From Ceratodon purpureus (Eukaryota > Streptophyta > Bryopsida > Pseudoditrichales > Ditrichaceae), in assembly GCA_014871385.1 (NCBI GenBank), contig CM026427.1:16252930-16316929 (forward strand): 64,000 nucleotides of DNA, in the 5' to 3' direction. The notes beneath the pieces are model-generated. The model had not been told where the DNA came from. It searched no databases and saw only the letters and a program-made list of their open reading frames with translations. Of this stretch, positions 1-64,000 are shown piece by piece (positions within the stretch are counted from its first letter, which is position 1; each line of letters opens with the position of its first letter). The translations under genes were made by a program, and so were the position numbers.

Positions 1-457
1 GCTTCGGTTTACAGATTGCGCCACAGTATTCATTGTGGTGTAATAAATTGTTGGCGTTGCAGTTGTGGTGAAATGAATTTAATTCTGTCCGTCAGTGCAC
101 CAACTGTCGACTCCAACGAACTTGGTGGGTGCCTTGTGTGTACAACCTGCGAGGGCAGAGTGTGTATGACACTCGGTACTCATCAGAGCCGAGGACGCTT
201 GTGGGAGCGTATATAATGAGACGACCTCTATGCCAATTTACATCACTGTGCACAGCCTCGATTCACCTTCATTCTCATATCTTGTAAGCATTCTTGCACC
301 TATATTAACTTGACTTCCAATATTATTTAAGCTTCTAGATGTTCATGCTCTGCTCTTCACAGTTTCCTATTAATGTTCTTCCAAGTGTAGATGTGTACAT
401 ATGATGTTCTTTCATGCTTGGCCTGACGATGAGTGATAATTCTGTTTGAATTGACAG
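1..457. other. Upstream or intronic stretch before the first recognised BURP exon
   Basis: No exon can be supported here. The AG at 456-457 is a good acceptor for the exon that follows, so at least part of this stretch should be intron of the BURP gene. The first exon (signal peptide) lies either here unrecognised or left of the window. The short open frames show no family resemblance. Confidence 0.5.
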
Positions 458-2009
458 GTGAAAAAAGAGCAAATCAATTTCGCTTGGACTCGAAACTCAC
501 TTCTGATGGCGTCTTCCAACTCTATGCTGATGATGCTTTTCCTGCTCGTGGTAAAGATGCTTCCAAATTATACAATTCTATAGTGGAGATAGTTCCTGTA
601 TGTTTGAACATTTGCTTGAGTTGAAGCATTGACGAATTCAGGAGTAGGTGATTAGTGTGTAACTGATTGTTTCTCCTCCTGTGCATGAGCAGGGGATAGG
701 AGCATGTGTGGCGATAGAAGGAATTTCTGGCCAGGGGACTAATGTCGGAAAGGAGACTGCCGTTGAGAATTTGGGCCGCGTGACAATGCCGTCGATTCTG
801 ATGGACTATGCGTCCCCGCTCGACACAAAAGCCGCTTCACTGTACGCTGCAAAGATCGAGGATGGCTCCATCGCGCAACATGCCAAGGACTTCTGCACGG
901 AGGCGAAGCTTCTCTGCGACGCCGATGTGAACCTGGTCGACCCCAGCTTGGACATCTCTTTGAAGAGTCTGCTGGAGGGAGGGAACCTCCTCGAACGGGC
1001 CAAGGCGATGGTGGATGCCTCCCAGGCGATGTTCTTTGGTCCGAAGGACCTCGTTGCCGGAAAGGATATCAAGATGCCCACCACTTTCCATGACCAGTAT
1101 CCCACCACATCCTTCCTGCCGGAGTCGCTCGCCAAGCTCATGCCCCTGTCTGGCGACAAGATTGCCGAGCTCCTGCAAAAGCTCAACATTCCACCCACTT
1201 CAAACTTGGCCGTCATGATGTCCCGCACAATGTCTCGGTGCGACGCCAAAACTCCACGCTCCACAACAATGTCGACTAAGGAATCCTCCGAGGGCATGTG
1301 TGTGACTTCCATGGAGGACATGACCAAATTCGTGGCTGATCGTTTTCCACAGGACACCCGCATCAATGCCCTTGAGCGCACCATCCCTGCTGCCACTGGT
1401 AAACAACATTTCACTGATAGGTCCTAATGCTCAGCTCATTTCAGAAAAACATACATTAGTAGCAGTTTTGATCACGAATTTCGGAGAAGATTGCTGTTGT
1501 TTTAAGCATTTAAGTGTGGCACAGCATCACAGGATCCCTCAGCTGCACGAAACTGTGATATAATTCCATGTAACGGGACGAACTGTTCTCATCAGACATC
1601 GCCTGTGCGAGGTTTAACGTGCGTTCCGGGGTACGTTGTTGCAGATGCCGCGCCGTTCAACGCGAAGACCGGCACCTCGACCTTCAAGGTGCTGGATGTG
1701 AAGGAGTACGAGCACTCGGTGGTCTGCCACAAGAACATGTTCCCCTTCGCAGTGTACGAGTGCCACAACATGGACATCAACAAGGACAAGAATGTCGAGG
1801 ACAACATGAAGCTCTACGCCGTGGCCATGGAGTCCCACGAAGACGGCCGCCGCATGAACCAGATTGCTTCCTGCCGCGCCGATGCTGTCGGAACCGAGAA
1901 GACACGGAAGATTGTTCCTGGCCCGCTCGCCACCGAGGCTGCTGCCTGTCACTGGCTCTCAGACGCCTTCGTCTGGGCTCCGACCACGGGCGCCGAAACC
2001 AAGCACTAA
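458..2009 (+). CDS. BURP-domain protein, PG1-beta-like (5' partial; exons 458-597, 693-1398, 1645-2009)
   Basis: This is a secreted, cell-wall type BURP protein, closest in style to the polygalacturonase-1 beta-like subgroup. Exon 1 carries a short Phe/Tyr-rich stretch before the domain. Exon 2 has the MFFGPKDL-type domain start, the SFLPESLAKLMP block and the CVTSMEDM block. Exon 3 carries the Cys-His repeat: CH-X10-CH, then a third position that reads Cys-Arg instead of Cys-His, then a final CH followed after 8 residues by Trp. The junctions 597/693 (phase 0) and 1398/1645 (phase 1, G|AT giving Asp) keep the frame. The stop is TAA at 2007-2009 and a possible AATAAA lies near 2292. The signal-peptide exon is not seen, so the start is unknown. 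Family is confident; subgroup is inferred. Confidence 0.85.
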
Positions 2010-2992
2010 CAAACCCATGACCCACATCTCTGCTCGACTTTTGCAATTTCCTATTTCTGTGCGGCAGCTGATGAGCTTCACTGCCGATGCTATTGCATTG
2101 CACCCAACATGGGGACATGGTTGAAATAAGGGTGTAGTAAGTTATATTCAGGTACTGTATATGGAAGCCATTGCGGCAGCAGCCTCATATTGCGCAGTGC
2201 GCATGATCAGCTTGTTGTCGGCATTTTTGCTGAGTGAAATCTCTATGTGTCCTTAGAGATGGTCCTCTTCGTGTATGTCTCTGTTACCATTAAATAAACA
2301 ATGATTCTACCGAGAATGATCACGAGTCTCCTGATTCCCAATGTCCTTCAGAGGTTTTCGAGGTTCATTATGCCACGAGCTTTGGATTGTCGGAAGAGCT
2401 CGCTACCGGAGGCTGTAAATGTTTTCAGAAATATGTGGTCCAATGTCGTCCACATAATATTATACCGTGATGATAATCTTTATCATGTTCTGGCCATGAA
2501 TCGTATGAATTCACATCGCCATCTGGAGGTGTGATTTCGAACGCACAGGACCACACTCACTGTCTACCTTTGTGCATTTCCTTCGCACTGTTTTAAGGAT
2601 TAGCAGATCAGTAATCAAGCTCCTAGAATCGACGCATGTTTGTAAGTTTTTCTTCCCGTTTTCTGTTAATTTTATCTGAAAGTCCCGCGATCTCTCACTT
2701 CTGGTTCACTTGAAATGAAATGAAATGCCCCGCAAATGCAATGTGAGCTCTGTCATTTTGATTGTGTCGAGCATTCGTGCAGCGCTACTCGGACACGCGC
2801 GAATGTGGTGAGTGGGTTTCGACCAACTTGCAGAATTGCGCTCAAGCTCCTGGTTCTGCAATGCGCAGTAGGAGAATCGTAAGAAGATGCGGGATGGTTC
2901 TTTGCTGAGAGCTCGTACTCTGTTTGCGAAGCTCGGAATCGAGTCTTTCTTCTGGGGAGGCTGCCTTTGAGAGAGGGAGAGACGGCGAGGCT
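2010..2992. other. Intergenic: BURP 3' region and formiminotransferase 5' region
   Basis: No gene is recognised. The left part should include the 3' UTR of the BURP gene (AATAAA-like signal near 2292). The right part, from about 2750, is GC-richer and likely holds the promoter and 5' UTR of the next gene. Open frames on both strands here have no recognisable domain. Confidence 0.5.
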
Positions 2993-4337
2993 ATGGCTAT
3001 GGCTGCGCAACCGCTGAAGCGCCTGCCTCTTGCCTGTTGCAAAATCTATATCTCCGATACTCGGAATGTAGTGGCGTTGCAAGAGATTGAGTCCTCGTTC
3101 CGTGTGCATCCGAAGGCCCCGCTTCTGCACACATTCGAGGACCACGAGTACAACAGAGTGGGCTACACTCTCGCAGGTAATCTTCAGTCACTCTGTCCAC
3201 CTCTGTTCTCTATTGGTACACATGCTTCCGTCGGTGCCTCGCTCGATATCAGATGTTGTGGAGCTAGAAGAGACGCTTGGCAGCAAGAAATGCGAACCCT
3301 AACGATGAGAGTAGCATTGACGGAGTCATGTCTGAGCAGGCTCTCTCAGTACCTCCGAACCGCGCAATGGCAGAACTCCTCTTCAGGCGGCGGTCACGGA
3401 TGTTGTGCGGACGGCACTGCGCACCATCGATTTGAGCCAACATTCCGGAAGTCATCCCCGGCTCGGGGTTGTAGATCACATATGCATGCACCCACTTGGA
3501 AAAGCGAGTATGGCTGACACAGCCGCGGTTGCTCGAGGGATTGCTTCCGAAATCGGTGAATCACTCCAAGGTCCGCCAATCCTTCACTCCATGTTGCAAC
3601 ATGATCAACGCCCATGTTTACAGAACATTGTTATTCTCTTCCTTCTCACATCGAATTCTCACGCCTCTCATGCGTCAGTGAGCTAGGATTGGTGTTTTCA
3701 TTATGGCTTGTCTAAACATCAGCCCGTGGAGGCTCAACTTTGAAGAGTTTCGGTGGGATTGCCAATTTGTCCGATTATCTGACGATGAATCTGGATCAAT
3801 TTTGATCACGCTGTTGCAGTTCCGGCTTTCTTATATGGTGCTGCGCATGGAAGCGGACGGCCTTTGGACGACATTCGACGTGGTCTTGGCTATTTCCAAC
3901 CCAACAACGGCGGCCTCTGGATTGGGTCGAACATTTTCCCCACCAGTTTGCAACCGGATTTTGGACCGAGAGTTGCACCGCCCGGCAGGGGGATCGTGGT
4001 CGTCGGAGCGTGCCCCTGGGTGATGAATTACAACGTACCCTTGCCATCGACAGACTTGAACAAGGGGAAGCGCATCGCGAGAAAAGTGAGTGAGCGAGGT
4101 GGCGGTCTGGTGAAAGTGCAAGCCATGGCCTTGCTCCATGGCGTCGATTGCATCGAGATCGCTTGCAACTTGCTGGACACAGATGTCTCGAGTCCTGATG
4201 CAGTGCAACACTTGGTTGCCACTCTTGCGGCCAAGGAGGGGATTCAAGCCGGTGATGGATATCTTACCGGCCATTCGAAAGATGACATCTTCCGATTAGC
4301 CTCGGAGAAGCTTAATGCTTTTGCAGACGAATCTTAG
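2993..4337 (+). CDS. Formiminotransferase-domain protein (exons 2993-3176, 3340-3570, 3820-4337)
   Basis: The joined exons give 310 residues, the size of a stand-alone formiminotransferase N- plus C-terminal subdomain pair. In animals this fold moves a formimino group from formiminoglutamate to tetrahydrofolate. The role of the plant proteins is not well established. Visible family blocks, in order: CKIYISDTRN near the start, NRVGYTLAG at the exon 1/2 junction, HPRLGVVDHICMHPL, FLYGAAH at the start of exon 3, GYFQPN, and ARKVSERGGGLVKVQAMAL. No cyclodeaminase domain follows before the stop at 4335-4337. Introns are phase 1 (G|GC and G|TT) and both junctions restore conserved residues. The start was taken as the first ATG of MAMAAQ; the ATG two codons on is an alternative. 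Well supported as a family member. Confidence 0.9.
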
Positions 4338-6719
4338 GAATGTAAGTCTCTCAATTTTATTAAAAACGTAAACCTCTTATTCAGACTCTCAATTTTCTTT
4401 CGCTGCTGCAGTCCCCATCCTTGTCATTCCAAATACACAATACTAGTGAAACCTCTGATCTTTGCATCATTCCGAAGCCGTTCAGCTAATACTGAACAAA
4501 TAGTGTCTGAGCCACAGTAACTGCAGTCGATACACTGCTCTGTTCAAGTCATTCAAAGCAACCACCGAGACACTAGTCTTGACTTCTGGGGACCAATAGA
4601 CACATGTACCAGTTGTTCATTATAGCAACCATGGCAATTGCACTTTAGATTCTTCCGTGATATCTTTCTGAAAAACCATGCGTGACTTGCGTTATAAGCA
4701 ATGACGCCATATTCATTAAATTGGCCACTACACGTTACATTCGGTGTCATACTATTTGATAGGTGACAAAAAATATTACCTTCAGTAGGGGTCCATAATA
4801 GTGTGGATGTAGAAATTAGTAATACCTTTTAGTGTCAGTGGGGGTGCCAATATGGAATAATATGGACATATAAAAATTAAAGTGAAAAAATATTAATAGT
4901 GAATACAAGAGCAAATAGTAAAAGATACGGCACATAGTAAATTGAAAGAAAAGTAATCGTACCAAAGAAAAGCAATTAAAGTAAAGGAAAAATACTTTTA
5001 GTAAAGAAAAGGTAAATTTAGTAAATAAAAAGAAATTCTAGTAAAAGATAAAGTAAAAGAAGAGTATTTAAAGGCAAACTCAGGAGTCTACTTTAATAAA
5101 TTTGTAGGAGTAGATTAGAGGCTTGTTTATTCAAAGAGAGAAAAGACAACTGCATAGTGAACTGATAATAGTGAAGAATTAGTGCCATGTGGAAAAGTTA
5201 GTGTTAATAAACATAATAGAGTTGAATAGAATACAACAAATTCATTGGAACAAGTTGTTGTGAAAAATGATTATGATGGATGTATGAAGTAAAGACTGAA
5301 AGTGAAGGATGTGAGGTGCAAACATTTTTAATCAATGAGACGAGTGAATGATAAGTTACTACTCTCTGCAGTCTTTGTAGGGCTTTCGAACTTCAGTTCG
5401 TATTATGATTGGAACTTATCTTAAGGACTAAAGGTGCACAAGATTTGTTTGTTAACCCGTAAAAGACGAAGCAACCACTTTTGGATTGAGCTAGAAATTG
5501 AAAACCCGTAAAATGCCCTAGAAAGGTCGGATTTGAGTGTTTTTTGATCCTAACCTCTTTAGAATCAAGTTGGCAAAAAGAATATGCTAAAATTTTGGTG
5601 AAAAAGTGGAACCCTGATTTTAGAAAAAAGAAAGAACATGAGTCGGTCCTAGGTTTGTACAGTGAAGTTAGTGAAGTTGAAAATGGAAATGAAGATCTCT
5701 CTTTGTGGATTTATTTGTTTAGCATTTATTTTTTTGGAAATGCTTGTATGACCACTCTTTTATGGCTTCACCCTTTTGGATTTATCAAAAACATTTTCGA
5801 ATTTTTCAGAAAGTGTCATGTTGAAAAAAATAAAATTCAGAGTGACACTTATGTCAAATTCATTTACATCAAACCTGTTTTCTCCAAATTGGTAACTCGA
5901 AAAATCTAAAAAAAATTGTGCATGTTTATAAGATACTAGAGAAGAGAATTAGTTTTAGTTGCCAAGTTTTTATATATTTTTGAATTAACTATTTTCAGTC
6001 AAACTCGGAAACTCACTGTTAGTATTTCAGAAATTCACTGATCTTTCAAACTTCACTGAAGGTATTGAAAACCTGTGAAAATACCCCTCCGTCCTTTCGG
6101 GTATTTAGTTATATGATTACTTACAAAAAATCGGATGTTGATCATATATGTTGATCATATATTCTTCATGTTCTTGGTGGGTGCACACTTTCATTGTTGC
6201 CCTCCGATTCAAGGTATTCTTTCTTTAGGATATTATTATAAAAGTTAAACAAATCCTAGATTCTAAAAATCTGGAAATGACTTTGAAGGTGACCGTTTAG
6301 GAGTTTTGATGTCTAGACAAAAGGAAAATTATAGAAATAGTCACATAACATCCGAGGTGGATGACTATAGTATACAAATTACTGGATTATAAGAGGCCTA
6401 CTTCAAAGGTTTACTTCAATATTGTATTTATGTAAGTCCTCAAAGCATTTTGGCATAATATGATGATAGCAGTCACACGTTCAGAAACTAACTCTATATC
6501 TAGGCATTAGATAAAAGAGATCTTGTCTTCTTCTTTGCTATCTATTTACAAAAATGTAGAGAGTGTAGTTGCATCTAAGCTTTCATATATTAGGTTTAGA
6601 ATGAATATTGTAAAATTCCGATAATGTGGAGCAAAACATCATGGTAGTTTTAATATACTACACTAATTGAAAGTGTTCCTCGGATGTCAGGACTTGTGCT
6701 CTTCATAGTACTTGTCGAT
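4338..6719. other. AT-rich intergenic repeat-like DNA
   Basis: No gene is recognised. Composition drops sharply to AT-rich after about 4.76 kb, with purine-rich AGTAAA-type low-complexity runs at about 4.9-5.1 kb. An open frame at 5544-5909 (121 codons) is Lys- and Phe-rich with no family resemblance and is probably chance or transposon debris. A 33-base segment at 4704-4736 recurs in inverted orientation at 18832-18864. Confidence 0.6.
4704..4736. repeat. 33-base dispersed inverted-repeat copy (partner at 18832-18864)
   Basis: The reverse complement of this segment is identical to bases 18832-18864. The flanks on both sides resemble each other only loosely, so this looks like the best-preserved core of an older dispersed repeat. 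Confidence 0.7.
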
Positions 6720-9700
6720 GATGAATTCAAGGGCACCTGCGTTCGAACTCGATAATCTGACGTAGGTTGTCCTCAGCAAATTGAATTTGTATTGTCGAGG
6801 CAAATTGAATCCGTCCAGGCTTCTCTGGTTTCCAAGAAGCAAGAACACTATCTGTTGAAATCACGTCCTGGGTTTTCGAAGTCCAGTTTATATGGAAACA
6901 TAGGGTGCGTATTCCATCCACGGTATGCATCGTCCACTGCATTGTTTGCATTGTTCAAGACCCACCATCGTACTTTGGCAGATTTATAATTTGGCAACAA
7001 TGCATTCATTTGTGGATGCTCCATGATTTTTCCTAGCCAGATTGGATCTTCACACCCTTCTCCCGGTCTAACAAATGCAAAAAAACCCTTCCGAATATCC
7101 CTATCAACTGTAAATGGGGGAGGAGGTCTACCCTCAATTGTACCAATGTACGGCTGCTCTTCCGAATCTACATCGCCTTCTTGAAATGGAGCTTGAGGTA
7201 AAGGAATCTCTATTTGTCCTTGATACACTTGCATTGATCGGGAGTCTTGTTCTAGGCCAAAATCCAAACCGCAAAGGAATATCGCAGTGCACATCCTCAT
7301 TTGTAGTGTGATTTTCTTGTAGATCCTCAATATTTGATGCTCCTGGATGAAGGGGAACCTCATTTGTTTCCAAGGAATTGGCTCTAGCGCTCCCGACCGC
7401 ACTATCCTCGTGCTCATTTTCTCCAGGGTTACTCACTTCCGCATCCTCATTAGGAGTACTTTCAACAGGAGTGCTGCTGGCATGTAACTCTGTTGATTGA
7501 AGACCCATTGATTTGATTGCATCTTTTACACTAGTCCAATATTCCACGTAATGCAATTGTTGTGCCTTGAATGCCGGCGTAACCTCTTCTTTCAGAAATT
7601 TCTTGTAATGAGTCAAAAACCCCTCAAGGCCTCTTAATAACTCATCACTGTTCTTGAGCTTATGCGGTTTAACGGCACTTGGTTCTGCTCCATCTGAAGG
7701 AAGGATTGATTTACCTTCGTTGTCTTCTTTTCACAACTTGATATCAGGTTCGTGTATAGGTTTCCATTCTTTCTCAGTACAAGCTAACTTATATTGCATC
7801 AAAGGCCAATCATTTTCGTGCAAGAAGAATCTAAATTGGGCTTCTTTGCTATGCCCATGCAGTTTTTTCTTACCTTTTGATGCAATGTATGGAGCAATAA
7901 ACTTCTTGAAGTCCGGAACCTCTTCAATTAGATGTGGAATCATGGGACCATCTTCGTCTAGATCCAAATAGGATTTCATTAGCATCGGTAGCGTTGGATG
8001 GTCCTTTTCTTTCAAAACCATGCTCCATCTTCCAAAGGAAGCGTCGATGTCATCATGTTTATGTCCAACCATCATGAATGAGACTACCACCTCTTGGACA
8101 ATCTTCTTTGCGACCAGAAGTGACCAGAAACAAAATGCGAATCTATTTTTATTCTCCCGCCAACAATTATCAAGTTGGACATGCAACACATGAGGAAGGT
8201 CTCGGTTTGGTCTTGGAGTGTCTACCGGCTCTCCTAGTGACGGCAGACACATCTCTTTTCCGTACAACATAGCGTCATACAAGGATTGCTCGCATTTTCC
8301 TTGAAAAGAGCTCTAGTGTATGTTTTTGGGGGATCCTCTAAGTCACGTAGCAATTTCGCAATGGAACCGATTGTGAAATTGCTATCATTCGGATAAACGT
8401 CTAGAGTATAGTGGGCATACCTTGCATCAGCATGACCATGGGCATACATCCCAATCATTCATATAGGCAATTTTAAGTAGCCATCAAGGTCTTTTGTCCG
8501 GGCCCGGAGGCATGGTAGTGCTGTCTTAGAATGATCCATTTTGTCATGGAGAATAGATACAAATTCCAGTGGTCGGTTAATGGAATGAAGACGATCTGAC
8601 CAATACACATTTCGCGCTGCCCACTGAGCTTTAGTTTGCTTGTTGAATTTCAGGGCCCACTGTTTCTAAATTCTGCTCCTTCGATCCACGGGGCGCTGCA
8701 TTACGAAGAGTTGAGTACAATTCACATTTTGAGCACCGTGAGAAATAGTACCCTCTTCTTTTGATCTTGTAGTCCGCATATTTGCCCACACGTATCTTAC
8801 TTAGAAGGGCAACGGAAATAGGTTTCAAGCCAACTTGAACATTCACCTGTTCCATAATATATAAAGTAATGAGTTCCAGAAAATCATGGAATGCACAAAA
8901 TGTATAGTGGATACTTAGATGTGGAGTAGTAATATTCTACCTTGTTTATCTTAGGCAGAAATTGCTTCCATTGAATTCCTCTTGGAAGAATCTTTTGCGG
9001 AACTCGTTCTCCTGAAGGAAGTGTGCATGTATAGGGCATTTGATCAGCAAGCCCGTCAACAACTGTGCGTAAAGTTTCTGTGGCTTGTAGTGTTGATGGT
9101 CTTGGCTTTGACCTCCCAAGATTGCCATGAGGTCGAGCTTGTTCACCGTTATTAGCTTGCTTGTTGTAGCGACGAAATGTTCGGTCAGGAACACCATGGA
9201 TAAGCTTCCACCCTTTGATACAAACTTCTTTAAATTCAAGCATGACCAAATCTTCCGTTCCATCTGAGGAGCGAAATCTTGTTCGGTGGACGTCAAGGTT
9301 TTTCATGCGCCTTTCCTCTGAATTGTGTAGATACATCCTATATCGAAGCGAACGAACAGTCCCTACAGAAAATGCCCTGGTACAATGACGATGGCAACAA
9401 TCAAGCATATACAATTTAGATATCTCACCGTCACTAATCCTCCATTTCTGAGTTCTCTTCTCCTTGGATGGTCTGTTCGAGGTATCATTTGTGCGCTTTC
9501 CTTTCTGATCTACCCTTCTAAGCTCATCCTCTTGTACGGTTGCTGAGTGCCTTCGGAGATGATCATAAACACTAACATTCTTATAAAAAAGCAAGTGCAC
9601 CGGCCAACATAGACATCGGTCTCGTAAGATAGAATCGCCTTCAAATACTTCAAGAACCACAATACCAAACTGGTAATCCCCTAGGTCGTTCTCTCCATCC

Positions 9701-9950
9701 ACTGACATCAATGAATTAGTAGATGTCACGAGTGCAGTAGCAAACTTGGTTCCGTGTTCATGCCTGGCTTCCACGGTTAGTCCTTTCCAGTCTTCTCTTG
9801 TAATATCATCGCAACTAGGAATTGGTGAATTATCAATGTGTTCGTCAATTCTCTCGTCATTAGAGACGTCGAAATTCTGGTCTTTTCTGAAGTTGATTCC
9901 TGTCTTGAAATCTGAATGCGCTTCTGCATTTGATAAGAAATAAGAATGTC
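6720..9950 (-). pseudogene. Decayed transposon-type gene with DUF7869-like domain
   Basis: Read on the minus strand, open segments line up in the order of a single large protein. At 9950-8946 is an N-terminal part with a CCHRHCTRAF Cys/His motif and a basic linker. At 8853-8632 is a Cys-containing segment (SRCSKCEL) and APRGSKE. At 8630-8290 are ILHDKMDHSKTA, MYAHGHADARYAHY and NFTIGSIAKLLRDLE. At 8282-7734 are HVQLDNCWRENKNR and MMVGHKHDDIDASFGRW. At 7730-6848 is an acidic linker and a BAH-like C-terminus (FFAFVRPGEG, WLGKIM, VRWW). These blocks match the DUF7869 family, widespread in repeat-rich genomes and probably transposon-borne, perhaps with an RNase H-like core (inference). Lesions: a frame change near 8635, an in-frame TGA at about 8459-8461, a frame change near 8280, TGA at 7731-7733 where Trp is likely, and a frame change near 7250. 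An intron at about 8853-8945 is plausible. The copy is very unlikely to encode a full protein. Confidence 0.75.
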
Positions 9951-9993
9951 CGATACAGATTTACAGCTGTTGGAAAGATAACTTTATACTGAT

Positions 9994-10102
9994 AATAGAA
10001 TGGAATTGGTTGTGTCAGACAAGCATGGGATCTCTGTTTCAGTGAATGACTTCGTGATCAAGGCTGCTGCACTGGCCTTGAAGAAGGTTCCTGAAGCAAA
10101 TG
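9994..10102 (+). pseudogene. Captured exon of dihydrolipoyl acetyltransferase (PDH E2) catalytic domain
   Basis: The frame through ATG 10000 reads a segment containing KHGISVSVNDFVIKAAALAL and KKVPEAN. This matches the start of the 2-oxoacid dehydrogenase acyltransferase domain of plant mitochondrial pyruvate dehydrogenase E2. A donor-like GTAAC follows at 10103. No other E2 exon (lipoyl domain, HxxxDG active site) is found in the window, so this is an isolated exon. It is on the opposite strand from the adjoining DUF7869 gene. Presence of the exon is clear; capture by a mobile element is inference. Confidence 0.8.
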
Positions 10103-10537
10103 GTAACATTTGAGTTATCTTGATGTGTACTGCAGGGTAGTAACATGTCGATGATGAATGTGAGAATCTTGAATATTTATTCGATGAAGTTATAAATAGA
10201 TTATGTTGCTTGCATTTTACTACTATTGTTGATGTAGTAAAGTTTTATAACTAACAGTATGTTTAGCTTGGTGGTTTTTGCATCATTAATGAAAATTAAA
10301 TGGTTAAATAGACAAGATTCAAGGAACTCTTCATATCTACACTAAATTGTGATATGATACCCCCTTCAAATAGTGAACTTCACTGAAGCTGGTCGCTTTT
10401 GATCAGGTCTATCTTTCTAGGATGCATTTTTCTTGCATGAATGGTGCCTTTTTAGGCATCTGATATCATGTTCGCAAGATGAAGACCTCTGTTTGATAGC
10501 CTTGGTTTCAATTAATATTTCTCAATTGGTTTGACAG

Positions 10538-11135
10538 GTATTGGAGGTGGATTGGAGTCGATGTTTGTCAATCCAATGGCTTGGGAGGGCTTGGTTAATC
10601 AAAGGGTATCGTTTCTAATCTCTTTTTTCTTATTTTCTTGAGATTTTTATTATTTTTCTAAATTTAATTAAAGGGACTCCTCATTCATGTCTTGCACTTT
10701 ATTATGAACCCTTTTTATTCTTTCTCTATGTTCTGTCATTTTTCTTCATTTTTAATGTGTTAAGAGTTTCAGTCTGAACTAAGCTTCATGGTCTGATGTT
10801 GGTTGCGTCAGGTGGAGTCCAAACAACGAGTTTAGGATTGCCTTCTTTCTATGGGAATTACTTCTGAGAACGTCGCAAAGCGCTATGGATGCTGCAAACA
10901 ACAGGATGCTGCAATAGTATGTCACTCTACTTCATTCTAGAGTTTGTATAAAAGTTCGGCCTTCGATTGCATTGTAGAGTAACTAAGTTCCGATCCTTCA
11001 AATGAAATTAAAAGTACTGGAGCTACAGTTGATATGGTTCAATCTGTTTTTGTATAGGTGAAATCACATGCGAAAGCAGCAGCTGCTAGGGCGTCTTGCA
11101 GATTCAAAGATGTGATCATTCCTATGCACACAAAG
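10538..11135 (+). pseudogene. Captured fragment of peroxisomal 3-ketoacyl-CoA thiolase (three exons with introns)
   Basis: Three exon-like pieces match consecutive parts of plant peroxisomal thiolase. 10538-10605 reads GIGGGLESMFVNPMAWEGLV. 10812-10917 contains a match to the SMGITSENVAKRYG region. 11058-11135 contains KAAAARASCRFKDVIIP. Intron-like sequence with GT and AG ends separates them, so the source was genomic DNA and not a processed mRNA. The middle exon has an in-frame TAG (about 10833-10835) and has lost residues after AKRYG. The first, catalytic-Cys and His-rich parts of thiolase are absent. It is therefore a truncated pseudogene, lying 0.4 kb after the E2 exon and directly before a ubiquitin-like frame, all on the plus strand. 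Confidence 0.8.
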
Positions 11136-11396
11136 GTATTTTCTGGCATTTAATTTCATGACTATACATTCTCCCCAATTCGCTGTACTGTTATCATTAG
11201 AGTAGGTCTGTGCAAGGTCACAATAGCACACTGAATTGCTACTTGATATGTTGAACAATTGCAGGCAGCGAGGAGTAGGAGACTAGCCGGTTATAGAGTA
11301 GAATTGATAGCTTTGTTTGCAAGCATATTTCAGACTTTGCAGTTTGGCCATAGGCCCAAACACATAAGTAAATTCCAACCGATGCTGAAGGGTAGT

Positions 11397-11642
11397 ATGC
11401 AAATCTTTGTGAAAAAATTGACTGGCAACACCATCACCTTGGAGATTCAAAGCTTTAATACCATCGATACTGTAAAGACAAAAATTCAGTATAAAGTTGG
11501 CATTCCTCCCAACCAGCAGCGTTTGATCTTTGCTTATAAGCAATTAGAAGATGGGCATACCTTGGCTCACTACAACATTCAGAAGGAGTCTACTCTACAT
11601 ATAGTACTTCGTCTAAGAGGAGGTATTGAAATGAAGTATTAA
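11397..11642 (+). CDS. Divergent single-unit ubiquitin-like frame (76 residues ending RLRGG, plus IEMKY tail)
   Basis: ATG 11397 opens a complete ubiquitin of exactly 76 residues ending in Gly-Gly, followed by five more residues and a stop. About 15 positions differ from the almost invariant eukaryotic sequence, including K11N, D32Y, E34V, G47Y, R54H and D58H. Lys6, 27, 29, 33, 48 and 63 are kept. The frame stays open upstream to about 11259, where an AG acceptor would join it to the thiolase fragment. A true ubiquitin gene would be near-perfectly conserved, so this is probably a captured, relaxed copy or ubiquitin-like pseudogene whose frame is still intact. Expression is unknown. Confidence 0.65.
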
Positions 11643-12061
11643 TTTCATGCATAGTTAAAGCTTGTTTTGCATGGCATTTTGAAAGGTTGTATTATATGTT
11701 GTTGTAGAAGATTGAATCAATATAAGAATGTTGTTAGAGGTGTGGAAATTTGGGAGGGGGTATTTTGTAGGTTTTGGGATATCAATATCAATTTTGGTAT
11801 TCATCCACTAAAACCTACTTATACCTAGGAAGAAAACTCTATAGTTCTATTGGACTTGTAGACAAAGGAAGAAATTTCTTTTCCCTACCAATAAATTGTA
11901 AGTTTGATTCCACTTTCCATTGTTTCTATGGTCCTAAACAACACTTTTATATTAGATTTAGTCATATATTACAACATATGATACAATATTTCATTTTACA
12001 TTTAATTTTGGCAAATCTTATACTATTTACTAATTATTGTTTGGTGTTTTGATTGGAAGGT
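11643..12061. other. Short AT-rich spacer before the TET/JBP-like gene
   Basis: No gene is recognised. A frame at 11774-12052 is aromatic-rich and has no known domain. The stretch should hold the 5' UTR or promoter of the gene starting at 12062. Confidence 0.4.
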
Positions 12062-15029
12062 ATGGGTTCTAAAAGCCTAAGCCAAAGACAGAGGAAAAGA
12101 GCTAGAGAAGAAGTTGAAAAGAAGCTTGAAATTAAAGAATGCAAAGAGGAGAAGGTGAAAAGTGAAGATAAAAGGGTTAAAACTCAAGAAGAGAAGAGTA
12201 GAGATTCAAAAGTAAGTAGTTGTTTTATTACATATTTATTAGTCACTAATTATTTTTTAATCTGTCTTTTTTTCTCTTTTGATATGCCAGTCTTTTCTTT
12301 CTTGTTTCTTCTCATATTTTCTTAGTTTAGTACTGGTTTTATGAGATTGATTACGTGAATGTAGAGTGAACTGAGTATTGGTAATTCGCCTTTCGCTGTG
12401 TTGTTTCACTGCTTTCACTGCTTCCACTGTTCGTTGGTTTAGTTACTGTGCATTTAGTTACTGGTATGTGATTACACTGTTTGCTGGCTGCTTTCACTGG
12501 TATGTGATTACACTATTTGCTGCCTACTTTCGCATTGAGAGTTTTTTAAGTATTAGGGGGTTTTTTACTACTGGGGGATTTTTTACTATTTCTTTCTTGA
12601 GTCTAGGCCTGTGAGTGTTGTGTGAATTTACAATGAATTTTGTCCCTATGAGAGCTGAAAATATGAATATCTAGTAATATAGAATATGCCAAGTTACGAT
12701 AAAATATGAGAAGTGCTAATTGGAGTGTTTTTTTAATTCAAAAAATGAGTCACACTCTTTTAGCCATTGTATTAAATATAGTAGCCATTGTATCAAGTCA
12801 GAGCATAATTGTATTTGGAAATGCAAACAGTCATTATGATTGTATGTCCGCTGTACTCAGGTTATAACTCATGATTGTATGTCCACTGTGACATATTGGA
12901 TTGATTGATTTTTTTTTCCCCCAATAGAGCCTTTTCTTAATTTCCAGTCTTTGTCGATGTTTTTATTCCTAAGTTATGGTTTTTGGAGCTTCTTTCAAAG
13001 TGGAGTTTAAGTTAATGGTTTTTGTTGCTTGAGTTTGAAGGTGATAAACTTGTGTTGGAGATCCAAAAGACATGTCCTAAACTATGTTAGAATCATTTTA
13101 TTTTTATTTTACTGTTTAAATTTACTGATGAGATTCAATTTTTAAAAATTGGTTCAATAGTGGTGAATGTGTTAATTATGGACGGAAATAGACTGGTTTA
13201 GATGCTGCAAATTCCAAACAACTTACTGGTCCAGTTGATTCTGCTCCAGTTGATTCTGCTCCAGTTGATTCTGCTCCTTGCTGGGCAATGGACCATGTCA
13301 TTTGCTCGGATTTCTCATAGAGCTGTCTCTTCCATTTTCTCATTCGAATCAATTTCTTTAAATTTTTTTTAGTTTCTTACAGAGCTCTCGCTCGTTTGAA
13401 TTTTGTCGATACTTTTGTTTGAATTTTGTGGATACTGCTATTGACTCTCTGCCTCTCAGCTTTTTGTTTTGCATTACATTGTCTTTTCTGTTCACTTATG
13501 TCAGCTTTCTGTTTTGCATTACATTGTCTCTTCTGTTTCACTTATGTTTAATTCAGTTAGGTTATTGACTTGTTTGGTTATTAACTTGGTGAGAAAATAA
13601 CTAGTTATTGACTTCTTTGGTTATTGACTTGTTTGGTTATTCTGCTTGAGTTTTATTCTACTAGTTGAGTTCTATTCTGCTTGAGTTATATTGCTGATTG
13701 TAACTTTGGTTCTGTTTCACAATTTTGATTCTATTTCACAATTTTGGTTCTATTTCACAATTTTGGTTCTGTTTCACAATTTTGGTCCTGTTTTTATAGT
13801 TGAATTGTATTAATTGAATTTTATTTTTTTGGATGCAGAATGTAGGGAAAGTGAGCTTTACTTGTGGACTTTGTAGTGTGAACTTGAACTGTGTGAATCA
13901 AGTTGAAGCGCAGAACTTGGGAAAGATGCACTTGGGAGTTCTTGCCGCGAGGGGTTTTTCTCTAGTACACTCCATTCTTGCATATGTAGGTGGGAATAGT
14001 AAGGTGGAAGAAAAACCCTCACCCTTAGAAGTTTTGATGGGAGAAAAAGCAATGGTAGTAATTGATAGACTTAGTAAAGAGGGGGCTGATATTCCTACAT
14101 GTGTCAAATGTGTAGTAAAGGTTTTTAAAATTTTTAACTACAAGAAAATGTCAAAAGAATTCGATTTTGAAGAAAGTTTGATTAATTCTGTGGAATTAGT
14201 TAATTCTTGTCTTATTTTAGATGGAGAGGAAATTATAGGAATTTTAGTGTTGAATGGAATTTCAGATGATGAAGCTTCATCATTAGGAAGTAGGGCATCT
14301 CGGTTATGGGGAAGTGGAGGTTATGTTGAAAGATCCCCCGATAAACTATCTGGGTTGATGGCCATGTTTGGATGGGGCTTTGCTGCGAAACTTGGAAGGT
14401 AATTTTTTTTCCATTCAATTTGAATATTACAGTTGTTTTATTTTGAATGTGTTATTTTGATGGTCTTATTTTAATCTTTTTTATTTTATTTATTTTTTAG
14501 GTATGTACATCCACTGGTGAAGAGACAAAAAATTCCAGAAGACAAAGAGGAACAGAAGATTGCAGATGGTTTTGAGCTAGAGGTTGCAGCAGACGGTTTT
14601 GTTAAGGATCTCTCCAAGCATCTACAGAAGTATTTTCCAAATACTTACAGAAGCCTATGTGACTTATACAAGAATCCCACTGGACTTGGTAGGATGGCTG
14701 ATAGTCCATTTTCAGGTATGGGAATTACTGAAAACTTTGCTAGTTTGCCACATCTTGACAAAGATTATGGATTTGATTTTATTAGTTGGTTTCTTAGCAA
14801 AAACCAGTATAGAGGTACTGGTTTGTGTGCAGGTGGAGAATTCTTAATGCCAGAGTATGGGATGTTCTTACAACCAAGGCATGGCACAATTTTTTGTTTC
14901 AAAGCTACTATTGTTTATCATGGAACAAGGAGGAATATTGGATATACACAAGTTGGTGCTTGTGTATATACCAAAATGAAGATAGTTAATGGAGCCAATA
15001 AGAGAAGCAAAGATATAGATTTAGAGTAA
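12062..15029 (+). CDS. TET/JBP-like 2OG-Fe(II) oxygenase (exons 12062-12211, 13839-14398, 14501-15029)
   Basis: The three exons join in frame (phase 0, then AG|G) to 412 residues. Residues 1-50 are a Lys/Glu/Arg-rich basic, probably coiled segment. Residues about 51-150 contain two CxxC pairs (C59/C62 and C138/C141), possibly metal binding. The C-terminal half has the double-stranded beta-helix signature: FGWGFAAKLG, then ASLPHLDKDY with the HxD iron ligands H321 and D323, then GGEFLMPEYGM, then a distal YHGTRR with H377 as third ligand and Arg 3-4 residues on. Spacing and the GGEF-LP-YG block resemble the TET/JBP oxygenases that accompany DNA transposons in fungi. Those proteins oxidise 5-methylcytosine or thymine in DNA. 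No stop or frameshift is seen. The 1.6 kb first intron has tandem repeats. Exact substrate is inference; an uncharacterised 2OG oxygenase is the fallback. Confidence 0.75.
13231..13277. repeat. 15-bp tandem repeat, three units
   Basis: Three consecutive perfect copies of a 15-base unit lie in the long first intron of the TET/JBP-like gene. Confidence 0.9.
13708..13788. repeat. 20-bp tandem repeat, about four units
   Basis: About four near-identical 20-base units containing a TTTCACAATTTTG core lie just upstream of the exon 2 acceptor. A longer imperfect duplication of about 45 bases lies nearby at about 13457-13547. Confidence 0.85.
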
Positions 15030-17157
15030 AATAATAGCTGTAGTAGTTGATATGGTACTTTATATTTTTATATCTTTATATTTTTATATCTATATATTTT
15101 ACTATGTTATTTGTGAATCATCTTTAATATTATGTTTTTATTGGTTTTTTGTGATTGTTTAGTAATTTATGATTTCAATCAGTATAATGGAGAGAATATG
15201 ATTTGATATTCAAAGGAAGTTGGAAACTTTTGGAGGCTTCTTTCATTGGTTTAGATGGTTAGTACTGAGTATCATCCCTCCATTATGTCTACATTGACCA
15301 AATAACATACTACCTAGCAATAACTATCTACAAGTATTTACTTCTCACCCCTAAGTTACCGCTGTGATCTCATGCTTGTCTGTAAAGCTACTTTGGTGGT
15401 TTAGTTTCATTGTCTCTCTATGATGAATGGTTTCTTGATTAGTAGTTTTGAATTGATTAATAGGTTTGAATTTAAGTTGGATTGTCTCTTTGCCTGTTTG
15501 TTCTCTTATTAGCTCACAGTCAATATTTGTGATATTTGTGATATTGCAATATTTGTGAGGTACTCGTTTGTTCTGAGAATATCTCAATATGAAGACAGGC
15601 CAGAGGTGCTTGAAGAAAATGTTGGCTGCATTGTAGAAGTAAGTGTATTAGGGATGTTTTCACTTGTCTAGTATTTTATTCTTTATTCCCACATTCATCA
15701 AAACAATATTAATTACGGAAGTATTGAAGTTTAATTGTGACTAAAGGTTCCTGCATTGGAAAACTATGCTTTACTCTAACCGGGCAAGGGATGTGGCTAC
15801 TGCAGAGTGGAGCAGAGTGTATATGGACTGTTGAGAACAAGGGACATGGCTATGGCTCGCTTCAAGGAATATAACATCCCCGTCCAAATGGTAGAAATCA
15901 TGTTTTCAATTAACCATTTTTGCTAGGGTGCGTGTATTCGCCCAAGAGTGTACCACTGCTGGTTATAAAATTCCTTTTGAATAAACTTTCGACTTTCTCG
16001 CTGAAAAAAGTTTGAGTGTACGACAATAGAATAGAACCAAACCTTGTTTCAAAATTTCAACTAACTAATCGAGACAACTGCGACCTTTTAAAATTTGTAT
16101 GCGAATCACCTGGATAAGCTTGTCCACTAGATTATGTACAGTACACTAGATTGATCATGCATGAAACTAAAACAATTGTTTGGTAACCAGCACATCTGAC
16201 AATCGATTGATATGTACATCCCAGAAATAGTGATGCTCTCTACAGTACTTATCCTTCCCAAGTCCAATGATCTTTCTGGAATGATCAAGCTAAATCGGGC
16301 AACATGCATCTCTCAAATTCTCAATCCCTGAACCTGAAGACCTTCACAAAAACTGCTAGTTTAAATGAGCTGGAATCTGATCCCATGAAGGAGAACCACA
16401 CCAGTCTCTGATGCACATTCAATTAGACTAGCTACAATGTAAATGACCATTACAAAGAAGACTAAATTACAACTGAGATAAGAGCGATATTTGCAACATA
16501 TTGAACTTATTTGATCAAGATCACTACTTGAAGCTAACACCTTTTCAAGAACCTAAAGCACTTCAAGTCTTAAGAAAGATGTCCGACCGTAAGGTCACGA
16601 CCCTCACAAAGCTCGTAAATTCACTGAGCTCGTGCGACCAAAAAAATATTTATAAAAAAAAAGAACTCTCACCACTGTCATGAGCTGCTCTGATCGATCG
16701 AGTGGCGTACTACTTCATTAGGTCCTGATATTCAAATGCCTCACTTAAAATAAAACTGATGTGGAAAAGCATACTAATTATGAAAACGTTTGAGTGCATT
16801 TTTGGAAAGTTGGAAACTACTACTTTACTACATGATGAATGGATTCAACCTCTTTGAGACTCATTCTGTGAAACATTTAAACTTATTCACATGAATCATT
16901 TTATTCAAATCACCAAAGAACAAAAAATTTGAATTTCTATCTTATACAAGATTTAATAGAGAATTAAATAATCCCTAATCAAAAAATAAACATTATAATC
17001 AATTTTTTCAAATTGGAAGATTATACTTTTAAAACTTTTATTTAAGTGGGAATTGAGATTTAATTTTCAAAAAATCAAATAAGTGCTGGAAATTTATAAT
17101 TAAAAGAGAAAAATATAATATAGAACTTGTGTAAAAATCCATAAAAAGGTTAGTGGA

Positions 17158-17217
17158 GATGGTGGGTAGGGTAGGGCAGGGTAGGGTGGGTTAGGGTCGG
17201 GGTAGGTGGAGAGGGGC
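17158..17217 (+). repeat. G-rich GGGTAGG-type tract
   Basis: Repeated GGGTAGGG and GGGTTAGGG-like words form a strongly G-biased strand with many runs of three or more G. This is degenerate and short compared with a true interstitial plant telomere repeat (TTTAGGG). It could form a G-quadruplex. Confidence 0.7.
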
Positions 17218-17450
17218 CCATGGGTGAACGAAATCCGGCACTAGCACCACAGTGGCTGCCACGACAACTTCGCATTACATGGTTCCCCTTTCACATCTTG
17301 GGAACACCCATTTCTCACTTATATTCAAGGCTCTCCTAGGAGACCCATTCGATATGGGATATGGGCTTGCACCTATTCAAAAACCTGAATGCTTTGCCAA
17401 TGTCCTCTCTTTGTTTTCGACAAAGCTATTGAAGGTAGGAATTGAGGATG

Positions 17451-17574
17451 GAGGCGGGGCTGAATTTTTTTATGCTTAGTGGTTGTGGATGTGTTGTATG
17501 CTGAGTGAGGGTGAGGCGGGGCTGAATTTTTTTATGCTTAGTGGTTGTGGATGTGTTGTATGTTGAGTGAGGGT
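17451..17574. repeat. 62-bp direct duplication
   Basis: Two adjacent, nearly identical copies of a 62-base unit start at 17451 and 17513, each beginning GAGGCGGGGCTG. Few differences suggest a recent duplication. Confidence 0.9.
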
Positions 17575-18831
17575 TGTTGCATTGCATGGCCGAGGGGTTT
17601 GGAAATTCGAGCGATGGGAGAGTTGTGGGGGTGCTGGATGGATGGGGGAGTGAGCTTGCTGGAGCTTGGAGTCATATTCTTTATCTTTACAAACATTTCT
17701 TTATCTTTACATGAGTCAAATTCTTTATATTTACAAATATTTCTTTATCTTTACATGAGTCAAATTCTTTATCTTTACAAACATTTCTTTATATCCCATT
17801 ATTGTCAAAGATGCTAAATTCTTCTTTAACACCTTTTCTTTTACCTTCAATGAAATTTATTTCCAATATTATTTTTTATTTCTCTTTAACCCCTAAAGGA
17901 CAATCTGCCACATTTGGGCTTTTTTGGAATTTGGGCAGGTACCTATGAATGCAATATATATCAGGATTTTTTGAAATTTTTATTGAAGGTGGGCCGTTCG
18001 GAGATCTTCGTGTGGGTATTTTTATTTTTCAATTCCGACATCAGGATCAAAAGTTATGAAGGTTTAAGTGTCAAATGCTGCTCGTTGGGCAGCTACTGAA
18101 TTGTTCTAAGCCACTATGAATGCAGCAAATTTTGCCCAAAACTGCCCAAAACTGCCAAAATCTGCCCAAAGACTAAACTTTGAAATTCCACCAAAAATTG
18201 AGATTTTGATATTTTTCAAAAATAAAAATTTCTATGTATAGAGAAGGCAGTAGAGCATGTTTCTGCCGTTAGGATTTTCAATCCAAAATGTTTTCATATG
18301 TTATTTTTATTGTCCAAAAACGGCCTTTGTTTGTGAATTTCAGTATACCCCATAGCGGAAAATGATTTTTTTGGCAACTTTCCACAACTTTTTTGAATAT
18401 AATTTTCTTAGAACAATTAGCTAACTCAGTCTTCTTTGACGTGCATCAAAACCACCAAAATCCATAATGCAAAAAAATGGTTTTTTGGGCCTTCGAAGCT
18501 CTGCTGTCCCCTTTTTTTGCAGGGAAAAAAACTTGTTTTTCTACTTTGAATGTTATGATCTTGCAATTGGTGATGAATGAGTGTGTGAGATTTGGTGGAT
18601 ATGTAGATATAGAAGTTAGCTACAAGATCTTACGGTTAGATGTTCTAAAAAAGACCCCAAGTTTGCAAAATCCACCTTGCTTTGAAGAGGGGCTGTTTTG
18701 AGGCAGTTTTGATGAAAAATACCCTCAGAACTTTAGGGGTTAATCCCTCCATAATCTACTCACCATTGCATTATACCACCGTACGTGTTTTTTAATTTTC
18801 AGGAACTCACACTATTTCAAGTGGCCAATAT

Positions 18832-18864
18832 AACGTGTAGTGGCCAATTTAATGAATATGGCGT
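18832..18864. repeat. 33-base dispersed inverted-repeat copy (partner at 4704-4736)
   Basis: This segment is identical to the reverse complement of 4704-4736. It sits in a gene-free AT-rich stretch. Confidence 0.7.
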
Positions 18865-19526
18865 TGAATGCTTATCAGCAACTTTACTCAAATGAATCAC
18901 GTCTTTCGCAGTAGCCAAAGGTTGCCAAAAACGACCTTGGAAACAACTCGAAATGATAGAAACTCCTGCTTTCCAGTCATGAACATGTTAGTCTCCGTTC
19001 TGGCGGAGATATATGATATTTCTCTTAAGTCAAGGTTGACATTCAAGACCTCTGACACTGGCGGAGGTCAAGGATTTCCCCGACTAAGTGAAACTATATT
19101 CTAAACTACTTGTTTTATGATCAAGTGGTACGATGATCGCAGTTTGCATCCCCTTTATTAAGGCTGCTCGAAATTGGCAGTTTCTTATCAGTTGGGTTGA
19201 ATCTTTCCACCGGAGTTTCACTAAGTTAGAACTTGCTCATAGTATTAGAAACATGATGCTTACCATATGGCTCTCTTTCTGTTCCTGTGTGCTGCTTCAG
19301 AGTCAGGAATAGAGAACTCAGGACTGATTAAGCTTTTCAGTACTTAGGCTAGTATTTAAGCGAAAAATTTCAACCTCAGCCAATGCTCTTACAGTTGGTT
19401 GCATTTATGGTGATGATGATGCTGTTGTCAGACATATTGCAGGTACCTTATCAGTTGAATTTCTGACTTGCGTAAGAAAGTCATTGCGCTCTAGGTTTGC
19501 AAGTTGCCTCCCTATTTCACCAGCTC

Positions 19527-19592
19527 GGCAAGTACTGCAATGTGATCCGGCAAGTACTGCAGTGTGATCCGGCAAGTACTGCAGTGCGATCC
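19527..19592. repeat. 22-bp tandem repeat, three units
   Basis: Three near-identical 22-base units beginning GGCAAGTACTGCA lie about 370 bases upstream of the VWA gene start codon. Confidence 0.9.
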
Positions 19593-19959
19593 AGCTGGTA
19601 CGTAGGAGGGTTGGTAGCGATGATGTTCAGGAGCTTTGAAGGAGTAAGGCTACACTGTATTTTCGCGGCGGGACAGGGAGAGGGAGTGGCGCCGGGAGAG
19701 AGATCGGGAGTTCCGCAGTGATAGACAGGTGCAAATGATGTCTGTTTTCTTTCCAAGTATCACGTCATGCCTTAGCATTATCGGTATAGATTTACATATA
19801 CACAGTATAAGTCTACTTCGGTTAAACGCTGATAAGATTTCTGTTGCAATATTGGATCTTGAGCTAAGCTGGTATGTGACTGGTACTACTTATGCAAGCA
19901 TACGCAGATCACAGCAACTTCTTAGCATTGCACGAAATATTCTAAAGAGAAGGATCGAC

Positions 19960-22900
19960 ATGCATAAAATTTGCTTGTTTCTGCTTCTGCTCTGCATTCC
20001 ATTGGTAGGGTTTCCAACTGCGGTGGTTGGGGATGAAGGGAGCGACTTCTTGGATAAGAAAGAACAAGACGTTGAGAGGATAGTTAATCTCTCAATCACC
20101 AACGCCGAGCAACAGTGTGGTACGCTACAAACATGTCATCGCTCAGGCTTTTTAAATTTTTAAATTTTTTTTAATCATAGAACATAGACGCTCTTCATTA
20201 TCATGACGACGTTTGCCTTAAGCTGTAATTGCTTTTAACATACCGAAGACGGATTGATTCTCGTTTTAAAGATGGCTGAATAAAATTCACTTGTAATCTG
20301 CAGAGTTGCTTGCAACTTGTAATAATCCTACAAATTGCTCGCATGACGCTTGTTCGATGGAAGATACGGGAGATTATCAGTGCAGGGATGTCAATAACAA
20401 CAGATTCTGCTTTCTCTACGGAACCAACATGCCCTGCAAGAATATGAACCTTGATTATGGTCGGAGCTATGTCAGGTAGACGTGATGCAGCCCGGCGCCT
20501 TCGAGTCCTACACAATCGATGGATATTTTCTCCCTTTCGATACTTGGTTCTTGGCAATTGTAAAGTGTACTGAGCCTGTGGTATCTTATCTTACAATTTA
20601 CGGGTGGTTCATTTGTAGAGCGGCGGCATCTACGAACGTGATCAATAGTGTGGATACAATGCTTGCTATTTGTTCCCAGAGGCCGCTGGAGCCCTTGTTC
20701 AAGAATTTGTCAATTGCGGCGCCTCTTCTTACACGGGCTTACTTTGCGGCAATGGATGGTTCTTTCAGAATCTATCCAGGAACAGTAAAAATTCTGAACT
20801 GCCTGTGTTAATCATTCCATCGCACGGTCGCATACCAGCTTAGCTCAAGAGTGACCTAGTGTACTTCTCAATAATGCCATTATTCGTCTCAACAGCAATC
20901 AGGATACTTTTTTTCGAGTGAATTTCAAGTGATTTTAGTGATTGCAGAAAATTATCATCATTAACCATTCTGATACAAGTCCGAAGTTGTTTATAAGAGA
21001 GAAACTAACATAGGCAAATGTACTTCAACATTGGGCAGCCTCAAGATGCAGATACCTGTAAAACATTTGATCCTCGGATCCGGCCATGGTTTCGGACGTC
21101 GACGTCCGTCGTGAAGATCCTTGTGGTGTTGATTGACCTCGGGGCATCCATGGGCAACAACCTACCTCCAGATCTCGGAGCTGGTACGATTCTTCAGGCA
21201 GCAAAAGACATGGCCAAAGAGTTGTTGAGGACGCTGAGTGCGACAGACTACGTGAACATTGTCATGTATGACAGTTCAAGAGTCATCCCTTTGTCTCCTT
21301 CAGCAGTAACTTTCTTAAAGCCTCTCACCGTCATATTCAATTGAGATTTCGGAGCTCAGTAGCGAGTGTTGGCTTCATGCTTCTCATTAGACATATTCTA
21401 GGATAACTTATCTAGGTTAGCCGTGTTTCTTTTTGAACCAGGTCTTTGTCAGCGGTACCGAGGCTACAGAGTTGGACTCTTTGAGAACGGAGCTGGATAA
21501 ACAAACAGTGGAGGGTCAGAACAGACAGTCTAACCTTTCTGCTGCAATCTTGGCGGCCTTGCCAAATTTCGAGTCAAATACTAAGGCTGCCAAGGTATAA
21601 CCTCGATTCTGCCACTCAAGAATTTCGTCCATGGCTTAAATCTAGAATTAGGATTCCATTGTGCATTTTATGAAGTACTCCTCTGTGTTGGATTTCAAAA
21701 GCAGAACATAGGGACCCCGTGTTTTAAATCAGAAAGTCTAAGTTGTTTCTTTAGGATTAGTGCACATATAACAAGCACACAGAATCTGCACACGGTATCT
21801 AGGATTAGGGCTTCGAACAACGACTCAACGTGATGCATTAATGGAAAACTGATAATACTAACTCGGTGCATGTTGCAGTTGATAGTTGTCATCACAGATG
21901 GCGTATTTGCAACCTTGGGTTCCAATGTAGCATTACCAACTGCAGAATTGTCAGATTCGGGGGTTAAAATTTTCATTTACAAACTGCGGCAGCCAAACGA
22001 CAATAACATCTTCCTGATAAACAACACATTGATTCAGCAGCTCTGTGCTTTAGGAGGTCATTTTGAACCCATCTTGAAGAACCTGGAAAATCCCCTCTTA
22101 GCTTTCCAGAAATACTTCTCGTACTTGGCCAACCTAAATAGGGTCCTAACGAACGGACGGCCTCAGTACAGTTATATATATGAAGATATCGAAGGAATCG
22201 GTGGCAACATTACTACACTTTGTAAACCAGGTATTAGAGGTCGTTCAGTTTATGGCATTGTCCTCATGTTTATGGTCAATATCCTCGCCACCAAACGGCT
22301 GCATATATCATGAACGAAACTTGATCAGAAGGCGAATGTAGTGCTGTAACTCCATTGCATGGATCAAAGGCTGCTTGAAAATGTTCTGTAATTATGCTCA
22401 AACTGAACCTTTTAATGTGTGTAACAGTTTTCGTGCGGGGAGATCTCATAGGTGTTGCTGGCATTACCATTTACATCAACGGGCTTGGCAACATCACGAA
22501 TCAAGTATATCAAGCATTGAGCAGCAGGACAACAGGGTACAGTCCTGTTGCACCAGATATTGCACTTAATGCCACCAATTGCAGCGTAGTGGTAAGTAAT
22601 CATCTCAAATACAATGTTGCAATTGGCGTAAGATTCTATACATTCAGTTTGGTAATCTAAAGTTACTCTGGAATATGTGCTTGTTGTTTCCAGAATGGAA
22701 CAATGAATTTCCTACCATGCGGAAGTGGCAGTGCACAAAATGGAGGTTTGTGCAAGAGAGCCGATCCTCCAAAAAGCACAATACAAGAACTGCTGTGTTG
22801 TGGGACATGTAGTGACAGGCCTCGAGTACATCCAGGCAGGTTGATTGCTGGTATTGTTACTGGGTCACTAGGACTGATTTTTGCTGTACTGGCCTGTATT

Positions 22901-23011
22901 TTTGTTTACTATAAGCGTAAGCGAAAGCATGAGGAAAGAGAACATTGGTTGGCAAATCTACAACCCCCCGTCAACGAACCCCGTACTGAACACCCTAGCG
23001 AGGAAGACTAG
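19960..23011 (+). CDS. Type I membrane VWA protein, alpha2-delta/Cache-like (8 exons)
   Basis: Exons: 19960-20119, 20304-20475, 20619-20784, 21039-21305, 21442-21594, 21879-22230, 22428-22591, 22694-23011, joining to 583 residues. Residues 1-25 are a signal peptide. A Cys-rich extracellular stretch and LEPLFKN...AYFAAMDGSFRIYPG follow, then DPRIRPWF at about 177-184, as in Cache/VWA proteins related to voltage-gated calcium channel alpha2-delta subunits. The VWA domain starts at about 193. Its metal site reads D199-L-G201-A-S203 instead of DxSxS, with ITDG further on. After a second Cys-rich region, one TM helix (about 528-551) precedes a KRKRK cytosolic tail. The protein should face the cell exterior; ligand and partner are unknown. 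Exon 4 start is the least certain (21014 is an alternative AG but breaks the frame with the chosen donor). Confidence 0.8.
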
Positions 23012-23488
23012 AAGATCGGCTGAAGGAGGATTACAAATAGATCAAGGAGGTTAGCAATTCTGAAAGAGCCAGTAGTGTTCCATTCATGATCATGATTCAT
23101 GAATTAGGCTTTTAGCTAAAAGAGGATTCTTTTCATTTCGTATTTAATTTTACATCTTTAGGAAGACTGTCTGTACGCAATGGTGAAGCTCCCCTCTGAG
23201 CGGGGAGCGCTCCACCCATCATAACCTGCATCGTCAATCCGAACCTTAAAGTCACAACAATCCTGTACTTGTGCCGCGAAAAACCTACCTACTTCTGTTA
23301 TCTTCATCAAGAATTTGTGATGTTTGCCTGGCGAGGAAGATTAAACAGTACCGAGTTAATTAACAACACTGATGCTGAGATCGGAAGTTGGAGCTCTGTA
23401 CTTCGCAACATTCACGAGCACAGCTTCACTTTCACAATATACTCTGCAAGATAATACATGAGCAAAGTGAGTGCTCATTCACTAAATC
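23012..23488. other. Convergent intergenic region
   Basis: 3' regions of the VWA gene (plus) and the LRR-like gene (minus) meet here. The minus-strand sequence at about 23395-23460 resembles the 3' flank of the LRR-like copies near 39700 and 42770, so the duplication unit included downstream DNA. Confidence 0.5.
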
Positions 23489-24874
23489 TCAACCTCTTCT
23501 ACAATACCCACATCGTTTGCAGAAGCCATGACGTTGTTTAGAGCTGAGTGAAAGGCGATACTTACCTTTGCTTTGTTTCAGGCCCAGACATGGCCCTCCG
23601 TAGCTCGTCTGCCACTCTGCACCCACTCGTCGTAGTTGCCAGAACCCCACTGCCAAAGTCTCCAAGCTGGTATTCACTCGCAATTCCTTGCACATCATCA
23701 TCCTCAGCTTCTCTTCTGTCCCAAACTCTACCTGCCTTCGATTGATCCACTTCTCCTTGTCCGTGTACCCACAATCCCTTCCCCACTCATGCGTCAACAG
23801 CACATGCTTCAAGGTAGTGTTCAGTTCGAGCATGGAGGCCAGATGCCTCAAAATCACAACCAGACCATGAGTGGCGAAGTCCTGTTCCCGCCTCTCATCG
23901 AAATAGTGTGAGAGAAACAGATTGAGTGTAGAGACAGTGGTGTTCGGTTGACGACCAGACCGATCCGGGACGAATGGAGCGAGAAGCTCTCCCAGTCCGA
24001 CACGGTCGCAGAAACAGCCGAACTCCTTCAAAGTATGGTTAACCTCGAGCGCTCTGCCAATCTCTGTACACATTCCCTCTTCTAAACATGTCTTAAAATC
24101 CGAGAAACGAAGCTCCAGCTTCTCTAGAGTTGTGTTGCAGCGCACCAGATTCGCTAAGGCGTCCTCGCAGCGCTCATCGGGGTCAGCAAAATCTAGTAAA
24201 TGCAGCACCAGCTCCTTAAGACCCACATTGGCTTCGCTCGGTGAAGCAGTGGTTAACGGCGTCACCAGAATCTCCAGAGTCTCTCGGTCTAGTTTGAAGT
24301 CACCTGAAGCAAGTTGGATTGTAACCGATCTCAAAACAGAGTTCCGCGATAGATAGAGAGCGATACTCTTAGCAAGGACTCGGCTGTTCGTCGTACCCAG
24401 CGCCCAAGGATACACTATCACCGATCTCAAACGACGAAAATATGACGGCAATATATGCCGAGGACTTCTGAAATCGAAACTGGAGAGACTAGGACTGGTT
24501 TTGAGAAGAGAAAAGATTTCAAATATAAGATCCTCAAACCGTCGCACGAAATCCTCTCGGCGGAGAAGCCAAGCATCAGAAAAACGTAATTGCGCGTGCG
24601 TCCATGTGGGACAAGCGACTAATGTTCGAACGGCTTCCAAGAGATCTCCTGGTGCGATGCGAAAGATAGGACTCTTGTCTGAATCTAGACACTCCGACTC
24701 GACTGCTCGGCTGCGTCTCCTTGTCAACACGAGGTTGAATATATGCGAGCTTGCATAGTTATTGGTAAGGCTCATCTCCGAGGAGTAAAAGACTGGCTCC
24801 GAGTTGTAGTTACTGTTCACAAAAGCACTCAGACCTCGAAGAGACGCTGCTTCGGGCTCCCCGACCGCTTCCAT
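23489..24874 (-). CDS. Single-exon LRR-like protein, distant copy of the 38-46 kb family
   Basis: The frame gives 461 residues from the ATG at 24874, which aligns with the start of its relatives (an ATG seven codons upstream is possible). It shows irregular leucine-rich units of the form NTTLEKLELRFS, NHTLKEFGCF and NTTLKHVLL, and shares the blocks LLEAVRTLVACPT, FSLLKTSPSLSSF, PSEANVGLKELVL and GRQPNTTVSTL. It ends in the family's Cys-rich tail (GFCKRCGYCRRG). There is no signal peptide or TM segment. The repeats resemble the RNI-type LRRs of NLR and related proteins, but no NB-ARC, TIR or kinase domain is present. Function is unknown. Divergence and opposite orientation suggest an older duplication than the tandem array. 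Confidence 0.75.
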   Translation of the reverse strand: MEAVGEPEAASLRGLSAFVNSNYNSEPVFYSSEMSLTNNYASSHIFNLVLTRRRSRAVESECLDSDKSPIFRIAPGDLLEAVRTLVACPTWTHAQLRFSDAWLLRREDFVRRFEDLIFEIFSLLKTSPSLSSFDFRSPRHILPSYFRRLRSVIVYPWALGTTNSRVLAKSIALYLSRNSVLRSVTIQLASGDFKLDRETLEILVTPLTTASPSEANVGLKELVLHLLDFADPDERCEDALANLVRCNTTLEKLELRFSDFKTCLEEGMCTEIGRALEVNHTLKEFGCFCDRVGLGELLAPFVPDRSGRQPNTTVSTLNLFLSHYFDERREQDFATHGLVVILRHLASMLELNTTLKHVLLTHEWGRDCGYTDKEKWINRRQVEFGTEEKLRMMMCKELRVNTSLETLAVGFWQLRRVGAEWQTSYGGPCLGLKQSKGKYRLSLSSKQRHGFCKRCGYCRRG

Positions 24875-25196
24875 GTTTGAATCCCCTCGGAACACAGAAA
24901 CCCAGTTCCAGTGGTTTGTTGCCCACCGTGGCGATCCAATCGCTCATACCCAAGACAACAGCTCACGGCGAGCAAGAGCCGTAACGATGGATCATTGAAG
25001 CCCAGGTATGCACGCTTGAGCTTCACTGCCAAAGGAACAGTGGGTACTGTACCGACATGGATGGTCACAGGCGACAATCAAAGGTGGGTAGATTTGAAAC
25101 TAGGCAAGAAGTTGCAGACATAAGTTATGTGATTAAACCACGAGTGGAGCAATAGACCAGTTTGGAAGAGTGAAGATCGCAAACTTGGAAAGAGAA
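24875..25196. other. Spacer between the LRR-like gene and U6
   Basis: Holds the upstream region of the minus-strand LRR-like gene and the downstream side of U6. No other feature is seen. Confidence 0.4.
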
Positions 25197-25247
25197 AAAA
25201 ATTTGGACCATTTCTCGATTTGTGCGTGTCATCCTTGCGCAGGGGCC

Positions 25248-25279
<32 letters not shown>

Positions 25280-25299
25280 TCAGATGTCTCCGAAGAGAC
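25197..25299 (-). ncRNA. U6: U6 spliceosomal snRNA
   Basis: On the minus strand the sequence is a near-complete plant U6: a 5' stem-loop with a CUUCGG-type loop, GATAAAATTGGAACGATACA, the invariant ACAGAG box, AGATTAGCATGG with the AGC triad, the CCCCTGCGCAAGGATGACACGC internal stem-loop region, and a final GGTCCAAA followed by seven T (Pol III terminator). The 5' stem differs from the usual plant form by a paired C-G to U-A change, which keeps the helix. A TATA-like GATATA lies about 16-20 bases upstream, closer than the usual -30. I see no clear TCCCACATCG-type upstream element. So the RNA looks functional but the promoter is doubtful. Confidence 0.93.
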
Positions 25300-25798
25300 G
25301 GAAGAGAGGGTCGGATATAGAGCTAAGAAGCATGAGAGAACATGTCCGTCAATCCATATGGGTAAATAGGCCTTGCAAGTCATGCCTTGCGTCGCAACGA
25401 TTTCCTGCCTTATCCAGTCTCAATATGTTCCTGCCACTGATAGTCATTCATCCCCAGGAGCCTTACAATCAAATGAGACATTCATGATTGATAGGAAGAC
25501 ATATATCTTGCACCATAGCGGAACATCTTGAGAGTAAGTTCCCATTCTGCAAATAGTTTGCATTAGAGGGATTCGACAGAAAGTGCGCATTAAAAACTGT
25601 ACAGGTCTTTGTGTACGATGTGCACAATAACGCTGGCTTTGTGCACGATGGCTCCGTGTGGACGTGGCCATTGGAGTTTGTGCAGCTTTCGAAGACTTAG
25701 AAGAGTGGGAAATAATTTTATCCGTAGTTGTGAAGTACCTGAGAATTCAAGCTCCGCTATTTTTCTAGATGGAACTGCGGAGCCATTCCCTTCCCAAG
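25300..25798. other. Spacer between U6 and the GDSL gene
   Basis: Contains U6 upstream sequence and the 3' region of the minus-strand GDSL gene. Overlapping short frames on both strands show no domain. Confidence 0.4.
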
Positions 25799-27895
25799 CT
25801 ATCCTTGTCTATGCTGAGTTGACGAGAGTGGTTCTAGATCTGCATCCGGAAACAGAACTTTCGTAACAGCAATCCAGCCTGCCTGAGAAGGATGGTTTGT
25901 GTCCCAGAAGAACGACTTGGCTGGATTTTTGCAGACTGTGAACATGGGTTTTCCATGGCGACCGAATTCTCCACAGCTCCGAGTGGCATTACCCGCGCCC
26001 AAGCAACAAGGCATCAAAGGCTCCGTGGATATTCCTGCACAAATCGAAGCTCCAAATGTAAGTTATCTGCAGCAATTCATCACATGCACATCTATTCATA
26101 AACTTTAATTTTTTTATTTTTAATAGAAGCAGAAAAAGAATCTGGTAAGCATTCCAGGATGCTAGGACTGGAAAATTAGGGATAGGCAAAGTATGACCAG
26201 TTACCGTATTTTGCCGGATCTCGGAGAACAGCAGTGAAGGCACTATAAAGATCTAGGATTCTGAAGGTGGCTTCAGGCAGCCGCTGTGTCAACTTGGCGA
26301 CGGCTGCAACCAGAAGGTCGTTGTGTCCAACTGACATAATTGCATCAGTGTCCTCGCTGCATTCATTGAACTCAGGTCGTGTTGATGAAGGCAAGCATCC
26401 AATCGGCTGGATGTTGTTGATATAGAAAGTTTTGAACCCTAGTTTGTTTAGCCGCTCGAGCTGATAAACCATTTCACCGACCACTAATCTTTGGAACACA
26501 GGGATCCCCTGCAAAGAAAACAAAGGCTCAAGCTGCTCAATCAAGGATTCTTAGTCCAGAGGCGAAGGCCATCATAAACTTCCTCAGACATACTACAATT
26601 TCTCATCGACACAAGCATTTCCTCGACAGAATCCTCCATCGAGATATACATAATAATGGTAAGCTCAAGCCCTGAGAGGATTGGGTATGTCGGTTGAAAC
26701 TTACCGAGACTGGGTTACCCTTCGCCAGATATGCACCGTAGTCATTTCCATGTATACCAACAAGAACCACCGAGTATTGAAGGAAAGCTTTCGGGTAAAC
26801 TATGTCGATGAGGCTCTCAAGCTGGTCGATCTGACCACCTAAATTCAGCATTCCATATGGATTGAACACACCTGAGCCGCCGACTGCAAAATTCATGCCA
26901 TGCTTGGGCGCATTTGGATCACTAAACCTTAATTCATATGCAATAGGAGACATCATTTGAAGGGCGTTTGCTGCAAAACAATTTCACACTAGGTCAGTCA
27001 TCAAAAATTGATACAAAAGTTCGTTTGTCAATCGTTTGCACATTTCAAGCGAGAATCACGTACCGAAGACGTCTGCGAACACGCGCCCATCCGAAAACCG
27101 ACCAGCAGGGGTGCCAGGATAGGTCACGCCATACGGTGCAAGCCATGGGCGATTGAAGACGGCGGACTTGTTATGGTTTCCAGTGTCTAGATACGAGTCG
27201 CCGAACACAAAGATTGCGTTCGGAGGTGCACCTGTTGCTGCATTTACATCGGTTCCCAGCCCTGCACAGAAGCACATCACCGCCCTTCTTAAGTAATACA
27301 GAGACAACAACAATTCACTCTCCTTTCCCCAACGATATCAGAACATAACACTGTAGAATGTTTGGATATCACAACAGCTGACCTAATATAGAATGGCCAG
27401 TTACATCCTGTCGAAAGCTCCATCAGATTCAAGCATTTCGTAGAAAGATATTCGAGAACGACTCAATATTCATTGCAAAAGAGTTGCAAATAGTCTCACA
27501 GGAGGGAAGAGAAAAGCTCACGACCCACGAATTCTACCAAATTGCAAAGTACTCATGCTGTGAAATTGACAGAACACGCCTCTAAGCCTTGAAGATCCAG
27601 CCTCAAATTCGACTCGTAAGTCCAGAAAATCGTATCGAGGTAGCTCGAATACCACAGCAAACATCAGATTCGATAGCGTACCATTCATAAATTCTTTCAG
27701 AATCAAGACCACCAAGCACAGACTGCGCCGTCGCCGACTGCGACACAAGAGACCCAAACACCGAACTTAGCAAGTCTTACCATGAGCAATCTGTGGAACA
27801 AAAGCAGTTGAACACAGAAGAGCGCAGACGACCACGCCGTTGAGCACCCTCCAGGTAGCTCTGGGGAGGGCGGCCATGGCGAGGCTCATCACCAT
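25799..27895 (-). CDS. GDSL esterase/lipase (5 exons)
   Basis: Minus-strand exons 27781-27895, 27064-27261, 26705-26970, 26205-26508 and 25799-26034 join to 372 residues, the usual size of plant GDSL lipases. Exon 1 is a signal peptide (MVMSLAMAA..., hydrophobic VCALLCSTAF). Block I reads FVFGDSYLDTGN with nucleophile S61. Block II is GMNFAVGGSG (G136). Block III is GIHGND with N180. Block V is WDTNHPS, with D339 and H342 completing the Ser-Asp-His set. The block III motif has an unusual HGND where GxND is expected, still compatible with the oxyanion hole. The protein should be secreted and hydrolyse ester bonds; substrate (cutin, lipid or acetylated polysaccharide) cannot be told. All exon phases agree (G|GG, G|CA, phase 0, G|GA). 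Confidence 0.9.
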
Positions 27896-29500
27896 GGTCG
27901 CCGCCTTCCAAACCGCTCCAAAAACCTCCGCTCAACAAGACCACTTGTGAGCTATCCTGCAACTGCAAACTGGAATCAACTCGTCCGAACCTCCATTAAG
28001 ACGAACTATACCCGCTTGTGAGCTGCCGGCCACCTTCCCGACCATGCCTACCCTGGAACAAAAAGGTGTGAACTAGGAGCTAGCCTTCAAACCATGGCGT
28101 GTCGAGCAAGACGACCAGGACTCGTCTCCCAGGATCACAATCGAGACGCAAATTCCGTACTCACAACCACCTCGAGCACTCATTCAGCTCGGCAAAGCTT
28201 TTCTCTTCTTCAGACAACGTCGTATGCAAACATCTTGTCTGAGTTTATCTCTTAACTCTGCCGGAGATCAGGTTAAGGAAACACTGGAGCTTTCAAGCAT
28301 CTAAGATCACAGCCCACATCGACTCGCATGTGCAGTGGTGAACCGCGAGAGGAGCATGATCGATTCGGCAAACTTAATCATGTGATCTCGTTGCGGAAGT
28401 GAAAATGGGTCTTACAGAAATGATGTCTTCGTGCACATAACATTGTTGAGAGAAGGAGATTATCAACATATCTGTGGCAGTGATCACTTGCAACATGTGG
28501 GTAACTTAGTCCACATCTCAGGATTGGCAGAATCAGTTGGACACGGATCTTATAGCCGGCATGCAGATGTGGAAGCGATGCGGTCATCGTCTCCGTGATT
28601 GCCAGGGTTTATCTTGGGATTCGGAATATGGGATCGTCTGCCAAGTTTGTGATGTCTTCTCAGTTGCAAGTCTCTGTGTGATTTCTAAATGATATTCCAC
28701 CTGATTGTGGACTGCAGTCCGTTGTCTCGTCGGATTTTCACCGAGTAACTCTGCGTCATCCCGAGACGACGTCGAGCACAAGTGTGAGCTGATGTTGCAG
28801 AGAATCTTCACCTGGCGATAGCCTTCTCCTCTGAATCAGATGTGTGATATCAGGATATGGCTTCAGCCACTTGCATAGGCAGTGAAATGCGCTTCGGAAA
28901 TGAGAGAAGCACGATGTTGGAATATCGCAGAACATGTTGGAGGATTTGAGGGAACATCTCGGTCTGATGCTTTCGATTCGCGTGTCGGAAATGTTGATCC
29001 AATGTGCGTTTCTCAGATGATACGTTATGCGAAACAGGCTCGTCCATTCGGCATTCATTTTGAAAACGAGGGCGTCACCTCGTCATCAGCAAACCATCAT
29101 TTATTGGGCTCCGAAATAAAGCATTTCTCCAATTTCAGAAAGGCTGCTCGCTTTCGGATGGCGTTCCTCTGGCGACTGGGCATGGTGGCATGGCGTGTGG
29201 TCACGCTGCAAAATCACATTCCAAAGCTCCCCCAGATTCCAAAAGTACCGCGGCGGCGTGTGCCCTTCGTCTTCACGAGCTTTGGATGATGCAAGCCAGG
29301 AGGCACTGAACGCTCAGGCCGTAATCATTCACTAAAAACCGTAGCGCAGGAGAGTGGGGTGTGATGTCACAGTCTCGTACCGGAAATTCGTGCAGCGCTC
29401 TGCTTCACACGTCGGTGTGGATGGTGGGTCGCCTTGGCAGCTAAGATAGACCCGCCTTTTATTCCCAAGTCTCTCTTCATTCTGCGTCTCGCCAGGAACC
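27896..29500. other. Intergenic, divergent promoters of the GDSL and DUF4079 genes
   Basis: No gene is recognised. Open frames at 28882-29289 (plus) and 28756-29058 (minus) overlap each other and show no domain. The outer parts should hold the two 5' UTRs and promoters. Confidence 0.5.
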
Positions 29501-31344
29501 ATGGCAGCTTCTTCAGCCATGGCACGCTGTGCTCTCAGCAGCCGCGGTCTCTCGTCGATGGATTTCACTACCAAGGCTGCATCTGCAAATCCCTCTGCGC
29601 CTCGCTTCATTACCACACGTAAGAACCAGACTTTCCTCACTCCCACTTTCGTTACACGGCGTTCTCTCGCTCAAAGCCTCTGGGGCGTGTTGTAAGGTCG
29701 TTGCTCTGTGATTGAGTGTCGAGAGTCATGGGTCTGGATGTGTAATGTGGGGTCGCAAGAGGCTGCATTCTATGACGCTTTGAGTTGCATTTGCAATTTG
29801 ATGAGGTTGCCGTGCGTTAGATTATTGTTACCATTCTTTGAGAATACTGAGTGTCAGATTGTGTTTAAGGATCGGCTTTCAGGAATTAGCAGCGCTGGAG
29901 TTGGTGATAGGGACTCACCTTAGATGTTTCGTTTTACAGGTTGCTCGTCCGAAGCGGGATCAGGTGACAAGAAACAGGAGATGATCGTCTCCGAGCCGTC
30001 ACGGTTGGAGATAACGTCGGCTGTTTCGAGGAATGAAACTCGACTCATGAGTGTCGCTCCTATCCTGGCGCTTGCCGCTTTGCCTGGCGGTATGCTTCCT
30101 GCCCTGCATTGTTTAGACATTGCTTCTGCTGTGGATAAATAACCTAGGGTACCGTTTCATTCCAACATCCTGCGCCTACTAGTTTGAGTTGCAACTCACA
30201 TCATCTCTTTCGCCTGTGCATTTGCAGCTGGAGCGATTACAGAGCTCTTCTCACCGTTCGGAGAGCTGGTCAGAACTTGGGACCTCCCGCAATGGTTGAT
30301 ACACTGGGGTCATCCTGGGAACATGGTACTGCTCCAGAGATTCTCAGAGTGATGTCCAATCTGAGCAAGAGTTTGAGCTCCATGTTGATGTTGGGCACTA
30401 GAATTCGTTGGGTTTAGTGTTCTTTCTTGACGTAGCGAGGGTTTTTCGTGCAGGCAGTCGTGTTGTTCGCAATGGGCGGGTATGGCTCTTATCTCGGCTG
30501 GCAGATTCGTCTTAGTCCCGATGGAACAGCCAAGGCCGCTGCAAAGGACCTTCATCCTAAGCTTCTAGCAGGCATGTTCTTCTTCTTCGCCGCTGGAGCA
30601 ACTGGAGGTGTTACGTCTCTCATTACATCCGGAAAGCCAATCTTTGAGAGGTGAGATACCGCATCAGTGTGATAGCAAATTGAAAATTGTCAATCAATAG
30701 TGTAGCAATGTCATACATTCTTGAGCTAATTCTGTTTCTCTGCTTTAGCTTTGTAGTTCGTTGTGGAAACTAGAAGAGGTTAATGCCACTTTGATTTTAT
30801 GTTAATCCGTTGAGTGCTCACCTAATCCTTGTCAGGAATCTGAGAAATGAGGAATTTATATATTTTTTCTTCTAGAGATCCTTTTGGCAGCATGAACATC
30901 GTCTGTTCGGTGTTTCATTCCTCTGTGTTTGCGGTCAAGCTTACTTTGCGGTTCCTTGTGGCAGCCCCCATGCAGTGACAGGTCTCTTGGGTCTATTCCT
31001 CCTGGGTATTCAAACCGCACTATCCAGCGCTTTTGAGGTATGTTTATAAAATAGCTCATAAAACAAAGAACAGTGTTGTCCATTTCTTCAATGTTTCAAA
31101 TTTTGATATCACTAAAATTCGATTGTGGAATGCTCATGTGAATCCATGGATTCACAATGAGGGTTGCCGGATAATTTTTTGTGCTGAGAGCAACCTTCTT
31201 GTTTGTTTCTTCTTTCTTATGGTGCTTTGTCTTTGGCAGGCAAACCCAGGCTTGCGAAATGTGCATGCCATTTTTGGAACATCGATTATGGCATTGTTTC
31301 TTGTTCATGCAGTGTTTGGACTCCAGCTGGGTCTCAGTTATTAG
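29501..31344 (+). CDS. Chloroplast DUF4079 membrane protein (6 exons)
   Basis: Exons 29501-29618, 29940-30089, 30228-30325, 30454-30650, 30965-31037 and 31240-31344 join to 246 residues. The first 70 or so are Ser/Ala/Arg-rich and poor in acid, as in a chloroplast transit peptide. DUF4079 follows: an LPQWLIHWGHPGNM His-containing block, a Gly-rich helix FAMGGYGSYLGWQIR, then helices with HPKLLAGMFFFFAAG, ESPHAVTGLLGLFLLG, and RNVHAIFGTSIMALFLVHAVFGL. The several membrane-embedded His residues resemble a heme-binding cytochrome b561/ferric-reductase-like arrangement, but biochemical function is not established. The exon 5 acceptor at 30964 was chosen because it restores SPHAVTG; an upstream AG at about 30876-30877 would shift the frame. 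Family is confident, role is not. Confidence 0.85.
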
Positions 31345-32345
31345 ATTTGTTAGTTGTAGGAAAGGTTAATACATTCTTTATTACATGCTCAACTTTTTGA
31401 GTTGAGATCAGAGTTAGATCTAGTTTATTGAGCAATCTTTTTCTTTCTTGGAGCAGAAGTTTGTTCATGCTTTTATTTTTATCTCAGTCTGCACACAAAT
31501 GGATACTAATCAGAAAAGGTAGAGCTTCCATGTCCTGTAGTTACTATTTTCTGAGCATGACAAGGTTCTCTTGCATAGTTTACTGGTTCCTGGCATGTAT
31601 CTTTCGTTCAAACAATATGTTCTCCATCCTTATTGATCATGTACGTGTCAACCTTGTTTCTGTCATACAGCCAGAGTTGCTACTGGTTTGTATGGAATTA
31701 AGCTGTTGTGCAATGATATTACGTTCTTGTCTAAAAATGAGATTAGACATTCAGGGTCCAGGCATTAAGTTTCACTTCGAGAAAATAGCCGGTTCAGTGA
31801 ATTTGGTCGTGTAGCTGACACAATTTGTTCTCTCAACCAGCTTACGACACAACTTCAATCTGGCCACGTCTGTGCACTGTTCAGTTGTGTAATTTGCAAA
31901 CAAGGTAAATGTTCTGAACACATTTGTCTCTGTTTTATGACATGTACAAATTCATATTACCCCAGTCTGCAGACCAGTTTCCATTAAGGAAAGCAGGGAC
32001 CCATTCAGAAATTACACTCTATCTTTACAAAATGACCAAACATCACTGAGCTCAAGCGAGTGCACATCAAAAAAGACCTTTAATCAAGCTTTGAGAATTT
32101 CAAAACAATCACGTAACGTCTGCTGTAACAAACAATTCATATTTCATATGCACATATACAAATGCTTGGCAAGATCGCTTACAATTTCTCTAACCCAACG
32201 AATGGAACAGACCCCAAATCATCACAAATTCCAGCCTTCATTACTACCTCTAAACTTTACACCTCGCACAGCCATCATCGCCTTCACACAGGGTGCCGGT
32301 TTGTATTTCACTTCCCTCGGCCTTCATCACGCTTGACAATGTTTT
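31345..32345. other. Convergent intergenic region
   Basis: 3' flanks of the DUF4079 gene (plus) and the first RNase T2 gene (minus). No further gene is recognised; the frame at 31428-31814 has no known domain. Confidence 0.5.
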
Positions 32346-33863
32346 CTACAACTCATCTGCAAGGCGCTGGTCAGATTCCGCAGCAGAGTCAAAGACGGGG
32401 AACTGGACGGAGCCCTGGCAGGGGTTGCGAATGGCAGTCGGGCACTTGATCAGCGTCTTGCCATCCTTGGCAACGCAGATGTACACCTGGTAGAGCTGCT
32501 TGTTTCCTTCGGGGTCTATGTTGCACTCGATCTGGGGAGCAAACCCGAGGAGGTTTGTGAACGCCTTGGAGATTTGCGAGATCGGGTAGAAGCTGTCGTC
32601 CGGGACGATGCCAGCTTCGGCAAGGGCGGCGGTGATGTCGTAGTCGTTGTAGAGATTGAGGGACGCTTCGAAGTACTGGTGTTGTGTGAATCCGGAGCAG
32701 GTGCCGTGCTTGGCCCACTCGTGATCCCAGAAGTCCTCATTGTCACCCGACATCCCCCTCTTGCATGCTAACGTCCCCCAGTTCTTGTTCAAGTTGTCGA
32801 CCACGTCGTGGAGCTGCAATAAATTTTGCAAAATGAGACGTCGAAACTTAGTAATTCATCTGATCAGATCTATGCATTCTCTAACGTTATGTACTGAGTG
32901 GAATAGCGTGACTCATTGTGTAAGCATTGTATTGTGTTATAGGTACAATAGAATGAAGAGTACGAAACATAGTGCTCCTGTTATATCATATACGTTTCGG
33001 ACAGTACCGACTTAGCTGATACTTTGCTCTAAGGTTTTGAATAATAATAAAGGGAAAGACAACCTCAGACTGTTGGGATGAGGTTAGAGAAGGGCATTGT
33101 ACATAATGCTAAGTGCTCATGTTGACATAGAAACATTCCAGAACAATGGATTGGCAGATGAGAGTGGTTATAGACCATGTGCTAAGTGCTCTTGTTGAAG
33201 CATAACCATTACAGACTGAGACTATACTTGTTGGTTGATCAGAGGGCTCTAATTGGGCAGCAAGGTTTTCAGCTATGGCCAACATCTGACCCACCAATTA
33301 CCAAAACAAAGAAACCTGTGCAGTCAAAAAACTAAACCTGCAATTCTGCCAGAAGCCAAATGTAAATTGAGAGAGTGATTGGGAGATCAATACCTCGCTA
33401 GAATCGAACTGCTCGTTGGTGCAAGTGTCTGGATACGAGCCATCGTTGCGGTTGGGCCACAGGCCGTGGATGCCGAAGTAAGGGCCAGGGTCGCCAGTCA
33501 CGGGGAAGCAGCATTTCTTTCCTTTCGCATCGCAGTATGATCCGGGCCACTGCGAAAGCCACTCTAGCTCGTTCAAGATAAAAAATGACACAGCAAGTGC
33601 GCAATCGTCATGACGAGAGAAAGAGGCACTCCTAGGTTAGACTCTAGCAAGCTTGATTGATGCCGGTTTGAAGTCTGGAGGGTTTGCTGCGACGATCGAC
33701 TCACCTGTTGTACAAAGAAGAAGTAGTCGAAGCTATTGTCCTTTTCTTTTCGAGCTCTCTCGACGAAAGAGTTGGAAGCCTCGACTTCTTGCTCGGCCTC
33801 TCCTTCCACAGCCACGAAGACCACCATCACCAACAAACCGAGAGCCAACACCTTCGACGCCAT
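32346..33863 (-). CDS. RNase T2, S-like secreted ribonuclease A (exons 33705-33863, 33394-33549, 32346-32813)
   Basis: The joined frame gives 260 residues. Residues 1-22 form a signal peptide, followed by an acidic linker and FDYFFFVQQWPGSYCD, the usual T2 start. The two catalytic motifs are intact: FGIHGLWP with H81 and DHEWAKHGTCSG with E137 and H141. Cys residues for the conserved disulfides are present, including those in KKCCFPV, DTCTNEQ, IECNI, YICVAK and NPCQGS. The enzyme should be exported and cleave RNA through a 2',3'-cyclic phosphate, serving phosphate recovery or defence as in S-like RNases (family knowledge). All introns are phase 0. It is head-to-head with a second T2 gene 1.9 kb away. 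Confidence 0.93.
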
Positions 33864-35755
33864 CTTGGTGAATGCTGTTGGTCACCACAGAGTTCACACC
33901 AACACTCAAAAAATCAGTTACAGGTACAAACAAAGACAAACAAAGAAAAACTATCAAAACCTACAATCTCTTTCGCAGTATCTAAGGCCTCCACAGGTTC
34001 AAACCTACACAAGCATAAGCGTATGCACAGTTTCAAGACTGCCACAGGATAGTACAACACGGCGTCGCGTTGCATTAACCATACTACAAAATGAAAAGCT
34101 AAACAGAAACTCTCTGTCATCGGTGAGCTGATCCGCCTAAACATCGAACTGCATGGAAACTCCAAATCCAGAGACAACAGCAACTTAATTCAACACTGCC
34201 CACCTGACTCGGTTTCCAGAAACTAATCGCTAACAAGCTAACCTTCAAGGGAGAGAAAGCATGAAACCAAACCTAACTCGGGAAGGTAGCTAGACTGAGA
34301 GCGACATCGGTGTGACATCCAACAATGAGCTTGAGTTGCGTTTTATAATCTCCTCTCCAGCAGTACGTTCGAGTCTCCAACGTCAATGGTGTTCAAGCAC
34401 AAGACGAAACCAGGAGGACCAAAAACCAGATGACTTGGGATATTCCTTATGCCTACGCACGGCCACGTTTGCTTCTTCAATTAATGTCGGATTTGCATGT
34501 GAATCATCACACCCCAATTTCTGAGCAAATTTTCTTTCCAGAAAATGTGAAACGTGAGAAGCATGTGTCTGCAAATTGAACACTGACTGTGACAATTTAA
34601 GGTAGCATTGCCATGACTAAACTAATTGGGTACAGCTTCTGGATGTTGAATATTATACTTCGAGTTCCTGACATGGCTATGGCGTTGTGCAGTCGCAAGG
34701 AATGCTGAAGGACATCACGTGTCGTCCTAAACTGGTACATAATAAACGCTAGTACTGCAACTCTCATCGAACCATCATTTCGCACAACTGATCAGGTTTT
34801 GAGGTGTCAGTGTCGGAATTTCAGACACTGTAGACGTCCTAGAATCATGCCAATTCACGTGGCTCCCAGTTTCCGCTACATGACAGAGCCACGCGCACGG
34901 TAATCTTCAACACGAACGCACAATCTCGAGAGCAAGCCACCGTCCACGTCTCTTGTCGGGATTTTTTGGTTTTCGTTCATCGGCGAATGAACTCTGTGGC
35001 CATCAGAAAATTTGGGCATTTTCACACTCGCAGCGGAGAAATTTGTTGCCGTTGCGTCTTCTGCGAGTCTTTCCGGAAACAGAGCACCCTTGTCGTGATT
35101 CTACTCCACTGGGATCTTTCTGGCATCTGCAATGTTCCTGTGACACGCCACTCCTGATCATGATAACTTAGTTGTGCGATTGCTTTCCGGAGTCGAGAGA
35201 CGGAAGGTGCAGATGGGTCGGTGGAGAATTATGTGTTAAGGAAGCTGTGAGGCGTGATCGGGTGGAGTGGGAGTTTGCCTACATTGCGAGCCGCTTCTCT
35301 TGTGATTTGGGTGCACTCGGATCATCTGGAAAGGAAGGATTTGCTGCCGCTTCGAGACACCGGCTGGTGAGTCTTATCTTCAATGTTTTGGAAGGGTGAG
35401 GTCGTGGCATTGTGCAGGGTTTGTAATTCGGGAAGGGGATGTGTTGATGTGCGCGATGGGGGTGTTTGTGTTTGGTTTAGTGGGAGAGGTTGTGAGATGT
35501 GGCTAGGTTTTGCTGGAGACCCACATTGGGTGCTGGCCGGCATTGTGGAATTCAGAGGCGTTGAGGTTATGAGAAGAGGCGAAGTCGAGTTGCATGTTCA
35601 TGGATACTTCAGGGAATTCGTGCTTTGCGTGAGGAAGTTTGGAGGGTTTTGATGGGTGATCTGGTTTCGTGGGTTCATGGGTTTGAGAATTGCATAGCAG
35701 AGTTAGGTCTTGTGATGCGCTGACCAGGTGTGTCGTGTTGTGTAGTGCAGGAGCG
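33864..35755. promoter_or_regulatory. Shared 1.9 kb upstream region of two divergent RNase T2 genes
   Basis: No gene is recognised. The ends carry the two opposite promoters and 5' UTRs. Overlapping short frames on both strands have no domain. Whether the promoter is truly bidirectional cannot be read from sequence. Confidence 0.45.
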
Positions 35756-37066
35756 ATGGCCTCCAGAATGATAGTAGCGCTGCTTGCTTGGAGCATGATT
35801 TGCGGTGCAGCGGTGCAGGCCCATGATGACTTTGATTTCTTCTACTTCGTGCAACAGGTGGGTGTGTTATACCTCTCTCGTTGGAATTCACCTTGTCTTG
35901 AGCCGTTGTTTGTGTTTCAAATTGTTGATAGAGTCATGCATTTATATTGTAGGTGAATGCTGAGAAAACAGAGTAATGTGATTAACAGTTTTGGTGTCAG
36001 TTTTAGTTTTAGTTTGGACAGTCTTCTACTGTAAGACTCACAGTGTGAGTCGTCGTTGGTGGAAACAGTGGCCAGGTTCGTATTGCGATACAAGGCAGGG
36101 ATGCTGCTTTTCAATTAGCAGCGATCCGAAGCCAGTTTTCGGCATTCACGGCCTCTGGCCCGACTACAATGACGGGTCATGGCCTTCTTTCTGCACCAAG
36201 GAGCCTTTTAACCCTAAAGTGGTACTTCAACGCTGCACTACTCTTCCATGGAATGACTTGCCTAGCAGAATAATCCCACACCATCGAATCTTCTGTTCTG
36301 CCAAGAGAATCTTAGAACCTCTAAATTAGGTGTGCCAAATTATGTGGCGCAGGGTGTTGCCTACAAGAAATCTTCAGCTTTGTTATCCCGTGGTGGTTTT
36401 GGAATTAGTTGAGGCAACCAGACTAAAGTTTGTTTTGACATGCAACTGCAGTTTTCGGATGTGATTGGCAAGATGGACGACGACTGGGGTTCACTCGCTT
36501 GCCCCTCAAGTGACAGTCACAGCTTCTGGAGGCATGAATGGACAAAGCATGGCACATGTTCGGGACTGGGCCAACATGGATACTTCGAGTCTGCAATCGA
36601 TCTGTATGGCAAATATGACATCACAGCGGCTCTTGCGGATCATGGTAAAATGATCTTCACATCATTTTTGCAGCATTTCTTCTCTGCCGCGTACAAGGGT
36701 GGGCAAATGATCTCTGCCTGAAATGTATACGTCCGAATCTTGTTCCTGAATTCAGATTAATGTTTTGCAGGAATAGTGCCGGACGGCAAACACTATCAAA
36801 TCGAGGCCATCCGCAAAGCAATTAGCACCGTGCTTGATGGCCATCTTCCAGGAGTGGACTGCAACAAGGACGGAAAGGGTAATAGACAGCTATACCAAGT
36901 TTACATCTGTGTTGCCAAGGATGGATCCACTCTGATAGAGTGCCCCGTCTTTCCTCGTAGTGAATGCAGGGGATCTGTAGAATTTCCAGTCTTCGATCCA
37001 TCACAGAGTCATCACCGACATATTTCAAACTTTGGGGATGCCAATATGATGACGAGCGGTCTCTGA
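35756..37066 (+). CDS. RNase T2, S-like secreted ribonuclease B (exons 35756-35857, 36069-36221, 36452-36644, 36771-37066)
   Basis: The joined frame gives 247 residues, with a signal peptide at 1-22 and FDFFYFVQQWPGSYCD. Catalytic motifs are complete: FGIHGLWP with H61 and RHEWTKHGTCSG with E114 and H118. The C-terminal half keeps VDCNKDGKGNRQLYQVYICVAKDG in two overlapping blocks and ends in RGSVEFPVFDP plus a short tail. It has the same exon layout as RNase A, with one extra intron (phase 1, G|GA) at ALADHG. So the two are divergent duplicates. A cryptic Trp-Lys-Gln frame precedes the exon 2 acceptor but is intronic. Confidence 0.93.
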
Positions 37067-38210
37067 ACTTGTCGATGCAGCGTGTGTTTGCGACGAATGC
37101 AAAGTCCGTCATTGGTTTCGTACTCATTGCATGTTGCAGCCTCGAACAGTGGTTAGGTTGAAGTGATTACATCCACTGGTGTATGGTTGGATCCATTGTT
37201 GTTACAAAATGTATTTTCCAATAAATATTGTAAAAAAATTGCTGTTCATCCGTTCCTACTTTTTTGCCGATTGAGTCAGATGTATAATATGCTGCGATGT
37301 AGAATTGTATTCTTAACACTCCACTTCGACATATTGTGTAGTCATGATCACATTTTTACATTTACACAATGCAGTACAAAGTCTTCACTAATCGAAGACA
37401 ATGCTTTGAAGATTTCTTAACCATACGTGCACTAATGCTAGGAATCACGCCTTTCGTACTGCCCGGCCCTCAGACCAGAATAAACGCTCTAGAATCTACA
37501 TAGTACATAGGTAACACCACATAAAAATAAGCGAATCTCTGGTTATTTCTGTCTCCAAGCCGCTAGATATCGAAAAGTCTACAATTCATCTCAAATATAA
37601 GTTGCTCCGTCGCAGTCGATTGATCATATCCACAACGAGCAACCGACAATGCGAGCAAGTTAACTTTGCCACGACGTATACACTGTACAGCTCTCCACTG
37701 TCTGTCGAATCCGTTCATTGTGACCTATTCGCAGAATGGGATTTTCACAATCAGGAGTTAGGATGTGCCTCTCCGTTGCAAGATGCCAACTTGCGGTATG
37801 ACTTTGCACCAGTGACGTCTCATTTGATACCATAATTAGCAGGAACAAGATGGTGGCGACGCAACGCAGGGCTTGCAAGTTGCAGGACTCTTTCACCCAC
37901 ATGAAGTGACCAACTTATTCCATCATGCCTCTTGATCATCTGAGTCCAATCTGCCAATTCACTCGTGATTTCGTCACATGTCTGCTTCTAATTCCTACGG
38001 CTTGCTTCCGAGGTTTTCGCTTTGGTGCCACCAGTGGTCGTCGGTAAACAGAGCTCCGGCGCAGTCAACAGTGAACACCCTAACGCCAATGATCTATGGT
38101 GCCTTGCTCGCCGTGGGTTGCTAGCTTAGGTGCTTGCGATTTGCTCTTGATGTAGGGTTGCTGCCGGTAGCTGCTGTATCAGGGTGTGGGAGTCCTGGAG
38201 GGATTCGACG
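37067..38210. repeat. 5' flank of tandem unit 1 (LRR-like array)
   Basis: After the RNase B 3' region, sequence from about 37610 to the LRR-like start codon is repeated upstream of the second and third copies (from about 40990 and 43540). Shared words include TTCACAATCA at about 37745, 41113 and 43625, and GGTTGCTAGCTTAGGTGCTTG upstream of copies 1 and 2. This defines the left border of the repeated unit. Confidence 0.75.
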
Positions 38211-39668
38211 ATGGACCGTGCTCTGGAGGAGTCTGACGCAAGGGGTCTTCGAGATCTTGAAGCTTTTGTCAACGTCAGTGAGCACAACTCGGTGCCATGC
38301 TTTTACTCCTGTACGATTCATACTCACCACACCCCAGCAACCTCGCGCGAATCGCTCCGTTTCCATGTCTCGTTGGCAAGGAGAGACAGTCTAGCAATCG
38401 AGTCGGATTGTCACAACTTGGACAAGAATCGTGCCAGCTATTCAGGTGTAGGAGCAGTAAATCTCTTGGAAGCCATTCGAATACTAGTCGCTTGTCCCAC
38501 ATTGACATACACGCAATATGTTGATTCACGTCTTTGGGCTTCCTCGTCAAAGAAATTCGACGTGCCACATAGGTTTAATGAGGATCTCATGTCTGAGGTC
38601 TTCTCTCTTCTGAAGTCGAGTCCTAGTCTCTCATGGTTTCATTTCTTTAACTCCGTAGGCTCAGATGTAAGCCTATATTGCAAGCATTTGCAGACGCTAG
38701 TCTGTGAGAATCCTCGTCTGGAAACGTTGACCGTGGTGAGTACAAGTGGTCCGAATCTCGTGGTCCTTGCAAAGGCCTTAGCTGTCTGCCTATCGCGGAA
38801 CACTGTTTTGAACTCGTTTACGCTTAAAAATTTAGCAGATAATTACGAGTTGAGCCGAGAATCTCTGGAGATTCTGTTGAGTCCATTTACGAGTAGTTCA
38901 CCCAGCGAAGCTAATGCAGATCTTAAAGAGCTGGCGCTGTATTCAGGATATGATCCATCGAAGTACTCCGACGTGGACGTGGACGTCATGGCGAATTTGG
39001 TATGCCGCAACACAACCCTAAAGAAGCTAGACCTTCATTTCTCGAAGTTTAGGTCATGTTTGAAGGACGGCAAGTCGTCATGGAGAGAGTTCTGCAGAGC
39101 GCTCGAGGTGAATCAGACTCTGGAGGAGTTGAGCTGTCCCTGCGAAGTTGCAGCAATGAGAGAGCTTCTTGTTCCGTTCGTTCTAGATCGCTATGGTCGT
39201 CAACCGAATACCACCCTCTCTACACTACGCCTATCTGTCTCAATTGAAGGCCATTGCCGACGGGTAGAGGTACTTGTGAATAATTTCGTCATCGTTTTGA
39301 GGGATCTCGCCTCCGCATTGCAACGAAACACTACCTTGAAGCACGTGCAATTTATTTTCCAGCGTAATATGTATGGGGATTACAAAAGGTATGACACGAA
39401 GTATTCCACCTACAAGGTTTTATGCCAGGCAGAACCTCAGATTCAAGAGATCCTGAGGATGATGATAGACAATGAGCTGAGAGTGAACACCAGCTTGGAG
39501 TCTCTTGAAGTGGGACACTGGTCTCTACTACGAGTGGGTACAGAGTGGCAGACGAGCTACCGAGGGCCATGCCTGAGAAAGGCCAAAGGTGAGCAGTGTC
39601 AGCTGATCTATAAAATGCAATCAAATCATGGCTTCTGCAGACGATGTTGGTCATGGAGTAGAGGTTGA
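38211..39668 (+). CDS. LRR-like protein, tandem copy 1
   Basis: A single exon of 485 residues starting MDRALEESDARGLRDLEAFV. Leucine-rich units repeat with an NTTL or NQTL core (NTTLKKLDLHFS, NQTLEELSCP, NTTLKHVQF, NTSLESLEV), spaced irregularly. The conserved blocks SPSEANADLKELAL and GRQPNTTLSTLRL are present, and the tail is GFCRRCWSWSRG. No signal peptide, TM helix, kinase or nucleotide-binding motif is seen. Function is unknown; RNI-type LRRs usually bind proteins. It is head-to-tail with two close paralogues, and the flanks are duplicated too. The start is set by alignment with the other copies. Confidence 0.75.
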   Translation: MDRALEESDARGLRDLEAFVNVSEHNSVPCFYSCTIHTHHTPATSRESLRFHVSLARRDSLAIESDCHNLDKNRASYSGVGAVNLLEAIRILVACPTLTYTQYVDSRLWASSSKKFDVPHRFNEDLMSEVFSLLKSSPSLSWFHFFNSVGSDVSLYCKHLQTLVCENPRLETLTVVSTSGPNLVVLAKALAVCLSRNTVLNSFTLKNLADNYELSRESLEILLSPFTSSSPSEANADLKELALYSGYDPSKYSDVDVDVMANLVCRNTTLKKLDLHFSKFRSCLKDGKSSWREFCRALEVNQTLEELSCPCEVAAMRELLVPFVLDRYGRQPNTTLSTLRLSVSIEGHCRRVEVLVNNFVIVLRDLASALQRNTTLKHVQFIFQRNMYGDYKRYDTKYSTYKVLCQAEPQIQEILRMMIDNELRVNTSLESLEVGHWSLLRVGTEWQTSYRGPCLRKAKGEQCQLIYKMQSNHGFCRRCWSWSRG

Positions 39669-41570
39669 ATTGTAGCACTTGAATGGATACTGACATTGCA
39701 GAGTTACCTGTCTTGCAGAGTATTATGTGAAAGTGAAGGTGACCCCGTGAACGGTATGCAGCACAGCGCTCGGTTTTGGAGGCTAGCTCCAGTTTGGTAT
39801 TCAGGCATCACAGATTCTCGATGAAACAAACACTGGAGCAGGTGGATATGTTCCGGCCTCCCAGTTGTTGAGGCTTTGAGGTTCGTTTTGCAGATAACTG
39901 CTCATCATTCTTTTTAGGATTGGTTAGAGGGATGGATTGCTTGTCTCACTCACCTCGAGAACCAAAGTATGTGGTGCAGGAGGTAACGTACACTGGAACC
40001 AGCACTTATATACAGGCTCCAGGGGTACCTGTATTTGCACCGCGCCTTGGTCATTGGCAGCTGCTCGTCCCAGTTTGATTTGACTTCTCACTACGTTTCA
40101 TAGCATCGCAAGATTTGTCCGGTCCGCTTTGAGTGGCGATACCTTCTCTGAGTAAGCCTTGTTCTTAGAATATAGTTGCTGTTAGCAGAGAAGTAGTTAC
40201 AGCATCAGTTCAATTGCTCTAGGCACATCCTTGCTAATAATTACAGTTTTGTTTCGAAGTATGTATCGAGCATCGTCTCATTGAACGTTGCAGCCTTGAG
40301 GTGGACTAGTGGTTAGCTTGAAGTGCATATTTCCGCAGCCTGCTGGATGGTGGGAAATGTTGTTATCATGTGCATTTCTCAAAGTAAATCATAGAAATTT
40401 GGTGCTTATGTGTAGGCTGAATTCAGAGCTCTTGTGGTATGATTGAAATGTAACACATGCATGCTGTGACGTTGAGTTGTTTTCATTGCACTCTAGTTTG
40501 ATATATAGCATTTTGGTCATGTTGTTTGTGCATATATGATGGTGGATGTTTGATTCTATGCATGTTCTCCACGAATCACTGACTATGTTTCGCGGACTTG
40601 TGAATCACTTCTGAAGTGCCCCGGTGCTCGAATTCACTCTCTCGACATCTCACATATTCTTCGTCAAGTATGTGAGCTCATCTCTCGACATCTCACATAC
40701 TCCTCCGCATTCACCATCCGCCATCAGCAAACTCTGCATTACTCTATAATCCTCTTCCGAGATTTGATCAAGAGCTTTCCAAACCATGCCTGGAGACCTG
40801 CCATTTCACTAATATGGGGTCATTGTCTTATCAGACCTGTCGAGACAATTGAAAAGTTTCGTGCAGCTTCGGATTTGTTGGGATTATTTTTGAAAGTTGA
40901 GTGTAATTATACTCCGGTGGAGCTTATTTCTGGCCCCACGCCACTAGATATCCAATAAGTCAACAATCCCTCTCAATATACTCTGACGCAATCGACTGAT
41001 CATATCCACAACGAGCAACCGACAACTTAGCGAACAAGTTAACTTTGCCACGACGTGTACAGCTCTCCCCTGTCTGTCGAATCCGTCCATTGTGATCTAT
41101 TCGCAGAATGGGATTTTCACAATTAATCAGGATGTGCCTCTCCGTTGCAAGATGCCAACATGCGGTATGTCTTTGCATCGATCACGTCTCATTCGATACC
41201 ATTAGCAGCAGGAACAAGCCATGGACATCATCCAAGACGGTGGCCACGCAACGCAGGACTTGCAGGGCTCATTCACCCACATGATGAAGTGACCAACTGA
41301 TTCCATTATGCCTCTTGATCGTCTGAGTCCAATCTGCGAATTCACTCGTGATTTCGTCACATGTCTGCTTCTTGCTGCGACTTGCTTCCCAGGTTTTTGC
41401 TTCGGTGCCACCAGTGGTCGGCGGTAAACGAAGCTCCGCAGTCAACACCCTAACGCCGATGATCCATGGTGCCTTGCTCGCCGTGGGTTGCTAGCTTAGG
41501 TGCTTGCGATTTGCTCTCAACGTTGGGCTGCTGCCGGTAGCTGGTGTAAGAGTCCAGGAGGGATTCGAAG
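39669..41570. other. Spacer between LRR-like copies 1 and 2
   Basis: The first part is the 3' region of copy 1. From about 40990 the sequence is the duplicated 5' flank of the unit. The middle (about 39.8-40.9 kb) has no counterpart recognised between copies 2 and 3 and no gene. Confidence 0.55.
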
Positions 41571-42734
41571 ATGGACTGTGCTCTGGACGAGTCTGACGCA
41601 AGGGATCTTGGACATCTTGGAGCATTTGTCAACGTCAGTGAGCACAACTCGGTGCCATGCTTTTACTCCTGTACGATTAGTATAGCCTCTTATAGCCAGC
41701 CTGCTTTCTATGTCTTGGTGTCAAGGAGAGCCAACGACTGGGGAGCGCATGAAGACTACTTCGTAAAAGCGGTAAATCTCGTGGAAGCCATTCGAATACT
41801 TGTGGCTTGTCCCACATTGACAGAAGTGCAATTTTCTTTTGGAGGTATGGCTCACTGGGAGGTCTGGAATAGCGTGCTACCTTGGTCTGAGAATCTCCTG
41901 TCTGAAGTCTTTACTCTTCTTAGATCTAGTCCAAGTCTCTCCTGTTTCCACTTCATAAACTCCCAAACAGTGCATTATGCAAACCTATATTGCAAGCATT
42001 TGCAGGCGCTAGTCTGTGAGAATCCTCGATTGGAAACGTTGACTGTGAGTGCACATGGTCCGATATTGGTCGTTGCAAAGGCCATAGCTGATTGCCTATC
42101 GCGGAACACTGTTTTGAAATCGTTTACGCTCCGGATTCCAACCCTTTCTAACGACCAGAAGCAACAATCTCTGGAGATTCTGTTGAGGCCATTCACGAGT
42201 AGTTCACCCAGCGAAGCCAATGCCAGTCTCAAAGAGCTGGCGCTCCATTTACAATATGCAGATGGGTACTGCGGGGACGCCATAGCGAATTTGGTGTGCC
42301 GCAACACAACCCTAAAGAAACTAGACCTTTTTTTCCCTAGGAACTTCTACTCATGGAGAGAGTTAAGGGCTCTGGCCTCCGCATTACAATCGAACACTAC
42401 CTTGAAGCACGTGCAGTGTATTAACGGGTTGGATGGGTATGGGAATTACACACGGGACGACGCGAAGAAGGTCACCGACAAGAATTTATGGCAGGAAGAA
42501 TTTCAAATTCAAGAGATCCTGAGGACGATGATCGACAATGAGTTGCGAATAAACACCCGCTTGGAGTCTTTTGTAGTGGGACACTGGACTCTACTACGAG
42601 TGGGTACAGAGTGGCGAACAAGCTACCGAGGGCCATGCCTGAGAGAGCAGATCAAAGGTGAGCACTGTCAGTTCTATACAATGCAATCTAATCCTGGCTT
42701 CTGCAGACGATGTTGGTCATGGAGTAGAGGTTGA
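41571..42734 (+). CDS. LRR-like protein, tandem copy 2, internally deleted
   Basis: The frame is intact but only 387 residues. Compared with copies 1 and 3 it lacks a long internal stretch: after NTTLKKLDLFFP and SWREL it runs straight into RALASALQSNTTLKHVQ. So the units holding NQTLEELSCP through GRQPNTTLSTLRL are missing. The N-terminal quarter is also shorter. The breakpoints fall in similar LRR words (RALEVNQTL and SALQRNTTL), as expected of in-frame recombination between repeats. The tail GFCRRCWSWSRG is kept. It may be functional as a shorter LRR protein or drifting. Confidence 0.7.
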   Translation: MDCALDESDARDLGHLGAFVNVSEHNSVPCFYSCTISIASYSQPAFYVLVSRRANDWGAHEDYFVKAVNLVEAIRILVACPTLTEVQFSFGGMAHWEVWNSVLPWSENLLSEVFTLLRSSPSLSCFHFINSQTVHYANLYCKHLQALVCENPRLETLTVSAHGPILVVAKAIADCLSRNTVLKSFTLRIPTLSNDQKQQSLEILLRPFTSSSPSEANASLKELALHLQYADGYCGDAIANLVCRNTTLKKLDLFFPRNFYSWRELRALASALQSNTTLKHVQCINGLDGYGNYTRDDAKKVTDKNLWQEEFQIQEILRTMIDNELRINTRLESFVVGHWTLLRVGTEWRTSYRGPCLREQIKGEHCQFYTMQSNPGFCRRCWSWSRG

Positions 42735-44119
42735 ATTGTAGTGAATGGTTACTGACATTGCACCGTCACTTGTCTTGCAGAGTATAATGTGAAAGTGAAG
42801 ATGATCCCCTGAACGGAACGCTCGGTTTTTGAGCCTAGCTCTAGTCTGGTATTCAGACATTTGTCCCCCACTTGCCAACAAATTGGTGGAATTATTTCTG
42901 AAAGACGATTGTAATTATACTCTGGTGGAGAATGTTCTAAGTTGTGCTGTGTTTGTAAATAGTGTCGGAATTCTTCGACGGTGGTTGAAATCATTCATTC
43001 TTGTCGGCGGATATAGGATTTGGAGGCTCTGTCTCTTCTCTTTCTGTTATAAAACCAGCACTTCCTGTAGTTCCCGAAGCATGAGTTGTGTGGCTTTCCT
43101 TCGCTTCTCTTACGATATGTTGTGTGTAGGGGATCCTTTTCATATCTTCTGTGTTGTGGGGTTTTGCGGATGCCGTTTCTGAGTATGTTACTTGGCTTTG
43201 TGTTTATGGTTTGCTTTGAGCATTGGTGTTTGATTTTTCTTGAGCTGTGCGGGAATGAGGACTTCAATTAGATGTGCAAGATGGGTTTTCCATCGGTGTC
43301 TAATTATACTTTGTGACATTTTCGCATTGTGGGAGTTGAGAGCTCATATGAAGCAAGCTTCTGATTACGCATTAAAGACATTCTCATGATCTCTCGCTCT
43401 GTCTTTCGTTCACATGTTTTTGCAGAATGTATGTGGTCATTGAATGTGTTTCGTGCTATATAACTTCAACAATCCAACGTACTGAGTGCCGAAGGCATGA
43501 CAGACTACCGAACAAAGACAGGCAATTGAACACAGACAATAACAAGTTAGTTCTGCCAAGACGTGTACAGCTATCGACCGTGTGACGAATCCATCCACTG
43601 TGACCTATTTGGTGGTTGGAATTTTCACAATCAGGATGTGCCTCTCCGTTGCAAGATGCTAACATGCGGTATGTCTTTGCATCGATTACGTGCCATTTGA
43701 AACATAAGCAGCAGGAACAAGTCAAGGACATCAAGCAAGTTGGTGTGACGCAAGGCAGGACTTGCAGGGCACATTCACCCACATGAATTGACCAACTTAT
43801 TCCATCATGTGCCTCTTGATCGTCTTAGTCCAATCTGCCGATTCCCTGGTAATTTCGCCATATGTCTGCGACTTCCTGCGGCCAGCTTCCCAGATTTTCG
43901 CTTTGGTGCTACCAGTGACATACGAATGTCGGCACAGTACTGTACAGTACGGAACCCAGTGCAGCTTCAGCGGTAAACAAAGCTCCGCAATCAACACCCT
44001 AACGCCAATGATCCATGGTGCCTTGCTCGCTGTGCTTTGCTAGGTTGGGTGCTTGCGATTTGCTCTCCACGTAGGGTTGCTGCCGGTAGCTGCTGTAGGA
44101 GTCCAGGAGGGATTCGAAG
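42735..44119. repeat. Duplicated flanks between LRR-like copies 2 and 3
   Basis: The left part (including the TTTGGAGGCTCTGTCTCTTC word at about 43018) recurs after copy 3 at about 45848. The right part from about 43540 is the 5' flank repeated before each copy. No other gene is seen. Confidence 0.7.
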
Positions 44120-45559
44120 ATGGACTGTGCTCTGGACGACTCTGACGCAAAGGCTCTTGGAGATCTTGGAGCATTTGTCAACGTCCGTGAGCACAACTCG
44201 GTGCCATGCTTTTACTCCTGTGAGATTAATACCCCTTCCTTTAGAACCGCTCGTGAACTGCTCTATTTTAATGTCTCGATCGTAAGGAGACGCAATCTAG
44301 CAATCGAGTCGGAGTGTCACAATTTGGACGAGTGTACCATCTTTCTTGTAGAAGCAGTAAATATCTTGAAAGCCATTCGAATACTAGTCGCTTGTCCGAC
44401 ATTGACAGACGCGCGATTTTCTCATTACCGATGGGGGGCTTTCTCGCTAGAGATTAACGTGCTACCTGAGTTTGAGGATCTCATGTCAGAAGTCTTTTCT
44501 CTTCTCAAGTCTAGTCCGAGTCTCTCATGTTTTCAATTCTGTAACTCCCTAGCAGATGCAAGCCTGTATTGCAAGCATTTGCGGACGCTAGTCTGTGAGA
44601 ATCCTCGTCTGGAAACGTTGTGGGTGAGTGCAAGTGGTCCGAATTTCGTGGTCCTCGCAAAGGCCATAGCTGTCTGCCTATCGCGGAACACAGTTTTGAA
44701 ATCGTTTATGCTGCCGATTCCAACCCTTTTTTCCGAGCTGAACCGAGAAGCTCTGGAGATTCTGTTGAGGCCATTAACGAGTAGTTCACCCAGCGAAGCG
44801 AATGCACATCTCAAAGAGCTGGCGCTCTATTTACAACATCCAGGTGGGTACGGCGTGGACGTCATAGCGAATTTGTTGTGCCGCAACACAACTCTAAAGA
44901 AGCTAGACCTTCGTTTCTCCAAGTCTAGGTCGGGTTTCGAGGACGGCAAGTCGTCATGGAGAGAGTTCTGCAGAGCGCTCGAGGTGAATCAGACTCTGGA
45001 GGAGTTGAGCTGTCCCTGCGAAGTTGCAGCACTGGGAGATCTTCTTGTTCCGTTCGTTCCAGATCGCTATGGTCGTCAACCGAATACCACTCTTTCTACA
45101 CTACGTGTGTTTGTCTCAAACAAAGTCCATGGCCGACGGGTAGAGGTACTTGTGTATAATGTCGTCGACGTTTTGAGGGATCTCGCCTCCGCATTGCAAC
45201 GGAACACTACCTTGAAGCACGTGCAGTGTATTAACGAGTGTATTACGGATGAAGATTTCAAATGGTTATACATTAAATGGTATGACACGAAGTGTATCAT
45301 CAACAAGAATTTATGGCAGGGAGAATTTCAGATTCAAGAGATCCTGAGGACGATGATCGACAATGAGTTGCGAATAAACACCAGCTTGGAGTCTTTTGCA
45401 GTGGGACACTGGACTCTACTACGAGTGGGTACAGAGTGGCAAACAAGCTACCGAGGGCCATGCCTAAGAGAGCAGACCAGAGGTGAGCACTGTCAGCTCT
45501 ATACAATGCAATCTAATCATGGCTTCTGCAGACGATGTTGGTGCTGGAGTAGAGGTTGA
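44120..45559 (+). CDS. LRR-like protein, tandem copy 3
   Basis: A single exon of 479 residues starting MDCALDDSDAKALGDLGAFV. It shares nearly all blocks with copy 1, including SWREFCRALEVNQTLEELSC, GRQPNTTLSTLRVFV, ASALQRNTTLKHVQ and the tail GFCRRCWCWSRG, and has the same spacing of leucine-rich units. No signal or membrane segment. Upstream flank closely matches copy 2 (both read GGATTCGAAGATGGACTGTG at the start), so copies 2 and 3 share the more recent ancestor. Confidence 0.75.
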   Translation: MDCALDDSDAKALGDLGAFVNVREHNSVPCFYSCEINTPSFRTARELLYFNVSIVRRRNLAIESECHNLDECTIFLVEAVNILKAIRILVACPTLTDARFSHYRWGAFSLEINVLPEFEDLMSEVFSLLKSSPSLSCFQFCNSLADASLYCKHLRTLVCENPRLETLWVSASGPNFVVLAKAIAVCLSRNTVLKSFMLPIPTLFSELNREALEILLRPLTSSSPSEANAHLKELALYLQHPGGYGVDVIANLLCRNTTLKKLDLRFSKSRSGFEDGKSSWREFCRALEVNQTLEELSCPCEVAALGDLLVPFVPDRYGRQPNTTLSTLRVFVSNKVHGRRVEVLVYNVVDVLRDLASALQRNTTLKHVQCINECITDEDFKWLYIKWYDTKCIINKNLWQGEFQIQEILRTMIDNELRINTSLESFAVGHWTLLRVGTEWQTSYRGPCLREQTRGEHCQLYTMQSNHGFCRRCWCWSRG

Positions 45560-47082
45560 ATTGTAGTGAATGGGTACTGATATTGCACCGTCACAGTTTG
45601 TCTTGCAGAGTATAATGTGAAAGTGAAGATGGCCCCGTGAAAGGGACGCTCGGTTTTTAAGCCTAGCTCCGGTCTGGTATTCAGACATTTGTCCCCCACT
45701 TGCCAACAAATGGGTGGAATCAATTCTGAAAGTCGATTGTAATTATACTCTGGTGGAGAATGTTGTTAGTGCTGTGTTTGTAAATAGTGACGTCGGAGTT
45801 CATCGATGGTGGTTGAAATCATTCATTCTTGTCGGCGGATATAGGATTTGGAGGCTCTGTCTCTTCTCTTTCTGTTATAAAACCAGCACTTCCTGTAGTT
45901 CCCGAAGCATGAGTTGTGTGGCTCTCTTACGATATGTTGTGTGTAGGGGATCCTGTTCATAGTCGTTGGTGTTGTGGGGTTTTGCGGATGCCGTTTCTGA
46001 GTATGTTACTTGGCTTTGTGTTTATGGTTTGCTTTGAGCATTGGTGTTTTGTTTTTCTTGAGCTGTGCGGGAATGAGGACTTGAATTAGATGAGTGAAAT
46101 GGGTTTTCCATCGGTGGCCTTAACCAGTTGAGGCATAATCCACTCTTAACTGACCTGCTAATGTCTAGTTATCCTTAGATTGTCATACATTGTGGGTGTT
46201 GAGAGCTCATATGAGAATGAAAGTTTTCCTTCTTAATGAAGCAAGCTTCTGATTACTCATTAAAGACATTCTGCTTACAACTCATGCTTTACAACTCATG
46301 ATTCGGAAACGCCAGGAAGTGTTTATTAACTTTCTTTTAGCGTAATCTAGTTCTGGATGTGATGATCGCAATTGGTCCGTGTTTCTGAGCGGCTTTCCAG
46401 CTATCTGAAGTAATACCAGCGAGTGTTGCCTTCTGATCCATTGGTCTAGTGATCGATGGGAGCTATGATTTGTTTTTGCAGCTGTTTCAAGTGCTGTAAG
46501 AGGTGAAATTGGGCCCAAGCTAGATAGGACTCGTCACTTTAGCAAATCGCATTTCACTGCTTTTTGGTCATTTTTGGGAGGGAGGCAAGAATGGGAAAAG
46601 AAGCCCATGAAAGAATGAAATACTAACACATCGATTGTCCAACTGCAGTGACAGAAATATGGCAGATAGAAACATACACAAATAAAATCGTCTAGTGTAT
46701 TCTAATAATATGGCTTTTACAGTACTTCTTAAGTTTTGGAGGGCATGTTGAAAGGAATGTCTACGGACGAGTTAATAGTTTAAGTACTGGTTTAATGGTC
46801 AGGGAGCTTACCGGTTTGATAGGTGTCGATAGCTAAACAGTTTTGCTCATTTTAACGCAAGGAATAATGATGATGTTCAGACTTGGGAACAAGATAATCA
46901 TTGATTTTGAATACTTTCGCGCACTAGCGTAGCTGCAAGCGAACAATACAGAAACTGTCTGCCGATAAATTATGTACAGAACCTAATCTCTGGTACTACT
47001 CTGAAGCTTATCACTCAACAGTGATAAGCTGTGGTGCTCTGTATACTAAGCTACAACCACTTTGTCCATATATAACTCAGGC
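45560..47082. other. 3' flank of the LRR-like array and spacer to the transporter gene
   Basis: Sequence to about 46.1 kb is the duplicated 3' flank seen after copy 2. From there to 47.08 kb nothing is recognised except the expected 3' region of the minus-strand transporter. Confidence 0.55.
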
Positions 47083-50000
47083 TTAGCGCTTTTGGAAGTT
47101 GAGTTTCTTGATTGCGAGAATGAAAATTCCGGCAAAGAAAACGGTCCACACAAGCAGCCCAAAGGCAGTAAACTTGAGAAAGCTTCGGTCAAATCCGAAG
47201 TGGTCCTTGATATACTCATTCATTATCCTCGTCTCTCCACCAGTGCCGGTTATTGTAATTAGTGAGGTGACATCGCCAAACTGAGAGTTGACAAGGCCGC
47301 TGAAGATCCAAGACAGGGGACATATCCAGTAGTACCAGATCCACCACGGCGGAATTTTCTGCAGTTGATTCAAAACCAGGAATCAATACCAGTAACAAAA
47401 TAGATGAGGAAAAGTAGCTGGCGTTATGTCATATAACAGCTTCTACACACAAGATGTTGGGATACATAGGGAAAAATTTGGGAATGGAGCAAAACAAAGG
47501 TTGGGGGATAGGACTTACGGGTTTGACGATCAAGAAGCCGGAGAAAAGATTGAAGAGAGCGAAGAAAAATGAAGCAGAGATGGTTGCAAGAGTGGCATTC
47601 GGAGTGAGAGCCACCATCATCATGCCATAGTATGTGAAAGCAAGGACGCCCATGAAAACAATGTATAGAAACCAGAAGAACTTGGCAACACTCCATTCAA
47701 ACCCAATCATGGAGTAAGTGATACATGCGTAGACGAGCACTTGTACAAACACGTAGGGGATCTCTACGAGCATCTGCTTGCAACAATTACCAAGAATTCA
47801 ATTAGTCGCAAAGAAAATAAATGCTGATAATTTAGAGAAGTTGAACTTAACATACTTCAGTACTGATTGAGGTGTAAGTGATTGAGGTTGTAAGTAATTT
47901 GCTTGCCTGTCCTAAGGCGTATGGCATGGCAGAGTACAGCCCAGCTGCCTTCTCTCTGTAAAAGACAGTGCGCTCAATGCTAACCACAGGTTGCACGGCA
48001 CCGCAATTGTTGAAGCTTAAGAAAATGGTAGTGCCGTAGAGTGCGCCCATTACCGTTACCAAGTCTAATGAAGTAGCCCTGCAAAAGAAAATTCAGACCA
48101 GCATATGCAGATGTGATTAATTAAAGCAATGTCTCAGTTTGAGTCTGAAGGCTGCAATCTAATTCGAAACGAGTAGCTGAAAACTAGAGGATTTTGTGAG
48201 ATTCAAATGAGGGTGAAATTAACCTTTTCATTCCGACTTGGTAGAACAAGCTGCCAAAAATTACGGCAACGCAGAGTGTGAAGCTCATGCGGCACAAGTT
48301 GTAATCCGGGCTGCGCCAGTAAGTAATGTTCATTTTCCATAAGATGGTCCTGAGCTGGTTGAAATGGTTTTGAGCGAACTGTGTTGGGAAGTACAAATCT
48401 TGGGTGCCTGGTTGCGGGATTTTCAGGTCGTCCACTAGTTTCTTGTTGCTCCTGTAAATCCACCCAGTTCCACATCACCTCATGTACCTTCTCTATGAAA
48501 TCATTAGGATCAAATATTAATTTCTGTAAAGATGTTGCAGGTTGGTTGAAGGGCTGGCTCTTACTGGTAAAGCTCAGATTTCGTGTAAAGGTCAGCAAAG
48601 TCGACTCCAAGTTGATTCTCAACGTTGCCTGTTGTTGCTTCTAACATCCAAGTTGCTGGGTTGTCTCCGTCCTTGTACTTAGGAACCCCAGGTATAGCCT
48701 GCCAGCAAATGACACCCTAGTGTAAATTCTCTAAAATATGCTCCTAGACCATCATACTTGACTACATTGTGTCTCAGTCAAAGAAGAATTACACCAAGCC
48801 TCATGACATACCTGGAAGTACTCAATGAGCTTGTCAGAATTGTGCCCTAAGGGTCCATTATAGATGACCCGTCCTCCACGCTTCAGAAGCAACAACTGCA
48901 CATATGTACACAGAAGTCGGTTTAGTCTCGAACTATTTTCAATTTTCCGATTAGTTCAATTAACATCCAAGAAAGAGCTCGTTTAAAAAACATTCATGTT
49001 GATGCATACCTCATCGAATGCTTCGAAGATGTCAATGCTGGGTTGATGAATGGTGCACACAACAGTCCTGCCTGTATCCACTGTGTTACGAACAGTACGC
49101 ATCACAATGGCAGCTGCTCGAGCATCAAGGCCACTAGTGGGCTCATCCATAAAAATAATGGATGGATTGGCAACAAGCTCCACCGCTATAGTGAGACGCT
49201 TCCTCTGCTCTGTAGAGAGTCCAGTAATACCAGGCAACCCCACCAATGCATGTTCTATGGGATTCAACTCTACGAGATCCATAACTTGATCCACAAATTT
49301 CTGCACACAAAATCATAAGCAGAGAGATAAGGCTCTGTCACTCTCTAACATTGAAAAGCATTTTGACAGGAAAAATTTCACATATAAGTACACATGATGT
49401 TTTGAAGCTTGGCTTGCACATACCCATTTGTCTTCATCAGCGATGTCAGGTGAGAGACGAAGCCAAGCAGAGTAGACTAGTGACTCTCGCACATCGAGTT
49501 GAGGCGAATGGATATCATTCTGCTCGCAGTAGCCTGCAATCCTGGCAAACGTCTCTTGAACTTTTGGGTACCCTGAGATTCTAATATCACCTTCGATATA
49601 TCCACCAGTCTTTCGTCCAGCCAACACATCCATGAGAGTCGTCTTCCCCGCTCCGCTTACACCCACCAAGGCTGTCAGCACACCGGGTCTGAAGGAGCCT
49701 GTGATATTGTTGAGCAGCTTCAGCTTTGTTTCTGTTACGCCTTCATGTTTCATTTCCTGCAGTAAGAAAGAATTGGCCAATTCGTGTCAGCAAAGAATTA
49801 AGTATTCATATAAGGAATTGTTTGGATAAATATTTGAGATTGGGAAAATGTGCTTACAGCAGGCATATCGACATAGTAACTGATATCATCGAAGGAGATT
49901 GTCAAGGGCTCGAAAGGAAGAACCATGCCCTTGGCCTCCGTGGGCACAATTACATGCCTGTTGCCACCTGATTTACTTGATCGCTGGCGTTTGCTCAATT

Positions 50001-53000
50001 GAACTTCCAAATTTTGCGAGGAAGTCTTTTGTGGTTGCACGGATGATCTTCGTGACGAGGAACGGTGCTTTCGGGACACAGGTGCATCGATAATTTGTCC
50101 TAGTTTGGCTGCTTCCTTCAATGCAAGGTCCTCCTCGGTCAAGACTGCTTGAGGCGATCCCACAGCTGCCATGACCACAGACTCATCAACATACTTGCTC
50201 CACCAACAAAAGGTTATTTAAAAATTCCTCACAAATAGCAATCAAATTACCACACCTCCTGTTGATCATACAAGAAAGTCATATCTTAAAATTGATTTCA
50301 TAGGTATGAAATTTTACCAGGCATGTAGCCAAGCGCAAGAGTGAAGCCAATGTTGTAAAATATCACCATCACGAAAAGACCAGCCAAACCGATCCAATAC
50401 CAATAATCATGTGGATGAATGCCTTGGTTCACCAAAGCGGTCACCCCCACAGTCGAGTTGCTGCCAGGAGCTGGCTGTTATTCAAACGCACGAACAAAAT
50501 ATTTAGCATCCAATTGCTACGGATCCAGCAGTAAACAGATTGAGATGAACTGTAGGTACGCCTTTTAGAAGTCATGTACTCTTTATACAAAGCCCAATAA
50601 CAAAGTGGGTTCAAGAATCATTCTACTTACGTGTTGCCAACGTTCACCGAAAAGCTCATTCACACTGATAGCCTGGTCAGCATAGGTCATGGGAGAGATC
50701 CAGTAGGCCCAGATCCACCACGCAGGGATGGCTGGACGACGAAGGAGGAAGCCACCGCACATAAACATGATGAGAATGATGACAAAGCCGAACGTTTGGG
50801 CCAGGATCATGGTGCGGCACAAGCCACCAAAGAAGCGAAACATGCCACCAGCCATTTGCTCCACCATGAAGAGTAGCAGCATTTGCTTGAAAAACCGGCT
50901 CGCTTCGGGAGAGTATCCTGTCACGTAGTATGTCATGCTCACCCACACTACAGACTCCAGTATTGAGCCTGGGATGCTGAGAACAAGGGCTGCAATGGAG
51001 TAGGACCAAGCAGGAAAGAACTTAAGATCTCGTTGTTTGATGATGACTGGGAGGCGCTCAATCGTCATAGCGAGCTCTCCAAAGCCACCAAACATGATGG
51101 ACATCACTGCATAGAATCCCGCACTCAAGTACACCGTGGCATCTTCTACCGTCTCGTGACCTAATCTGGTCCGGAAAAAAACAGTCATCGAAATGAACGC
51201 TGCAATAGTAACCTGCAACGATATGCCAAAGAAATTGAAGTTAAAACAAATGTCTATCTTTGAGGACAATATGCTAGAGAGTCTAATGAATCAGGCAGAC
51301 ATAAATCAATGACCCTTGGCAGAGTCTTTATTCCTCGGAGAGTCGAATTTAGCAAAACCATACCTGCATAGTTTTGAAGATTGTAATGATAGCGTTCCGT
51401 TTGTAGAGGACCCATTCCTTAGCGAAATTGGCCTTGAAAAGCTCGGTTCTGGACACTGCATATGTTTTTTTGGCCAGTGCAGCTTGATGACTTTTCTCTT
51501 TGGGAAATGGCACGGACAGCTCCTCCTGCATTGTGACGCCAACATGGAATTTCTTGAAGAGTTCTGAAAACTCTCGGACAGAAATGTAGCGGTATGGGCG
51601 TTGAGTGTTAGCCCAATACTGCTCCTGATCCTTGGGCGAAGTCACCTGTGTTCAAATAGTCATGGATTTCATGAGTCCCAAATAAACTTAATTTGAAGCG
51701 ATATGTTTAGAATATGCAGTCAATAGTGAAAAATAGTTGAGCTCATACCTCTTGCAAAAAATCGGCAATGCCCTTCCGCTCAGGGCACTTAAAGCCACAG
51801 GACTCGAAAAAACTCATGACATGCTCACGGGGTCCATGGTACACGCACTGCCCCTCAGACAGAAGAAGGATATCGTCAAAGAGGTTGAAGGTTTCAGGAG
51901 CTGGCTGGAGAAGGGAGATCAGCACGGTACTATCCATCGAATGTGTGAACTGACTCAATGTCTTCACAATGGAAAACGTGGTTGAGCTGTCCAGCCCTGT
52001 GGAAATGTCGTCCATGAAGAGTGCTGTGCTTGGCCCAACAATCATCTCACCTGCTCACGAACAAAACAATTGAGTTAATATACTTCAATTCACCTCAGTC
52101 CTTGGCAACGATGTATTCCTAACATGAGCAATCGGTTTGGAAATCAGTACTATGGAGAATGACAGCCCTTACCTGTTGTTACTCGCTTCTTCTGGCCACC
52201 TGAAATTCCACGGGTCATTTCGTCTCCAACCATTATGTCCGCACACACATCCAATCCCAGCATCTACATCCAACATTGAGCAGCACCACAGGTAAGGATT
52301 AATACTTGCGGTGAATGTGGTGCCCAAATGGCATAAGTTCATCCTGGAATAAGTATTAGAAACAAAATATGAAAGAAAGGATAATGTGCAGCTCTACACA
52401 CTCACCCTCAAAGTGTACTCCGTCCCAATGCTCTGCTGATGTCCTGAGAATGCTGTCATCTGTACAAGAGAACATGAAGCTCCGAAGTCAGCAGAGGTGC
52501 AATAGTATTTCTACAAGAGCTTCTCAATTAATATAAATCAAGAGTTGCCAAAAGACTAGAATTCGAGGAGCGTTGTGAAAGAGGGTGGTTGCAGGATAGG
52601 CAAGTGAGCCCACCTTCATAAACGCATCTACATCTGGTTCAGGATAAATTCCAGCCTCCTTCTCCCTCCGAGTGATCTCCTCCAATAGCTCTGTTCGAGA
52701 ATATTCACAGCTAAAGATTAATGCACAAATCTTCTAAAAAGAAACACGAATCTGTTCAAGAAACTGGGAAAGGAAAGAAGCCCTGAGAGCCGTGGTCTAA
52801 AACTCAAAACTGAACTGTGAAGATCAAGCAAAAAATAACAATTGAAGTACGCCAAACTCACCATATCGAGTACCAGTACCCTGGCATTTTGCAGAAAAAT
52901 CCAGTGTTTCACGAACGGTCATTTGGCCAACATGAAGGTCTCTCTGGCTAATGAAGGCTGCCGTCCTCTGCGGCACGAACTCATCATGGGTGTGGCCATT

Positions 53001-54318
53001 GAGCGTCACCTTCCCCTTCACACGCAAGCTCTTGGCAAGCCTTCCTGCCAGAGCCAAGAGGAGCGTCGTCTTCCCAGAACCGGGAGGACCCAGCAACAGA
53101 GTCATCCTATGCCACCACCATAGCCCCATCTATTGTGTCAAGCTAGGTTTCCAAGCTCACTACTTCATCTCTGAATGCAAAAACAAACATTACAGCAATT
53201 CTGCTTATCCATTCTTTGAAAGAGTACTTGGTACACAGAATTTTGCGCAATTGACGTGTAATTTCACACCTGCCAGGCTTTATCACGCCGCTGATATTCT
53301 CCAGAATGGATAGCTTGGCCTTCTTGGTGACGAAGAGATGGAGAGCATCCAGAGCAGCCTGCAATGCGAAGCAGGATACAGCCAACAAAATTACACTTTT
53401 GAGTGACAAAAATATCACCGATCTAACAAACAAGCACGCTCACAAGAATCAGTCTCTTCCGGCAAAACATTTGCATGATGCAGAGCAGCAAGTGAAATAC
53501 CTCAATGACATTCCGGAGTGTGTTCCAGTTCGATGGCAGAGCACGGTCGCCAACATAACAATCCGCCTCGATTGAAAGATTCTCATAGCGCACCTCGATC
53601 GTGGGCAGCTCAATCCCAACTCTGCAAACACAAATTGACCCATGTCAAGACACAGCAATGAAAGCATAACAAGAGAAGCACACTTTGGTTGCGCGAAATA
53701 TAAACCAGCAGCATAGCTATGGAGCCAAAACAGAAAACTACGAAATGAACAGAGAGCCATAGCTGAAATCTGTTGATAGAAAACTTGTTCGACTTACATC
53801 TTGACGATGAATTTCAACCATAACCAACAACAGAGTGACCAATCTTTCTTAAAAAAATCTTTGAAATTTCATTTTTCAGGTTCTGTATGTTAAATTTGGG
53901 ACATGGAGAATTGAGTGCTCAAGGATTTATACTTGTCAAGTCGTTTTCGCATTTTCTGCAACAAGAGGTTACTCTCATCCTGCGCTTCGGCCATGAGCTT
54001 GTTGACGAGCTCAGTAGTCTCGAGCGGCGTGAGCTCACGCACGTCCACCTGCTTCACACTCCCCGTACTGGCATCGTGAAACACACTCGTCCGGACACGA
54101 TCATAAGTAGGAAGCCGCTCCACCGCCGCCCACTTCAACGCCTCCTCATCGTCCAACCCATCCTCACGCCGAGAGGCCGACGCCCGCTCCAGCGGGTTGT
54201 CGGCCATCCCCCGCAACCCCCAGCTCCCCCACACCGCACTCCCTATCCCTTGGGCCACCTGCGCCATCCTTCGACTCCCACTCTGCGACAACCGCCTCCT
54301 ATCCCCGGCATCCGCCAT
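47083..54318 (-). CDS. Full-size PDR-type ABCG transporter (20 exons, 1488 residues)
   Basis: Minus-strand exons: 53933-54318, 53501-53621, 53270-53358, 52862-53106, 52614-52690, 52406-52459, 52173-52263, 51749-52050, 51364-51645, 50631-51212, 50318-50474, 49858-50165, 49424-49756, 49010-49300, 48812-48895, 48565-48698, 48224-48451, 47907-48078, 47519-47773, 47083-47358. Order is NBD-TMD-NBD-TMD, the reverse order typical of PDRs. NBD1: Walker [10 protein letters not shown] (205-213), signature ISGGQKKR (344-351), Walker B FMDD with Asp369 where Glu is expected. NBD2: Walker [10 protein letters not shown] (930-938), LSTEQRKR, Walker B FMDE (E1062). PDR blocks such as [21 protein letters not shown] are present. 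It should export hydrophobic metabolites across the plasma membrane; substrate unknown. The intron after 47907 starts with GC. All phases sum to a complete frame. Confidence 0.95.
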
Positions 54319-57300
54319 CGCAACCCAAACTCTCTCCCCTCCTCCCTCTAATCTACACAGATTCCCTCATCCACACCATCTCTCCCCCTCTCTTTCATCA
54401 TCAACACAACATGTCGAAGACGGTCTCGACTACATAGCTTGTGCCTGCAGTCTAATGCACCATCTCTCTCCTTGTGAGCTCCTTCATCGTGAATACTGCA
54501 TGCTCCTTGGACTAGAATTCTAGCAGCTTGTGCTTGCAGTCTAGTACTACGTCGTCTGCACTGATGGCGCTGCATGAGTTCATGGAACTAGATAACCCAC
54601 CAGTATACTATTTCATGACACTGTTGTCAACTGTAGGCTCTAGAAAGCAGGGAGGTGGTTGAGCGATGGTGGTCTTTGTCGAGATTCCGGCAGTCAACTG
54701 CTGTACGTATCCCACTTTGGCGTCGCTTTGGCTGGTCCGGGCAGCTTTGTGCAGCTTTAGTTCCGTCTCCGAGGAAAGGTGCGACTGTAGCATCGCCGTT
54801 GGATCCGCCTCCCAGGTCCATCGCTCGGAGGTGGCGAGGTGCGACGGCTCCGAGTCCACGTCTGTCTGTGAAAGCAAGGTGGTCTTTGCGGGTCGATCTT
54901 TTTGAAGACTGCGAAATTATGTGAAAGCGAGGGAATGATCGACGACTCCGCTTCTGTCTGCGCTTTCTAGCTTGTGAGTCCCACCATGCTTGTCGATCAC
55001 GTGCAGGTGATCGCTCGCCGGAGGATTCACTCGCTACTTGCTGATTGCAGTTCCAGATGTATGTTCATCATTCGATCGACAATCGATCGACAGTCTTCTC
55101 TTCGGACAACATGATCCTCTCATGACCATAAAATTATAATTCTGTCTGATGTTGTATATTAACCAAATCGCCCATTTCTCAGTGATCTTCGGCTAGTTGA
55201 ATTAGAATTCGTTACTGATACTACAATATGTGTTGATCAGATTTTCTATCAACGTATTGCTGAAAGCTGTGCGGTTTTTTGGTCAGGGATTGGTTATCAA
55301 GGTGTCACTAAATAAGTGCTAATTTAACAATCAGTTTGATTTTTCTGGATGATCCAAAGAGTGATTAAGTTAATTTGGTTGTGTTCTCGGTTGTTATTCT
55401 CAGACCGATCATCGACGTTGGTCACTTGGTGTGATGAGTGCAACTGTGATTTAAAAGTGCAGTTGAAGTCATAGAAGATCATTTGATGAACTTTCAGGTG
55501 GGTCTTACAAGTTTTGTTTTACAATTTGGGACGTGAAAAGATTTACAGTCAGTTGGCTGATTTTGACTGGAGACTTAGACAGTCAATTGCTGAAGAATTC
55601 GTTGAGAGGTTCAATTGGTCCTGCACTGTATGACTTTGGGTGTACACTCTACCTCGGACGTGTAGTAGCTTAGGCTTGGTTGCCATGATATTGGTGATAA
55701 TATGGAATTGTGTTGATAAGAATAGGTATGTTGTAAGTGTGATATTAGATATAATATAATGTTCATGAATAACCTATGAGTTAAAGAATATTCTCACATA
55801 AAAAATAAATCACCTAAATTCTAGAGGATACTTAAAAATATTAAGTTTTGTGATGTTGCAAGCATTATAACATGTCTAAATAAACATATAAATTTATATA
55901 ATTCACATTTTGTTGTACATTGTAATAGTATAAAATAAGATTATTTGTAGTGAAAATTTTTTATTTTAAGAGGATCTGAAGTTTGCTCATTTTGTTTGCG
56001 GAGGATAGAAAAAGATTTTTTTTTCTTACTTTATATTCTATAATTTTTCAATGAATTTAGCCAAATTTCATAATGTTTTTACACATGTTCTCCTAATCGT
56101 CTTATGCAGAATTTTGATGCATGTCTCTCATACAACAAATTTTAGGAGTAATAGAAGGGTGTAACATTACTAATTCATATTTTATATTATTTGTTAACTC
56201 AATGTTTTGAACAAAACATATCATTAGGCGAAAAGTGTACCTACATCCAAATGAAACAGTGGAAGGAGTAGTCAGCGAACAAACCAGAGAAGGAAAAGAA
56301 AGATAGCTCATTGACATTTCTACTTCATGGTGACCTTCTCACCCATAGTTTAATCCTCCACCCACTTCACCCTTTCTTCTTACGGTCGACATAGGCATCT
56401 TCTGGTCAACATTATGTACAGCCCGTACAATGTTTGCATCCTGAGCTGCACTCTTCCCGATCACTGGAACAAGCCTCAGTTGTGGATCGTTGTGGGGTGC
56501 AAAACTATTTGGTGAATCTTTTTATGCTACTGTAGAGCTTGTACAAGTTAATTTGATGCTAATTGTGCATGAATTTGATACCATCTGACGTTCTGGAAGG
56601 ACGGTCTGAATTTCACTGCTTCGATCCCATCCAACGATCCCAGAACTCGTGAATTTTGCACGCCGGTCAACAAAGGCACGTACTCTGCAATATTCGGGAG
56701 TTAGAAATACTGTACACAGAATGATTTGAAGTTGTCAAATACTTTGCCAGCAGTACCCTCGGTAGAGTCCAGACCCAGGAAGTGAGTGTTGGACGTATGC
56801 ACATAAGTTACAAATCTGTACCAATCTGTACCTCGATACTGTTGAAACCTCTAACTTCGGGTTTGGGAGGAGTATCTGTGTCCGCCTCCGGGTAGATAGC
56901 CTTAATTGCTCAATCCTTGAGCATTCCCCATTTATATCACCGAAATTTTGCATAAACCCAACCTTTTGCTATTGCAAACTGAAAAGACTCGAATCCATGA
57001 GAACAGAGCAAATGGGTCACCGTTGTAGTCCACATCAGTGTCATATACTCCGTGGTTGTCATGTGCTAAGTCACTTCATTTCGTATCCGAAAGAAAACTC
57101 ATATTCTTACGACTTAAAGTAACAATGATACAATACAAGGTCAATATGAATCCATATTTCTCTAATGAATTGTTCTCGAGACAGCTAATTATAGTAGTCT
57201 TAAATGTAACGCCTCAGAACGAGAATTAATCTTTTCCCTGCCTAGACTGGAAGTAATGGTCTCCTTGGAATGAAAAGCGCCCTACAACTGGCGCCTTACA

Positions 57301-57366
57301 ACGGGGCCATGGAATGGGTTATAGTGGAGAGCCCCAAAGAATCGAAAACCTACATTCCTGCGTAAG
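54319..57366. other. Intergenic: transporter 5' region, then AT-rich DNA
   Basis: The first 0.7 kb holds the transporter promoter and 5' UTR in moderately GC-rich sequence with meaningless overlapping frames. From about 55.1 to 57.2 kb the DNA is AT-rich with no gene recognised. The last part is the 3' region of the minus-strand UTR1-like gene. Confidence 0.55.
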
Positions 57367-59759
57367 TTAATCACTCCTTTTTCTTTTCCTCCATTTTAGA
57401 TAAATTTGGTACATAAGCCCTGAGAATACCATAAACACCCCAGCCCACTGCTGGGAAGAGAGACGATTTCCATTCCAGATGGCAGAAACCAAAATACTGA
57501 CAAACTTGCGGGTAGTGGTGATGGTCGTGTTGGTGAGAGCACCAAACCTACTGATGGTAAGGAAGATAAAATTCTGCCCGACAGCACCACAGAGACAAAA
57601 CAGGAAGATGTCCCACGCGGCAGCAGGATGCTCTTGTAGGAACTTCACTGCTTCCCAGCCACCTCCGCTAGGCCACCCAAACATGAACAGAGACATGTAA
57701 ATTGAGCCCCACAAATTCATGCCCATCATGATATGCCAAGCATTCGTCTTTGGATACCTGCCATGAATAGAACAATTCAGAACGTCTCCATAATACAACT
57801 GGACATAAAACAAGTTTTAAATATCAAGTGATGCTGCCCAATTTGCAGACGAGCAATGATGAAAGGAGAGAGGATGAAGAAGGGCGCATACTTCTTTGTA
57901 ATTGCATCTTGGGTGGCATTCGTAAATCCGTCCAATCCTAGATTCAGAAAACAGAGAGCATAGCCCAAGGGTGCGTTCGGATTTGCGAGTTTGCTAACAA
58001 CCTTTTTGCTGCTCTGCAATCCACACATTGAGTGGAAGTGAGTTACACATACAATAGAAAGGTCTTTGCATTCGCAAGATGTTCCAAGCCATCAAAAGTC
58101 TGATAAGTGTGTTCAACCATAACTAGGACTAATGATCAGTAGTGGTAAAGTAACACGCCTTATCATGTTTGCTGCTTACACAAATGGTCTTTGACACCAA
58201 CTTATTCCCACTATCAGAGCAGGAAAGAAAATTTCTCAAATGCGTTAAATGGATTCACATCATTTATCTGCCCTACTCGCCTCAAACTAAAATAACTAGG
58301 AAAATCGAGCAACTACAAGATTTCGTAGAGTGTACCTTGAATAGAGCAAAAATTGAAACGCCACCTGCAACCAAAAATGTGCACAAGTACTCTGGAAGAG
58401 TGTACCGCACTCCATACACAAGGGCTCCTATGAACATTACTGCCACAAACCAAATGAATGTTGTGAGCTTCATAGGATAATCACAACCCCTTGTGGAACA
58501 GTCGAAAGATTAATTTCACAGCAAGCAGACAAAGCTCTTGCTATTTGACAAGCGAGGAGGTAAGGATTTCGAGTAAAACCTGGAATCATCTTTGATGATT
58601 TAGCCAGAACCTGAACATGAAACAAAACAAATACGTTTCAGATACATAAACGGTCCTGGATTATCCAACCAATGAGATGAGTACCGAGAGTAGCACTCAT
58701 CACCGGAGACTGAATCTACCTCATGAGTAATCAATTACACTTCAACTATGCAGGTGCATTTATGAGCACTATGACTAACACTACCACTGAGAACTCTTAA
58801 TCTTGCAGCTCAATAGCGCAGTTTCTGACATTGATCACCTTGAAAATAGAGATGACTACAGATTACGATAAACAGGTTACGCGCATGAACTACATTTGCC
58901 GGCATGATCATTTACAGACTTGGAATACACCACATCGACTACACCTAAGGGCTAGAAATCAATTCTCAAACACCTGCGCGGGATAACTGATATACTTCAA
59001 AGCGACAATGCCACAGGCAGGGCCGATGGCATTGGAGATTCCGGGACTCCAGAAGGCTGTCACTGGCGCTTGGCTGCCCTTCTTGTTCGGCCACAATTGT
59101 AACACTGCCAAGCAATCGCAACACAGGAACATACCATTAATAACCTGAAAACAAACTATCTACCAATCCGTTTTTCATGCCCAATCATGTGTCCAGTAGC
59201 AGCGCGTTCACTCACAAACTTAACTTCACAAAGACCGAACAAAATTGATGAGAAGACAAATAGTCAGCTTCTGAACCAAAAACCAAATGCTTGAAAGGAG
59301 AAGTACTCCGAATGACTCACTCAACATCGACCAAACGAAACACACTACACTCTGCGCCAAGTTCAAGAACGTCAGCTGCTCAAACCGTTCCCCTTTCTCT
59401 CCATACCGCTTCGTAGACCTGCACAATCCCAAAAACAAACCCTAAAAAACCAACACAACACCAAAACCAAAAAAACAAAAAAAAAAACGCGATCGCCAAA
59501 ACCCAATCCCACCCAATAAAAAAACCACAGATCGAGCACAGAAACTCAACCCCTACACACAAACCACCCTCCAAAACCCCAAAAACAACACCATCACACC
59601 AACAAATGCAAACACAACAAAAAAATAAACCGGTCCAGAAAAGCGAGCAAAAACTCACACATTCTCCTGCACCACGCCCTGCGTAATGTAAGCGGCGTAA
59701 ATCGCCGCGACGCAGACGCCCAGCATGAGCACCTGGCTGCCGCCTCCGGATTTCTCCAT
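57367..59759 (-). CDS. UDP-galactose/UDP-glucose transporter, UTR1-like (7 exons)
   Basis: Minus-strand exons 59659-59759, 59321-59418, 58974-59104, 58580-58610, 58336-58439, 57892-58013 and 57367-57757 join to 325 residues, matching plant UTR1 along its length. Family blocks: AYITQGVVQE near the start, STKRYGEKGERFEQL, LNLAQSVVC, GPACGIVALKYISYPAQ, VLAKSSKMIP (nearly all of the 31-base exon 4), FLVAGGVSIFALFK, LDGFTNATQD, and GQNFIFLTISRFGALTNTTI with TTTRKFVSI. About ten hydrophobic helices are expected. It ends in a Lys/Arg-rich KWRKRKRSD tail, suitable for ER/Golgi retrieval. The family exchanges UDP-sugars for UMP across the ER or Golgi membrane and links to glycoprotein folding in the ER. 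The 31-base micro-exon is conserved in frame. Confidence 0.95.
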
Positions 59760-60253
59760 CTCCCCAGCCCCAGCTCCCAAACCCACAACCCTTGCCCCCT
59801 CGTTTCTGTCCCTCTCCCTTCCCCTTTCAAACTCCTTCAGTAACAAGCTCCGCAATCCAACTAATTGTACAAAGTTGGTGAACAACGCAATGCAATCTAA
59901 TCTGGCCACACTGCCTAAGTTGCATTCAGTTTGAGAGCTCTGAATGGTGTGTGTGTTTGTTGGGCGATTGCTGGAGAGATTGCATTGCGTTGCATCGATG
60001 CACGTTCTGAGTGAGTTTGTTGTTGATGGTTTGCTTCCAGAACGTGCTTTGCTTTTGGTCAAACTTGGCGATGTTTTTTTCGTTTTGGTCCAATGGGTGT
60101 CCGAGGTGGGTTTCGGTTTTTGGGGGAGCGTTGCTGCCGTGTGAACAGGGGTATGTGACGTTACAGAAGATGGATGAGGTGATGACTTCAAGTGAACATG
60201 AACAAATGAACGAACATGCTATGGTGTTACGGTATAATTCTCTGATGATGTTA
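59760..60253. other. 5' flank of the UTR1-like gene
   Basis: Should contain the transporter promoter and 5' UTR. Overlapping frames on both strands have no domain. The pogo-like element begins at the right end. Confidence 0.5.
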
Positions 60254-61555
60254 CAGTCAAACCTCGATAAGTGTTACCTCGATAAGTGTTAAAACTCTAT
60301 ATGTGATACGGAGATTTCTGCTCCCTTAAAATTAACACTAAGGATTGTTATGTGTTAAGTGTTATGTAATGTTGTGCTCCCGACTTTGTTAATTTTACCT
60401 CGATAAGTGATAACTTTCTAAAAAAGGACTTTTGTAAAAACCATAGTTTGGAGGGAGATAACTTTGAGGTCAAGTGATAGTTTCTAGATGCAAAGTAACC
60501 CTCAGAAGTTCATTTTAGAAACAAATTGATTGGTACATGTATTTTTAAGATCAAAAAGTAAAAGATCATATATTTTAAGCTCATGAAAGGAAAGATGATT
60601 GTACTTTTAAGTTAATAAACTTAAAAGTAATATGCGATCAGGCAAAGTGGCAAAGATGTAAAAAGTGTCCAAATACAACTAGTCGTTTTCAGTCTATGGA
60701 TGCAGGAATCATTGCATCATTCAAAGCTCCATACAGGAATTTATTAATTCAATATCAAATAGATTGTATTTCAACTGGCAAGAGTTTTGAGAATGATGTG
60801 TACCAAGTTGTGACCATGCTTGAGAAGGCTTGGCGTAACGAAGTGACTCCAACAACAATTTAGAATTGTTAGAGACACACTGGAATTCTTTCAGTTCTTG
60901 TGGAAAATGAAGTCATTCAAGAGCAACAAATGAAAGATATAGAGGAGGTTGATGTTGTATTAGAACAACCACGTTTGATATCCTCTGAGACTGAGACTCT
61001 TTATATGGATGTTCAAGAGTATTTAAATTATGAGTTTGATTTTGATTTGAATAACCCTTATCAGCCCACTGATGAAGAAATTACTGAAGTGCTTTTAACC
61101 CAACAACAAAGTAGTTAGCACAAAGATATTGAAGATCTCAATGAAGCTAATCCTCGCAATATAGTAAAAGAAGTTGTCAGCTTTAAAGATGTAAGTAGTG
61201 CTCTTCAATTTGTGAATAAGTTTTTGGAGCAAAGACCTAATGACACCATGTTATCCATTAGAAATATTGAAGCATTAGAAAATGAAGTGGGATCTTGGCG
61301 CATTGCACAATCTCACCAAAATACTATTGATTCATTCTTACAACGCACTTAGATAAACAATGAATCAATGTTTTGTAATTTCATCCATTTTTTCTATAAA
61401 TGTTATGTATTTACTTTTTTAATTACTCTAACTGTTATTTTTTATAAGTGTTACAAATCATCGGCATGACCATCAATAAGTGTTTAGTGTTACTATTCCC
61501 TAAGTGTTAACAAAAAATATGCTTACAACTGTTAACACTTATTGAAGTTTGATTG
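60254..61555 (+). mobile_element. Degenerate pogo-like (Tc1/mariner superfamily) DNA transposon
   Basis: The left end reads CAGTCAAACCTCGATAAGTG and the right end is its diverged inverse (CACTTATTGAAGTTTGATTG), each flanked by TA, the pogo/Tigger target duplication. Subterminal copies of CTCGATAAGTG occur near the left end. Inside, the frame from about 60696 reads MDAGIIASFKAPYRNLL and, later, EKAWRNEVTPTTI, matching the C-terminal DDE region of pogo transposases (QPLDxGII...SFK, AWxxVTPxTIRNCF). It hits TAG at 60861. A further open piece (60900-61118) and a segment near 61190-61310 (FLEQRPNDTM, NIEALENEV) match the transposase tail. The DNA-binding N-terminus and first catalytic Asp residues are missing, so it is a dead, internally deleted copy. 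Confidence 0.85.
60696..60863 (+). pseudogene. Pogo-like transposase fragment (DDE C-terminal part)
   Basis: Conserved core DAGIIASFK and AWRNEVTPTTI followed by in-frame TAG at 60861-60863 and another stop three codons later. The Asp in MDAGII is the likely third acidic catalytic residue (usually in QPLD). It is not functional. Confidence 0.8.
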
Positions 61556-64000
61556 TATGCTAAAAGTGTATTTTTAACATATTCTTTTATGTTTTATCTT
61601 CTTATATTTTAGATAATTTTCTCTCTGTAAATTATGTTTTCGATATTTTTATGTTTTATGTTTGATACAAAATAAACTACCTTCAAAAGAACCAAAAACT
61701 CATAATTTTTGCTACAAAAATGTATGCAGCCTTCAAGAACATATCAATCAACTTTCAATTCAAGTTAATTTAGGGAAAATATATTTCAGACCATTGGTTA
61801 TAGGCTAAAATTCAAACCAAATGACTGAAATCCATATAGTAATGGAAAAAAATTAAATAAAAATAAAAATCTATGTATATTAGATTTTGAAAAAAAAAAA
61901 ATGTTATGATAATAGGTTTAGAACATGGCTATAATAATTCATATAAAACATGGATGAACGTATATACATTGAGTTAATATAAGATTTTGTCTAATAGCAT
62001 CTTAATTTGTCATTATGGAAATATGGAAATTCATCAATAATCAAAATTAATAAATAAAATAATACTTGGTAATTCAAGATCATATGCATTGGCAGGTTGT
62101 TCAAATCCTATTTTAGCAAATATTTTATGATTGGTGTACATCGAACTTAAAGCACATATTCTAACCTTGAATCAATAAAGTTACTAAAACACCAATGCTA
62201 TTTTTTTTACTTATATATTTATGTACATAAAACAATGTTACACAAACTTCTTCTTTCTCATGCCCCAAATGTAAAGGTGAATTTTATTTGAATCATATTA
62301 CATGAACATTTTCAAATCTTACATTTATATTCATGATTTATTGAATTTTCACAATTCATACATTAGATCACGTTGGATTAAAAAGTCATATATTAATTAA
62401 AACTTTGAAAATTTATGAAACAAAATTTCATTTTATTTTAAATTTAAATAAAAACTTTTAAAAAATGAAAAAATTGACATCTATTTCAACAACTATACTA
62501 CAAAAGTTATATATTTTTTTAAAACAGCTATTAATTTTTATAATGCCTAAAATTAAATAGAATAATTTTATTTTTTTCCCTTACTGTAATCTTTTGAATT
62601 TTTTATTATTTAAAAATATTGACTTACTTCAAATTTTATGTTATTAAAAATGTAACAAATCAATATAGTTTACCATTATATTTAGAAATCAAAACCTTCA
62701 TTTAATCCTAAATATCATATTATACTGAAACAAAATGTTTTAAACAAAAATAATGTTGATCATGTTTTACTATCTTTAATGAAATATATATACTTATATA
62801 ATAATTATTAGCTCTTCAAACATGCTTACAAAGTTTTCCAATATATACTGCATATTTCTTCACCTTTTCTGATGCAATGTTCTGAAACCAAACATCACAA
62901 CAACTAGGATATATTGCCAAAATTTGTTGTTACTTCAAGTCCATGAACAATTTTCCGATGGTATCATACAAATGATGCCGTTGCATATGTCCCATCTGTG
63001 GATGTTCTCATTGCAAATATATTACCAAACACATGACAAGCTATTGCATGATGGTGCAACACTAACAACCGACATCAGAAGGTGCACAAAACATTGTTCA
63101 ATCATCTTGTCTATTGATGAAAAATAACTTATTGCAATACGCTTTATAAAAATGGCAAGTATGTCTACCTTAAGTAGATATTTTGTATGTAGATAAAGCA
63201 ATTGGAAATTTCCACAACAATAAATGTTAAAGTTGTTAAAGCACCACTTGAAGCCATTAGTGTATATTGATTGCAAACTACAATTTGATTAATGGTTTAC
63301 ATTTTTTGAAGTTATTGATGCACATACAATCAATTTAAAATCCAATATTTATAAATTTAATTCAATAATAAAAAGAAACAGTTAAGATAAAACTAAATAA
63401 GTTGCTCAAACATAGGAGTAATGGTATTAAAACAAATTGACCATTGTACAGCAAATTTGATGCTTTGATAATTGTACTAATTATAATCACATGAAACTAA
63501 ATAAAACAATAATGTAAGATGGTACAATAAAAGTATTGTTATAATTCATATACTATAATTTTATAAATTTTTAGACTCTAATTAAAAATTTGAAATCTTG
63601 TCATTTATTTTTTTAGTTTTAAAATAAAATAAAATTAATTTAATTTTTTTAATGAGTTGATAGAAAATTTTAAAAATTTCAAATAACAATTTAAAGTTAA
63701 AATTTTTAATAATATTTGAAGGATTTTTTTAAGAATTAATTTTTTTTTAGAAACTTGATTTAATTATCAAACTTTAATATTTAATGTATTTAAAATAACT
63801 ATCATTTTGTAGGATGCTCAAATTGAACACAAGTAAAAGAAATTGTATCATTATCCAAATACATAGAAAATTTGAATTTTCAACTATTCAAAAATATATA
63901 TTTACATTCATATTTTCTACATGATAAAGGATAAATGGGTCCTCTAAGTAAATTATCCAAAATATAAACGCCACAAAATTGTTAATATTGAGATTTTGAA
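61556..64000. other. Very AT-rich gene-free DNA
   Basis: No gene, RNA or repeat family is recognised. Long A/T runs and short chance frames only (for example 62924-63127 and 63022-63276 on opposite strands). Confidence 0.65.

Follow-up and report, generated by a model that had tools for sequence, protein, structure and literature searches.

We found that the window, by which we mean the whole 64,000-nucleotide stretch of Ceratodon purpureus DNA analyzed here, holds a TET/JBP-like gene with an intact predicted reading frame and an HxD...H triad, lying inside the terminal inverted repeats (TIRs) of a DNA transposon. We tentatively propose, at a little less than an even chance, that this TET/JBP superfamily gene, whose closest relative among enzymes with a solved structure is CMD1, is cargo of a 14-kb DUF7869 TIR transposon and serves to modify the DNA of the element itself. 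We infer that the gene would be expressed, that its product would be active on such a substrate, and that the element would benefit. The features of the element are collected in Table 1.

Table 1. Features of the transposon and of the genes it contains (positions in the window)
Feature	Position	Strand	Evidence
DNA transposon, 14.16 kb, TIR-bounded	4704..18864	.	TIRs, GC, CpG
Left TIR, ACGCCATATTCATTAAATTGGCCACTACACGTTACATT	4704..4741	+	97% complementary to right arm
DUF7869-class gene, several exons	6848..9960	-	PF25273, E 1.3e-36 for 7734-8312
Pyruvate-dehydrogenase E2 (PDC-E2) acyltransferase exon fragment, captured	9982..10110	+	Pfam 2-oxoacid_dh, 6.3e-5; PDB, 5.4e-5
Peroxisomal 3-ketoacyl-CoA thiolase fragments, captured	10516..11150	+	phmmer, Thiolase_N; stop at 10833-10835
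Ubiquitin frame, complete, 76 codons, ends LRLRGG, then 5 codons	11397..11624	+	
TET/JBP-like exon 1 (basic N-terminus)	12062..12211	+	Sequence, GT donor
TET/JBP-like exon 2 (CxxC pairs, N-terminal part of domain)	13839..14398	+	AG acceptor, GT donor
TET/JBP-like exon 3 (H321xD323, GGEFLMPEYGM, H377, stop)	14501..15029	+	Sequence, profile matches
Right TIR	18827..18864	-	Inverted-repeat match to left arm

Gene structure and family assignment

The first-pass annotation had described three exons that join in frame to 412 residues without lesions. The joined coding sequence, read from the sequence, is 1239 nt long and does translate into 412 residues with 0 internal stops; from base composition alone, a run of 411 open codons has a chance probability of ~6e-16. 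Both introns (1627 and 102 nt) are bounded by GT-AG and are T-rich, with a T content of 0.45 and 0.62, respectively. The residues singled out in the annotation are all present in the translation, namely HxD (H321 and D323), GGEFLMPEYGM with its GGEF from residue 348, and H377 followed by Arg (R380/R381), as are the two CxxC pairs, which begin at residues 59 and 138.

The top Pfam match of the whole protein was Tet_JBP (PF12851; E 5.5e-5, 22.9 bits), and exon 3 alone matched the same profile at E 8.7e-6 (25.5 bits). Both scores lie under the Pfam gathering cut-off of 34.9, as does that of the phage KayaCho gp2 protein (23.7 bits). The only second Pfam match at E <=10 was the Tet-like 2OG-FeII_Oxy_6 (PF20515; E 0.038). 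When the PDB was searched with phmmer, the whole protein matched Chlamydomonas CMD1 (E 3.5e-8, residues 295-381), with one further match attributable to chance (E 6.9), and the domain alone matched CMD1 at E 1.6e-8, next to two chance matches (E 0.94 and 3). By sequence comparison, CMD1 is the closest relative with a solved structure. We kept the family assignment despite the Pfam score below the cut-off because the matches to solved TET structures, here and in the profile search described below, stand on their own.

Weak matches in phages (6 records, E 0.4-0.9) gave an entry point to relatives, which were gathered from these matches, then from 18 loci, from 1 locus and from the best 80 of 187. 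At least 99 phage and bacterial proteins carrying the motif were collected in this way, and 23 non-redundant ones were used. Identity between the TET/JBP-like protein and the phage relatives is 20-25%. All 24 sequences (the 23 relatives and exon 3) matched Tet_JBP at E <=0.01. A profile made from them was compared with the PDB, and six of its seven matches at E <=10 were TET-family structures: CMD1 (0.0022), two of Naegleria Tet (0.0041 and 0.005) and three entries of human TET2 (0.013); the seventh was unrelated (0.36). Since 23 rows of this profile are phage or bacterial, the result shows mainly that the whole family is TET-like. The TET/JBP-like protein kept 17 of the 50 positions that are invariant in the 23 relatives, compared to 2.4 on average and never more than 8 when its row was shuffled (n=2000). 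Likewise, hhalign aligned the 23-row profile with exon 3 at E 2e-5 (probability, 77%), versus E 0.3 (probability, 0.2%) for a control with an unrelated open reading frame of the window. A search of NCBIfam with the TET/JBP-like protein gave no match, and PHROGs gave two weak ones (0.0015 and 0.27), both without an assigned function.

The annotation had named prolyl hydroxylases and AlkB as the families to which the protein might belong instead. Neither was matched by the whole protein at E <=10 in Pfam or the PDB, and we rejected both identities, Tet_JBP being the best profile, albeit below its cut-off. As judged from these comparisons, the gene product is almost certainly a member of the TET/JBP family.

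Residues of the active site

CMD1 residues are numbered here according to passages of Li et al. 2021 (PMC7854593). In the phmmer alignment, H321, D323 and H377 fall on CMD1 His345, Asp347 and His397, and Tyr326 falls on Asp350. Asp329 falls on CMD1 Thr354, which is the position of Asp337 in CcTet, as judged from the alignment and the positions given in passages of PMC11040006. According to the latter source, the N4 group of 5mC is contacted by Asn1387 in TET2 and by Asp234 in NgTet1, and CcTet has Gly331 there; the corresponding position in CMD1 is Asp350 (passages of PMC7854593). In our reading of the alignment, the N4-contacting Asn/Asp is absent from the TET/JBP-like protein, which has Tyr326 instead. 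CcTet, which is devoid of this residue, yet acts on 5mC, with Asp337 compensating for the missing contact (passages of PMC11040006).

The alignment also reads as if the 2OG-binding Arg were absent: the YR of the phage proteins is aligned with YT, and Q comes next (Thr386/Gln387). In TET2, the Arg that binds the C5 carboxylate of 2OG is R1896. The set of iron ligands is complete, and GGEF, W333, HG and the VY strand are retained as well. The combination of Tyr326 with the lost Arg may point to another co-substrate, to another base or to an impairment of the enzyme. AlphaFold models were of low confidence, both for exon 2, read-through intron 2 and exon 3 with 5 phage relatives (pLDDT 41) and for exon 3 alone with the 23 relatives (pLDDT 45).

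The transposon and its surroundings

The annotation had placed the gene in a transposon island, a view that can now be sharpened: the gene is bracketed by TIRs of 38 nt each, 97% complementary and separated by 14,085 nt, and an exon with a strong DUF7869 match lies between them. The GC content is 0.363 inside the element versus 0.494 on its left and 0.451 on its right, and the border of the low-GC region is sharp at the left TIR and within about 0.7 kb of the right one. No convincing target-site duplication was found; lengths of 2, 4 and 6 bp were each considered, and the flanks (...GCAATG and TGAATG...) share only AATG, which is two bases out of step at one side. The termini read ACGCC...GGCGT and not TAYGG...CCRTA, so IS3EU was rejected as the identity of the element. 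We also considered TIRs of 280 bp, with an alignment score of 119 versus 93 for shuffles, yet dropped this reading because control pieces of the window reached equal scores. Without the 38-bp core, the outer part was matched by 28-108 of 296-299 controls and the inner part by 71-139 of 293-294 controls (three scorings each).

The DUF7869-class gene encodes what we take to be the transposase, Pfam naming the domain only; the open-licence PMC literature that we searched yielded no mention of DUF7869. In a three-frame reading made with no aligned homologue, this gene shifts frame at least twice between ~8680 and 8312 and meets one in-frame stop there. The transposase gene of this copy thus looks broken, and this copy of the element appears unable to make an intact transposase of its own. 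Of the mobile base oxygenase suggested in the first-pass annotation, the part that stands is a TET/JBP gene inside TIRs; its present mobility is doubtful, the transposase gene appearing frame-shifted, with a stop, on our reading. By our own count, the DUF7869 gene carries 3 to 4 lesions in about 2.8 kb, or ~1 to 1.4 per kb, and at such a density the chance that a stretch of 1.24 kb stays unbroken is roughly 18-27%. Therefore, the intactness of the TET frame is, taken alone, weak evidence for selection.

Pieces of other genes lie between the transposase and TET/JBP-like genes. The three joined thiolase pieces matched the structures 2c7y, 2wu9 and 2wua, which we take to be plant enzymes, at 1.1e-19 to 5.1e-19 by phmmer, the next match being at 1.7e-8; Thiolase_N matched two of the pieces with E values of 0.0012 and 0.084. 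The captured ubiquitin has 18 changes in 74 compared residues. The element thus seems to have collected plant genes, which points to a past in plants and speaks against an artefact of assembly. The CpG observed/expected ratio (CpG o/e) of the TET/JBP-like coding sequence is 0.21; the captured pieces reach 0.42, the transposase locus 0.71 and the flanks 0.74-0.87. Given this contrast, the history of the TET gene seems to differ from that of the transposase gene. CpG decay by deamination was considered as the cause of the low ratio but is not supported, as TG/CA is not above the level of the flanks.

The element is flanked by plant-type genes. Matches to the domains of formiminotransferase and of BURP, a plant family, are found on its left, and matches to RNase T2 and a UAA transporter are found on its right, together with pieces of an ABC transporter that include an ABC2 membrane domain. 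A U6 snRNA is located at 25197-25299.

Possible functions and origins of the gene

If the gene is cargo that acts on the DNA of its element, the TET fold, together with the basic N-terminus, would bind the methylated DNA of the element, and a flipped base would enter the pocket, where Fe(II) would be held by H321, D323 and H377. The base would then be oxidised or otherwise modified, such that maintenance methylation or the readers of silencing might fail to recognize it, and we propose that the element could thereby be expressed and move.

The main rival to this anti-silencing role is the capture of a host gene, in which a TET/JBP-like gene of a plant chromosome was picked up whole and travels as a passenger in the transposon. 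We regard this as a serious, though somewhat doubtful, possibility. Immediately upstream, and also on the plus strand, are three other host-type gene pieces; the thiolase piece most resembles enzymes that we take to be from plants, and the TET/JBP-like gene has introns of its own, as expected of a captured gene; if the neighboring cargo is debris of captured host genes, the TET gene could be a passenger too. However, among the other captured genes only the short ubiquitin has its normal length, the thiolase and E2 pieces being fragments, whereas the TET/JBP-like gene is complete with a start, three exons and a stop. Its CpG o/e, below those of both the flanks and the captured pieces, suggests that it has resided in the element for longer or has another origin. 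That foreign DNA of an alga, a fungus or a phage was joined to plant DNA by contamination or misassembly is very improbable, even though GC and CpG are unlike those of the flanks: matching TIRs occur at either end, close to the edges of the low-GC island, the island itself contains thiolase pieces that are presumably of plant type, the introns are T-rich, and the BURP and formiminotransferase matches on one side face RNase T2, ABC and UAA transporter matches on the other.

The state of the pocket bears on whether the protein would still act on DNA, and on which base. It is rather unlikely that the gene is a decaying or catalytically altered remnant that kept the fold and the iron triad and lost its activity on DNA. 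Such a remnant would agree with Y326 in place of Asp350/Asn1387, with Q387 or T386 in place of Arg, with the seemingly broken transposase of the same element and with the chance survival of an unbroken 1.24 kb calculated above; yet the iron ligands, GGEF, W333, HG and the VY strand have all been kept, and Asp329 occupies the place of the compensating Asp337 of CcTet (passages of PMC11040006). We consider it improbable that this is an oxygenase of the same fold acting on RNA, thymine or N6-methyladenine and not on 5mC. The residue by which known enzymes select 5mC is replaced by Tyr here, and substrates do differ within the family, thymine being the target of JBP and 6mA an additional one of CcTet (passages of PMC12730594 and PMC11040006). 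On the other hand, the nearest solved relative, CMD1, is a 5mC enzyme. Moreover, 5mC is the obvious target because plant transposons are heavily methylated at this base.

A more specific version of the favored cargo role, which we advance as a long shot, is that a lineage of land-plant transposons carries a functional CMD1-like enzyme whose pocket for base and co-substrate is altered. With ascorbate or 2OG, the enzyme would place an uncommon modification of cytosine, which might be 5-glyceryl-methylcytosine or a novel base, on the methylated DNA of the element itself, and the element would so evade plant silencing. Ascorbate is abundant in plants. If this holds, a TET/JBP-based DNA modification would exist in a land plant, brought there by a mobile element.

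To our knowledge, plants are generally not thought to have TET enzymes. In passages of PMC6949463, TET enzymes and 5hmC in plants are treated as disputed and unresolved, and the passages of PMC12730594 that concern plants report no plant TET. Among the matches listed in the open-licence PMC literature, none described a TET/JBP gene carried by a transposon of a plant. With an intact relative of CMD1 encoded in a plant chromosome, the issue of plant TET can be tested on a single gene. Cargo or captured host gene, either would be new for plants: in the former case, the idea that transposons carry TET genes to counter silencing would be extended from fungi to plants, and in the latter, the interest would lie in the host gene, the TET protein being useless to the transposon.

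Comparison with known systems

Phage Tet_JBP proteins, such as gp2 of Mycobacterium phage KayaCho and its relatives, are annotated as queuine tRNA-ribosyltransferases. They resemble the TET/JBP-like protein at the 17 of 50 invariant positions counted above and differ from it in the C-terminal strand, where they keep an Arg after the Tyr (YR) and the latter has T/Q. Viral contigs, scanned with the whole protein, the CMD1 stretch and an alignment of the two, gave no confirmed relative, and a search of plasmid DNA with exon 3 gave no match.

CMD1 of Chlamydomonas reinhardtii is a vitamin-C-dependent TET homologue that transfers a glyceryl group to 5mC (PDB 7cy4-7cy8). The two proteins have in common TEN, HLDxD, WF, AGGEFxxP, QP, TI and HGTR, together with the HxD...H triad, over a match that spans only 87 residues. 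They differ at Asp350 (Tyr326) and Thr354 (Asp329). In our own extension beyond the printed alignment, CMD1 Arg410 probably corresponds to Gln387 (or Thr386), Phe416 probably to Tyr393 and Arg418 probably to Lys395.

Pack-MULEs and similar elements are plant transposons that capture genes. Like them, the element carries parts of several host genes, all in the same orientation; it differs in having a DUF7869 and not a MuDR transposase, plus a whole TET gene.

CcTet, an AG-type enzyme of Coprinopsis cinerea active on 5mC and 6mA, likewise lacks the N4-contacting Asn/Asp and has an Asp, Asp337, at the second position, where the alignment puts Asp329 here; its Gly opens room for 6mA, whereas the bulky Tyr326 stands there in our protein (passages of PMC11040006). 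CcTet was not among the PDB matches at E <=10 in the protein, domain or profile searches.

The nearest parallel in gene content is found in fungi, where, according to passages of Kojima 2025 (PMC12730594), TET genes are carried by the DNA transposons Dileera, Kyakuja, Zisupton, hAT7 and IS3EU and also by PHISTA, EnSpm, ESTA, Plavaka and Helitron. There, PU-type TET is assigned to seven transposon lineages, AG-type to two and PE-type to five, and the elements are proposed to escape from silencing by methylation. The PE type is defined there by HxE; H321-L-D323 is HxD, so our protein is not of this type. Further cargo is also known from fungal IS3EU, which carries an alpha-kinase (passages of PMC12730594). 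In both the fungal elements and the one described here, a TET/JBP gene and a transposase gene are combined in one DNA transposon; here, however, the host is a plant and the transposase is of the DUF7869 class.

Captured genes and right arm of the transposon

Within the 14.16-kb transposon, the ubiquitin copy is complete and its frame is open, yet it has diverged, with changes at 18 of the 74 compared residues; five additional codons come after the frame. The sequence of ubiquitin is nearly invariant, and such divergence is therefore unusual. The PDC-E2 and 3-ketoacyl-CoA thiolase pieces share one strand and have apparent splice sites, and a chimeric transcript of the captured genes is possible. 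In the DUF7869 gene, the exon that lies upstream matches ubiquitin carboxyl-terminal hydrolase 1 weakly in the PDB (E 0.012 and 0.034), perhaps by chance. The right arm contains a tandem repeat.

Coordinates of the features (window positions unless a record is named)
Feature	Position	Detail
DUF7869 gene, upstream exon	8887-9960	
PDC-E2 and thiolase pieces	9982-11150	
Ubiquitin copy	11397-11624	
Tandem repeat	17451-17574	62 bp, two copies, 98% alike
Inverted ORF copy	23489-24943	
U6 snRNA copy	25197-25299	
Tandem ORFs	38151-45559	505, 394, 486 aa
Stretch with inverted ends	60250-61560	
KayaCho gene 2	L001:810-1766	

Other features of the window

Three intronless ORFs lie in tandem, their ends 80-93% alike, and a related copy is inverted. 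No Pfam family was assigned to them, the sole match being a weak one to CxC3 (E 0.014). The U6 snRNA copy, which may be a pseudogene, has no plant upstream element of the TCCCACA type in the preceding 131 bases. Another stretch has broken reading frames and CAGTCAAACCTCGATAAGTG-like ends, inverted relative to each other; it looks like a pogo/Tigger-type element.

Phage relative of the TET/JBP-like protein

Gene 2 of Mycobacterium phage KayaCho and its relatives match Tet_JBP below the cut-off (E 3.2e-5). Their annotated product is either queuine tRNA-ribosyltransferase, a name that looks wrong, or a hypothetical protein.
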